The notes beneath the pieces were generated by a model. That model was not told where the DNA came from. It did not search any database and saw only the letters and a program-made list of their open reading frames with translations. A DNA stretch of 64,000 bases, from assembly GCA_026545225.1 (NCBI GenBank), contig CM048849.1, positions 56,377,836 to 56,441,835 on the forward strand, in the 5' to 3' direction. Made by a program: the position numbers and the translations under genes. Positions within the stretch are counted from its first letter, which is position 1, and each line of letters begins with the position of its first letter. This stretch comes from Cornus controversa (taxonomy: Eukaryota; Streptophyta; Magnoliopsida; Cornales; Cornaceae). This document shows, in pieces, positions 1 to 64,000 of this stretch.

Positions 1-282
1 CCATCCCAAGGCTACAAAGCCCAAATCAAAAGCAGAATTACAACTCAAAAATAAATCCAAATTCTTTAAGAGAAAAGCTAGCTGTCAAACAAGGAAATTC
101 AAGTCTTAAAATGATTTGAATTCCTACTTTTATAAATATTCATGAAACTATCAATGAAAGGGATCCTCGAATCCACCTCTCACAAGATCTTTTCTCCTTC
201 TCTGAAATCATTTTGTTCATTATTTTTGGGTGTGTGCATTGAATTATTTGGCGATTAAATGTTGAACAATTTTCTGTACCTA

Positions 283-1026
283 CACTCAATTTCAACATCC
301 AAAGATATTAAGATAGGATTTATGAAATTGAATATTTTAACTAGGAAATTTTTTTGAATATTTGGAGAAGTGAAGGGTTCATATGTGTTCTCGCCACTAG
401 CATTTTGCTTGTATTGTTATTATTACCTTATTACTAATAAAAAAAAGGGAAAGAGCGGGACTTAAATGATGCACGTGATTTGCGGTGAATGCATTTATCC
501 AAAGTTAAAAATTAAGTAAAGGAGAGAGACACGAAGAGAATAGGCCTCTCAAATATTGACACCAAGAGCTCTGTTTCATATATTTTCTGAAATGAGACTT
601 TTCTCTTTTAGCAAAAGTAGTTAGAAATTTCACATTTTGTGTAATTTCTAAAAAATAATTCGATCTCGTCAAATTGAGTTTAATATTTGAATTCCTCTCA
701 TTTGATGGTTTTGTATCGATTTTATTTTCTTAACTCAATTTCAACATCCAAAAATATTAAGATAGGATTTATGAAAAGAAAATAATAGATAAGCCGAATT
801 GTTAGGCATAATTGTCAAACCTACACTTTTACATCTATTGGATGCATGTGGTGGGACTACCACATGCATCCAATGGATGAGAAAGTGAAGTCTAACAATT
901 CTGCCTAACAATTGTCTAAATAGCATGATCCTTTATGAAATTGAATATTTGGAGAAGTGAAAGGTTCATATTTGTTCCCATCAATAACATTTCCCTTGTA
1001 TTGTTATTTTTATCTTATTACTAATT
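283..1026. repeat. Direct duplication of a ~150-bp intergenic segment; second copy interrupted by a small insertion
   Basis: The stretch from 283 to about 439 is repeated from 733 to 1026. Shared landmarks are ACTCAATTTCAACATCC, GATAGGATTTATGAA and the ATTTGGAGAAGTGAA block. The second copy is split by the 156-bp insertion listed at 776-931, so the first copy gives the unoccupied sequence. The first copy has about 26 extra bases near 330-355. No coding potential is seen. Bases 1-282 and 440-732 are AT-rich with nothing recognisable. Confidence 0.8.
776..931. mobile_element. Small foldback MITE with 8-bp target duplication
   Basis: The insertion is flanked by TTTATGAA at 768-775 and 932-939, and the uninterrupted paralogous sequence (283-439) has this 8-mer once. 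The interior folds into a hairpin: TTGTTAGGCA near 798 pairs with TGCCTAACAA near 901, and the core ATTGGATGCATGTGGT pairs with ACCACATGCATCCAAT across a few bases of loop. The 8-bp duplication suggests a hAT-type integration, but the extreme ends show no clear terminal inverted repeat, so the superfamily is uncertain. Confidence 0.7.
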
Positions 1027-1271
1027 GAAAAATAAGTTTTAAATCAAATTTTCAAACCAACTATGAAAAAAAAATGAAAGATGTTAGGCTTCAATTATGA
1101 ATCAAATTTTCTTTTTGGTAATTAGTATTGATTTTAGATGGTAGGCCTTGAGGCAACTTATTCAATTAGATTGTTCCATTGTGACATGAAGGTCATAACT
1201 ATATCTTATCCACCTTTTATAGAAGAAATTTTAGATTAACCTGGAGGTATGGTACCCCGAATACATCCAGC

Positions 1272-1807
1272 CTAGGTAGCACGAATACTTCTATAAGAGT
1301 AACGTACTCGTATCGGATATTTATCGGAAACCAATACTCCTCGGATACGTGTCCGATACTTCCTAAATGTATCTATAATTTAAAAATATATATTTTTATT
1401 TCTAACACATATCTGATACTTCTTAGATACTTTGACCATATATCCGATATTTCTCAAATACTTTACAACACATTTCTAACAAGTTTTAAACATTAAATAT
1501 ACAATACTATCATAGTATAATTGTTAATAAAGGTTTAAATTTATTTAAAAAAGAAGTGTAGAGAGATATATATCATAATTTAATATAAAATTTATCTATG
1601 TAAAATATGAAATTTGATTCTTAACTCTTATTTTGTTTGTTAATCAATATATTTTATAAAGAAATGTTAATAACTCTATTTTTTGTATATATAAAAATAT
1701 AATTTGTTATTTTTATATTACCGCATCTTGTCATACCCGTATCCTAATTTTTTTAGATTTGTCGTATCACCGTACCCGTGTCCCGTATCCATATTTATGC
1801 TTCCTAG
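1272..1807. mobile_element. hAT-type MITE (copy 1 of a CTAGGAAGCA family)
   Basis: A 536-bp element with terminal inverted repeats CTAGGTAGCACGAATAC at the left and the complement of CTAGGAAGCATAAATAT at the right. It is flanked by a perfect 8-bp target duplication CATCCAGC (1264-1271, 1808-1815). Eight-base duplications are the hAT hallmark. The ends carry repeated GTATCGGATA/CCGTACCCGTGTCCCGTATCC-type motifs. It has no transposase ORF, so it is non-autonomous. A related copy lies at 5538-6303. Confidence 0.85.
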
Positions 1808-1815
1808 CATCCAGC

Positions 1816-2062
1816 ACAAATGAAGACTGAATGGGGATATCCTCATCTAGTCATGGACGGTTGGATCCATTCTGGGGTAGACTATAAATTCTCTCTTCAT
1901 AGACCCATTTGCTAGCCCTTTTAGGTATTAATTTCAAGAGCATGGAAGTTTCATAATTTTTCACAATTCTACTCACTTAAAAAAAAAAAGTTTGATGATC
2001 AGTCTAAACAAAAAAATAGTGATTTCAAGAGCATGGAAGTTCTATAAATTTTCATAATTCTA
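1816..2062. other. Intergenic, short direct duplication
   Basis: No gene is seen. The phrase ATTTCAAGAGCATGGAAGTT occurs at about 1931 and again at about 2022, with similar following bases, which indicates a small local duplication of about 90 bp just left of the next MITE. Confidence 0.5.
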
Positions 2063-2951
2063 AGGTGTGTTCACTAACGAAAACGTTTTTTTGTTTTTGT
2101 ACTAAAAAAAAAATAGAAATATATTATTATTTTTTATGAGTGAAATAGAAAGCAGAAATAACGTTCATTAAACTTGTTTCTACGTTTTTGAGAACAAAAA
2201 GCAAAAAACAGTGTTCAGTAATACATTTGTCACACATTTTTTTTTCTTTTTTTCATATTTGAATATGTAACTATTAGACAATACAAAAGAACTTTTCAGC
2301 AGAACTAGTCTTCCATAAGTATGATAACATATATATGTGAAAATTAAATTAAATTAAAATTGATATTATATATATGTGAAAATTAAATTAAATTAAAATT
2401 GATATCATATATATGTGAAAATTAAATTAAAAAAATAATACAAGTTAAAAGATAATAATATACATAACATGTATATCATAAGAATTATTATTTATAAGTG
2501 AATTTTTTTAAAAAAGAGGATGAAAGTAAGAGCATTTTCAAAATATTTTTTATTTTAATATAGATAATTTATGCACATTATATATTATTATATTAATTTA
2601 TTATATATTATTTAGCTAAGTAGACAAGAAAAATATTATAATATGTAAATAAGAAAATAATTGTACAAAAAATCATGGATAATGAAAGTTATGTTTAATA
2701 TTATATATTATTTAATTAATTGAGTCATGCTACAGTGGAGAGAATATTTTCTTGTTACAGTGAAGAAATAGAAGAAACATCTTCTTTTTTTGTTTCCTCA
2801 TTTCACAAAAATGAAAAATGTAAAAATGAGAAAAAAATTTCATTACAGAAAACAAAAATATTTTATTAAATATATTTTTTATTTTTATTTTTATCTTTTA
2901 AAAAATAGAAACAGAAAAATAAAAAATGTTAACGAATCAGTGAACAAGTCC
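2063..2951. mobile_element. PIF/Harbinger-like (Tourist-type) MITE, copy 1
   Basis: An 889-bp relative of the better-preserved copy at 18613-19431. Left end AGGTGTGTTCACTAACGAAAACG; right end reads ...CAGTGAACAAGTCC. The terminal repeats are decayed here and the 3-bp target duplication is no longer clear. It contains a local tandem repeat of an AT-rich unit (AAATTAAATTAAATTAAAATTGATAT with TATATATGTG) around 2335-2430. Open frames inside it are short and low-complexity, and are not genes. Confidence 0.7.
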
Positions 2952-4050
2952 CTGCTTGCAAAAAAAAAAAAAAAAATCATAATCGTTCCAAACAGAAAAA
3001 TGATTATTTTCCTGAAAGTTTGAAACTTCAAATCACTTTTTTGAAAAAAAATGAATAATTCGATTCGAGGGTACTGTAGAGCGGCAATCATATAACAATT
3101 TGCAGCGGAAATTTATGGGCAGAGGCCGGGCTACGTGCCAAACCTACTGCTAGCTAAAACTGGCAAGAATAAGAAAAGGCCGGTCCCTTTTATGATTGAC
3201 TAAATCTCAACCAGTGGACAAAAAAAGAAAAGGAAAGACTATATATATATTATATTATTATTATTATATATATATATATATATATATATGTCAATGTGTG
3301 AACAACATTATTTGACAGGTTTGACAAGATGGAGCCTTGCCAACTTGTTCCCAAAGTAAATAAAGGTGAAGTTGTATTTCATTAAAAATAAAAATAAAAT
3401 AATAAAAAGCATATATTATCATGTGGGGTTATTTTTTTGGCAAGAATATGGTGTTATTCAATGCGGTGAATTTCATTTTAATTAACCATATATCTACGTT
3501 GAGAGCAACTCTTCTTTTATCTTTATATATAGTACAAAAATGCTATGGATAATCATAGCGTAGAGTATTACTATTTGGTTACTGTTACTTTTACTAAATT
3601 TTAAATTCAAGTTATTACGGTTGTATCATTATTACGTATTGAATAAAGAGTTGAACCTCTATACCAAGTATTTTCCGTCTAAGTTTTACCACGGTAGCGT
3701 GTAACTTACCCGGCAGCCGACAGGGATTCCTACATGAATCAAGCAATTGTTTATCAATACTTCACGCAAATATATATATATATATATATATGTCATTCAT
3801 GCATGATTTGAGAGTTGAGAGGGATAACATCAAAGTGAGAAATGAAATTGGATTAACCAAAAAAAATGGGCAAAGAACAGTGAAGGTGATCACTATCACG
3901 ATGCAGATCTAGAGAGAGAAAGGAAAATGAAAGCAAGAGAGACATGGTGAGAAGACAGGTGAAGTGATATTCAAACTGTCATGACCTCTCAACGTGGGTG
4001 TCAATGCATATGCATGGGTCCCTCTTTTGTCTCCTTCCCAACCATTATAT

Positions 4051-4083
<33 letters not shown>

Positions 4084-4123
4084 CATTCACCCACCCCTAA
4101 TTTCTCCACTCTCCCACTCCCTC
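2952..4123. other. Intergenic DNA upstream of the ALOG gene
   Basis: No gene is recognised. It holds an (AT)n run near 3240-3288, another near 3769-3791, and an (ATT)n/(TTA)n tract near 4048-4083. The right end is presumably the distal promoter of the gene at 4654. Confidence 0.5.
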
Positions 4124-4164
4124 TTTATATCTTCCTTCACATCTCTCTCTCTCCCTCCTATGTT

Positions 4165-4208
<44 letters not shown>

Positions 4209-4313
4209 GTCCTTCTACTTCCTCCGAAGACCCGGAACACCTCTCATCCTCTACTTTCCAGTGGCCACTCCTTCAATTCTCTCTCTGCATTTTATCATAG
4301 TGGCAAGTGGGAA

Positions 4314-4344
<31 letters not shown>
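4124..4344 (+). promoter_or_regulatory. Probable core promoter and CT-rich leader of the ALOG gene
   Basis: A weak TATA-like TTTATATC lies at 4124-4131. It is followed by long CT/GA dinucleotide tracts at about 4143-4202 and 4317-4344. Pyrimidine tracts of this kind are common at plant transcription starts and in 5' leaders, and GA/CT repeats are known binding sites of BPC (GAGA-binding) factors. The start site itself cannot be placed from sequence alone. Confidence 0.45.
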
Positions 4345-4345
<1 letters not shown>

Positions 4346-4653
4346 ATGTGTAGTGTGCGTTTCTAAAGACATAGTTTGCTAGAAGTCTTCCATGTTTGTC
4401 TCTCACAAAATAATTTCCTTTTTCACCAACCAAAGCAATACTGTTCTCCCATTAGAAATGCAAAAGCTTCATATTATGCTAAAAAAACACCAACCTCCCT
4501 CTCTTGGAGAAGGTTTAAACATATTTTTCGTTTTAAAATTTTAAAATTTCACTTTTTTAGACACGCATGCTATAAATTATCCCAAAATCATCCTATTTGC
4601 GTATTATTTAACAACGAATTTTTTTTTTTTCAAGAAACCATCTAGTCATCAAA

Positions 4654-5307
4654 ATGTCAGCGGTAGTCACCGCCACCATCACAACCGCCACAGGCAGTTC
4701 CACGTCTGGAAACAACGTCCAACAGCCACCACCACCGAGTCGGTACGAGTCCCAGAAGCGCCGTGACTGGAACACATTCGGACAATACCTGAAGAACCAC
4801 CGGCCACCACTCGCTCTCTCCCGGTGCAGCGGGGCCCACGTAGTCGAATTCCTCCGGTACCTTGACCAATTCGGCAAGACCAAGGTCCACAACCACAATT
4901 GCCCCTTCTTCGGCCACCCACACCCTCCGGCACCTTGTACCTGCCCTCTCCGGCAAGCCTGGGGCAGCTTGGACGCGCTCATCGGCCGCCTCCGTGCAGC
5001 CTTCGAGGAAAACGGCGGACACCCAGAGATGAACCCATTTGGCGCACGCGCCGTCCGGTTGTACCTCAAGGAGGTGAGGGACTCTCAGGCTAAAGCCAGA
5101 GGGATAGCATATGAGAAAAAGAAGCGTAAGAAGACACAGCATATTGTGTCACAATCACATATAATGTTGGGTCAGTTACAATCACAGTCTTCTTCAGCCG
5201 TTGATGATCAGCATGTCAATATATTAGTGGGATCAAAAGATTTTGGTCATGCTCAACTTGATCAGACTTCATGGGCATGCACTGGACTGAGCCCAATGAA
5301 GCTCTAG
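4654..5307 (+). CDS. ALOG-domain (LSH/G1-like) transcription factor
   Basis: A 217-residue protein of the ALOG family (Arabidopsis LSH1 and Oryza G1), plant nuclear regulators of organ boundaries, meristems and light responses. The ALOG domain spans roughly residues 28-155. It starts at [18 protein letters not shown], contains the zinc-ribbon-like insert [21 protein letters not shown] with its conserved Cys/His residues, and ends near [21 protein letters not shown] basic nuclear localisation signal, KKKRKK, follows at about residues 154-159. The N-terminus is Ser/Thr/Pro-rich and the tail is Gln/Ser-rich, which is usual for the family. The coding region is GC-rich compared with its surroundings and intronless, as is typical. 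The ATG at 4654 is the first in frame and gives the expected N-terminal length. Which LSH paralogue it is cannot be decided here. Confidence 0.95.
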
Positions 5308-5537
5308 TCATGGCTCAAATTAAGTCCATACTGTGCTCAAATTAAGTTGCACTAATGTTCCTCCATCTGTAATGATCGACTAGAAGTAGTGGTAGTTGCT
5401 AGTTACTGGTTGCTATTTGCTACGATGTTAGCTAGGTTTACAGTTATGCTAGTTGAACTGAACTCGGTGTAATGTACGTGTTTTTGTTGTCTATAATCCA
5501 TAGACTTTATGAGTAATGAAAAGGGTACTGGTATAAC
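5308..5537 (+). other. Probable 3' UTR of the ALOG gene
   Basis: This AT-rich stretch directly after the stop contains repeated short motifs (CTCAAATTAAGT twice near 5314-5345) and near-canonical polyadenylation signals such as AATGAAAAG at about 5514. It ends at the target duplication of the next MITE, so any longer transcript would run into the transposon. Confidence 0.4.
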
Positions 5538-6303
5538 CTAAGAAGCACGGACACGGTGATACGTCAAATTTTAAGAAAATAGGATACGACACGGCGAGAA
5601 TACGACTATAAAATAATATATTAATATATATTCAACAAGTTAACCAATATCCAGAATATCATAAATCTAATAATAAAAAAATAATAAATCACACAAATAT
5701 TTTAATTTATTATCAAGCAATTAATGTATTTTTAAAAAGGATATTCATTATATTCAAACCCACTACTAGAATTTTGCATATTACTCATTTTTCTAATAAC
5801 AAACAAATAAATTTAAATACAAAATACTAAATAAACTAACATGACTTTATGTTAAATAAAGTTTAATTAAATTTTTTATTTTTTGGTTTCTAAATTTACT
5901 ATTTAGGAATTTTATCTTACTATTTTTTATTTTTAAATTTTTTTATTTTAGAAAATACTATATTTATATAGAAAAGGACATGATAGTCATATAAATGGTA
6001 TATATGTCATTATAGTTATTTTAAGGGGTCAACTTTTAGAAGATGAGGGGCTGAAATGCTCAAAAAAATAGTTCAAAGGAATTTTTTTGTAACTTTGAAA
6101 AAGTTCAGGGGTTTTTTTGCACTTCTAAAAATTACAAAATGTACCCTGTCGTGTCCTTGCCGTGTCCCCCGCGTGTCCTTGCTGTGTCCCCGTCGTGTCC
6201 TTTAAAAAAATTTTTAGGACACTTCTAAGGAGTGTCCGAGTAGTGTCCGAGAAGTGTCCGACACGGGTACGACACCTCTATACAAAGTGTCCATGCTTTG
6301 TAG
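5538..6303. mobile_element. hAT-type MITE (copy 2 of the CTAGGAAGCA family)
   Basis: A 766-bp element with ends CTAAGAAGCACGGACAC and the complement of CTACAAAGCATGGACAC. It is flanked by GGTATAAC (5530-5537) and GTTATAAC (6304-6311), an 8-bp duplication with one mismatch. The subterminal right end is an array of CGTGTCC motifs (6130-6290). It is related to 1272-1807 and has no transposase. It sits within about 230 bp of the ALOG stop codon. Confidence 0.85.
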
Positions 6304-6582
6304 GTTATAACTACTACCCTCTTAATTTTCTAGGATAATTAATTTTAAAGAAAATGATAAATTTCTTCTGATTATGTATTTATATATATATATACATACA
6401 CTAGTGTATGCCCGTGCATACACTACTATCATACACCCTCAATCATGACATAACCGTTAGATAAAGTTATTTTGAATCGTAAATAAACAAACATCACATG
6501 TGGTTGTGGAGTTTCGGTTCAATGGTGGCCGGTTTGGTAGATTTTTATCTCTCATTTCTTTTCTTTTGTGTCTACTCATACT

Positions 6583-7243
6583 CTCTATTCCAGTCGTGGC
6601 ATTTTGTGTGACTTTGATGATGCACGCGGACGGTAGAGTGCATGGATTGAGCTGGGTCTGCGGCTTTGAGTGGAGCATGGTGATAACAACCCATTTCGAC
6701 AGTTGGTTCTTCTTTGGTATATGAATAGTGAGGTTAGGATGGACATGCATGGTGCTCGATTGGAGAGGTAAGATGGCCATGCATTGAGGTCGGGTGGAGC
6801 TCAGGTATAATGGTGGACTTCGCCGGTGGTTTGGTTTGGATGCTCCGGTGGACTATTATCGAAACCACCTCTATTCCTTCTCCATTTCCACTACTCTCTA
6901 TTCCAATCGTGGCATTTTGTGTGACTTTGATGATGCACGCGAATGGTGGAGTGCATGGATTGAGCTGGGTCTGCGACTTTGAGTGGAACATGGTGATAAC
7001 AACCCATTTCGGCAGTTGGTTCTTCTTTGGTATGTGAATAGTGAGGTAAGGATGGACATGCATGGTGCTCGGTTGGAGAGGTAAGGATGGCCATACATGG
7101 TGCTCGGTTGGAGAGGTAAGGATGGCTATGCATGGAGGTCGGGTGGAGCTCAGGTATAATGGTGGACTTCGCTGGTGGTTCGGTTTGGATGCTCCAGTGG
7201 ACTATTGTCGAAACCACCTCTATTCCTTCTCCATTTCCACTAC
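6583..7243. repeat. Two-copy tandem duplication (~312/349 bp) of unidentified, partly coding-like DNA
   Basis: The unit starting CTCTATTCCAGTCGTGGC at 6583 restarts at 6895 and ends near 7243. The second unit has an extra internal ~36-bp duplication of a GGTGCTCGGTTGGAGAGG stretch around 7045-7120. Base composition is GC-richer than the surroundings and several frames stay open for 60-135 codons. I recognise no protein family. The open frames overlap on both strands, so I do not call a gene. Confidence 0.7.
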
Positions 7244-8783
7244 GAACAGACCCATCATCGAGCTCCTCTTCGCCGTCCCAATCACCACCTCGGGTCAACT
7301 CGCCGACGCCGACATACCCTTGCTGCTAAAAATCCCCTTCAACCTCGCCTCCAATTCCTTTCTCCAAGGCCTCAAGTTTATCAATTGAGTGACTTATCGC
7401 TGTTGAGATCGCGCCATCATCCAAAATTTTTATCATTTTTGTCGTCATCGTCACCGTTATCCCATTGTTACACTCATTGTCGTCGGATCTCTCTTCACGA
7501 CCCTTTCTTCCTATCTTCTCCTCCGTGGATGCTATCTTAGTCTGTCACTCCACTCTTTGCCCAATCTGACGCTGTTATTCTTCGAAAGGTCGAGGCCTTG
7601 AATTTGCTTCATAGGCAAAGCTTTCTAATTGCGTTAGGGTTTGGATCGGTTTCATCCGCTCCACGATTGTTGAATAATATTGATACAGAGGAATTGAGAG
7701 AGTTTGGCAAAGCTTTCTGATTGCTTTAGTGAATTTGTCGAATTTGAAAGGGTTTATCTGAAGCATTTTTATAATCGGCATATATATATATATGATATAT
7801 ATATATATATATATATATGGAAAGTGTTGCTTAATTTTTACAATTAAATTATAATCCAGTAGAGAGAAGGAGAAAGAAGAGAAGAAAAAAGAGAGATAGT
7901 TGGGGTATTTTAGTGTTTTATGTAATTTTAAAGGTTAAATAAGTTATTTGGCAAAGTCAAATGACATACTAAGTCTTTTTGTATGGTGTCAGAGTTGCGG
8001 TTTGGGATCTCTGTAATAAATGGTGCATAATGTTTGGGTTTATACTGACATTTTAATCAAAATTTTTCTTTATGTGAAATAAGTACAAATCACAGAAAGT
8101 GCCAGTGATATTTGCCAATAAAAGATGCAATTGGAAAAAATAGCTTTTGATTTGGAAGATGAATTATACATTTTAGGGCTTACGGCTACGATACCAATGA
8201 ACAAGTAATTGAATGCAATAAAAACAGAAATTCACAGTGAAATTTTCATGCCTAATAAAAGATCATGATCTTCTCCGATTCACTTTTAGCAATATGCATT
8301 GTAAAATTCGTCACTAATGATACAATTTTTACCAAATATAATCGAGTAATAAAATTTTAAAATGGATGTGGTAATTAAAAAATTTCACGACAAAGTAATG
8401 CAAAATTAAAGTAACCAGAGAATTTTGATCCTAAACCCACTTGATTCCTTTTTACATAATCCTAAATGAGAAATTACTTAATTTTCGCTCACTTCCATAC
8501 TGTCTAAAAGGCAATCTACATAAGAATTAAGGAATTCTGATATGTATATATATGTTTTTGGTAATGTAGAATTCGACGAAAATATTCAATCATAGTTTAG
8601 TCATTTCGAAGTCTTTTCAGTTCTCTGATCAAAAGGCTGCCATACCTCTTTGGGTAAAGTTGGACGTCTTGATTCGCATCAACTGAGTAGTGTACGTGTG
8701 CATATTATATGTATATACGTGTGTATATTATATGTATATATACATATATATGTATATGCATGTGTACACGATGATATCACGAG
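7244..8783. other. Intergenic; GC-richer start, then AT-rich DNA
   Basis: The first ~320 bases (to about 7560) are Pro/Ser-codon-rich and could be a remnant of a captured or decayed gene, but no family is recognised. (TA)n runs occupy about 7781-7818. An alternating purine/pyrimidine tract lies near 8690-8770. Nothing else is identified. Confidence 0.4.
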
Positions 8784-9044
8784 TAGGGGTGCACAAAGAA
8801 CCGTCGGAACCGAAACCGGAACCGAGGGGAACCGTACCGGAACCGTGGCTACGGTTCCGGTTCCGGTTCCTAAAATTAGGAACCGTTACCAACGATTCCT
8901 GTTCCGATTCCAGGACCAGTAGAACCGTACCGGAACCGAAATCGTTGGGGGTAACGGTTCCTTGGAACCGGAATCGGAACCGGAACCGTTTTATATTAAA
9001 TATGTGTATATATATATATAATATAATAACTATATAATATATAT

Positions 9045-10733
9045 CAGTAGTGTTCAAATGCTCCCTGGTGAGTAGGGAGTAGTCTACACACTTTTAACAC
9101 TAGCCTTCGGATTTAATCCTAAGACTGTTAATTAAAATAAAGTTCTCCACTATTATATTAGGAAACTTACCAAATTTTAATTTCTATTAAACACTAATAA
9201 TGTAAAATGACAATAATAGACATTATTTAAAAAAAAAATCTGTTATGGAAACCCAAGAAACTATGAAAATTATATTCAATATAATTGTGGTTATCTCTAT
9301 TATATATGGTACATAGAGTTTAATATAAATAAAATTTAAACACTAATCATGAATTTTATTTGGAAAAGAAAAATAAAATAAATTGACTTAGGCAATATAT
9401 ATAGTCTTCAAGAATATCATAACTAGCCATCATCTTTTAGTATTTCATCATCAATAAATAGATACAAGACTACCATATGATATTGCCTCCGCCAGATGCG
9501 AGCCCTTAATAGACCAATAAATAGAGTCCCAAATTCTGAACATCCTGAAGTGTCCCAAAGGATCCCTGCCAATAAGGTACCTAGGGGTCCCTCGGATCAC
9601 TACAAGGCTCAAAAATGAGGACTGCAAGCAGCTACTGGATAGAATCACTGCCAAGGCCAAGTCATGGACAAATAAATTCTTATCCTTTGGTGGGAAAACT
9701 CAGCTTATCAAGTCAATTTTTTTTCCATCCAAGTTTACTGGTCTCCTTGGATAGAGGTGGAGCCAAAGTCAAATGGAGCAGCATCTGTTACCGATTTAAA
9801 TTTTGAATAACATCCAATTTTTTGGAATAGAGCTGCCATTGTCAGATATATATTGCAGATCATTCAACCTTCTCTAACTTCTTTGTGGGCCAAATGGGTC
9901 AAAGAATTCCTTATCAAACACAAAAACTTATGGGATACCTTGATATATTTTAACTATTGTTTTGTATTGTGAATGTAATGCTTCTTTTTACTATTTTCCT
10001 TTTGTTTCTTTTTACTATTTTCTTTTTACTAGTGTAAAGGTAGAAAGAGAAATAAAACAATTTCAAAACATGATCTCACAGTACACACGTGGAGTAAAAT
10101 CCTTCAAATAAAAATTGTACATTAAATTCATGATAAATTAATATATATATATACAGTCCTCATTTTTGAGCCTTGTAGTGATCCGAGGGACCCCTAGGTA
10201 CCTTATTGGCAGGGATCCTTTGGGACACTTCAGGATGTTCAGAATTTGGGACTCTATTTATTGGTCTATTAAGGGCTCGCATCTGGCGGAGGCAATATCA
10301 TATGGTAGTCTTGTATCTATTTATTGATGATGAAATACTAAAAGATGATGGCTAGTTATGATATTCTTGAAGACTATATATATTGCCTAAGTCAATTTAT
10401 TTTATTTTTCTTTTCCAAATAAAATTCATGATTAGTGTTTAAATTTTATTTATATTAAACTCTATGTACCATATATAATAGAGATAACCACAATTATATT
10501 GAATATAATTTTCATAGTTTCTTGGGTTTCCATAACAGATTTTTTTTTTAAATAATGTCTATTATTGTCATTTTACATTATTAGTGTTTAATAGAAATTA
10601 AAATTTGGTAAGTTTCCTAATATAATAGTGGAGAACTTTATTTTAATTAACAGTCTTAGGATTAAATCCGAAGGCTAGTGTTAAAAGTGTGTAGACTACT
10701 CCCTACTCACCAGGGAGCATTTGAACACTACTG
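9045..10733. mobile_element. Long-inverted-repeat element (Mutator-like or foldback), nested in the hAT element
   Basis: Two 580-bp arms, 9045-9624 and 10154-10733, are reverse complements with no mismatch that I could find, including an equal A10/T10 run. They are separated by a 529-bp spacer. The outer ends are CAGTAGTGTTC/GAACACTACTG. The flanks carry TAATATATAT at 9035-9044 and 10734-10743, consistent with the 9-11-bp duplication of Mutator-like elements, although the AT-rich context makes this less secure. The inner ~100 bp of each arm and most of the spacer are LINE-derived (next entry). No transposase is seen. Confidence 0.75.
9520..9945 (+). mobile_element. Fragment of an L1-type LINE ORF2, captured in the inverted repeat
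   Basis: In one frame the left arm reads LPIRYLGVPRITTRLKNEDC and continues across the arm/spacer border (9624) as LLDRITAKAKSWTNKFLSFG then GKTQLIKSI. Further on, with frame shifts, come GGAKVKWSSIC, FWNRAAIVRYI and LWAKWVKEFLIKHKNLW. This order matches the region downstream of the reverse transcriptase in plant L1-like LINEs. The reverse complement of the first ~100 bases recurs at the inner end of the right arm, so the inversion breakpoint lies inside the LINE piece. It is a dead fragment. Confidence 0.8.
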
Positions 10734-11178
10734 TAATATATATATATATACATTACATATAATAATTATATATAATGTATATATATTATATATAATAACT
10801 ATAATATATGATATTATAATTATTATATATAATATATATACATTATATATAATTATTATATGTAATGTATATATATATATAATATAATATAATAATTATA
10901 TATATATATAGGGTGCCATTTTTAAATTGTAGGTTTCACATTTATTTAATGAATATATATATATATATTTTGTATTTTCAAGCTTCATAAAAAAAAATAA
11001 ATAAAAAAATCCCAAGGAACCGCGGTTCGGAACAGGAACCGAACCGAGAACCGCGGTTCGGTTCATCACGGTTCCAACCTCTAACGGTTCCGGTTCCGAA
11101 AATCAGGAACCGTTGGTAACAATTTCAGTTCCACCAAGAACCGTGGGGAACCGTACCGTGTGCACCCCTAATCACGAG

Positions 11179-13762
11179 AGTGCACTCACATAAATTCTTT
11201 GGCAGGACAGACATTTTCAGAGTTATGTGTACGGGGTATTATTAGATGAGCAATGCTATACACTTTGAACATGTATCTTGAATGTATATTTTATGAAAAT
11301 ATAAAAAAAATATACATATCATCTACTTAATATATATTACACTTTTCATAAATTTTAATATTTTATTAAATTAAATGAATTTCATTAAAGAAGGAATTAA
11401 GAACAATAATTAAATTGAGTTTAAAAAAAGTAATCAAATTGGGTTTATCTTTCTCTAATATATATATATATATATATTCTCTTTTGCACTCGCTCAACTT
11501 CTCTCTATCGTTATTAAGTCTTTTTTTTTTTTTTTAAATACTAAATCAAAATAAAATTATAAACAACTTTAAGTATATTATATGTTTATTTAATTATTTA
11601 CACATGTAGATAGTGGAGAAAATTATAATTTTTATTCAAGAAAAAGAGTTTAAAGCTTATGTTAAAGAAATTATGAAAAAAATAATTATAATTTCTTGTC
11701 TCAATTAATTGAAGATTTAATGAAAAAAAATCTTTCAAAGAAAGATACGGATATAAAATTTAATTTGAATTATACGTTATTAGAATTTGGATTCTATAAT
11801 GATAAGTTTTGCTATTTTTTCCTTTCCTGTATTCTCTTAAAATAATTATTTTTAAAATATAAAAAATTGTCAAATAATCAGCCACGTAATGTCAAATAAT
11901 TAATCACCTAATTTGATATACTAATTCATGAATTATATTCACGATGTTTAGCATTTTCCTTATTAAATAGTCTCGTATAAGAATTTCACTTTTAGAAACT
12001 TTTGATTTCTGGTCATAATAAAAAAATAATTTGAAATAGAAATTTTTTAATAACTAAGGAATTTTTGTGATAACTAATAATTTTTCAAAGTAGCAATGTC
12101 TTTAATCTAATTAACCCTTAACCTCTTTTAATTTTTATTTTATTTTAATATAAATTCAATAGGGATGTTATATTTGACATTTTTTTTAATTGTATTGTCC
12201 CAATAATCCTCATTTCTTTAATTTAGAGCGTTCGCATTAGCTTCTTTGAATTTTGACTCTCCAGAATTGCCACTTCAACTTTTCTCAAAACCACATCAGT
12301 GTTTTTAGCTCTTTAGATTTTGGCTCACATTGGCCTCTCCAGATTCTCACTAGCCAAAAAATAATAACATTTTATTTTTTTATTTTAAAAATATTTAATT
12401 AATATTTAATTTTTTTTTGCAACAACCATATTTTGAGGCTATATTTCAAATGACTAATATTCACGACAAAGATATAAGAGGATATATTTGATAGAAAATT
12501 TGTACAACCGCTCTGGTGATGAGGATCCATAATTTATATTGTATTTTTATACTTTTAGGATGTTATAAAGTTTTATGTAATAAAAGTTTAAATAATACAA
12601 TGCTTTCCAATAGTACTATTTGTTAAAAAAAAAAAAAAAAATTTGGATCATTATTGGCCAATATTGCTGTTGCGAAATGTTTGGGTTAGCCAAACAGTGC
12701 TATATTGTCCAACCTAAACAAGCCACTTAATTTAATTTAATTTTTTTATTTAAAAAATAGTTTTTTGGCCGCAATTTTAAGGACTGTTTGGCTCTGCCAA
12801 ACAGACCCTAACAACTATATTGGCAGAGAATTATCTTCAATTTTTTATTTATTATTTTTTTAAAAAAAAAAACTAGTCAAAAAATTGCTTTAAAACAGTT
12901 GTGGTCATTTTTCGAGAGCCAAACAGCCCATTAGCCAAAAGTTAAATGCCATTTGACCACTGGCGTATGGCTTTCACGCGCCTGATTAAAAAAAAAGAAG
13001 CAAATAGTGCAATGCGCGCTCATAAAAAATAAAAATAAAAGAGGTCGAGTCCACATGCGGTCCCGTATTGGGATTTTTCCGATCAAGGAAAGGCTGGGGG
13101 AATTCTCCTAGCCCGAACGTGAGCACCAAATGAGGCCCACCATTTATACGAGTCCAATGTGAGGCTGAGCTTGTGGAAATGCTATAAATCGAGCGCCCAA
13201 TTTTGATTCTCTTAGTCATCCATTATTTCATTTTTTTTTATTTATTATATTTGTATTTTATATTTAAATTAATAAATGAGTTACATCACCCATTTAATTT
13301 AAACGAGTTAAGTAAATTGCTAAACCTGTGGTATTGTATTGTGAATTACACGTTCTCTTTATTAAACAAGTTGTGTGGATAGTTTGACCACATATTGAAA
13401 TAGGTCCAATCCAACCCATGAGAAGGTTTTAATCCTATCCAATTTGCTAAATGAACAATAGTAATTAGTCTATTTTATACTATCAGCAGCAGCAATTTTT
13501 TATGGTTGATGTGAGATAATCCAATTCAATCGTTAGGATAAATGATATTGGAAATAGATTAATTCAATATTTTAACGAATATCATGGTTTATGTTAGAAT
13601 CTTATTCAAATATTTTATTTATTTGATATCTGACATAAATGATGAAGTACATAATGAAAATATATACAATCCAATTATTGTAGGTTGATTATAACTATTT
13701 TCCATGCATACTCAGGTTGATCCTGACTAATATCTTTCATTCTAACATCATTTGCAAGCATA

Positions 13763-13799
<37 letters not shown>

Positions 13800-14938
13800 T
13801 TACCTTTTACCTCTAATTCATGAAGCGAAAAGTTAGAATCAAGCCCGTCCTCATCAATTGCAAAAGCAACGAAGGAAGGATTTCACATAGATACAGTTGA
13901 AAATAAATTAAAATTTGAAAAATATAACTAATAGAGAAACAATCACACAAGATACACAAATTTATATGATTCGACAAAAAACTTTGCTTACATACATTCA
14001 TGGAAAACTATCAGCAGTGATATGTTTACAATGGAGAACTATTTGAAAAACTTCCTAAGAAATGACTGATTTTCTCTACTACAAATATCAAATTCTAGAT
14101 GTCTTAATATATAGAGTACATAATATTATGAAATTGGATTCAAACCTAGTTCTTTATTCAATCTTTTAATAAGAGTCCCACAAGCAGAGACAAAGATCCA
14201 AGTGAACCGAAAATTCACATAACAATATTCACACCGCAACATAAATCGGGGCATGTGATTAAGGCTCCACAACCTCAATATATTACTATTAAGAGTGAGA
14301 GTTGTTCATAAATAGTGTTGAATTTTAACATTTGAATTTAAATACTAGTGCACATTAAGTGATTGGTGGAGCGGTATTGTAGTGGATCAATGTCATGAGA
14401 CGAGGTCAAATGAGTCCACTGAAAATTTTCATTTCACTTGTCATGACAAAAATTTCATAAAAATATATAGATGGTCATTATCTTACTGTAAAAGCTTTTA
14501 AGAAAGAATTCATGAACTTTAATGATGCTAATCATTGAAAAAATGAAAATTTATTCTATCCTTTTCTTTCCATTGTTGAGATTTCACTTTCTTATAGTTA
14601 TTGATTGTCTAAAGAAAATTCGATTTTAGGATAAAATATTGTGTTTCCAATAGTATATATGTCAAGGGACACAAAAGATAATGTAATGACTTTTTAAAAT
14701 TCCTTCACAAATCCCTTTTGTAACAAAGTTGTGGTGGAGAAAGTATTTGTGTTAATGGACCCAATTTTCCATCAATTCAACTCCAACATCCATCATTATT
14801 CATACAGTGACATAGTTTATATCATTATATTATTTTATTTTATTTCATTGAAGTACAGCTCTCCTACCCTAACACTCTTTAATATAGTATGGGACTCTAC
14901 CATGACATTGTTATGCATTAATGTTTATAAGTCTTCTA
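11179..14938. other. Gene-free AT-rich DNA
   Basis: No coding region or RNA gene is recognised. (AT)n tracts lie at about 11457-11478 and 13766-13796. The stretch 12225-12960 has repeated GTTTGGCT/AGCCAAAC inverted motifs, suggesting one or more decayed MITEs, but no terminal repeats with a target duplication could be fixed. Short open frames here are chance. Confidence 0.5.
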
Positions 14939-15332
14939 GGGATCAAATTAGGTATAATCTCAATCTGATTTATGATCTACAGATTAATGAATATGCATTT
15001 CAATCCGATTATCAGTGAAATAAAAGATTGAATCTGATCCGATTAACGGATTGGACTTAATCTAAACAATCCAATTTAATTATTTTCTTATTATGGCCCA
15101 ATAACAATTTTTTTAGCTTAAAAGATATAAGATACTATAATAATATTATTAAAAGTTATAAGTATTATTTTATATATGCATAAAATAAATATTATAAATT
15201 ATAATAGATTGTCATGAATCTGATTCACGGATCGAATTGAATTTTTTAAATTCGCAACCGATTTATTAGTCACTTAATTCGATCTAATGAGCACGAATCA
15301 GATCGAATTCACGGATTTATTGTGCACCCCTA
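14939..15332. mobile_element. Possible decayed hAT-type MITE
   Basis: The right end GTGCACCCCTA (15322-15332) is the typical hAT terminus seen elsewhere in this window, and the subterminal part repeats ATTCACGGAT/AATCCGAT motifs. The left end, TAGGGATC near 14939, is only a partial match and no 8-bp duplication could be seen, so the left boundary is uncertain. Confidence 0.35.
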
Positions 15333-16315
15333 GTTGATACAAAAATATCACACCATCAAATTCACGGATCAGATTGAATTCATACACATACACCCATATA
15401 TATATATATATATATAGAAATGATCTCTTGAACACTAGGAAGCACAAGCACCTAATTAAGAATCTGTAAATGGTGGCAACATCATAAGATAATTATATAT
15501 TGAACATAAAAATCAACATTACAGTGCATCATATGGTGCTATTTCTGTCTGGCTACTAGTGGGTGTGAAAATTTTGCCTAGTCCATCTATTTATAGGTAA
15601 TTCATACTATTTTTGGCCAAGCATATAAATAACTGATCACTAAATTTGTTAACAAAGTCAATGATTTTCCATATTTTTAAGCAAGGTCCTCATTTTGATC
15701 ACTAATATTTCTTTTTTTTTAGTTCGCTTCAGCTTTTGCAAACACATTCTCCATCGTAATCAAATTAACAATTTTCATTTTTTCAGTCCACTTCAGCTTT
15801 TGGCAAACATGTATATGAAATTTGGAATGTCTTTTAGACAAGAAATACCACTTCTCCATTTCTTGACTATGAATAGTTCAGCCCCCCTGCTTTCAAGGAG
15901 AGTACAGAGTACTTGCACTGGATCTGAGCTCATAATCCAAGGTGAAAACCTCTCCAGACCACTTGCTTAGAATTCAAAACAAAATTACATTCTTTTTCCT
16001 CTGCTTCTGCTTCACCACCGGCGGACGTCCACGCATTTCAGAAGGAGGAATATACTTATATATATATATATATATGAAAAGTGTTTTGCAAACATATTTT
16101 CCATCTAATAATAATCATAAAAATTTATTTGCTGCAGATATTCAACAAAAGCAAGCAAATAGTTTGTTCAACTCTTCTGAATAGTTATTAAATGACTAGG
16201 AATTAGATTCCCATCAGCCAAAAAGAAACAGGGTTTCAAACATACATATAATTATTGGGCTTCTTTATGTCGGCCAATTTATTCTATTTAATATGGCTAT
16301 TTATGTGATTTATTG
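15333..16315. other. Gene-free DNA
   Basis: Contains an (AT)n run near 15400-15416 and another near 16055-16075. No recognisable gene. Short open frames of 80-91 codons are AT-rich and resemble no family. Confidence 0.45.
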
Positions 16316-16911
16316 TAGGGCTGTAACTCAAGCGGGTTGGCTGGTTAGAAGTACAACTCGTGCTCAACTTTATATATAAAATGTTAAACTCTAACTTAAT
16401 CCTAACTACTCAACCTTAGCCCAACTCATCCTTAAAATTCTAAACTTGGATTGAGATTTCGGATTAATTCGGGTTATTTATATCACCAATCTCCATATTA
16501 AAAATTTAAAGTGATCTTTAATAAGTTTTATATTAGATTACTCATAATCACATACAGAATTAAGAACTTAATGCAAATTTCTAAAAAATTACAAACAAAT
16601 TTTTAGGAAATTAATTATCTTAAGTGTTAACATACAATAAATTAAGATTTAAATAAAGGGAGCTGAAAAGAAAAAAAGTTATCATAATTTGAATATTATA
16701 TATAATATATTTAAAATAAAAAAATATGTATAAAAATAATATTACAATTCGAGTTCGGGTTGGGCTTGGATTGTTGGCACCTCAACACAACCCTAGTTAA
16801 GTTCGGGTTGAGGTTTTTCAACCCAAATTATAAAAAAAGTTGCCCAAATTTGTAAAAAATTGGACTAGACTCGGGTTAAGTTCGAGTTGACCAACCCAAA
16901 TTGCACCCCTA
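16316..16911. mobile_element. hAT-type MITE
   Basis: The ends TAGGGCTGTAACTCAAGCGGGTTGG and the complement of TAGGGGTGCAATTTGGGTTGG form imperfect terminal inverted repeats, with repeated GGGTT/AACCC motifs inside. The left flank ATTTATTG recurs on the right after a 4-base offset, consistent with an 8-bp duplication plus filler. 596 bp, non-coding. Confidence 0.65.
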
Positions 16912-17695
16912 ATTAATTTATTGGGCCTATTCAATTTGTCCTCTGCAAGCGGCTTTGCCTATATATGCAGAGTTCTTCAACAGATTTTTGAGTTTTATTT
17001 TGTGTGTTTCATAATTTTTTTTCTCATCTCTTTTATTCTTCTACTAGGTTTACATATTTGCATGTTTTATAGACAACTAGATGAAGACTTGGTACATAGT
17101 TTCTCCGTAGTTGTGCTCATGAGGACATTTGGATCAAGAACTTGGTGGTGTATCTTGAAGTCTTTGTGGTCTGTCAGTGCTACAAAAACTTTAGGACAAT
17201 GTGCTTGCACGTGTCTCTTCGTATCAAGTAGGATTGTTTATTATTTATTCATTGTATTCATTTATATTATTAATAAAGTTGTTATATTGGATGTAATTTT
17301 CTGTTCTATTTATTCAAAGTTGTAAAAGTGTAAATTATGAAATAGTGTAAATATCCGTAACAATACTAACTGCATTGCTAATCTTCTCTGCCTAATCCGG
17401 GTTAACATGGGCTTCTCAATTGGATCTTTGAAGGGAATATGGGCCATCCTGTACAAGGCTTGTTATTTTGAGATGGACTTGTACATTTTATATATGGGCT
17501 TATACTATATTACCTTAATGACGTCATAGATGGGCTTGGACTAATATTGCATTGTTTTTTGTTCTGATAGACGAGTTTGTTCACGAATCAAAACAATTAA
17601 CACTAACATTGTTCGGGCTTGGCTGCATCATTTCTTTATTTTGTTAGAAAATGGTAATTAACAAACAACAATCAAGGCATGAGTCAATTCTTGAA

Positions 17696-17726
<31 letters not shown>

Positions 17727-18609
17727 ATAAAAAAAAATCTTGATATTTCTTGTGGACGCGCTTTGTCAGGAATTAAGAAATCTAATACAGAATAGAGAGA
17801 ATGATAGCCAGGTTTAAAGGTGATAAAATTGGACATAACTCAACAACACCACTTAAATCTAATAAATCTAATATAGAATTAGTGAGTTTGTATTGATGTT
17901 AATCTTGTTTTTTTTTTTATAATCGTGTCAATTTGAGTAACTCATTTAATTAATTTTCTCGTGTTCAGGTTCCGTTACTCAACCAAATTAACATGATTTG
18001 ATCTGTTTAGTTAGTTGTATTATAATCGTGTCTCGCCAAATCAAATCACTCTGTGACTTGTTTTAACTTGTATAATAGTATGTAATATATTTAAACTAGT
18101 GTGATACTATAGTAAAACCTTTGGTAAATTAGTTGTGTGATTTATGGAAATAAAATAAAGAATTTAGTCATTATATAATTTTTAATTCACTGTTTTCTTC
18201 TCTATTTAAATTTGTATTTTATATAAGAAAAATATTAAATATGTTGTTAAGCAGGTTGTGTTGTATTGCATGTTACGTATTTAATAAATGAATCATGTCA
18301 AGTATTTAATCCATTTAAATTGAATTGTGTATAAATTAACTTATTTAAAATAATATCTTTGTTTTCACAAGATACAAATACAACACATTAACACGAATCC
18401 TCACTCCAACAAGATTCAAACATTCAAATGTATTTTGATTGTTATATTTGATCCGCTCTTTATTTCATGTAGCATTCTTTTATGAAAGAGATATAATATA
18501 ATCTTCATGTTAATGATAGAGAGCTCATGTTAATTATCATGAGATGGATCTCGTAATATCATTGCTGATGTACAAAAGCAGACCTATACACTTCCACGTG
18601 GAAAAGATT
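16912..18609. other. Gene-free DNA
   Basis: One 134-codon open frame (16921-17325, plus) is hydrophobic and matches nothing I know. A TTTTC repeat lies near 17700-17730. From 17930 to 18420 there are repeated short inverted phrases around AACTCATTTAA/TTAAATGAGTT-like words that may be a decayed MITE. Nothing is firmly identified. Confidence 0.4.
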
Positions 18610-18612
18610 TTA

Positions 18613-19431
18613 GGGTGTATTCACTAACAGAAACGTTTTTTGTTTTTATACTCGAAAAAAATAGAAATATATTTTTGTTTTTTATGAGTGAAAACAGAAA
18701 TAACGTTCATTAAACTTGTTGTTCCACATCTTTTAGAACAAAAAATAAAAACAGTGTTTAGTAACACATTTGTTACACATTTTTTCCTTTTTCATATTTA
18801 AACTTGTAGTTATTAAACAATACAGAAGGGTTTTTCAGCAGAACTAGTCTTTTATAAGTATGATATCATATATATGTGAAAATTAAATTAAATTAAAATT
18901 GATATCATGTATATGTAAAAATTAAATTAAAAAAATTATACAAGTTAAATGATAATAATATGCATAACATGTATATCATAAAGAGTTATTATTTATAAGT
19001 GAATTTTTTTTATAAAAGAAGATGAAATTAAGAGCATTTTTAAAGTGTTTTTTTATTTTAATATAGATAATTTATGCACATTATATATTATTATATTAAT
19101 TTATTATATATTATTTAGCTAAGTAGACAATAAAAAGGTTATAATGTGTAAATAAGAAAACAATTGTACAAAAAATCATGGATAGTGAAAGTTATGTTTT
19201 ATATTATATATTACTAACTAAGTAGGTCCCGCTACAGTAGAGAGAATATTTTTCTGCTACAGTGAAGAAACATCTTTTTTTTTTGTTTCCTCCTCCCTTC
19301 ACAAAAATGAGAAACATTTTTCATTACAGAGAACAAAAATATTTTAATAAATATATTTTTTGTTTTTGTTTTTGCCTTTTTAGGAGATAGAAACAGAAAA
19401 ACAAAAAATATTTCTGTTAGTGAACGCACCC
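18613..19431. mobile_element. PIF/Harbinger-like (Tourist-type) MITE, copy 2
   Basis: An 819-bp element with terminal inverted repeats GGGTGTATTCACTAACAGAAA and the complement of GGGTGCGTTCACTAACAGAAA. It is flanked by the 3-bp duplication TTA (18610-18612, 19432-19434), the PIF/Harbinger signature. A neighbouring duplicate of the target (19510-19560, GACCTATACAC...GAATTTTAATTTCC) shows the uninterrupted site with a single TTA, confirming the boundaries. Related to 2063-2951. No transposase. Confidence 0.85.
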
Positions 19432-19556
19432 TTAATTTCCACCTTCCTCGTTTAGTAAAGAAGCAAAAGCAACCATGTCTCATGAGGTTAATAATGACAA
19501 CAGATTTAGACCTATACACTTTCACGCGAAAAGAATTTTAATTTCCATCTTCCTCC

Positions 19557-19765
19557 TTTAGTAATGAAGCAATAGCATGCATGTCTCACGAGGTTAATAA
19601 TGACAAGAAATTTAGATGACAAATGGGGTCCACCCCATTGACTCAATTTTTTTTTTCTCTCTTTCTTTGTTTTACATTTATGGGGTGGACCCCATTTGTC
19701 ATCTAAATCTCTTGTCATTATTAACCTCGTGAGACATGCATGCTATTGCTTCGTTACTCCTAAAT
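19557..19765. repeat. Inverted repeat (foldback) of ~85-bp arms
   Basis: The left arm (about 19557-19645), with GCAATAGCATGCATGTCTC and GATGACAAATGGGGTCC, is the reverse complement of about 19677-19765, with GGACCCCATTTGTCATC and GAGACATGCATGCTATTGC. The spacer is a T-rich tract. Further direct copies of the right arm follow at 19850, 20025 and 20830. The arms resemble nothing coding. Confidence 0.75.
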
Positions 19766-20165
19766 AGGGGTGGCAATTCGTGTTGTATTCGTGTCGTGTC
19801 GATGGAAATTAATCGCGGACTCAATTTTTTCTTTCTTTCTTTGTTTTACATTTATGGGGTGGACCCCATTTGTCATCTAAATCTCTTATCATTATTAACC
19901 TCGTGAGACATGCATGCTATTGCTTCGTTACTCCTAAATAGGGGTGGCAATTCGTGTTGTATTCGTGTCGTGTCGATGGAAATTAACCGTGGACTCAATT
20001 TTTTCTTTCTTTGTTTGTTTTACATTTATGGGGTGGACCCCATTTGTCATCTAAATCTCTTGTCATTATTAACCTTGTGAGACACGAATGCTATTGCTTT
20101 GTTACTCCTAAATAGGGGTGGCAATTCGTGTTGTATTCGTGTTGTATCGATGGAAATTAATCGTG
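19640..20165. repeat. Three tandem units (~174-178 bp) that include the left end of a hAT MITE
   Basis: Units begin at the GACTCAATTTTTT word at 19640, 19818 and 19992. Each ends in TAGGGGTGGCAATTCGTG plus ~50 bp, the left end of the MITE at 20113. Only the third unit runs on into the whole MITE. The array therefore arose after MITE insertion, by tandem duplication that re-copied only the MITE's first ~55 bp. Units differ by a few substitutions. Confidence 0.85.
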
Positions 20166-20757
20166 TCAGAGACCCTTAACACTAATCCAACCCGTTTATT
20201 AAACGTGTTATTCGTGTCAACCCGTGTAACTAGTTTAATAAACATATTTTATAATGACACGACTTGTTTAATAACCTTTTTAATCCGTTTAACTTATATC
20301 ATATGAATTTCTCCACTTTTTAAAATCTCTCTGAAGATCATATAAAAAATAGAGTACATATCAATACATAAATCCTAAAATTAAACTATATTATAAATTT
20401 TGTATCTATATATAAACTCAAAAATATACTAAGGTGATTCAACAACTGAAAAAATACCATATTTATGGCTACATCAGTCATGTAAACAAACAAATAGATT
20501 ACAAACAATTGCAATATATATAACTATGTATATATAAATTTGTATAAAACCATAATATATGAATAACTCATGTCATAATCGTGTTGTAATCGTGTCGTAA
20601 TCGTGTCACGGGTTAGACAGGTTAAACCCAAATCAAATTAAATTTTTGCATGTCGTGTTTGTGTCGACCCATTTATTAAACGTGTCGGTTTACGTCAAAC
20701 CCAAACCCGCTTAATTCATGTCGTGTTGTCGTGTCGTGTCCAATTTTGTCACCCCTA
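20113..20757. mobile_element. hAT-type MITE with GTGTCG-rich ends
   Basis: The ends TAGGGGTGGCAA and TTGTCACCCCTA form a near-perfect terminal inverted repeat. The flanks are CTCCTAAA (20105-20112) and CTCTAAA (20758-20764), an 8-bp duplication that has lost one base on the right. A sister copy of the target near 20915, GTTACTCCTAAAGGAGG, is uninterrupted and confirms the site. 645 bp, no ORF of note. Subterminal CGTGTCGTGTCG and AACCCGTTTATTAAACGTGT repeats are present. Confidence 0.85.
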
Positions 20758-20938
20758 CTCTAAAGGAAGAAGATGAAAATTAAAATCATATAAGTGGAGA
20801 AGATTCAATTTTTTATTTCTTTCTTTTACATTTATGGGGTGGACCCCATTTGTCATCTAAATCTCTTGTCATTATTAACCTTGTGAGACATGCATGCTAT
20901 TGCTTCGTTACTCCTAAAGGAGGAAGATAGAAATTAAA

Positions 20939-20970
<32 letters not shown>

Positions 20971-20972
<2 letters not shown>

Positions 20973-22069
20973 GAGTGCTTAAGCAACTGCCCTTGCACAG
21001 TCGCATGATTGGTGAAAATTAATCACAAAAATGGAATGTTTTTCATTAATAAATGTTCTACTTTTTCATTAGTCAATATATCCTTCTAGTTCTAAAGTAT
21101 TTACATTGGTGCCATCAACAAACAAATAAAACTATTTATAAAAGAAAAATATGATAAGTATATAAAAGAAAAATACGTTCTTTAATTCAATTAACCATAA
21201 TTACAAAATTTTAAAAATTATATAAGAAATGATTATAATAATGAGATGTGAAACTTTTGTTGAACTTTTGTGTCTTTTGGGTGTTGTTGATTATTAATAA
21301 GCAATGGTTGTGTCCTTTGTAAGAGAAGGAAACATTTAGAAATATATTAATAACCATATTTAATTTAGAAGGTATTGACTCATATAACAAATAATATAAA
21401 TATAGGAAAAAATATATAAATATTATAATAATGTGAAATATTTGAGCATTGTTGTAAAAAAAAAAACTTTTAAGAAAAAGAATTAAAAAACGTTTAAGAA
21501 TACAATTATTAATGATCAACGTTTCTGTCCTATGACAAGAAAAGAAAATGTTTAGGAATATATTAATAATCATATTCAATTTAGAAAGTATTAACTCATA
21601 CCAAAAATAATATAAATATAAAAATTAAAAAATGTATAGAAAAAATAAAAAGCCTCACACTTTTAGCAGATAATAATAATAATAATAGATAGATAGATAG
21701 ATATAGATATAGATAGATATAAGAGTCACATGTATATATTTATTACTTTAAAAATATGTTCTTTAATTCAATTAACCATAATTACAAAATTTTAAAATTA
21801 TATAAGAAATGATTTTAATAAGTACATAGATTATTAAAAATATTTAAAAGCAGGACAATATAAAAAAATATTAATAAAAATATTTTAATACTTTATATAA
21901 ATAGTTTTATTTGTTTATTGATGATACCAATGTAAATACTTGAGAATTAGAAGGTATATTGATTGATGAAAAAGTATAACATTTATTACAAGAAATTATT
22001 TAATTTTTGTAATCAATTTTCACCAATTAGTGGAGCGATTATGCAAGGACAGTGACTTCGCTAACACTC

Positions 22070-22071
<2 letters not shown>
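20971..22071. mobile_element. 1.1-kb terminal-inverted-repeat DNA transposon, non-autonomous
   Basis: The left end AGGAGTGCTTAAGC...CCTTGCACAGTCGC...TTGGTGAAAATTAATCAC pairs with the right end ...TCAATTTTCACCAATTA...GCGATTATGCAAGG...CTAACACTCCT. The similarity continues inward (21060-21140 with 21890-21975). The interior has ~230-bp imperfect direct repeats sharing TTAATTCAATTAACCATAATTAC (21181, 21765) and AATATATTAATAA (21330, 21555). The flanks are (AT)n on the left and (CT)n(AT)n on the right, so the target duplication, and hence the superfamily, cannot be read. Confidence 0.6.
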
Positions 22072-22099
<28 letters not shown>

Positions 22100-22104
<5 letters not shown>

Positions 22105-23165
22105 AAAGTGAGAAAGTGTAATGACATGTGTAAAGAATTAAAAGCTGACTCCAAGTGGACTTGCGTTTCATCCCAAGAATGACCTTCATTCATTACGACC
22201 CAAATTCAAATGACCACTTGCGTTTTGTTACTAACTAATAGTTAAGAGGGTAAAAAATAGACTCATGGATTTTATATAAATTATAATGATTGTTTGAATC
22301 CATTCGAGTATTTGTTTGTGTTTTGTCACAGTACTTGAATACTTCACAGGTACTTTCTAGGAAAAATTGAATATTAATTTATCGGATTCAATATTCATTC
22401 ATATCATATAATTATTCCAATGAAGGCAGGTGGGCTTCTTCTTTCTTGGAAGCTGCATGCTATTGCCAGATAAAAATGTTTTGTGTGTGTACCTTCTTCA
22501 AAGTCGTGACATTCAAAGATTCTTCTCATGGACATTCAAAGATTAATAAAGATGTATTAGTGAGTTTATGACTTTTTTTTGTAATTTTTTTTAAAAGAAA
22601 AAAAATAAATGAATTGCAATAGTTAAAAAGATGAGTGCCAATATCTCTTCTGGAATGTCAAAATTAGTTGATATTAATAATTGATTGAATCTCACTTGTA
22701 TTATTTAAGAAATGAAAATGATTGAATTGAAGTTGAGAAATAACCATTCAGCGTATCATTTTACTCTTGATTATTATGAGAAGTCGAATGAAAAAGGTAC
22801 TTGGGTGAAAGTCTTACCTTATAAGAGAAAAATAAGACCCAGAGTCAATGTGTGTGAAATGAATTGTTTCCACCTGACTTATTTTATTTTTTGAAATAAC
22901 CCAGTTATTTCCTTCTTCTTTACCAAAAGAGATTACCCAGGTTTTGAAATTGAATAAGTAGATGATGAGAGAGTTCATTTGCAATCACAGTGAGAGTCTT
23001 TTTTCCTTTGGATATATTTCTTCCTCCTCTCAGGGTTTTAATATATATAGAGTACTGTTGAGGTAGAACAAGAAGGGCGGCTTGGGCTTGCTAGCTCATT
23101 AACTTGTCTTCTTCAAGTAAAAAATACATCTGCATATATAATAGAGTATTACGTACGTAGTAGGC
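22100..23165 (+). promoter_or_regulatory. 5' flank of WAKL A with conserved leader block
   Basis: No gene is seen here. A TATA-like TTAATATATATAG lies near 23038. The segment GTTGAGGTAGAACA...GGGCTTGCTAGCTCATTAA (about 23058-23105) is conserved just upstream of the start codons of WAKL B, C and D, and is probably shared 5' UTR and proximal promoter. Confidence 0.5.
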
Positions 23166-26100
23166 ATGAGTTGTAGCAAAAAAAAGACAGTGATATCTCT
23201 CACCATCATCATTTACTATCTACGAGTCGTATTGTTCCTATTGATAATGGAAACAAGATCGGCTGCCTCTCATTCTTATTCTTATTCTATGGTGAAGCCC
23301 AATTGTCAAGAGAAATGTGGCAACGTGAGCATTCCATATCCATTTGGTATAGGGAAAGGATGTTACCTGAACAAGAAGTTTGAAGTCACATGCATTAATG
23401 AGTCAACTCCATTTTCCGGAGGTCAAGTGTTCCAGATCTCTTTGGATCATCACTATGTGATTAAAGAATTTGGGGCTTCTGTTCTGTGTCACAGCCAATC
23501 CGATGGAGGATATCCCTACTGGATATATTATAATTTGGACCACCAATTCCTTATCTCCCACACCAAAAATAAGTTCGTAGTCCTAGGATGTGATGTCTTT
23601 ACTTATATCACTGAACTTAGAGGTGTAGAGTACATAAGTGGTTGTGCATCACTTTGCTATAACAAAAGCAGCGACGGCCTTTCCGTCCCTCCATCTCTTG
23701 ATTTTGATAATAATAAGTCTTCTTGCTCTGGCATTGGTTGCTGTCAAACAAGTCTTCCCAAAGATATTGGCGCCTTCGATGTGCGCAGCATTTCGCTCAA
23801 TACATATGGACGCCACTGGACCTCCAAGCTATGTACCATTGCTTTGATTGTTGAAAACAACTTCACAGAATTCAGCAACTTCAACCTCTCGGCTATTACT
23901 GAGTACCGTTCCCTTCGTGGTGGCCCAACCGTGCTTGACTGGGCAATTAGTAACATCTCTTGTCATGAAGCTCGCACAAGACAAGACTATGCATGTGGTC
24001 CAAACAGTAATTGCATACACTCTAATAGCAGTTACGGCATAAGATATCGATGTCGTTGCTATCAAGGATACCAAGGGAACCCTTACCTCCAAATTAATGG
24101 ATGCCAAGGTACCTAACATATATATATATATACTACTTTATTTATTCGGCTAATTAACTGCATATTTATTTATTTATTTATTTGGTTTGTATCAACAATT
24201 AATTAATGCTTGTACGGTAGTATGCTAGCTCGGGAAAGGAATAATTAACACAGATTACCAACTTATTTTGAAAAAGAAAAATATTATATATATACTAACT
24301 TATTTTTTAACATAAAACCACAATTAAGCTAGTTGAATATTTCACACTAGTTTAGACCTCTCAACCGATCGGATTTAAACCTGAATTGGCTTGATCCGAT
24401 TTAAATCCGATAAAAATATATTCATCTTGATATGATCTAATAACCTAATGGATTATATAATTTATATAGTATTGAATACATATTAGATTTTTTAGTTTAT
24501 CGGATATTCGATCTGATAATCTGATCTATTAAAAAGTTTATTTTTTGATAAAGTTTTGAAAATAAATTTAAAAGGGAGAGAAAGACAAAGAAAGTAGGAA
24601 CGGAAAAGGCGAAGAAAATAGATATTTAATTCTTAATTAAAGAAAAAAACAATAAAGAATAAAAAAAATAAGTAGGACTAAGAAAATAATTAAAAAAATG
24701 AAAACAAATTTGATAAAATTAAGAGTTCCAATTTATATACCTCATCTAATATTTGGTCAGATGAGGTAATTAATAGATCGGATCAACTGTAAGTTTTATC
24801 CAATTTGTTAATTTAATGAATTATCGAACTCGAATATTTAACGAATTATTTACTTAGATATTCAATCCATATCTTAGTTATTAGATGGGATTCGACTGAT
24901 TCGTTAACAACTCAGTTGCTCTGTTTTTGAGCTTTCTTTTGCTGTCGCCAGTTTAATTTGTTTGTAAGCATTTTGGCTTGTTTGCTTTATTGATTGGGGG
25001 CTCTAATGCTCCATTGTTGGCTTTACTCGGTTTGTCCGCTTTTATATGATTCTCTTTCTTATTATAATTCCGCCCTTAATTTATGATTTTGTTTTCCAGG
25101 AAGGAAAAAGAAAAGGAATGAATTTATTTGAACATTTTATACTAAATAGTAAATATACAAGTTTTCTTATTTTATTTTATGTTTTTTTTCTTCTTTTGGT
25201 GTCAAAAGATATTGATGAGTGCAAAGACCCAAAAATGAATACTTGCCCAAAGGACGCTTTTTGCATCAACACAAAAGGTGGCTACTCCTGCACTTGCCGA
25301 CCTGGTTATCGCAGCATTCATATTGGAAATGGAATTGAATGCATACCTCAGAGAGGATCATTAGCTGTAATATTTATTCCTTCAGGTACATACAATACAA
25401 TCCTTTGCATTCCATTTTACCCTCCTCTCCATGAAATTGTGCTTACCTTTGCTACACATGCAGGAATTGGAATTGCTATTGGTTTTTTGCTCTTGATTGC
25501 TATCGGTTTATGGTTGCACCGCAAGCTTGAGAAAAAACGGAGACACAAAATAAAACAGAAGTTCTTTAAAAGGAATGGAGGCTTGCTATTGCAACAACAA
25601 ATCTCTTCCAATAAAGATAGTGTTGCGAGAATAAAACTCTTGGCAACAGAAGAGTTGGAGAAGGCAACAGACTATTTTAACAGCAGTCGATTTCTTGGCA
25701 AGGGAGGACTTGGTTCAGTTTATAAAGGAATGTTATCAGATGGAAGCATAGTAGCTGTTAAGAAATCTAACATAGTTGATGAAAATCAAGTTGGTCAATT
25801 CATTAATGAAGTCATTATCCTCTCTCACATAAGTCACAGGAATATTGTGAAATTGTTAGGTTGCTGTTTAGAGACTGAAGTTCCAATATTAGTGTATGAA
25901 TACATCTCGAATGGCACCCTCTCCGACCATCTTTATGACGAGGGCTATGCTTCTATGTCTTGGGATAATCGTTTGAGAGTTGCAAGGGAAATTGCAGGAG
26001 CACTTGTTTATTTGCACTCGTATGCTTCTACACCTATCTTTCACAGAGATATAAAGGCTAGCAACATACTGTTGGATGAAAACTATAGAGCTGTAGTGTC

Positions 26101-26593
26101 CGACTTTGGACTTTCAAGATTAGTACCATTTAACAAGACTCATTTGACGACATTGGTAGGGGGCACATTTGGTTACTTGGATCCTGTGTATTTTCGATCA
26201 AGACAGTTTACTGATAAAAGTGATGTTTATGCTTTTGGCGTAGTTCTTGCTGAACTCCTAACTGGAAAAAAAGCAGTCTCTTCTGATATATCTGAAGGTC
26301 TTGTACTTTATTTTCGATCATCAATGAAACAAAATCGTCTGCTTGAAATTTTAGAGCCACTAGTTGTGCATGATGGTAAGGAAGAGGAGATTCATGTTGT
26401 TGCTAGACTTGCAAAGAGATGTCTAAAATTGAATGCGAAGAAAAGGCCAAGTATGCAAGAAGTGACAATAGAATTGGACCAATTGAGGAGGATAAAAGAG
26501 CAGCCAGTGATTCAGCAGAATAGCCTGGACTGCTTGGTGAGTAAAAGGTCCTTCTCTTACGCAATTGATTCAGTTGAAGAAGAAGTTTACTGA
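23166..26593 (+). CDS. Wall-associated receptor-like kinase A (3 exons)
   Basis: Exons 23166-24108, 25209-25385 and 25464-26593 (all GT-AG, phase 1) encode about 749 residues. It is predicted to be a plasma-membrane receptor of cell-wall pectin or oligogalacturonides that signals through a cytosolic Ser/Thr kinase. Order: signal peptide (~1-36); GUB_WAK galacturonan-binding region (from CQEKCGNVSIPYPFGIG, ~47-63); WAK cysteine region (~165-250); EGF (~270-314); EGF-Ca in exon 2 (DIDECKDPKMNTCPKD, ~315-350); TM (~376-392, followed by HRKLEKKRR); kinase (~445-720). The kinase has GKGGLGSVYKG, VAVKK (Lys ~473), HRDIKASN (Asp ~569) and DFG (~587). Oddity: the APE-equivalent reads DPVYF, not DPEYF (~615). 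The most divergent of the four WAKL copies here. The 1.1-kb first intron holds AT-rich, MITE-like sequence. Confidence 0.92.
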
Positions 26594-27532
26594 CATGAAT
26601 GCTACATTCGGTTTGCATAGAATTGGTGTATTAAAATTACAATTGAAAAAAAAATTAGTTTAAACATTAAACTAAATTTTTTTCATTTTCAATTTCAAGA
26701 CACCAATCACATGCAACCAAATATAGCGAAGTTGTTTTTATAGCCATGTTCCAAAGTAATACTTGATGGATTGTTAGATCAGGTAACTTTTTGGTTTGAA
26801 TAGCTGTATTGAGCAGCTATTACCTTTGTATAATTTTCAAGGCTTGAATGGATTTATTATTAAAAATTTTACAGATTTCTTGCTGCTAAATTTGTGATTT
26901 GCCAGTGACGAGCTATCAACACAAAAGGGGCCAAACGGCATCAAAACGGTGCCGTTTGGTGCACAGGAGGAGGTGATCCACTTCCCAAATAAATAATACC
27001 ATGAAATCATCCTTTTTCTTTATTGTTTTTTTAGTTGCTTTCATTCTTGAATCACTATTTAACTCATAATTACGTCAATATATTCAACATTTCTATACAA
27101 GTATAACGAGTAGTTTTGTTGGAAATTGATTATGCATGTTGCATCCAGCTAATAGACCATCTAAATGCAAGTGTGCCTTATTTATGTGCTGAAGGCTTTT
27201 GGAAGCAGGTAATGACTTGTTGCCAAAATATATATGTTTATGGCACACAAAAACAAGTCATCAAAAAATCTTAAAAGATCGTCAAAATGAAAAAAAAAAA
27301 AAAAAACTTTAATCAATAGAGTAAAACATATACATTAGCATGCAGAAAATTACAAGCACTCAACTCTATGTGCGACTGCATCCATTTGCACTAATAATGC
27401 ATGACATCTAGCCATTGCTACCCTAAATTACCCAAATTGATGTAAACAAAATTTAGTATTGTGTCTTGATTTGGAATCTACTACTTTTCTCAGATACAAC
27501 AAAACCAAAGAAGCATACCATGTTGAAACAGA
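26594..27532. other. 3' flank of WAKL A, homologous to the flanks of WAKL B-D
   Basis: AGTTGCTTTCATTCTTGA and TTTAACTCATAATTACGTCAATATATTC (27035-27085) match sequence 180-250 bp after the stop codons of the other WAKL copies, so the duplicated block extends into the 3' flank. A near-palindrome AAACGGCATCAAAACGGTGCCGTTT sits at about 26934. No gene is found. Confidence 0.6.
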
Positions 27533-28300
27533 TGTTGTCAATAAGTGCACTCTTCAAAAACACATCCAAAGGAACACCATGTCTTACAATATAACCGTGA
27601 ACCTCCTTACCTCTATTTAAACTTGCGGATTCAGCAATTGACGGAAGAAAACTTGCAAAGGTGATTTAAGTCCGGTTTGACACCAGCAGAGATCATCTCG
27701 CAGAACAAATCTGAAGCCTGACACACGAGCCCCTTTTGGACATACCCGCCAATCATCCCATTCCAAGGCACTAAATCGGTCTTTGGTATTGTCTCAAACA
27801 ACTTACGTTCATCAGGCAAGCGACGGCATTTAGAATACATTGTAAGCAATGTGTTGACCACTGGAGAATCCATCTCCAATCCACATCTAGTAACAAGCCC
27901 ATGAAGCTGAGTACCGAAATTAATCATTGCTTCCAAGCCACATACAGACAATATACATGCATATGTTACCGAATTGGGCCTAATTCCGGTGTCTCTCATC
28001 TCCCTAAACAACCCAATAACATTATCTGAATCCCCATTTTTCACATAACACTATTAAGCATTACATTCCACAAAACACTATTTCTCTGAGTCAACTTGTC
28101 AAACGAGTAACGTGCGTCATCAATACAATCATTGTCGGCATAGAATTTAATCAGAGCTATTCCCACAAACACATCCATCCATCTCAAATCCCACCAACCG
28201 AATTGTTCTGTGAATCGATTTACCCAAATACAAAACATTCAGAGCATCGATCACAGGCCTTAATTAATAAGGAAAAGCATAAAACGAAAATGCGAAACCA
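27533..28300 (-). pseudogene. PPR gene fragment, duplicate of part of the gene at 60823-63384
   Basis: This segment is highly similar to about 62187-62940 of the intact PPR gene on the same strand, roughly 240 codons from its N-terminal half. Readable stretches include RPNSVTYACILSVCGLEAMI and TDLVPWNGMIGGYVQ. The frame is broken (the two longest open pieces, 27631-28044 and 28041-28238, are in different frames), there are small deletions, and neither the N-terminus nor the C-terminus is present. It lies just after WAKL A, as the intact PPR lies after WAKL D, so it probably came with the same segmental duplication and was then truncated. Not expected to make a functional protein. Confidence 0.9.
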
Positions 28301-28641
28301 AGTGGATTAGAGATCATGTTGTAATCATGAATTTAATAATGAATTTTATTAGTGAATTTATGGATTTTGAATTTGTGCATTGGTGAGTCTTACTGAATTT
28401 TACCCCCATAAGAACAATTTCAAACCTGTCCCTTAGTTTAGGGGAGGGGCGGGACAGACCCCAACAAAGTCGACTAAATTGACATCCCTACTTCTCTCTT
28501 TGGTACCGAATTTCACAGGTTTACGTGGACTTACCTAGCACATGGGTTAATACAGGTGTTCGTAGGAAAATAGTCCTACTGGAAGGTTGGTGATACCACT
28601 CCCTTTGTCAACCAAAAAAGAAGAAGGACCATACACAGCTG

Positions 28642-28702
<61 letters not shown>

Positions 28703-30736
28703 CATGGTATGCAGTATAAAAGTGGGCATATAATACTTGTTCATATATATGCTGACAATAAAACAATGACGCAAGTCGAAAAATTGAATTCCAGTAACAC
28801 TACATGTCAAATTGGTTAAATTACTAGCTAAAAATGTCTACTTTAGAAGTCTGTCAGGATAGCATAGATTCAGATATTATGATAAAGGCTAGCTCATAAC
28901 TCTTACTTCTTTATATCTTACTTTTGAAGAGAACTGTCATTCATTTCTAATGCCAGTCCCATATATTTAGCGAGATAGTGGCTTTGGCAATGTTGCATGT
29001 CCATCTTCTGTTCATGTATTGAGTAGACTGCTATATATTATCGTATGTTAATTATTATGTGATTGGATAATGCAGGAGAAGCTTAATGAACTTTCAAGTC
29101 AGCAACCAGAAGCTTCGCAAACCACTGTTGCTAAGGATACTCATCCGGTAATGTTGTATTCATGGTTGGTTGGTTTATATTTTAAGTGCTATAGTATTAA
29201 TGTGTTCATTTTTATAGATAGTCTTTATAATTTTCAGATATAGTGTTCCTTTAGTCAATTATATGCTCTCATACGTTTGTGATGAAGTTGACACTTCTCC
29301 TGATTCACAAAATCCCAGAGCATCCTCCACTTCATCTTCTCGATTACCTACATCACCGGTAATTTTCATACGGTTATTGAAGTCTGACATATCAGTATCT
29401 TAAAATAACTTTAATTTGTGCTCTGTTTATTTTAAAACAAGCTTTAAATTAAACTATTGTACTTAATGTTTCAACTTTCAAGACTATTCAAATACACACA
29501 TGCCATTCATTGAAGTAGTTAAAGGCAATGTGTAGAAATTATTGTACTTGCTCCTTGTTTGTTGTTTCTGAGTTGGCCAACTTTTAGCTAAGAATTGCAG
29601 TGACCAATGAAGCTTATGACTCTTTGTGCTAAACTCAATGAAGGCCACTTCTCTCTTGATTTATCTCAAAATTTTCTATTTTCTGGTTAGTTTAATTTGA
29701 ATGTTGTGTATTAATACTCAGTGTATGTGATTCTTTTGTAAAATTTTCTATTTCCTTGTTTATATCTCGAATTAATTCTAATATTTTATCTATATTTGAT
29801 TTGTATAGGTATAAAGGAAGTTCTTTTGTTAAGACCCCAAACACTTGATATAGTAATTGTCGCTCGATGACTGATTTTGAGAAAGAACCCAAATACAAAT
29901 GTGAGGGATGTGGAATTAGAATCTGATAATTGAAAAATAAGTGTTACTGTCCCAATGTTGTGGGAAGAACCTTTGCCCATTCCTTTGGCACGTTTCAAAA
30001 AAATTAGAGATGCAGCTAGAGCGAGTTATATTTGGCCTTCTACCTTTGTACTTCTAATGTGACTTATTTTCTTTTATTAAAATGAATACTTAAATTGTTT
30101 TAGTTATAATTTATTTTTGTTTAATTTTTAGGTTGCGCATTGAGGAGGGTGATACTTTTCTCCAAGTTATTATAGGTACATATTACTTTACAAATTCAAA
30201 GTTTGTTTGATAATTTACATATTTATCAATACGTACTTCTAACTAGGTTGCACATCTAACTCCATCTTTAATGCTATGTTTTGAAACTGCAAAACTATAT
30301 CCAGAACTACTGTTATTGGTTTTGGACTTTCAGTTATATAATATAGAACTACTGTTATCTATGTAATCAATGTGTGAAAAAATCTTCAAACAAGACTTTC
30401 CATTCTTAGGCAACAAATAAATTGCTTTCTATCAATGATTTATGGTTGAAGAGTGTCCTTACTTGATTTGGCAATTAGATCACAAGCCATTGATTCAAGT
30501 GTCTTAAATAGAATTTATATGAGAAAATATGGGGGCTAGACTATAATAAATTATAAATTGTATTGCTTTAAAGAGCATAGCCTCGAAAAATTCATAATGT
30601 GGAAGGGAATATGTTAAGAAGTGTAGTGCTATTTGCATTGTAAAAAGAGTGCAGTAACTATTCACCATTCCTATTGGCTACGTAAGAGTATACCTTGCAG
30701 CCATTACTTTTATAGGTTCACAGCCTCTGTAAAAGG
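28301..30736. other. Gene-free DNA with a long (TA)n tract
   Basis: (AT)n occupies about 28646-28700. Around 29076-29147 and 29284-29360 there are two exon-like stretches bounded by AG and GT (reading EKLNELSSQQPEASQTT and DTSPDSQNPRASS). The first resembles the C-terminal domain of plant En/Spm-type transposase-associated proteins, but the match is too short to call. Nothing else is recognised. Confidence 0.4.
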
Positions 30737-30741
30737 AAAGC

Positions 30742-31378
30742 TGATGCAGGAGCATCCGAGTCAGATGATGCTGAGCTGTCAGACGACACGTTGATGGCAC
30801 TGAAATATCTTGAGTTGGCAGATCAGCGTAAAGATGGCAGGAAACCGTGACCTTGCCACTAATTAGGGTATTTTTGGACGCGTTTCAGTATTTTGGCCAT
30901 AACTTTGGCTACAGGTGTCAGAATCGCCTTTATGATCACAATTCGGAAAGCTTGGTTCGGCGCGCACGTCGTGGGCACCTAGCTAAAGCTGGGTGTGTCT
31001 GTTTTCGAGGTCAAAATCCACTGTTTTCCCCTTCGAATCCCTAATTTTAGTTATTTCTTTCCTTTTTTGGTAATATTTATTTTGTTGATTACGAAGAGAT
31101 TCTGGGTTTGATTTGGGCCAGAATTTTGGCAACTTTCTTCTTTTATTTCGTATTTTATTTTGGCAAGAATATTAGGTTTTTGCTATTTTTGGTAATGTTG
31201 ACGAAGTTCAGCTATATAACCCGGCTTGTGGGTTGATTCGAAGGTACTTTTGATTTTGAATAATAATATTGAATACCAGAGACTTTTCTCTGAGTTTTTG
31301 GGTAATTATCGTACTTTCTTTCTGTTTATTTTCTGTTGCCCTTAGCCTATAGAATAATCACTATTCTGTCCGGCGTCA
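30742..31378 (+). mobile_element. Solo LTR (copy 1), 637 bp
   Basis: Begins TGATGCAGGAGC and ends CCGGCGTCA, with the 5-bp target duplication AAAGC at 30737-30741 and 31379-31383. It carries a TATA-like CTATATAA near 31212 and a polyadenylation-like GAATAATAATATTGAAT near 31258, as expected of an LTR. No internal region is present, so this is the product of LTR-LTR recombination. A second solo LTR of the same family and exact length is at 52295-52931; the two look about 97% identical by eye, so the family was active recently. Copia or Gypsy cannot be decided without an internal region. Confidence 0.88.
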
Positions 31379-31484
31379 AAAGCTTAGATACACTTATTTG
31401 GGTTGTGATGAGACCTTAATCTATTGGTGAAGAAGCATCAATCGATGATTAAAAGCATTATTGTGTCTATTTATCCATTTTCAG

Positions 31485-31522
<38 letters not shown>

Positions 31523-31895
31523 CTTAAAAATTGGTGAAAGTAAATTAAAATATATTAAGTGTTTGCGTTACATTTCAGTTGTGACACTTGTCTATCAAGT
31601 CTTGTTCGAAGTTTTTTTGAACTACTGTTATCTATATTTGATTTGTACAGTGGTATGTGCTTTTGCTATTAGACTGTTCTCTATATTTGGTTTGTATATG
31701 GATATGTCTTTTTGTTGGTTGATTATATACCTGAGATTGAATTTATCTGTTCTTCTAATCTTTATTTTACTAAAATGATAACAATGGCCGTGTGGGAGGA
31801 TAAGGAAGAACGGAAAAGAAATAATATAGCTGCGAGAAGATAATTGGGATGGTGATAATGTTAGTGACGACGGAGGGAGATGGAGAATAACACTG
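31379..31895. other. Gene-free DNA with an (AT)n tract
   Basis: (TA)n at about 31483-31520. No gene is recognised. A 105-codon open frame here is low-complexity and not credible. Confidence 0.4.
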
Positions 31896-32463
31896 AGGGC
31901 TAGTTTAGTACGCATGAATAGAGGTAGAATGAAATGATCATTTCACCTTTGATTCCCTTTCTCTTATTTGTTGTGCTACATTAAAAATGAAATGGTCATT
32001 CATAATTATTTCCTTGGAACGCTCATTCCAACAAAACCATTCCTCTTCTTGAGTTATGGAATGACCATTCCATTCCCACTTCTTATTAAAAACATCCTCT
32101 CTCTTCATTAATTTCTCTCCCTTTTTTACAACTCATTCCAGAATATTTATATATATATATTTAATAGGTATATATATATATATCTTACGAATTATATCTT
32201 GATTTAGAAAGTTTTAATTGAATGGGTAATTTATTATTTTTTTACATGATAATTAAATTAAAGTTGGCCAATTAATTGTTCCATTTTTAAAATTGATTTT
32301 ATTTTATAAAAAAGTATAACATGTTGGAATGTATTACAATTCATTCCTATATCATTCTTTGTCTACAACTAAACATTGGAATGAGAATGGTCATTCTATT
32401 TTATTCTCATTCTCATTTCATTCCCAACTTTATTCCATTCCTGTGTACCAAACTAATTCTTAA
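31896..32463. mobile_element. MITE rich in GGAATG/CATTCC motifs
   Basis: The ends AGGGCTAGTTTAGTACGCATGAAT and the complement of TAAGAATTAGTTTGGTACACAGGAAT are imperfect terminal inverted repeats, and the interior is dominated by repeated CATTCC/GGAATG words on both strands. Such MITEs are common in eudicots. The exact termini and target duplication are not resolved, so the superfamily (Tourist or hAT) is left open. Confidence 0.55.
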
Positions 32464-32751
32464 AAGAACTGAGCTAGTTCATTGTTGGAATTCTTTCTCA
32501 CCCCAAGGGTCGTTTCTGATGACTTTTTCTGACTTTGTTACATCAAGGGAAGATGATTTTCTCATATGTCATCTGACTAGTTATGAACTTTATCAAGTCT
32601 AGAAACTCAAAACTAAGTGCCTTCAAAGTGGGCTCATTATAACCTTTATGTGTTGGTAACGTACTTTTGCATTATTTGATTGATACTGTTACTTCCATAA
32701 ATCTGATTTGTTGTGTTTTGAGGAGGGAAATGAATTTTTTATTTATTTATA

Positions 32752-33013
32752 ATCCCTCTGTCCCATAATTCTTGGGATATTTGAGGATTCCAACTTTTTT
32801 TGATGGGACCCATTTTTTAGTGTAATAATGTATGAATTTACATATTAATCATTGTTTAAAAGTTAGTATTATTATTATATGGTGGGCCCAACTTTTAGGA
32901 TAGTAGAGTTTGAGAAGGGTAATTTAGGAATCATATAATAATTTTAGGAAATAGACATGTATTTTGGGACATCCCGAAAAGAAATAGTGGACTAAAATTA
33001 TGAGACGGAGGGA
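32752..33013. mobile_element. Stowaway (Tc1/Mariner) MITE
   Basis: A 262-bp element with the classic ends ATCCCTCTGTCCCATAAT and ATTATGAGACGGAGGGAGT, flanked by TA on both sides (32750-32751, 33014-33015). CTCCCTCCGTCCCA-type ends with a TA duplication are diagnostic of Stowaway. No coding capacity. Confidence 0.85.
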
Positions 33014-33015
33014 GT

Positions 33016-36000
33016 AATAGTTTAAATTACTATGGTAATGATTTTAGCATTTGATGACAATTATCTCTCATTAAATTAAAAATTATATATAAGGTGAAAG
33101 AGGAATCTAAGCATTTGGTGACAGTTATTTTATAGAGCTTTAGTGATCATGACTGTGCCACATGTGAGCCTTTGTCAGCAGATATGGTTGCTGTATTATA
33201 AGCCATAAACTTTTTCTGACCCTTTTCTAAAGGCAAACGTTTTCAGCAACAGATGATGATTCTATTTGGTTGGCCTGTTATGTTATTGGTTTTGTGTTAT
33301 GTTATCAGTTCTGGCCCAAAACATGTTTGGGTTGTGCTAGTTTGGTTTCAAAAGTTTAAAATCAATATCAATTTTGGCTTGAAATCTGTATCAACGAATC
33401 CATGATATTGTTATGTTTTAGGACTTTTGTTGGCCCAAACCGATACCAATCACCGTAGCGGAGAAACCACCCTAACCAAACTTGCAACACAAACAAAACC
33501 TACAATGAAAACAATTGCCTCATTTTTTGTAACGATCTTTCTCTCTCCTCGCTCGATCTAGCTGTGGCGATTTGAAGGCGATTCCTGAGCCCTAGATTTG
33601 TCCCGGCGATCTGACGGTGATTCGTGAGCCCTATGTTCATTCGTTTAATCTTTCTCTCTCGCTCAATTTGGCTGTATTCTTTGTGAACGATTTGTGAGCC
33701 CTCTGTTTGTTGTGAACGATTCCTGAGCCCTAGATCTGTCCCAGTGATTTGAAGGTGATTCGTGAGCCAAAACTCAGGTTGTCTCTCTCTTTTCTTTTCC
33801 CCAATCAAATTGGTGTCTGCACACGAATTTCTTTAGTGTCGTACTTGTTGGTCAACAAATTTTTTTTGGGTTATTAGGGAGTGATTGACGACTTCGTACT
33901 GCATCTTCCCTACTGGCAGTTGGAGAATACATATTACAACTGAAACTCATTCTCTACTTTGCATTTGCTTATTCTTTCAATTTATGAACACTTTCTTTTA
34001 CACTTTGCATTTGCTTATTCTTTCAATTTATGAACACTTTCTTTTACTAAGCCCTTTTCATGGGATTGATCATAGCTTGATTATTTTTATTTTTTCTTTT
34101 CTTTTGTTGTGTTGTTTGCTCAATGTTTCAAAAGCATAGTCTACAATCAGAATCAAATTGATTAAATGTTCTTCCAATTTCACTACAGTTGAGTTTTCAC
34201 CAGAGATTGATAAATAGTTAAGTTGATTTTAGATATATATTTAAAATTCAGCTGGATATTAATTTCTACTATGCATCAATACCAGAATGTACTTGTGATG
34301 CTTAATACTGTTCTTTATATTTTTGGAGAGGGAAACAAATCTTGCACAAACTTACAGTAGTGGTATTATATATATGAAGAATAAAAACCTATATATAGAG
34401 GTACTGTCTTTACTCCAATTCAAAAGGTGATCAACATTTTTCATATGTTTTGTTCCTACATGTCTAATAAGCAGAGTAACATGAGATGGTGAAGGTCTTA
34501 ACATCCTATCCAGTAGATAAGCTCATTTAACATGTATGTTTGAATTTCATCTGATTTATTATCTCTAATTTCATCTGCTTGGATTCCCTCCTCCATTAAT
34601 CTCATGGACCACTCCATTATTCTCAATCTCTCTTAACATGACTATTTTAGAGTAGTTAATGGCAGGCAAAAAGATCCACTCACTCCTTTCCTACTTGTCA
34701 CAAAAGAAAAAACTAGTGACTTTCGTATAGACCGAGACTTGTAGCTTTTTTCTCTCTATCCAAACATTTTGTCTCAACTCAAATTTCATTTGAAGTGCAA
34801 AAGACTAGGAATTACTCATCCAAGCTTTGCCAAATGAGCTAGTCCCAAGCCATGGGAACCTAGAATTTGTCAAAAGCTTAGGGTTTTTTTTTTTTTTTTG
34901 GCCTTCACCTTTTTAGTGAGCTTATCATCTATAGTTTACTAGGGATGGGGATATCTATCATTTACTATTTTTTTATTATGAACCCCATTAAAGAACACAA
35001 TTTTTTTAAAGTAGGTTGTCTTATTTCCACACATCATTCATTGTTAAGGTACCTCTGCCACTTTTTCAATATATCCTAATTTTGGGTTCGATACAGCTCA
35101 CTAAAGAAGTAAAACTTATGGGAATATATCATAATTTTTATTTACATGTTACTGTTCAAAGAAATGAGAAGACTGTCTACTACACCACTAAACTTTATGG
35201 CCTTGACGGAAGAAGATGCTATATCATTTTCAATGGTTTGTGGTTCTGAGCCAGGGTCTCCTCCTCAAGGTTGAACTTGAAAGTTGAAATGGTATTTCTT
35301 GTGTTATTTTTCCTTGTTCCTCTTTTGTGCCAGTTGATGGAACTTTTAGATTTATCAGCATTGGGACATCACAGGACAACAAATCTTCCATCATATATCA
35401 GTCTTCCATCATAAAAATAAAATTGGCATGAGGAAGTCATCAATATTGAATTCTTTAATGTGTCTATAAATGCAACAAATTTGACCAATTTAAAATGCTC
35501 CAAAAGGATTGCAGATGTAAGTTCTTACAAGGTGGAATACTCCTGCCGGATGGTAGCTAACATGGGTGTTCAACAAAAGAAATAAAAAGGAACAAAAATT
35601 CATTCTTTGCTAGTCAACTTCAGTGTTACTCACCTACTTTTGAGTGAATTTACCATGTTTACACAAACATCAGCTTGTAGTGTATAGAATTTGATTGAAT
35701 ATATGACTGGTGTCCAATATGTCGAAGTGCTGGTTCCATTAATTTTCTTAAATGTTTTGTAGCTTACTTCATATTTTTCATCCTGAACCTTGTATCTCAA
35801 TTGTCTTATGCAGAAATAAGCAACCTTTTATGATTCAACAATTGTATGCTGGATTATGCAGTGGAACTCATGTGAATATACGAGGGAATATACACTAGTA
35901 TTATGGTTGTGATTTGTTAGAAGTAGTTAGAAAATGATAATTGACGTTTGAGGATCATGCATCTGGGTGCTAATTGGATTGAAGAATAACAGGTGCTGGA

Positions 36001-36655
36001 AGCTGCGACATTGATTATTGTAGTTGTCTATGTGTTGGGAGTTTTGCTTATGTTATACTTTTGCATGTAAATGTATTTTCTCTTGTAGTGGAGATTGGAT
36101 AGTCCATATGAATGTTAGACATGAAGAGAAGTGTATATGTCATCTGGGTTGTTTCTTGCTGTTGAATGCTTAGTTATCTGAAAAATGGATTGTTGGATTC
36201 TTTCGTAACCTTAAAGGATGCTTTGAACCCATTTTGCTTGTGTTTGCTTTGAACCCACACCAATTGGAATAGTCATAATCCATGAAACCTGGTCTTAGGC
36301 TATTTTGGATGTTTGGAGTATGGTTTGAATAAGTTATTGAATCCGGAATGGAGTCCATCAATTAGATGTATTTTTTGTGGGTTTGACATCTATGTTATCA
36401 CTTTTCTTTTTGGATAAAAATCTTTACTGGAATCAATCAAGCAGTACCACAAATTATTCAAGTGTTGGATTCAAAAATAGCAAACATCGACTCAGCAAGT
36501 AAAGATTTTGGTCTCATATATTTTTACTTTTTTGGTACAAGCTCAAATTTAATGGTTTTTAATCATAATATTAAATTGAGATGAATTATTGGAAAAAAAA
36601 TGCATTAATGGAAGAGTATTCATCTTTGAACAAAGGTAAGCAAAGCTCTGCTTAA
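33016..36655. other. Gene-free DNA with two small tandem repeats
   Basis: About 33555-33770 has two degenerate copies of a GGCGATTCCTGAGCCCTAGAT / GGTGATTCGTGAGCCC unit within a CT-rich stretch that looks like a 5' UTR. 33957-34046 is a 45-bp unit repeated twice (TTTGCATTTGCTTATTCTTTC). A non-coding transcript or a lost gene's leader is possible. No protein-coding gene could be recognised in the remainder. Confidence 0.4.
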
Positions 36656-36664
36656 AAAACTCTT

Positions 36665-38203
36665 GGGTAAATTACACTGATCTCCCCTGAAGTTTGACCT
36701 AATTACACACAACATCAAACTAATGTATTTTCTTACACAAACCTCCCTTGTAGTTTGCTCTGTTATAACACCTACCTCCTTCTGTCTAAAATTTGGTGAG
36801 TGACGTCAGAAAACTTAGTTGCAATGACCAAAATACCCTTCAACATTTAAAATGACTTTATTAACCCTAAAATTCATGAAATCACAAAAAAAAAAAAAAA
36901 AAAAACATTTTTCTCTCTACCTACCACCACCACCATTTCTCTCTCTCTCTCTCTCTCTCCACCCATAACCACCCATCTTTCTGGTCCCTCTCTCCACCCA
37001 CCACCAACAACAACAAAAAAAAAAAAATCAAACAAGGCAATTGTATCAAAATCCAATCAGAAATAAACCCTAAATATCTTAAATTAATCAACCCAATGTA
37101 AACTGAAATCAAAACCCAAAAATTTAAATTAAAATCTGAAGAGAAACACGAAAATTGATTTGCAATCAAATTCAAATGATTATCCTCTGTCGTTTCAAAT
37201 TTATGTTATTCTTCTTCTTGAGCACGGTGCAACAACTCCAGAGAATGCACCACCGTCGGTTGCGGCGGAGGTTCTTTTACCTTCAGAACCACCGCTAGGT
37301 CTTGTGACTCTGGGTGACGGAAACAACCTCAACATTGATCCAGCATGAGCTTCACCTCCACATTCCATATAAATTAACAAACCTTTGCAAACACAAATTG
37401 GTCTTCAAATCCCCGTGTTACTTAAAAGCAATCCTGCAATTGGTCTTCAAATTCTACAAGTGGGTCTTCAAAGGAAGAAAACAAGTCTTCAAATTTATAT
37501 AGCATTAACTATAGGGATCTTTAATTCCTTGTCACTGCTCTTGAAATTTATATAAACCATCATAGATCCCCAACCATTTGTCCCTACTCGGTGCCGGCAA
37601 CAATAAATCATCGGGATCCACCAGCCAAACAACATTCCTATAGTTCCTCTCAAACCCCTAATCAAAATCCCCAAACTGAAATTTTAAATCGAATCACTTC
37701 CATGCCCGTTGATTGCCCTGCTTTCTCACGAAAACACTAAACCAAATCCCTTCACCGGAAAACCACATTTGTATGTCCACGTGGAGAGAGGATGAAATGG
37801 AGAGGGGAGAGAGAACCGAGAGAGGAAAAAGAGATAGGAGAGCCATGGTGGCGGGGCGATGGCGGCGACGGCGACGATGGGTGGAGAGAGATGCTGGGGG
37901 CGGCGGTGACAGTAGGTGGAGAGAGGATGAGGTGGTGGGCTGTAGGTGAAGAGAGGAAAGGGAAAAAAGGGAAGATGAAAAAAAAAAGGTATTTTTTTAT
38001 GTGGCTAAAATGGTAATCTCATATACTTGTATATTTGATCATTTTTTAACAATAAAATATAAGGGGTAAAACGGTAAAATCACCTTATTTTTAACGTCCG
38101 TTTCGCTAAGTCTGTTAGAGGGGAAGTTTGTGTAAAAAAATACATTAGTTTGATGTTATGTGTAATTAAACCAAACCTCAGGGGAGGTTAGTGTAATTTA
38201 CCC
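36665..38203. mobile_element. Mutator-like element (MULE), possibly carrying captured gene pieces
   Basis: The ends GGGTAAATTACACTGATC and the complement of GGGTAAATTACACTAACC start ~90-bp terminal inverted repeats. The flanks carry a perfect 9-bp duplication AAAACTCTT (36656-36664, 38204-38212), which is diagnostic of Mutator. The interior is GC-richer than the surroundings and has coding-like stretches: on the plus strand TTPENAPPSVAAEVLLPSEP (within 37160-37348); on the minus strand about 40 uninterrupted codons including NYRNVVWLVDPDDLLLPAPS (about 37535-37655). The minus stretch is preceded by an intron-like TTTGATTAG. No transposase is present. I cannot name the donor genes. Confidence 0.85.
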
Positions 38204-38212
38204 AAAACTCTT

Positions 38213-39359
38213 CATTATAATAATGCCAGAGTAAACATTAAATTCATATATAAATTATTTATTTACTAACTAAAATAGCATAAATGATCTATTTGCCTAC
38301 CGGTGAACTTTTCCGTACATCAAGTTATTTGAATTGACTTGTGTTTATGAAATTCAATACAAGTTAACTAGAGTCTCCAATGATGTAAAACAATGAATTT
38401 TTTTTTTTTTTTTGAATGGGGTAAAACAATGATATGCTGTACTGTAATGGTAGGAATTTTATTTATTTATTTATTTTGCGATAAGTAGTAAATAATACAA
38501 TTTTAGAAATTGATTTTATATACATATGTAATTATATATTTTAAGTTCTTTCATTCACTGTTGTTAGAATCCTGCTATTTGAAACAAATTGTAATATATA
38601 TCTAATATTGTTTGAAAATTGTAGTGTTGAGACGTCGTTTGAAATATATATTTAGAATTGTACAGTGCAGAATTGATTTATGGCAATAACAGGATGGTAG
38701 TCAATCAAATATGCTAGATTTTAAACTAAACTTTGTCAAAAATTTTAAAAAATATAACATGACTCAAATATTTTTTTTAAAATATCATAACAATGCTTTG
38801 TAATTTTTTTATAAAAATATTAACAATCCTTGTCAATTTCAATGTTTTTTAGATTTTAACAAATGACTTAGAAACAAAAAAACACACAATTATTTTGGCA
38901 ACAATTTGACCTACCAAACGTATTTTCAGTATTTTGATATCAAAATTTTCATAACACATTGACATTACCAAACATGTTATGCATTTTCTATTTTTGTAAA
39001 TCATAAAACACAATAATATTATCAAACACGTTGTCAATTAATATTCAAAATATTAATAAAACAAAACACATGTTATGTTATTTGTTAAAACAAAAATCAA
39101 TATCAAAACACCTATCATTCAAACAGACCCGATAGCTGCTTATATGGTCCCTTTAAACCGCATATAAATCCAATTTTTTGTTGAAGTGGGCCCACCTATT
39201 TTTGTTTTCTTTAATAAAGAGGATTCCATTCATATTTGGTCATTGAAAAAAAACGATAATAATAGAACAGGTCTATGTAGAATTTAAAAAGTTACGGCGG
39301 CACACCAGTCATGCACTCATGCATGCGTCAGGAGGAAAAGATTATCTCCACAATTGTAT
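38213..39359. other. Gene-free AT-rich DNA
   Basis: No gene or clear transposon boundary. Poly-T at about 38398-38413. Several ATATCAAAACA/TGTTTTGATAT-like inverted words between 38870 and 39120 suggest an old foldback element, unresolved. Confidence 0.35.
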
Positions 39360-40566
39360 TACTATTTTAACTTATATTTTCTCTAAGTTTTGACTTGTAC
39401 AGAGCAACAGACACAAATGACTTGGTAGAATTCTCCTCATACACAGACTCTCATGATATTATCACCGAATTCTACCAATACTAACTCTTTATATTATCTA
39501 CCACATCATTTATGATACAAATTCATGAAACAATTTTATGACGTTTAACATTTCTCTTTATTTTACACAAAGTAATTTAATTCGTGATATGAATCAAAAT
39601 ATAATAACGAAGTAAGTGTTATACAATAATTAATTATAAAAAAAAAAAGAAATGAAAGATAAAAGATCAATAAAGTTTGACTAGGGATGTTAACATATGT
39701 AACATGTGTCCCATAATCTCTCATGATTCTTTTTATCCCATGATTCTCTCTCTATCAGCTTTTTTTTTCTCTCTCTCTATATATATATATCCCCTTGTAC
39801 TGTAGATAAATATATTATTGTTGATGAACAAGATACAAGATGATGAACAGTGACTCTAATACCATGTTACAATTGAGAGGGAAAGAATGAATCTATTGTA
39901 TATATGTATTCATCAACTATAATATATTTATCTACGGTAGAAAACTGAGAACTAGTCGGGAGAGAATCATGGAATGGAGAGAATTATGAGAGAGATTATT
40001 GGACACATGTAACATATGTTAACATAATTAATGAAGATGCCATCATCAAGCATGAGATGGATGGATATGAATTTGCGGTAGGAAGGAAGCCAGGGTACAT
40101 GTGTACTCTCTTTATGCCATATAACTTAAAAGTCAAACTAAAACAATGGAGGCACACTGCTAGCTTGTCGGAGTAAGGTGTGAACCCTTTTGCTTCAGCG
40201 CGCGCAGCAGCAGAGTGGTTGGTCCCATCGGTTGAAGGTCAAAAAAAAAAAAAAAAAAACAAACGCGTTTGCTCTTTGGGTACATTTGGATTCTAGTCAG
40301 TCTAAAGAGTACATTTGGATTGTAGTCAGTCTGGAGAGGCCCGCGATTGATACACCACATACGGAGTAATGAACCCCCACTTATTTCCTCCTTTGCGACA
40401 AGACGAACCAGGTCATTATTGATAGATCAATTGCAAGTAAGAAAGGAAAAGAAATGTGTTTGTTACATTAGTCTGCCACTCAATAGTATCACTAGTCAGA
40501 AAGCCGAAAGCCGTCTTTTATGACTTGCGAGAGTGAGCAGGACCCAAATCTCCCTCCCTCTCAGTT
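39360..40566. repeat. Upstream part of the B/D segmental duplication
   Basis: From about 39360 (TTTTAACTTATATTTTCTC) the sequence matches 55288 onwards, through the WAKL B and D promoters and genes. Local differences: B has a MITE-like insertion near 39434-39550 (related to 53222-53394), and B carries a ~35-bp tandem repeat at about 40277-40340 (TACATTTGGATTCTAGTCAGTCT twice) where D has one unit. This marks B and D as the most recent WAKL duplicates. Confidence 0.85.
39688..40024. mobile_element. Head-to-head LTR-like inverted repeat (Copia-type TRIM fossil), copy upstream of WAKL B
   Basis: Both outer ends read TGTTAACATATGT inward on opposite strands, and the arms share CTGATTC/ATAATCTCTC words and the GTAGATAAATATATTAT block. 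On the minus strand the longer arm ends ...CTCTCAATTGTAACA and is followed by TGGTATTAGAGTC, which resembles the initiator tRNA-Met primer-binding site. The fossil thus looks like two LTR heads facing outwards with almost no interior. It is not intact. The same structure lies at 55501-55838, so it predates the B/D duplication. Confidence 0.6.
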
Positions 40567-40677
40567 ATAAATAGTGGAGTAGTGCGTTTTGTTGGTTGAG
40601 GTAGAACATTAATTAATTAAGGGCTTTGCTAGCTCATAAATTTTTTTGTTCCACATTTCTCTTCAATTAAAACATCA
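40566..40677 (+). promoter_or_regulatory. TATA box and leader of WAKL B
   Basis: TATAAATA at 40566-40573 lies ~104 bp before the ATG. The leader contains GTTGAGGTAGAACA and GGGCTTTGCTAGCTCAT, conserved in WAKL A, C and D. A reverse W-box core (GGTCAA, WRKY site TTGACC) lies ~330 bp upstream at about 40236 and is kept in D. Confidence 0.6.
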
Positions 40678-43449
40678 ATGGCGTCACTGCAAATATTTCA
40701 GCACTACAAGTCAGCAGTAGTAGTAGTATTGATCATCTTCCATTTACTATTACTACTGCTACCACTACTAGTAGTAGTAGTAAAGGCCGAAACAACATCA
40801 TCAGCAGCAGCCTCTATTAATGATGATTCTTATTCTATGGCGAAGTCCAATTGCCAAGAGAAATGCGGGAACATAATTGTTCCTTATCCATTTGGTATAG
40901 GAAAAGGATGTTACCGGAACAAGATGTTTGAAGTCACTTGCAATGGGTCAAATCTCTTCTATTGGAGAAGCAACCAAGTGTTTTCTATCTCGGCAGATGA
41001 TGTGAGTCTAATTAATGGTCCAGTGCAAGTGTTGCATATCTCGATGGATGATCATTATGTGCGTGTAAATGGTCCGGCTGTTGTTAATTGTCATGAAAAG
41101 ATATAGGCTGTTGTTAATTGTCATGTTGTTAATTAGGACGCTATTGGACTAACCACCCTTGTAAAATTGCTTTCATTGCTGAAAACAACTTCACACAATT
41201 CAGCAAATTCAACCTCTCTGGTATCACTCATGCCCGTGTCATTCCTAATGGTGTCCCACTAGTGGTTGACTGGGCAATTGGTAACAACATCTCTTGTGAT
41301 GAAGCTCGCACCACAAGAGGACATCAACACTATGCATGTGGCCCTAACACTGACTGCATAGACTTCAATCCTACTTACGGCAGCAAAGCATATCGTTGTC
41401 GTTGCTCACAAGGATACCAAGGCAACCCTTACCTCCCCAATGGATGCCAAGGTAACCACTAGTACTACTTTCTTTATATATATTTATATACCTGCATGTT
41501 GGTTTTGTCTGTTAACTAGCCTTCTGTTTTTTTTTTTTTTGCTTTATCTGGGGTTCTACTGCTTGTTGGACTTAATTATTATGAAAAAAAAGAAAAAAGA
41601 ATTGATTATCACTCGCAAAGTGGGGCTTTAACCCGGTTTTGAATCTATTTTTTTCTGGCTGGGCCTAATTGGTCTTCAAATGTACGCCAAAGGCATTCTG
41701 CTTAGCCATATGGGCTCCCTTGAGCTATAGCTACATCTCAGCCCAATTGTGATTTCTCATACGGTACATAATTTACATCTATACAAATTGCTTTAATTTT
41801 TCAGGAAAAAAATTAATTATTGGATTGAAAATTTATTACATCTCAAAAACTATCCTAATTCAGTAGTTAACCAAAAGTGTCTTTCTTGCTTTAAAATGCT
41901 CTCCAATTTTAACAGCTTAGTGCAGGCCTTATTTCATACGGAGTAGTTTTTTTTGTGTAACAAAACAAAATAGAAGTAATCTTTGAGAATCCTTTTGTTA
42001 TACCATTTACCATTTAAGATCTATGATCTTCAAATTTGAACAATTACATTTTTTTTATATTTCTTTTTGGCTCAAAAGATGTTGATGACTGCAAAGGTCC
42101 AAAAAAGGATATTTGCCCAAATGACGCTGTTTGCAACAACACAGAAGGTAGCTACTCATGTATTTGCCCAGCTGGTTACCACAGTATTCAAGGAAATGGA
42201 ATTGGATGCATACCATACCAAGGGAGACGATCATTAGTTGTAATGATTTCTTTAGGTACAATCTTTTGTTATTTTCTCTTACCCTCCTCAGTCCTCTCCA
42301 TGAAATTAATTGTTATTAACTTTTCTGCATATATATGCAGGCATGGGAATTGCGCTTGGTGTTTTGGTCTTGCTTGCTATTGGTTTATGGTTGCACCGTA
42401 AATTTGAGAAGAGAAGGAAGAACAAAATCAAACAGCAGTTCTTTAAGAGAAACGGAGGGTTGCTATTACAACAACAGATCACTTCAAGTAACCAAAGTGT
42501 AGTGAAAACAAAACTCTTTATAGCAGAAGAGTTGGAGAAGGCCACAGACAATTTTAACGAAAGCCGAGTCATTGGCAAAGGAGGCCTTGGTATAGTTTAC
42601 AAAGGAATGTTATCAGATGGAAGTATAGTGGCGGTTAAGAAGTCTAACATAGTTGATGAAAATCAAGTTGGTCAGTTTATTAATGAAGTTATTATTCTCT
42701 CTCACATAAATCACAGAAACATTGTGAAATTGTTAGGTTGTTGCCTAGAGACTCAAGTTCCAATACTAGTGTATGAACATTTCTCGAATGGCACCCTCTC
42801 TAGCCATCTTCACGATGAAGGCTATGTTTCGATGTCTTGGAACAATCGCTTGAGAGTTGCTGCGGAATGTGCAGGAGCACTTGCCTATTTACACTCATGT
42901 GCTTCTACAGCTATCATTCACAGGGACATAAAGTCTAACAATATACTATTGGATGAAAATTACAGGGCTGTAGTGTCTGACTTTGGACTTTCAAGGTTTG
43001 TACCCCTTAACATGACTCATTGGACGACATTGGTCGGGGGCACATTTGGTTACTTTGACCCTGAGTACTTTCGATCAGGGCAACTTACAGATAAAAGTGA
43101 TGTTTATGCGTTTGGCGTAGTTCTTGCTGAACTTTTAACAGGAAAAAAAGCTGTCTCTTCTAATAGATCTTATAAAAGTCTTGCACTTCATTTTCGATCA
43201 TCAATGAAACAAAATAGTTTGTTTAAAGTTCTAGACACAGTAGTTGTCAATGAAGGCCAAGACGAGGAGATTCATGTTGTTGCTACCCTTGCAAAGAGAT
43301 GCCTAAAATTGAATTCAAAGAAAAGGCCAAGTATGAAAGAAGTGGCAGCGGAATTGGACCAATTGAGAAGGATACAAGAGAACAACCGCTACTCGGTGAG
43401 TGAAAGGTCCTTCTCTTGCACAATTGATGCAGTTGAAAGAGAAAGTTAA
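40678..43449 (+). pseudogene. WAKL B: receptor-like kinase gene with a damaged ectodomain exon
   Basis: Sister of WAKL D. Exon 1 (40678-41451) starts normally (signal peptide; CQEKCGNIIVPYPFGIG) but a net 283 bp are missing relative to D. The gap at 41096-41135 is filled by local copies of nearby bases, the frame meets a stop at 41104-41106, and the rest of the exon continues in another frame. This removes most of the WAK cysteine region. Exon 2 (42079-42255; DVDDC in place of DVDEC) and exon 3 (42341-43449) remain fully open: TM, GKGGLGIVYKG, VAVKK, HRDIKSNN, DFGLSR, DPEYF all present. A full receptor cannot be made from the genomic frame. A transcript from downstream starts could encode a TM-kinase only. 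The clean kinase frame implies the damage is young. Confidence 0.88.
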
Positions 43450-43590
43450 TAAAATGAAATTTTTTTTTTTTTTTATAGTCAAATTCCAAGCTACTATTTG
43501 ATGTAACGAAGTTTCTTTCGTTTTTCTTCTTCTTTTTTTTGGTTTGAATAACTGCGATGACTGGCTATCAACTTTGTTCATTGTGTAGTT

Positions 43591-43736
43591 CAATAGGCCT
43601 TTTTTCTTTCTTTATATTTTCCAGTTGCTTTCATTCCTGGACCACAAGAGATTAATAAAGTAAATGGTTATATACCATTTAACTCTCATAATTGCGTCAA
43701 TATATTCCACATTATTTGTGGCAATTCCAAACTAAT
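43591..43736. repeat. 146-bp host direct repeat, left copy, bracketing an LTR element
   Basis: Runs from CAATAGGCC to CCAAACTAAT. The same 146 bp recur at 46070-46215 with two substitutions. The pair brackets the element at 43735-46069 exactly: the right copy begins at the base after the 3' LTR, and the left copy ends at the outer edge of the 5' LTR, where host and element share the bases AAT. In WAKL D the homologous flank is present once and uninterrupted (59573 onward). Confidence 0.9.
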
Positions 43737-46069
43737 ATTTTATTTCTTTTAGTTTTTCCTTTCAGAGGTAGGTTAGTCGTTGTTAGGGCCTATATATAGG
43801 CTTTTACGGATGTAATTTGATTTACATGCTTTACGACTGAATAACAGAAAACTTCTCCAAAATTCACATGGTATCAGAGCAGGTTTGATTTTGGCCCTAA
43901 GAGTTTAGGGTTTAAACCCTAAACCCTAAAAGAAAATCAAAAATTCGAAAAGAAAATCGCAGATTCTTCTTGAACCTGATTGCAAATTGCAGCGCATCTT
44001 TGTTCTACAATAATTGCAAGATCGCAGGCATAATCACAGTATCGCAACTCTTTGCTTCTTTTGTTTGTCTTCTCAACTACCGGAGAGGCAGGGGCGATAG
44101 CAGCACCACCTGCCGGAGTAGTAACCGCCGCTGCAGCAGTACTGCCTCCACCAGAGCCAACGTTCATGATGAGATCTTCAATATTCCTCTTCTCCAACAG
44201 CTTAGCAAAGAGACTCGGCCAATACGACTCTACTTTCACGTTTATTGCTTTTACCAATGTAACAATCTTCTCCGCCGTGATTTCGATGTCATCATCGTGA
44301 AGGACCAGTTTGTAAGATGTAGAGCCAGTCCCTGTTCGTCCATGCCATTGCAGTCACTATTTCTCTTCGCCATTGCAATCGCAGTCTTGTCCTTAATTAT
44401 AGCAGTGTTCGACATCTCGACTCTCACAAATTATTCACAATTGATCCTCAGTTTCGAAATTTATTTGCAATAAGTTCACAATTAGTTAACATTTGTTTGC
44501 TAGCTCCCCTGTTTGTCACATCTTAGTTTAAACCTAGGTGTTGGTAACAATCTGTTTGCAAGTTCACAATTCAACATAATCACACAAACCCTAAGTTCAT
44601 CGCAGCCTAGTCATCTTTCTTCTCCTTTGTTCAAATCACACATCTACCTCAGCTTTTCTGCCAATCCTAATTTGAAACTGCAATTGCATTGTGATGTCAT
44701 CACAATCCCTTGTGTTCGCAACTTCTCTCTCTGTGTTCACAACAACTTTCTCTCTCTGTTCGCAACATTGTTTGCATCAAATCGCATTGCAATCGATTGT
44801 ATCACATCATCTTCTCTTCTCTCTCATCTCTGTTTGACTTTGCATCACCAATTTCTGTTCGCTCAATGTTTCTATTGGATTCTCTCTTCTTCAATTTCTT
44901 TTAGCCCTAATTGCATTGTTCCTGGCAGCTTGAAGTTCATTACACCCTATCGCAATCGCATCTCAGTTTGTGTTTGTTTGCAAAATTACTACATTACAGC
45001 GATTTCTCCCTCTATATTCTCTTTGCATTACTGCAACCCTTGTTCTCTTACTTTGACGATTCGTAATTGCCTCTTCTCCAGTGATTTCTTTTGCAACAGG
45101 ATTTTTCAGTTTTGGGTTCTTTGCATAAGAGAAGAACGGAAGTGTCACATTTCAATTTTCTTTGGCTTCTTGCAAAGACAACATCAAGATGAAATTGCAA
45201 TTTGTTTGCATATATATTTGCAAAATTTGCAGCAAAATCGACTTTGCATCATTTTTCTGATCTTGGTTTATTGGTTCGCATCACATTGGGGAATTGTAAT
45301 TGTTTGAAATTGCATCAAGTCACAATTGTGTCAATTTTCTGTTAGTAATCAGTTAGCATTCACACCTTTTTGCAGCATCTTAACTAGCAGCCTTGCCCAA
45401 TTGATTGTTTCTCTGTTTGAACAACAATCTTGCTGATTCTTTCTATTCCCACAAAGCATCGTTAATTTTGCATCTTCTTCAACCGTGACGCATTGTTTGC
45501 ATCCGGACTTTCCATTTTTTGAATCTCTTAGCATTGATTGCAACAACTCATCGCAACCCATCGACATCATCACACCACGTTTCTTTTCTCTTTTCATTTC
45601 TCAAATTGCAGAAACATTTATGATAGCAGCAACAACTTGTTTGCATCGCATTGCTTCTTCTTCTTCTTCTTCTTTTGTTCAAATTGCATCGCAAAAGCAA
45701 AAATTACAACAGCATCATCGGTCTCACTTCTCTTCTCTCATTTCACAGCATCGTCTCTACTCAGTTTGCATAGCAGTACTAGCTGTTTTGGCAATTTCTT
45801 CTATAGTAACTTGGCACTATTTCTTTATCATATGTATCTTCTACGCAATTCAATTATCCGTTTTCGTTTTCTTTCTTGACAAACTCTCGATGCTTCTCAT
45901 TGTCACATCGTGAGTTTGAGGGAAGGTGTCAGAGAATATTTTATTTCTTTTAGTTTTTCCTTTCAGAGGTAGGTTAGTCTTTGTTAGGGCCTATATATAG
46001 GCTTTTACGGATGTAATTTGATTTACATGCTTTACAACTGAATAACAGAAAACTTCTCCAAAATTCACA
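43735..46069 (+). mobile_element. Non-autonomous LTR retrotransposon (TRIM/LARD-like, Copia-type priming), 2.3 kb
   Basis: LTRs 43735-43868 and 45927-46069 (~134-143 bp, two differences in the shared part). A primer-binding site TGGTATCAGAGC follows the 5' LTR directly (43869-43880; initiator tRNA-Met), and a purine-rich tract GAGTTTGAGGGAAGG precedes the 3' LTR. The LTR has a TATATATAGG core. The 2-kb interior encodes no recognisable gag or pol; it is rich in TGCAATCGC-like words and holds an antisense piece of a ribosomal P1 gene. The structure looks complete for a non-autonomous element. Two LTR differences suggest an insertion of very roughly a million years or less. Target-side repeats are abnormally long (146 bp). 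Confidence 0.9.
44060..44326 (-). pseudogene. Captured fragment of a cytosolic 60S acidic ribosomal protein P1 gene
   Basis: Read on the minus strand, the frame gives [19 protein letters not shown], then [17 protein letters not shown] and [11 protein letters not shown], followed by an Ala/Pro-rich hinge ([19 protein letters not shown]) and a charged [11 protein letters not shown]. This is the order and spacing of ribosomal stalk protein P1 (RPP1): N-terminal dimerisation helices, then Ala-rich hinge. The first ~10 residues and the acidic SDDDMGFGLFD-type tail are absent. It runs antisense to the LTR element that carries it and shows no intron in the ~265 bp. Inference: host transcript capture by the retroelement. 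Confidence 0.85.
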
Positions 46070-46215
46070 CAATAGGCCTTTTTTCTTTCTTTATATTTTC
46101 TAGTTGCTTTCATTCCTGGACCACAAGAGATTAATAAAGTAAATGGTTATATACCATTTAACTCTCATAATTGCGTCAATATATTCCACATTACTTGTGG
46201 CAATTCCAAACTAAT
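46070..46215. repeat. 146-bp host direct repeat, right copy
   Basis: Partner of 43591-43736. The sequence then continues as ordinary WAKL 3' flank (TTTCAACCTATGAG...), as in the flank of WAKL D. CAATA at its start is the expected 5-bp target site. Confidence 0.9.
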
Positions 46216-46324
46216 TTCAACCTATGAGTCTATGACTGATCGATCAAAGCATATCAATTTGTATAAATTAATTAGTACAAAACTAGAAACGGAATCCTAG
46301 TGCAGTAAAGTAATAAAATTAACT

Positions 46325-46359
<35 letters not shown>

Positions 46360-46893
46360 AAGTTTTGATTGAAGTAAAAATTTGAAATTTAGTTTTAGTA
46401 GAAGTAAATTTGGGTAATTGATCAGTTTTAGTTACCTTGTGAGAGAGATGTGATGATTCATTGATAGACAAATAAAAGATGGACTAGTGGCCGTAACAGA
46501 AACAATGGGGTAATGTGTGAATCCATTTGCCATCGATCAGTTGAAGGTAAAAAAAAATAGGCATTTTTTCTTTCGGTACATTGGAATTCTATTCTAGTCT
46601 GCGGACACACAGACTTTCACCGTGCATGATACACGGAGTAATGATGAGGAAGGAAGAAGATAACTTTTCATAGAGTCAAGCAAGAAAGGAGAAGAAAGGT
46701 CTTTAGTTACAGTAGTCTGCCATCTTTTATGACCCAAATCAAGTATATATACACACACACATGTATATCCCTACATCCCTAGCCTCTCAGTTCTAAATAT
46801 ATAGTATTTCGTTTTGTTGGTTGAGGTAGAACATTAATTAAGGGCTTGCTAGCTCATTAATTAATTTGTTCCATCTCTTCAAGTCAAAAATCA
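46216..46893 (+). promoter_or_regulatory. 5' flank of WAKL C with TATA-like box and conserved leader
   Basis: (AT)n at about 46330-46357. From about 46440 the sequence is a diverged homologue of the B/D promoter. A TATA-like TAAATATATA lies at 46794-46803, and GTTGAGGTAGAACATTAATTAA with GCTTGCTAGCTCATT follow. The GGTCAA W-box core kept in B and D reads GGTAAA here. Confidence 0.5.
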
Positions 46894-49709
46894 ATGGCGG
46901 CACTTCAAATATTTGATCAGTACAAGTCAGTAGTTGTAGTATTGATCATCTTCCCACTACTACTAGTAGTAGAGGAGGCAGAAACAAGATCATCAGCAGC
47001 CGTCTCTATTAATAATTATTCTTATTCTATGGCGAAGCCCAATTGTCAAGAAAAATGCGGGGACATGATTGTTCCTTATCCATTTGGCATAGGAGAAGGA
47101 TGTTACGGGAACAAGATGTTTGAAGTGGTTTGCATTGGGTCAACTCTCTTCTATTTTGGAAGCATGCAAGTGTTCCATATCTCAATGGATGATGATGTGC
47201 GTGTAAATGGTCCGGTGCAAGTGTTGCATGTCTCGATGGATGATCATTATGTGCGTGTAAATGGTCCGGCTGTTGTTAATTGTCATGAAAAGGAATCGTC
47301 TTCTTTTCAACATGTAAGTTATCATTCGGAGGGATTGCCGTACCTCATCTCCCACACCAAAAATAAGATTGTAGCCATAGGATGTGATGTCTTTACTTAT
47401 ATCACTGAATTTGAAAGTGCAGAGTACATAAGTGGTTGTGCATCACTTTGCTATAACACAAGCAGGGATGACATCCACGTCCCTCCTTCTCTTAATTTTG
47501 ATAATAACAAGACTTCTTGTTCTGGCATTGGTTGCTGTCAGACTAGTCTTCCCAAATATATACCCGCCTTCGATGTGCGCACCATTTCCCTCAATACACA
47601 GGGACGCTACTGGGCCAACAACCCATGTACCATTGCTTTCATTGCTGAGAACAACTTCACACAATTCGGCAAATTCAACCTCTCTGGTATCACTCATGCC
47701 CGTATCATTCCTCAGGGTGTCCCACTAGTGGTTGACTGGGCAATTGGGAACACCATCTCTTGTGATGAAGCTCGCACGACAGAAGACTATGCATGTGGCT
47801 CTAACAGTGACTGCATTGACTTCAATACTAGTTACGGCCGCATAACATATAGATGTCGTTGCTCTCAAGGATACCAAGGCAACCCTTACCTTTCCAATGG
47901 ATGCCAACGTAACACTAGTACTTTCTTTCTTTATATATTATTATTCAAGATTCTTTAGTTTAGTTGGCCAACCAATATATGTCGAATAATTTATATATTT
48001 GAGTTACATCCTATCTTCTCTTCTCTTCTCTTCTCTTCTTTGGGGATGACTTAATATTATTTAAGGTCTTAAATGAAAAATATAAGAGTGCCCCTTTAAT
48101 CTATAATATATTAATATCAAATTTTAGTTAATAGCATTTATTTAAAAATCGTTCTTATTGAAATTATTCTATTTAATTGGAAGATTTTCTACTAATATTA
48201 AATCTTTTAATTTATTATCAATATTTTTTCATTACCGTGCATAGATATTTGTGAGAATAGAATATGATTTTTGATTAATATTTTATTATTATTTTTTGGC
48301 TCAAAAGATGTTGATGAGTGCAAAGGTCCACAAAAGGATATTTGCCCAAAGGATGCTGTTTGCAACAACATAGAAGGTAGCTACATGTGCATTTGTCGAG
48401 CTGGTTACCACAGCATTCAAGGAAATGGAATTGGATGCATACCCTACCAAGGGAGACGATCATTAGTTGTAATGATTTCTTTAGGTACGTACAATCTTTT
48501 GTTATTCTCTTTTACCCTCCTCAGTCCTCTCCACGAAATTAATTGTTATTAACTTTTCTGCATATATATGCAGGCATGGGAATTGCGCTTGGTGTTTTGG
48601 TCTTGCTTGCTATTGGTTTATGGTTGTACCGTAAATTTGAGAAGAGACGGAAGAACAAATTCAAACACAAGTTCTTTAAGAGAAACGGAGGGTTGCTATT
48701 ACAACAACAGATCACTTCAAGTAACCAAAGTGTAATGAAAACAAAACTCTTTATAGCAGAAGAGTTGGAGAAGGCCACAGACAATTTTAACGAAAGTCGA
48801 GTCCTTGGCAAAGGAGGACATGGTACAGTTTTCAAAGGAATGTTATCAGATGGAAGCATAGTGGCGGTTAAGAAATCTAACATAGTTGATGAAAAACAAG
48901 TTGGTCAGTTTATTAATGAAGTTATTATTCTCTCTCACATAAACCACAGAAACATTGTGAAATTGTTAGGTTGTTGCCTAGAGACTGAAGTTCCAATACT
49001 AGTGTATGAACATTTCTCGAATGGCACCCTCTCTAGCCATCTTCACGATGAAGGCTATGTTTCGATGTCTTGGAACAATCGCTTGAGAGTTGCAGCGGAA
49101 TGTGCAGGAGCACTTGCCTATTTGCACTCATGTGCTTCTACAGTTATCATTCACAGGGATATAAAGTCTAACAACATACTATTGGATGAAAATTACAGGG
49201 CTGTAGTGTCCGACTTTGGGCTTTCAAGGTTAGTACCCCTTAACAAGACTCATTGGACGACATTGGTCGGGGGCACATTTGGTTACTTTGATCCCGACTA
49301 CTTTCGATCAGGGCAACTTACGGATAAAAGTGATGTTTATGCTTTCGGTGTAGTTCTTGCTGAACTTCTGACAGGAAAAAAAGCTGTCTATTCTGATAGA
49401 TCTTATGAAGGTCTTGCACTTTATTTTCGATCATCAATGAAACAAAATAGCCTGTTTGAAGTTCTAGACACACTAGTTGTCAGCCAAGGCCAAGATGAGG
49501 AGATTCATGTTGTTGCTACTCTTGCAAAGAGATGCCTAAAATTGAATTCAAAGAAAAGGCCAAGTATGAAAGAAGTGGCTGTGGAATTGGACCAATTGAG
49601 AAGGATACAAGAGAAGCCATTGATTCAACAGAATAGCTTGGACAACCGCTACTCGGTGAGTGAGAGGTCCTTCTCTTACACAATTGATGCAGTTGAAGAA
49701 GAAAGTTAA
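46894..49709 (+). CDS. Wall-associated receptor-like kinase C (3 exons)
   Basis: Exons 46894-47908, 48308-48484 and 48574-49709 encode about 775 residues. Domains: signal peptide (~1-30); GUB_WAK region (CQEKCGDMIVPYPFGIGEG); WAK cysteine region; EGF; EGF-Ca; TM; kinase. Kinase motifs: GKGGHGTVFKG, VAVKK (Lys ~497), HRDIKSNN (Asp ~593), DFGLSR. The APE-equivalent is DPDYF (E to D, ~639). The ectodomain has a near-repeat, VFHISMDD.DVRVNGPVQ then VLHVSMDDHYVRVNGPA (~95-130). Oddity: the exon 1 donor is AAC|GTAACA, where the other copies have AAG|GTA. This weakens the splice site and changes the first residue of the EGF-Ca motif from Asp to His (HVDEC), a residue that normally helps bind calcium. 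Otherwise intact and probably expressed. Confidence 0.92.
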
Positions 49710-49912
49710 TAACATGAAATGTTTTTTTTTTTTTTATAGCCAAATTCCAAGCTACCATGCCATTTGATGTAATGAAGTTTCCTTCTTTTTTCTTTTCCTT
49801 TCTTTTTTGGTTTGAAATTGAATAACTGCGATGACTGGCTATCACCTTTGATTATTGTGTAATTCAACAGGCTTCTCTCTTTCTTTCTTTCTTTATTTTT
49901 TTTAGTTGCTTA

Positions 49913-49966
49913 CATTCCTGGACCACTAGAGATTAAAGTAAATGGTTCCTATTCAACTCATAATTG
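49913..49966. repeat. 54-bp host direct repeat, left copy, bracketing a second LTR insertion
   Basis: CATTCCTGGACC...CATAATTG recurs at 51791-51844 with one substitution. The insertion between them (49965-51792) shares TG with the end of the left copy and CA with the start of the right copy. This target is the homologous part of the same 3' flank that was duplicated beside WAKL B. Confidence 0.85.
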
Positions 49967-51792
49967 AGATACCCCCAAAAAATTTCGCGCATAATGTGGC
50001 CAGTCTCATACACAAAACCTGGGAGATACATACAACTGGTAGCAACAAGTATAGAATACAAAAGACAAATTAAAATAAATTCTAAAAGCTGAACAGAAAA
50101 TTCCACTGAATTGAAATAACCAATAAATAAATAGTTATATGCCTGGTAATACAATTTGGAAGTCCCGTAACGCAAGGACCCCTTAACCAGAATAAACCCA
50201 AGTTTAAGACTCTAATTTAAAACCAACAACCAAAATCTCCAAAAGAATTCATAGTTTGACCCCTGAATAAGAGTATAGGTTTCTACCCTGTGACCGATAA
50301 AAAGAGATGTCTGCCACAACTAACCCTAAAACTCTATCCTTGCAGTGGAACCTGTCTGAAACCTGAAATATCAACAAAGTGGGTTAAACCCACGAGCAAG
50401 TTCTATCTACTACATCCCAATCAGAGAACCAATATACATACCCTCAGTATAAGGGACACAAAAGAAAACAATAGATTTAACATACAAGCTATTTTTATTC
50501 CAATTTCATGTTTTCAAAACAACAGTCATTAATTATAATATTCCACCAAAATCCTTATTAAGCAAAGGTGATCACATTTCTTAAGTTCAGCAGAAATAAA
50601 CATAACATGAAATAATATCAAGTTTAAGCAATCCTAACATGCCATCATTTAATCTTTTGATACCTTAATAGGTATAGATATATACATACTAGTCATTTCC
50701 TATTTAGTTCTTATTTTTCAGAAGTAAAATCATCTTATACATTGTTCCAACAAACCCTTATCATCCAACAATGAACACATTCTTTAAGTTCAAAATAAAG
50801 AAAACATATGCATACATGTATAGATACCTTATTAGGTATGGGCGATCCTGACACGCCAAATAAAATGTATAGATACCTTATTAGGTATGGGCGATCCTGA
50901 TACGCCGGGCAATCCTTACATGCCAAATAAAATACATAGATACCTTATTAGGTATGGGCGATCCTGACACTCCGGGCAATCCTTACATGCCAAATAAAAT
51001 ACATAGATACCTTATTAGGTATGGGCGATCCTGACACGCCGAGCAATCCTTACATGCCAAAATAAAATGCATAGATACATTCCAATATGCAATACAAAAT
51101 AATAAGGTGCATTATGATTTAATTTGCACAAACCGTTATTTCAAATCATCCAACATTAAATTATCATCATAAGATAAATCGTTCACAAGTAGACTATAAT
51201 CAAGTATTTGATGGGTATTTATATCCTTAAAGAAAATTACATTCAAGTAAATCAAATAACTCAAACATCCATTAAAGAAGTAATTTCCCAATTCAATCTT
51301 CAATGCACCCAAATATATGAGGGAGTCTAAACCTAAATTTTATCTAGGTTTCTGGGCATATTCTACTGCTAATAACCCTATTAAATCATGCTGGAATTTC
51401 CTAGAATTTTTGAGAATTTAAAAAAATATTATTCTAGTAAAAAGAAAATAAACATAATTCGAGGCATACTTTCACAACCAACACAATCACAAGGGAGACT
51501 CATTTTGACATGAAATTTAAAACCCAAGTGCATTTTAATCCTATAAAGTTACCTACATTTTTCTAGAATTTTCTGAAATTTTAAAATATTTTCTAAAAAT
51601 AAAAGAAGGTGAAAATCCAACTTTTAGACATTTTAAAAATAAATTGAACAACAAGGAAAGATTATTTTGAGTTAAAAATTTAAACCCAAGTGTATTTATC
51701 CTCCAGAGAATTACAGTAAAAATTTGGGAATTTTTGGGATTATAAAAGTATTTTCTAAAATTACAGAATGTGAAAAACCCAACTTAAGATCA
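49965..51792 (-). mobile_element. Probable long solo LTR (1.83 kb), family unresolved, likely minus orientation
   Basis: Terminates in TG...CA (TGAGATACCCCC on the left, GATCA on the right). Read on the minus strand it begins with AT-rich, AATTTT-repetitive sequence and ends in a G-rich stretch (TTTTTTGGGGGTATCTCA), an architecture I associate with long LTRs of Gypsy chromovirus-type elements. No primer-binding site or coding domain is present. The assignment rests on the ends and general layout only. It contains the short tandem array listed next. Flanked by a 54-bp, not 5-bp, direct repeat. Confidence 0.5.
50817..51075. repeat. Tandem array (~4 units of 50-68 bp) with a palindromic core
   Basis: Each unit carries ATAGATACCTTATTAGGTAT followed by GGGCGATCCTGA and, except in the first unit, a GGGCAATCCTTACATGCC segment. 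The core ATACCT-TATT-AGGTAT is a 6-bp-arm hairpin. A fifth, isolated core (ATACCTTAATAGGTAT) lies at about 50661. The array is inside the LTR-like insertion. Confidence 0.85.
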
Positions 51793-52294
51793 TTCCTGGA
51801 CCACTAGAGATTAAAGTAAATGGTTCCTATTTAACTCATAATTGCGTCAATATATTCAACATTACTTGCGGCAATTCCAAACTAATTTCAACGTACCTTC
51901 TATGACTCAGTTCGTATAAATTAGTACAAAACTTAAAACGGATTCCAAGGGCAGTGAAGTAATAAAATTATCTTTAAGGAAAAACTTGAATGATCTAAAT
52001 TTCCGAACATTCCTTCTGCAAAAGTGATGACACCCAGGTTTTTTGCTGCTGAGAGCGACATTGGCAACAGCATGACTGTGTCCTGCATTTCTTTGGAAAT
52101 GGATGAGACTAACATTGGCAACAGCATGACTGTGTCCTGTATTTCTTTGGAAATGGATGAGACCAACATTGGCAACAGCATGACTGTGTCCTGCATTTCT
52201 TTGGAAATGGATGAGACCAACCAGGAATACAAATAGATCACCCTGTTGTAGCACCTTTGTGAAAAATCGATTGTTAAGATTCGATGTGACAAAT
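51793..52294. other. WAKL-type 3' flank remnant
   Basis: Matches the flank of WAKL D (59618 onward): GCGTCAATATATTCAACATTACTTG, TTTGTATAAATTAGTACAAAACT-like and GGAAAAACTTGAATGATCTAAAT are shared. The homology resumes after the solo LTR at 52932 (AAATCGAACCTCAA, matching 59913). This is thus a duplicated flank without its own WAKL gene, or the far end of the WAKL C unit. Confidence 0.7.
52058..52222. repeat. Three tandem 54-bp units, open in frame on both strands
   Basis: The unit (ACATTGGCAACAGCATGACT...GGAAATGGATGAGAC) occurs three times with 1-3 substitutions. As 54 is divisible by 3, plus-strand translation gives [18 protein letters not shown] three times within a 70-codon frame (52024-52236), and two minus-strand frames also stay open. 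The repeat is absent from the homologous flank of WAKL D. No family is recognised and I do not call a gene. Confidence 0.8.
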
Positions 52295-52931
52295 TGATGC
52301 AGGAGCATCCGAGTCAGATGATGCTGAGCTGTCAGACGACACGTTGATGGCACTGAAATATCTTGAGTTAGCAGATCAGCGTAAAGATGGCAGGAAACCG
52401 TGACCTTGTCACTAATTAGGGTATTTTTGGACGCGCTTCAGTATTTTGGTCATAACTTTGGCTACAGGTGTCAGAATCGCCTTTATGACCACAATTCGAA
52501 AAACTTGGTTTGACTCGCACGTCGTGGGCACCAAGCTAAAGCTGGGTGTGTCTGTTTTCGAGGTCAAAATCCACTGTTTTCTCCTCCGAATCCCTAATTT
52601 TAGTTATTTCTTTCCTTTTTTGGTAATATTTATTTTGTTGATTAGGAAGAGATTCTGGGCTTGATTTGGGCCATAATTCTGGCAACTTTCTTCTTTTATT
52701 TCGTATTTTATTTTGGCAAGAATATTAGGTTTTTGCTATTTTTGATAATGTTGACAAAGTTCAGCTATATAACCCGGCTTGTGGGTTGATTCGAAGGTAC
52801 TCTTGATTTTGAATAATAATATTGAATACCAGAGACTTTTCTCTGAGTTTTTGGGCAATTCTCGTGCTTTCTTTCTGTTTATTTTCTGTTGCCCTTAGCC
52901 TACAGAATAATTACTATTCTGTCCGGCGTCA
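52295..52931 (+). mobile_element. Solo LTR (copy 2), 637 bp
   Basis: Same family and exact length as 30742-31378: starts TGATGCAGGAGC, ends CCGGCGTCA. A perfect 5-bp target duplication CAAAT lies at 52290-52294 and 52932-52936. Internal TATA-like (CTATATAA) and AATAAT polyadenylation-like motifs are at the same positions as in copy 1. It split a segment homologous to the 3' flank of WAKL D. Confidence 0.88.
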
Positions 52932-53221
52932 CAAATCGAACCTCAAGGCTCCCTTCCAGGGCCATCAAGTTCTCAGTGGCACGAGGACGTGCATGTGTGG
53001 GAAGGGTTGATGCCCTACGGTGGTGCATAGTCAATACGGAAAAATTGAGATGCCGATAGCGTTGATGTGTGGCAGTGGCAGGGGTCACCCTTCACCAAAA
53101 ATAAGTTTCTGAGCCAGAGACTGGCTAAGCAAAATTGAGATGATTCTTCAAGTCACTCAAATGAGAAAGAGGTATTTTTAGCCTATATATCAAAATTCGA
53201 GCATATTATATTATATTGGGA

Positions 53222-53394
53222 AATGTTAAACGTCATAAAATGTTATCATGAATTGCCTTCATGAATGATGTGGTAAGTGATAATATCATTGACATTCCAT
53301 GTATGGGGGGAATTCCACCAATACTAACTCACCATTTAATTACCACATCATTCAAGATAAAAATTCATGAAATATTTTCATGACGTGTAGCATT
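53222..53394. mobile_element. Foldback MITE (~173 bp)
   Basis: AATGTTAAACGTCATAAAATG...TCATGAATT at the left is an imperfect reverse complement of AATTCATGAAAT...TCATGACGTGTAGCATT at the right. The right half, including ACCAATACTAACTC and ACCACATCATT, recurs in the promoter region of WAKL B at about 39465-39550, where D lacks it. Target duplication not resolved. Confidence 0.6.
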
Positions 53395-53989
53395 GTTCTA
53401 TTATATTATACAGTTAAAACTATGCTCGGTGAATAATCCTATTGTTTTGGTGTCACTCAGCATATTATTCAAATTATGAAAAGTTGTTGCAAATGTGGAG
53501 GTCATTTGCAACAGTATCATACAATTCTACGCATGTCTCACTGTGATTTTCTCTCTTTTCCCCCTATAGGTTTTGGTAATTGGTATGATAGCTTAACTTG
53601 AAATAATCCGCCAGTGACATGTATATGTAGAGGACACTACATCTACCACCCATGCCAAAATTTAGCAAGTACAAAAAAGCATATACTGTATTATCACACT
53701 CAACCCTAGCTTATAGCATGTTAATTCTCAAGTTTAAAGATAAGGATACAAGATATAATGTCATTCATATATCTAATATTCCATTTTCTCAAAGTTCCAT
53801 CTTGACTCATATACAACATTTCAACGCAGATATCAGTGGTTCTTTAATTTGGTCCAATTTTTCCCATTTCCCATTCCATGAGGACTAGAGACTAAAGTTT
53901 ATACCCCCAAAGAATTTTTACACCTCACAAGAAATTCAAGAGATTTTTTTCTTGAACCATAACTTCAACCACAATTATGTAATAGGAAA
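53395..53989. other. Gene-free DNA
   Basis: No gene is recognised. A 78-codon open frame at 53652-53888 resembles no family. This stretch lies between the MITE and the satellite-like array. Confidence 0.4.
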
Positions 53990-54370
53990 ATGTCACCATG
54001 AAATTTAAAAAGTAAATAAATAAAAATATATATTTGTTTTAAATGTGTGAAAAATATTTTTAAATTGTACAAAGTGAAAAAAAATGTGTATATAAATTTT
54101 AATGAATTTTTTGTGCAAAAACATCTTTCATATATGACTAAGAGTTCCTAAAAAAATTAGAAAAAAAAAAACATAAGAAAGTATTTGTTTTAGGTGTGTG
54201 AAAAAATTCTTTAAATGTGTGGAAAGAAACTTTAAATTTGTGGAAAGTACTTTAAAAGTGTGGAAAGTGAGAAAAAAATTAGCTTAAAATATGTAAATAT
54301 AAATTTTTATGATTTTTTTGTACAAAATACATCTTTTAAATGTGCCTAAAAGTTCCAAAAAAAATTGGAA

Positions 54371-54423
<53 letters not shown>

Positions 54424-54756
54424 TTAAGTGTGTGGAAAGTACTTTAATAGTGTGGAAAGTTAAAAAAAAATGAGATTAAAAAATGTGAATATAAATTTTT
54501 ATGAATTTTTTGTCCAAAAACATCTTTTTTATATACCTAAGAGTTCCTAAAAAAATTGGAAATAAAAAACATAAGAAAGTAATTATTTTAGGTGTGTGGA
54601 AAAATATTTTAAATGTGTGGAAAAGTATTTTAAAAGTGTGGAAAGTGAGAAAAAAATTAGCCTAAAAAATGTGAATATAAATTTTTATGATTTTTTTGTG
54701 CAAAATACATATTTCAAATGTGCCTAAAAGTTCCAAAAAAAAATTGGAAGAAAATA

Positions 54757-54801
<45 letters not shown>

Positions 54802-55285
54802 TTAAGTGTGTGGAAAGTACTTTAAAAGTGTGGAAAGTTAAAAAAAATGAGATTAAAAATTGTGAATATAAATTTTAATGAATTTTTTGTGCAAAAACAT
54901 CTTTCATATATGACTAAGAGTTCTTAGAAAATTTGGAAAGAAAAAACATAAGAAAGTATTTGTTTTAGGTGTGTGAAAAGTAATTTAAATATGTGGAAAA
55001 GTACTTTAAATGTGTGAAAAGTGAGGAAAAAATTAGCCTAAAAAATGTGAATATAAATTTTTATGATTTTTTTGTGCAAAATACATCTTTAAATGTGCCT
55101 AAGAGTTCCAAAAAAATTTGGAAAAAAAAAAAATATATATTTGTTTTAAGTGTGTGGAAATTACTTTAAAAGTATGGAAAGTTAAAAAAAATGAGATTAA
55201 AAAATGTGAATATAAATTTTAATGAATTTTTTGTGCAAAAAGATCTTTCATATATGACTAAGAGTTCCTAAAATTAGGAATTATA
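53990..55285. repeat. AT-rich satellite-like array with higher-order structure
   Basis: Two alternating ~190-bp sub-repeats form a higher-order unit of about 344-400 bp, present ~3.5 times. Type 1 carries AATGAATTTTTTGTGCAAAAACATC (about 54101, 54500, 54877, 55221). Type 2 carries TATGATTTTTTTGTGCAAAATACATC (about 54309, 54689, 55062). Between them, TTTTAGGTGTGTGGAAA and TTTAAAAGTGTGGAAAG words repeat. (AT)n runs sit at equivalent points (54372-54420, 54762-54798). The array ends at 55287, where the B/D homology starts. Confidence 0.85.
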
Positions 55286-55500
55286 TTTTAACTTATATTT
55301 TCTCTAAGTTTTGACTTGTACAGGAAACAACAGACACAAATGACGTGATGAAACGTACATTTATTTGTGAAACACCAGTTTATTTTATACAAAGTAATTT
55401 AATTTGAGATATGTGTCGAAATATGATAATGAAGTAAGTGTTATTCAAGAATTAATTATATATATATATATATATATTAGTGGTCAGAGTGGTTTAACGA

Positions 55501-55838
55501 TGTTAACATATATAACATCTGCTCAATAATCTCTCCCATAATTCTTTCTATCTCATGATTCTCTCTCAACTAGGTTTCTCTATTGTCTATATATATATAT
55601 ATGTTTATGCCCTTGTACTGTAGTTAAATATATTATAGTTGATGAACAAGATGAGCAGTCACTCTAATACCATGTTACAATTGAGAGGGAAAGAATGAAT
55701 CTATTGTATATATGTATTCATCAACTATAATATATTTATCTACGGTACAAAACAGAGAATTAGTCGGGAGAAAATCATGGAATGGAGAGAATCATGAGAG
55801 AGAGATTATTGGGCACATGTTACCGGCCTATGTTAACA
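55501..55838. mobile_element. Head-to-head LTR-like inverted repeat (Copia-type TRIM fossil), copy upstream of WAKL D
   Basis: Counterpart of 39688-40024 in the duplicated promoter block: outer ends TGTTAACATA on both strands, an initiator tRNA-Met-like primer site next to the longer arm, and the same ...CCTTGTACTGTAG... junction. Not intact. Inherited through the segmental duplication and not inserted independently. Confidence 0.6.
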
Positions 55839-56486
55839 TAATTAATGAAGATGCCATCATCAAGCATGAGATGGATGGATATGAATTTGCGGTAGGAAGG
55901 AAGGCAGGGTACATGTGTACTCTCTTTATCCCATAAAACTTCAAAGTCAAACTAAAATAAAGGAGGCTAGGGTTGCTGATTTGGTGCACACTGCTAGCTT
56001 GTGGGAGTCAGGTGTGAACCCTTTTGCTACAGTGCTCGCAGCAGCAGAGTGGTTGGTCCCATCGGTTGAAGGTCAAAAAAAAAAAAAAAAAAAAGAAAAA
56101 CGCGTTTACTCTTTGGATACATTTGGATTCTAGTCGGTCCGGAGAGGCCCGCGATTGATACACCACATACGGAGTAATGACCCACTTATTTCCTCCTTTG
56201 CGACAAGACAAACCAGGTCATTATTGATAGATCAATTGCAAGTAAGAAAGGAAAAGAAATGTGTTTGTTACATTAGTCTGCCACTCAATAGTATCACTAG
56301 TCAGAAAGCCGAAAGCCGTCTTTAATGACTTGCGAGAGTGAGCACAACCCCAATCTCCCTCCCTCCCTCTCAGTTATAAATAGTGGAGTAGTGAGTTTTG
56401 TTGGTTGAGGTAGAACATTAATTAATTAAGGGCTTTGCTAGCTCATAAATTTTTTTGTTCCACATTTCTCTTCAATTAAAACATCA
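55839..56486 (+). promoter_or_regulatory. Promoter and leader of WAKL D
   Basis: Nearly identical to the WAKL B promoter. TATAAATA is at 56375-56382, ~105 bp before the ATG, followed by GTTGAGGTAGAACATTAATT and GGGCTTTGCTAGCTCAT. A reverse W-box core GGTCAA lies at about 56070 next to a poly-A run. Short open frames here are chance. Confidence 0.6.
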
Positions 56487-59426
56487 ATGGCGTCACTCCA
56501 AATATTTCAGCACTACAAGTCAGCAGTAGTAGTAGTGTTGATCATCTTCCTATTACTATTACTACTGCTACCACTAGTAGTAGAAGTAGTAAAGGCGGAA
56601 ACAACATCAGCAGCAGCAGCAGCCTCTATTAATGATTATTCTTATTCTATGGCGAAGTCCAATTGCCAAGAGAAATGCGGGGACATAATTGTTCCCTATC
56701 CATTCGGCATAGGAGAAGGATGTTACTGGAACAAGATGTTTGAAGTGACTTGTAATAGCTCAATTCACTTGTATTTGAGAAGCAACCAAGTGTTCTCTAT
56801 CTGGGCAGATGATGTGAGTCAAATTAATGGTCAGGCGCAAGTGTTGCATATCTCGATGGATGATCATTATGTGCGTCTAAATGGTCCGGCTGTTGTTAAT
56901 TGTCACAATAAGTCGTCTGGAGAATTTTCTTTTCAACATGTAAGTTATCATTCCAAAGGAATGCCCTACCTTATCTCCCACGCCAAAAATAAGTTCGTAT
57001 CCATAGGATGTGATGTCTTTACTTATATCTCTGAATCTCAAAGTGCAGAGTACATAAGTGGTTGTACATCACTTTGCTATAACAAAAGCAGGGATGGCAT
57101 CTACGTCCCTCCTCCTCTTAATTTTGCTCATAATAAGTCTTCTTGTTCTGGCATTGGTTGCTGCCAGACTAGTCTTCCCAAATATATGCCCAGCTTCGAT
57201 GCACGCACCATTTCCCTCAATACGCAGGGACGCTATTGGACTAACCACCCTTGTAAAATTGCTTTCATTGCTGAAAACAACTTCACACAATTCAGCAAAT
57301 TCAACCTCTCTGGTATCACTCATGCCCGTGTCATTCCTAATGGTGTCCCACTAGTGGTTGACTGGGCAATTGGTAACAACATCTCTTGTGATGAAGCTCG
57401 CACCACAAGAGGACATCAACACTATGCATGTGGCCCTAACACTGACTGCATAGACTTCAATCCTACTTACGGCAGCAAAGCATATCGTTGTCGTTGCTCA
57501 CAAGGATACCAAGGCAACCCTTACCTCCCCAATGGATGCCAAGGTAACCACTAGTACTAGCTACTACTACTACTTTCTTTATATATATATATATAGCAAC
57601 TAGTTGCTCTTTTTTGGGGTTTCTTTTCCCTGCTGCATGTTGGTTTTGTCTGTTAACTAGCCTTCTGGCTTTATTTTGCTTTTTCTGGGGTTCTACTGCT
57701 TGTTGGACTTAATTACAGGGCTGTAGTGTCCGACTTTGCCCAATTGTGATTCCTCATACCGTACATAATTTACATCTATACAAATTGCTTTAATTTTTCA
57801 GGAAAAAAATTAATTATTGGATTGAAAATTTATTACATCTCAAAAACTATCCTAATTCAGTAGTTAATCAAAAGTGTTTTTCTTGCTTGAAAATGCTCTC
57901 CAATTTTACAGCTTAGTGCAGGCCTTATTTCATAATTTTTTGTGTAACAAACAAAATAGAAGTAATCCTTTTGTTATACCATTTAAGATCTATGATCTTC
58001 GAATTTGAACAACTTATACTTAATCTACATTTTTTTTTTGGCTCAAAAGATGTTGATGAGTGCAAAGGTCCAAAAAAGGATATTTGCCCAAATGATGCTG
58101 TTTGCAACAACACAGAAGGTAGCTACTCATGTATTTGCCCATCTGGTTACCACAGTATTGAAGGAAATGGAATTGGATGCATACCCTACCAAGGGAGACG
58201 ATCATTAGTTGTATTGATTTCTTTAGGTACATTAATTCTTTTGCTATATATTCTCTTTTACCCTCCGATCCTCTCCATGAAATTAATTGTTATTAACTTT
58301 TCTGCATATATATGCAGGCATGGGAATTGCGCTTGGTGTTTTGGTCTTGCTTGCTATTGGTTTATGGTTGCACCGTAAATTTGAGAAGAGACGGAAGAAC
58401 AAAATCAAACAGCAGTTCTTTAAGAGAAACGGAGGGTTGCTATTACAACAACAGATCACTTCAAGTAACCAAAGTGTAGTGAAAACAAAACTCTTTATAG
58501 CAGAAGAGTTGGAGAAGGCCACAGACAATTTTAACGAAAGCCGAGTCATTGGCAAAGGAGGCCTTGGTATAGTTTACAAAGGAATGTTATCAGATGGAAG
58601 TATAGTGGCGGTTAAGAAATCTAACATAGTTGATGAAAATCAAGTTGGCCAGTTTATTAACGAAGTTATTATTCTTTCTCACATAAATCACAGAAATATT
58701 GTGAAATTGTTAGGTTGTTGCCTAGAGACTCAAGTTCCAATACTCGTGTACGAACATGTCTCGAATGGCACCCTCTCCAGCCATCTTCACGATGAAGGCT
58801 ATGTTTCCATGTCTTGGAGCAATCGCTTGAGAGTTGCAGCGGAATGTGCAGGAGCACTTGCCTATTTGCACTCATGTGCTTCTACAGTTATCATTCACAG
58901 GGATATAAAGTCTAACAACATACTATTGGATGAAAATTACAGGGCTGTAGTGTCCGACTTTGGACTTTCAAGGTTAGTACCCCTTAACATGACTCATTGG
59001 ACGACATTGGTCGGGGGCACATTTGGTTACTTTGACCCTGAGTACTTTCGATCAGGGCAACTTACAGATAAAAGTGATGTTTATGCGTTCGGCGTAGTTC
59101 TTGCTGAACTTCTAACAGGAAAAAAAGCTGTCTCTTCTGATAGATCTTATAAAAGTCTTGCACTTCATTTTCGATCATCAATGAAACAAAATAGTCTGTT
59201 TAAAGTTCTAGACACAGTAGTTGTCAATGAAGGCCAAGACGAGGAGATTCATGTTGTTGCTACCCTTGCAAAGAGATGCCTAAAATTGAATTCAAAGAAA
59301 AGGCCAAGTATGAAAGAAGTGGCAGCAGAATTGGACCAATTGAGAAGGATACAAAAGGACAACCGCTACTCGGTGGGTGAAAGGTCCTTCTCTTGCACAA
59401 TTGATGCAGTTGAAGAAGAAAGTTAA
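56487..59426 (+). CDS. Wall-associated receptor-like kinase D (3 exons)
   Basis: Exons 56487-57543, 58050-58226 and 58318-59426 (GT-AG, phase 1) encode about 780 residues. Signal peptide with a Leu/Val-rich core (~15-40); GUB_WAK region (CQEKCGDIIVPYPFGIGEG, ~60-80); WAK cysteine region (CSGIGCCQTSLP); EGF (YACGPNTDC...CRCSQGYQGNPY); EGF-Ca (DVDECKGPKKDICPND); TM at the exon 3 start (GIALGVLVLLAIGLWL); RD-type kinase with GKGGLGIVYKG, VAVKK (Lys ~511), HRDIKSNN (Asp ~607), DFGLSR (~625) and DPEYF. All canonical residues are present, making D the best-preserved member. Probable role: plasma-membrane sensing of pectin fragments and defence or growth signalling. Intron 1 holds a 28-nt copy of kinase-exon sequence at a deletion joint (57711-57738). 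The intact PPR gene lies convergent downstream. Confidence 0.94.
57711..57738 (+). other. Templated filler: kinase-exon sequence inside intron 1 of WAKL D
   Basis: These 28 bases are identical to 58935-58962 in exon 3 (codons for NYRAVVSDF). Compared with intron 1 of WAKL B (about 41571-41745), D lacks ~170-185 bp exactly here. The left joint shares AATTA between intron and template. WAKL B's own kinase exon differs by one base in this stretch, so the template was D or C. Confidence 0.85.
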
Positions 59427-60822
59427 TAACATGAAATGTTTTTTTTTATAGTCAAATTCCAAGCTACTATTTGATGTAACGAAGTTTCCTTCGTTTTTTT
59501 TTTTTTTTTTTGATCTTTTTTTGGTTTGAATAACTGCGATGACTGGCTATCACCTTTGTTAATTGTGTAGTTCAATAGGCTTTTTTTCTTTCTTTATTTG
59601 TTGTAAATGCTTTCATTCCTGTACCACTAGAGATTAATAAACTAAATGGTTACCATTTAACTCTCATAATTGCGTCAATATATTCAACATTACTTGTGGC
59701 AATTCCAAACTAATTTCAACCCATGAGTGTATGACTGATCGATCAAAGCAGATCAGTTTGTATAAATTAGTACAAAACTAGAAACGGATTCCTAGTGCAG
59801 TAAAGTTATAAAATTATCTTTACAAGGAAAAACTTGAATGATCTAAATATTCCTAACATTTCTTTTAAGGCAAATGTAAGTCCTGAAGAAGAAGTATAAT
59901 CAAGGAAAATTTAAATCGAACCTCAATGCTAGCTTCCAGGAACATCAAGATCTGAGCAGCATGAGGATGCCCCACGGTGCATAGCCAATACGGGAAGGGA
60001 AAATTGAGATGCCGAGATTGTTGAGTCCTGGACCCCTGGTATATGTGCGGATATGGTAAAACTTCAAATTCTTTTATCAAATATTTATGCATATTCATTC
60101 TCATTAAGGGATTTGCCTGCAATGAAATGGTGGATAGTCACTGCAGACGAAAAATGTAACTATGGAGATGATCTATCCTTTTCATAAATTAATATATTAT
60201 AAGGAATACATAATAATTAGTCAAAATGTTGATTCATCACAAAAATAAAATAAAAATAGTCAATTTGTCTATGGCAAAGTAAGATCGAGAATGTGCCTTC
60301 TATATAAATTGTTAGGACAACGTCAGTAAAAAAATTATTCTATACGTTTCAATAGAAATGTGAAACATTTGTCAACAGCATAATCAAAGTTTCATTTTGT
60401 GGTCTTCAAGACAACTAGACAAGTATAGGCTACACACGGGTGGTATAAAAACAAATATCTTACTTCTCCACTGTTATATTTTAGATAGATGACAACATTC
60501 ATCAGAGGGTTCACTGTGGTGTCTTTTAAAAGCTAATTCTGGATCCCAGAGATTCCACTCAACCCAACAAAGCCTTTTTCCATCCTTTAGGAGTCGGCTA
60601 CATGAATCCTATCTCACCACTCCACTCTATCTAAAGCCTTAACTTTAGTCAAACCAATATCCAAGAGATACATCAACTAAAAAAAGCCTAATTTGAAGAG
60701 CAAATTATCACCTTAGAAAAGGAAAATGTAACAGCCCGACTTACCTTGGTTCACTTGCTAACAATACTTTCTCAACCTAATTCTTGCTTTCAAAATCACA
60801 AATGATCAATTGTTGCTCATAA
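59427..60822. other. 3' flank of WAKL D and DNA before the PPR gene
   Basis: The first ~600 bp match the flanks of WAKL A-C and the remnant at 51793-53050. No gene is found. The stretch just before 60823 would be the 3' UTR of the minus-strand PPR gene. Poly-T near 59496-59511. Confidence 0.5.
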
Positions 60823-63384
60823 TCATAGCCCAATGGTCTGTGGGTGCATTGGAAGGTAAACTTGTGGAACATATCCCTCCTTTTTTAGCTCAAGAAGAAG
60901 ATTTTTCAATAACAGATAAATCTGAGAAGACTGTAGGTGACTTGTGTCTGCAGCAACAAACGTATGGGTACTGTTGTCCACCTCAATCCAGCTGTAACCA
61001 GGTATCTTTTGTACTCCTCTTTCTTTCATCATGCTTCGTACTTTAAGAACACTCTCCCATTTACCGGCATTAGCATGAACATTTGATAGTAATATATAGT
61101 AGCCAGAATTATGTGGATCCAAGTCAAAAAGATGCCTCGATGCCAGTTCTGCAAGCTCAACATTGCCATGGACCCGAGAAGCTCCAAGTAGTGTCCCCCA
61201 CACACCTGCATCCGGATCAAATGGCATGCTCTTTATGATTTCAAATGCTTCATTTAAACGACCAGCTCGCCCAAACAAATCAACCATACACGCATAATGC
61301 TCCATCCGAGCTGCAATACCATATTCATTGGTCATGCAATGGAAGTGGTGTTTTCCTTCATCGACTTGACCTGCATGTCCACAAGCAGATATTATGGCAA
61401 GAAAAGTGACATGGTCAGGCTGAAACCCTTCTTCAATCATTTTATAGAATAGGGTCAGAGACTCCTTCAAGCGGCCATGATTCCCGTAGGCAGAAATGAT
61501 GCTATTCCATGAAACTTCATTCTTTTCTTGCATCATGTCAAACACACGACATGCCAAGTCCAAATTTCCACATTTAGCATACATGTCTATTAGTGCACTC
61601 TCGGCAAAGAGATCAGAGTTGAATGCACCTCTCATCATAAAACCATGGATCTCTTTTCCGTAATTGAGTGCTGGTAAATTTGCACAAGCGGGAAGGGCAG
61701 CTGATATGCTGACACAATCATATTTGGCTCCTTCTGTAGCCATTTGGCGAAAAAGATCAATGGCCTCTTCTGGTTTTCCATTCTGAGAATAGTTTGAGAT
61801 CATTGAGTTCCAACAAACAGTGTCTTTATCAGACATCATTCTGAAAATTTGATAAGCAATATCCAATCTTCCACATTTTGCATACATATCTGTCATTGCG
61901 CTTGCCACATAGCACCTTCCTTCAAGCCCATTCTTGAGGATGTAACCATGCAATTCCTTACCCAAATTCAGAGCGGCCAAACCAGCAAAAGCCGGTAAAG
62001 TACTTGCCAGTGTTACTGCATTGGGCGTCATTTGCTCATGAAGCAACCACCGGAAAATTCCTAAAGCATCAATATTCATCCCATTAAGGACATACCCTGA
62101 AATCATAGCTGTGCAAATGACAACATCTGTGGCAGCACTCTGGTTGAAAACGTTACGCGCCATCTCTGTGTCCCTGCACTTGAAGTATATATCAATAAGT
62201 GCACTCTTCAAAAACACATCCAAAGGAACACCATGTCTTACAATATAACCGTGAACCTCCTTACCTCTATTTAAACTTGCGGATTCAGCAATTGACGGAA
62301 GAAAACTAGCAAATGTGATCGAGTCCGGTTTGACACCGGCAGAGATCATCTCACAGAACAAATCTGAAGCCTGACACATGAGCCCATTTTGGACATACCC
62401 GCCAATCATCCCATTCCAAGGAACTAAATCGGTCTTTGGTATTGTCTCAAACAACTTACGCGCATCAAGCAAGCGACGGCATTTAGAATACATTGCAAGC
62501 AATGTGTTGGCCACTGGAGAATCCATCTCCAATCCATATCTAGTAACAAGCCCATGAAGCTGAGTGCCAAATTTAATCATTGATTCCAAGCCACATACAG
62601 ACAATATACATGCATATGTTACCGAATTGGGCCTAATTTCGGTGTTTCTCATCTCCCTAAACAACCCAATAACATTTTCTGAGTCTCCATTTTTAACATA
62701 ACCATTAAGCATTACATTCCACAAAACACTATCTCTCTGAATCAACTTGTCAAACAAGTGACGTGCGTCATCAATACAATCATTGTCGGCATAGAATTTA
62801 ATCAGAGCACTGCCCACAAACACATCCATCTCAAAACCCATCAACCGAATTGTTCCGTGAATCGATTTACCCAAATGCACAGCACTCAGAGCACCACAGG
62901 CCTTAATTACATAAGGAAAAGTATATTTATCAGGACAAGTACCGCAACCCAACATCTTAAAGTAAAACAACAATGCGAAATCAAAGCGACCCATCAGTGT
63001 ACAGGCTCTAATCATCCAATTCCAAGGCGAAGCGTGCCACAATTCAAGTTGATAAAACATGTTCCTGGCATCCAAGAAGCTGCGTGAAAGAACATACATA
63101 CCCAAAATCTTTGTGCCCAGAAGACTTGTGAAGTCAATTCCATGGACAATGATCTGGGCGTGAACTTGTTGGCCTTGTTGAAGAACAGAATGGTCTGGAC
63201 AAGCTTGCAAGATTGATGCAAGTTTGCTTGCTAAAGCCTCCTCAGTGTTGGGGGAAAATCCCAATGGTTTTGTAATGTTTGCCTGAACGGAGTTAGGGAT
63301 CAATCCAGTAATATATGAAAAACTTCTATAGATTGAGTATAGATTTTTGTGATTCATTTTGATTAAAAAAATGCATCTTTTCAC
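60823..63384 (-). CDS. PLS-class pentatricopeptide repeat (PPR) protein with E domain
   Basis: An intronless gene of 853 residues, the usual state for plant PPR genes. PPR proteins bind organellar RNA one base per repeat; PLS/E-type members are site factors for C-to-U editing in mitochondria or plastids. About twenty P, L and S motifs run from ~residue 50 to ~690, e.g. DVFVGSALIKFYADNDCIDD, NSVTYACILSVCG and SALIDMYAKCGNLDLACRVF. The E region follows from ~700 (AGVWGTLLGASRVHGNVELA, GYYILLSNVHANAGKW, IPGYSWIEV) to the C-terminus HPQTIGL. There is no DYW deaminase domain, so a partner would supply catalysis. It resembles Arabidopsis At4g21300 from memory. The N-terminus (MKRCIFLIKM...) could be a transit peptide; Met10 is an alternative start. 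A broken partial copy lies at 27533-28300. Confidence 0.93.
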   Translation of the reverse strand: MKRCIFLIKMNHKNLYSIYRSFSYITGLIPNSVQANITKPLGFSPNTEEALASKLASILQACPDHSVLQQGQQVHAQIIVHGIDFTSLLGTKILGMYVLSRSFLDARNMFYQLELWHASPWNWMIRACTLMGRFDFALLFYFKMLGCGTCPDKYTFPYVIKACGALSAVHLGKSIHGTIRLMGFEMDVFVGSALIKFYADNDCIDDARHLFDKLIQRDSVLWNVMLNGYVKNGDSENVIGLFREMRNTEIRPNSVTYACILSVCGLESMIKFGTQLHGLVTRYGLEMDSPVANTLLAMYSKCRRLLDARKLFETIPKTDLVPWNGMIGGYVQNGLMCQASDLFCEMISAGVKPDSITFASFLPSIAESASLNRGKEVHGYIVRHGVPLDVFLKSALIDIYFKCRDTEMARNVFNQSAATDVVICTAMISGYVLNGMNIDALGIFRWLLHEQMTPNAVTLASTLPAFAGLAALNLGKELHGYILKNGLEGRCYVASAMTDMYAKCGRLDIAYQIFRMMSDKDTVCWNSMISNYSQNGKPEEAIDLFRQMATEGAKYDCVSISAALPACANLPALNYGKEIHGFMMRGAFNSDLFAESALIDMYAKCGNLDLACRVFDMMQEKNEVSWNSIISAYGNHGRLKESLTLFYKMIEEGFQPDHVTFLAIISACGHAGQVDEGKHHFHCMTNEYGIAARMEHYACMVDLFGRAGRLNEAFEIIKSMPFDPDAGVWGTLLGASRVHGNVELAELASRHLFDLDPHNSGYYILLSNVHANAGKWESVLKVRSMMKERGVQKIPGYSWIEVDNSTHTFVAADTSHLQSSQIYLLLKNLLLELKKEGYVPQVYLPMHPQTIGL

Positions 63385-64000
63385 ATTGAGAGACTGAAAT
63401 TTTCTGGTTTGGGATATTAGACTTTCTTCCTATCTGAAGCGATCATAAATATACTAGTGGAGGAAGCCAGCAAAGTTAAAGCTTAGCTATGTTCTGCAAT
63501 GGTCATTAAATCTGTGTGTGTGTGTGTGTTTTATTTTCCCCTAAGGTCAAATAGGTTCTAGTGTCTATTTGCCCATGCCATATTCAACATATGCTACAAT
63601 TCCTTTGCAATTGCGGAATTGAAAAAATTAGATATTAAATGAAATGAATTTGAATGAAGAAAAATGGGAAATGTCTCTTAAATTTTTTTAAAACAATTCT
63701 TTTACCTTTTAATATTGAAAAAGAAGAGAACGAAAACTGGGTTAATAGGATATGTTTTTTATAGAATAATTTTTTTATAATTTTTCTAAAACTATTTTCC
63801 GGATTTCTTAAATAAAAAAAATTAGATAAGTAAACAAAACGAGTACTAGACCCTTTCTAGGACTGGAGAACAACCAAGTTCAAACTAAATAGTCAATTGT
63901 TAAATTTAATGTTTACATGATTTGGATGCTTAATTTGAAGCTTAAAATAGGTGGGTGGCGAAAATTAGTTGATTGCGCAAAAAAAAGAAGGCGGCAGAAC
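63385..64000. other. 5' flank of the PPR gene
   Basis: Contains a (TG)n microsatellite near 63513-63530 and AT-rich DNA. No further gene is recognised before the window ends. Confidence 0.45.

Follow-up and report, generated by a model that had tools for sequence, protein, structure and literature searches.

An LTR retroelement in Cornus controversa is bracketed by two 146-bp copies of host DNA, and one-ended integration finished by host repair probably explains the duplication. The locus is a clean natural record of an apparent plant-cell response to a retroelement joined at one end only. Normal end, trimmed end, overlapping bases and a paralogous empty site can be read together.

The window, i.e., the whole stretch of 64,000 nucleotides analysed here (C5:56377836-56441835), contains repeated wall-associated-type kinase genes. 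A kinase-domain frame is located at 42310-43449, three more copies of the kinase stretch are found in the window, and a galacturonan-binding domain lies in a related frame at 23166-24116. The retroelement, 2.3 kb long and without long open frames, sits just behind a wall-associated-kinase-like gene, and the 146-bp duplication begins 141 bp past the stop codon of frame 42310-43449. Two further structures were noted in the window. At 9037-10741, inverted arms of 588 nt each are 100% complementary and separated by a spacer of 529 nt, i.e., a recent foldback structure. At 19651-20978, a 174-bp unit occurs three times head to tail with one more copy 806 bp further, and this array has inverted 79-nt partners from 19560. 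The features of the insertion and its empty counterpart are as follows.

43591..43736, + strand: left copy of the host duplication, with the derived base at both differing positions
43734..43736, + strand: AAT, a 3-bp microhomology where host and LTR overlap at the aberrant join
43734..43868, + strand: 5' LTR without its first 8 bp (TGTCAGAG), beginning at AAT
43869..43880, + strand: primer-binding site TGGTATCAGAGC
44075..44308, - strand: captured, spliced fragment of a host gene for 60S acidic ribosomal protein P1, antisense to the element (PF00428, E = 4.8e-13)
45918..45926, + strand: purine-rich tract before the 3' LTR, its role suggested by position
45927..46069, + strand: complete 3' LTR of 143 bp, TG...CA, reading TGTCAGAG...TTCACA, with its U5 end normally joined to host DNA
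46070..46215, + strand: right copy of the host duplication, opening with CAATA
59377..59819, + strand: paralogous empty site behind a tandem kinase-gene copy, with the 146-bp region present once and uninterrupted

An earlier sequence-only reading had reported direct repeats of 146 bp with two mismatches at 43591-43736 and 46070-46215. Our comparison confirmed them, with the mismatches at repeat positions 32 and 125 (98.6% identity, 1.4% difference). The right copy was likewise found to begin at the first base past the 3' LTR, host sequence following directly after the CA end, and its opening CAATA at 46070 would be the 5-bp target duplicated in a normal insertion. The repeat is not due to chance, as a genome search with 46070-46315 found the left copy with E = 3.3e-66. 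This query had six matches in the genome, all on C5; five lie in the window, including the query itself and the left copy, and the sixth about 142 kb beyond the window end. As all six matches lie on C5, the 146 bp neither belong to the element nor form a dispersed repeat. Two paralogs share the base of the right copy at position 32, and two do so at position 125; both differences are hence derived in the left copy. The chance of both changes falling in the left copy is one in four; they are compatible with new synthesis of this copy.

The left copy had been described as ending at the outer edge of the 5' LTR with AAT shared between both. The AAT overlap was correct; the edge, however, is trimmed and 8 bp are gone. 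The intact start TGTCAGAG is found in all eight LTRs carried by the four elements most closely related to this one in the same genome. The AAT match lends weak support to joining by microhomology, at least three bases being matched in 8.6% of simulated junctions. Between the two LTRs, 2 of 135 aligned positions are different (98.5% identity), in agreement with the earlier estimate of about two. At one of these the 5' LTR is derived, since all ten other LTR sequences carry the 3' LTR base; at the other the 3' LTR is derived, nine of the ten others having the 5' LTR base and one a third base.

The element has the hallmarks of an LTR retrotransposon, i.e., direct-repeat LTRs with TG...CA ends (the 5' copy lacks TG, relatives have both), a primer-binding site after the 5' LTR and a purine tract before the 3' LTR. 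We take TGGTATCAGAGC at 43869-43880 to be the complement of the end of the initiator methionine tRNA. Instead of the usual target duplication of 4-6 bp, the window copy has one of 146 bp. Copia elements encode integrase ahead of reverse transcriptase; here, the frames at 44513-45307 and 45485-45913 gave no Pfam match, and this copy of the element has no coding capacity. No matches were obtained with Rfam over 43400-46400 or in a tRNA scan across the window.

Of 18 family elements in which both adjoining internal segments are present, five contain the P1 fragment as an insert. Five elements without the insert were aligned at the insert site, and all showed clean absence. A genome search with the insert returned the five elements and two genes, one on C6, which is the likely source, and a more distant one on C8. 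The C6 gene matches the fragment at 95% over 213 bp in one exon, and its preceding exon, about 3.4 kb upstream, matches at 91% over 34 bp. These exons are joined in the element and the C6 intron of about 3.4 kb is absent; we therefore conclude that the fragment came from spliced RNA.

The duplicated host DNA is single at an empty site. The sequence-only reading had suggested a control alignment with 59480-59760, and this comparison recovered the paralogous site with the 146 bp present once. When the host flanks were joined across the insertion and aligned with 59377-59819, 405 of 455 aligned positions were identical, with no break at the join. This site lies about 16 kb from the insertion and is a paralog of the insertion locus, not its allele; partial flank paralogs are also found at 49660-49966 and 51790-51973. 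At the place of GGTTACC or GGTTCC in the three paralogs, which lack the TATA insertion, each of the 146-bp copies has GGTTATATACC. As this insertion is common to both copies and absent from the paralogs, the duplicate was copied from the insertion locus, its sister or its homolog. The TATA insertion, found in both copies and in none of the three paralogs, rules out these paralogs as donors.

We surveyed the other copies of the family in the same genome for their target duplications. LTR queries of the genome gave at least 41 and at least 43 matches, which are lower bounds because the search scores the best candidates only. A total of 56 LTR matches, added loci included, were grouped by eye into 29 units. 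Six units that were single, truncated or had indistinct ends were left out (C1:114621319, C3:41619300, C4:38969474, C6:57092387, C7:37904560 and C8:2305795), and their flank comparison may cover internal stretches. The 23 units counted comprise 19 with two LTRs, including the window copy, and four solo LTRs.

A 5-bp target duplication with at most one mismatch was found in 15 of the 19 two-LTR units, perfect in 11 and with one mismatch in four. Nine of the perfect duplications were obtained as scripted and two after a boundary shift of 1 bp (C3:58756462, a TA-rich site, and C8:57530418). Among the four with one mismatch, two were obtained as scripted; for the other two (C1:23216698 and C3:76768280) the script had put the start of the LTR in the wrong place, and the duplication was read by eye. 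Three two-LTR units have no target duplication (C1:113202370, C4:31008149 and C9:8239092). Flanks of the four solo LTRs matched at 5/5, 5/5, 4/5 and 3/5 positions. Mismatched left-right pairings reached at least 4/5 in 3 of 506 cases, a control somewhat stricter than the tally, since for several mutated LTRs the ends had been placed by eye.

Long repeats were searched in flanks of about 1.5 kb per side, and of 2.8 kb on the left of C1:1352805. As had been proposed in the sequence-only reading, family copies were thus surveyed for long target repeats, and the window copy alone, i.e., one of 23 units, has a long repeat touching both ends. Four other units have repeats of 21-25 bp, or of 173 bp at 79%, that are separated by at least 72 bp from one end or both and so do not adjoin the element. 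With one case in 23 units with both outer flanks, a long duplication can be ruled out as a habit of the family.

Two relatives showed peculiarities of their own. In C1:1352805-1354195, one of the nine scripted units with a perfect duplication, the truncated 5' LTR starts at LTR position 126, i.e., 33 bp past the first base of its TATATATA motif and near the expected transcription start, and the element is flanked by AAAAT on both sides. A cDNA that began at the start of the RNA may have integrated here; alternatively, the A-rich flanks may match by chance. In C1:113202370-113204509, one of the units without target duplication, a gap of about 17 bp was found inside the 3' LTR, and the outside flank opens with CGATTAA, like the missing LTR stretch.

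We propose the following course of one-ended integration. An integrase from another element would have linked the 3' LTR by its U5 end to the host DNA ahead of CAATA, as in a normal insertion. At the 5' LTR, the U3 end would have stayed unjoined and would have lost 8-11 bp. Its free 3' strand could then have paired through AAT with host DNA 146 bp downstream of the first join, from where a host polymerase would have copied back over the 146 bp into the left flank. Homologous pairing would finally have closed the gap, leaving 146 bp on either side of the element. From the structure we infer a single event, the enzymes involved and the direction of synthesis. As to an autonomous partner or integrase, none was found in the one interval examined, a stretch of 7.6 kb between LTRs on C9 that has no stop-to-stop frame longer than 129 aa.

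One-ended integration is favoured because the U5 end is normal, with the right copy directly after CA, and because the U3 end is trimmed by 8 bp compared with eight of eight intact starts in the closest relatives. It is further favoured by the single uninterrupted copy at the paralogous site, by the TATA insertion in both copies but in none of the paralogs, and by the relatives, which mostly have 5-bp duplications, the window copy being the only one of 23 units with a long repeat touching both ends. In addition, aberrant HIV proviruses have the same set of features, both differences are derived in the left copy, which would be the newly made one, and three bases overlap at the trimmed junction. 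What counts against it is that a later repair event would yield an identical sequence, that the AAT match is weak evidence, that both changes would fall in the left copy by chance one time in four, and that the C9 interval gave no autonomous partner or integrase.

Such a later event is less likely in our judgement, and it is the alternative that we take most seriously. The element would have inserted normally with a CAATA duplication, and a later double-strand break at the edge of the 5' LTR would have been repaired. The left end would have been extended by 141 bp, with an element-free homolog or, via the 5-bp CAATA, the right flank as template, and would have been rejoined to the trimmed LTR through AAT. 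This route predicts the same structure, including a right copy that starts at the LTR end, and a duplicate derived from the insertion locus, and the 1.4% difference between the copies could be allelic. Two separate events would, however, be required, the later of them right at the element's edge, and the homolog route needs an empty chromosome in the same cell. For parsimony we prefer a single event, i.e., one-ended integration, over repair of a later break. The sequence-only reading had offered two explanations, aberrant joining of one end with microhomology 146 bp away and an exchange between chromosomes with and without the element. The former is the best supported and is strengthened by the 8 bp missing from the 5' LTR, a loss that had gone unnoticed; the latter, covered by the later-break route, predicts the same sequence.

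The remaining alternatives are far less probable. The locus lies within a tandem gene cluster, and a tandem duplication of the 146 bp might have come first, with the element landing at its junction. We consider this very improbable, as the paralogous site 59377-59819 has a single copy and as the element would have had to hit the junction exactly and then lose CAATA and the LTR tip via AAT. An assembly artefact, in which empty and occupied haplotypes were stitched together, appears slightly less probable still. The 1.4% difference could then be heterozygosity, but a false join on only 3 bp of overlap together with the loss of 8 bp of LTR would be required, and the 61 contigs of the 772-Mb assembly are of chromosome size. 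Least credible is a pseudo-duplication that arose when the locus recombined with a paralogous copy of the gene, a model discussed in PMC5488345. Paralogous flanks are indeed at hand at 49660-49966, 51790-51973 and 59377-59819; the model is contradicted by copies that are 98.6% alike and contain an insertion absent from the paralogs.

Duplication and insertion had seemed equally old in the sequence-only reading. With 2/146 differences between the host copies and 2/135 between the LTRs, the data are compatible with equal age (Fisher p = 1). The argument is weak, because four changes would also be compatible with a several-fold age difference and because the differences in the left copy would be allelic, and thus no clock, if it derived from a homolog.

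For annotation, the locus is a caution that an element without a short target duplication need not be a rearranged or recombined copy. As a wider possibility, which we put forward tentatively and at somewhat less than an even chance, plants may use the host-completion route of animals for half-finished LTR-element integration. A constant minority of copies would then have one trimmed end and target duplications between tens and hundreds of bp long, and would be overlooked by annotation that demands 4-6 bp. A limited search of the open-access literature found no plant LTR element with a long target duplication.

In its general build the element resembles TRIM elements, which are described as having short LTRs, no coding capacity, 5-bp duplications and exon-only host gene fragments (PMC4717578). 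The short LTRs, the lack of coding capacity, the 5-bp duplications of the family and the exon-only host fragment are shared, and exon-only capture is also known for maize Bs1 (PMC4717578). In contrast to TRIM elements, given there as shorter than 1,000 bp, or 1,172-1,449 bp when carrying genes, the window element measures about 2.3 kb.

Long target duplications themselves are published for HIV vectors and HERV-K loci, and the rarity implied in the sequence-only reading was hence overstated. For HERV-K (HML-2), 451 putative duplications are reported, with eight longer than 10 bp listed, up to 450 bp; two duplications, 250 and 111 bp long, were verified by comparison with empty alleles, and the authors also allow pseudo-duplication by recombination between duplicated regions (PMC5488345). 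Long HERV-K repeats have been ascribed to inefficient integration and compared with Rous sarcoma virus vectors (PMC4422153). As these natural cases are published, the insertion described here is of a known kind, i.e., a natural LTR element between long near-identical host repeats. The HERV-K (HML-2) elements are human and retroviral, however, and pseudo-duplication is contradicted at the plant locus.

HIV-1 integrated with impaired integrase has one normal end and another that is often truncated, usually with short homology to the added DNA, and the commonest outcome is a host duplication of hundreds to thousands of bp (PMC5041404). In the model published for these aberrant proviruses, the outcome on one side of the first join is a duplication (PMC5041404). 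The window element likewise combines one normal LTR end with a trimmed one that lacks TGTCAGAG and with a long host duplication. The HIV-1 cases arose in human cell culture, induced through drugs or mutant integrase, whereas here we find a natural plant insertion, which would carry a retroviral phenomenon over to plants.
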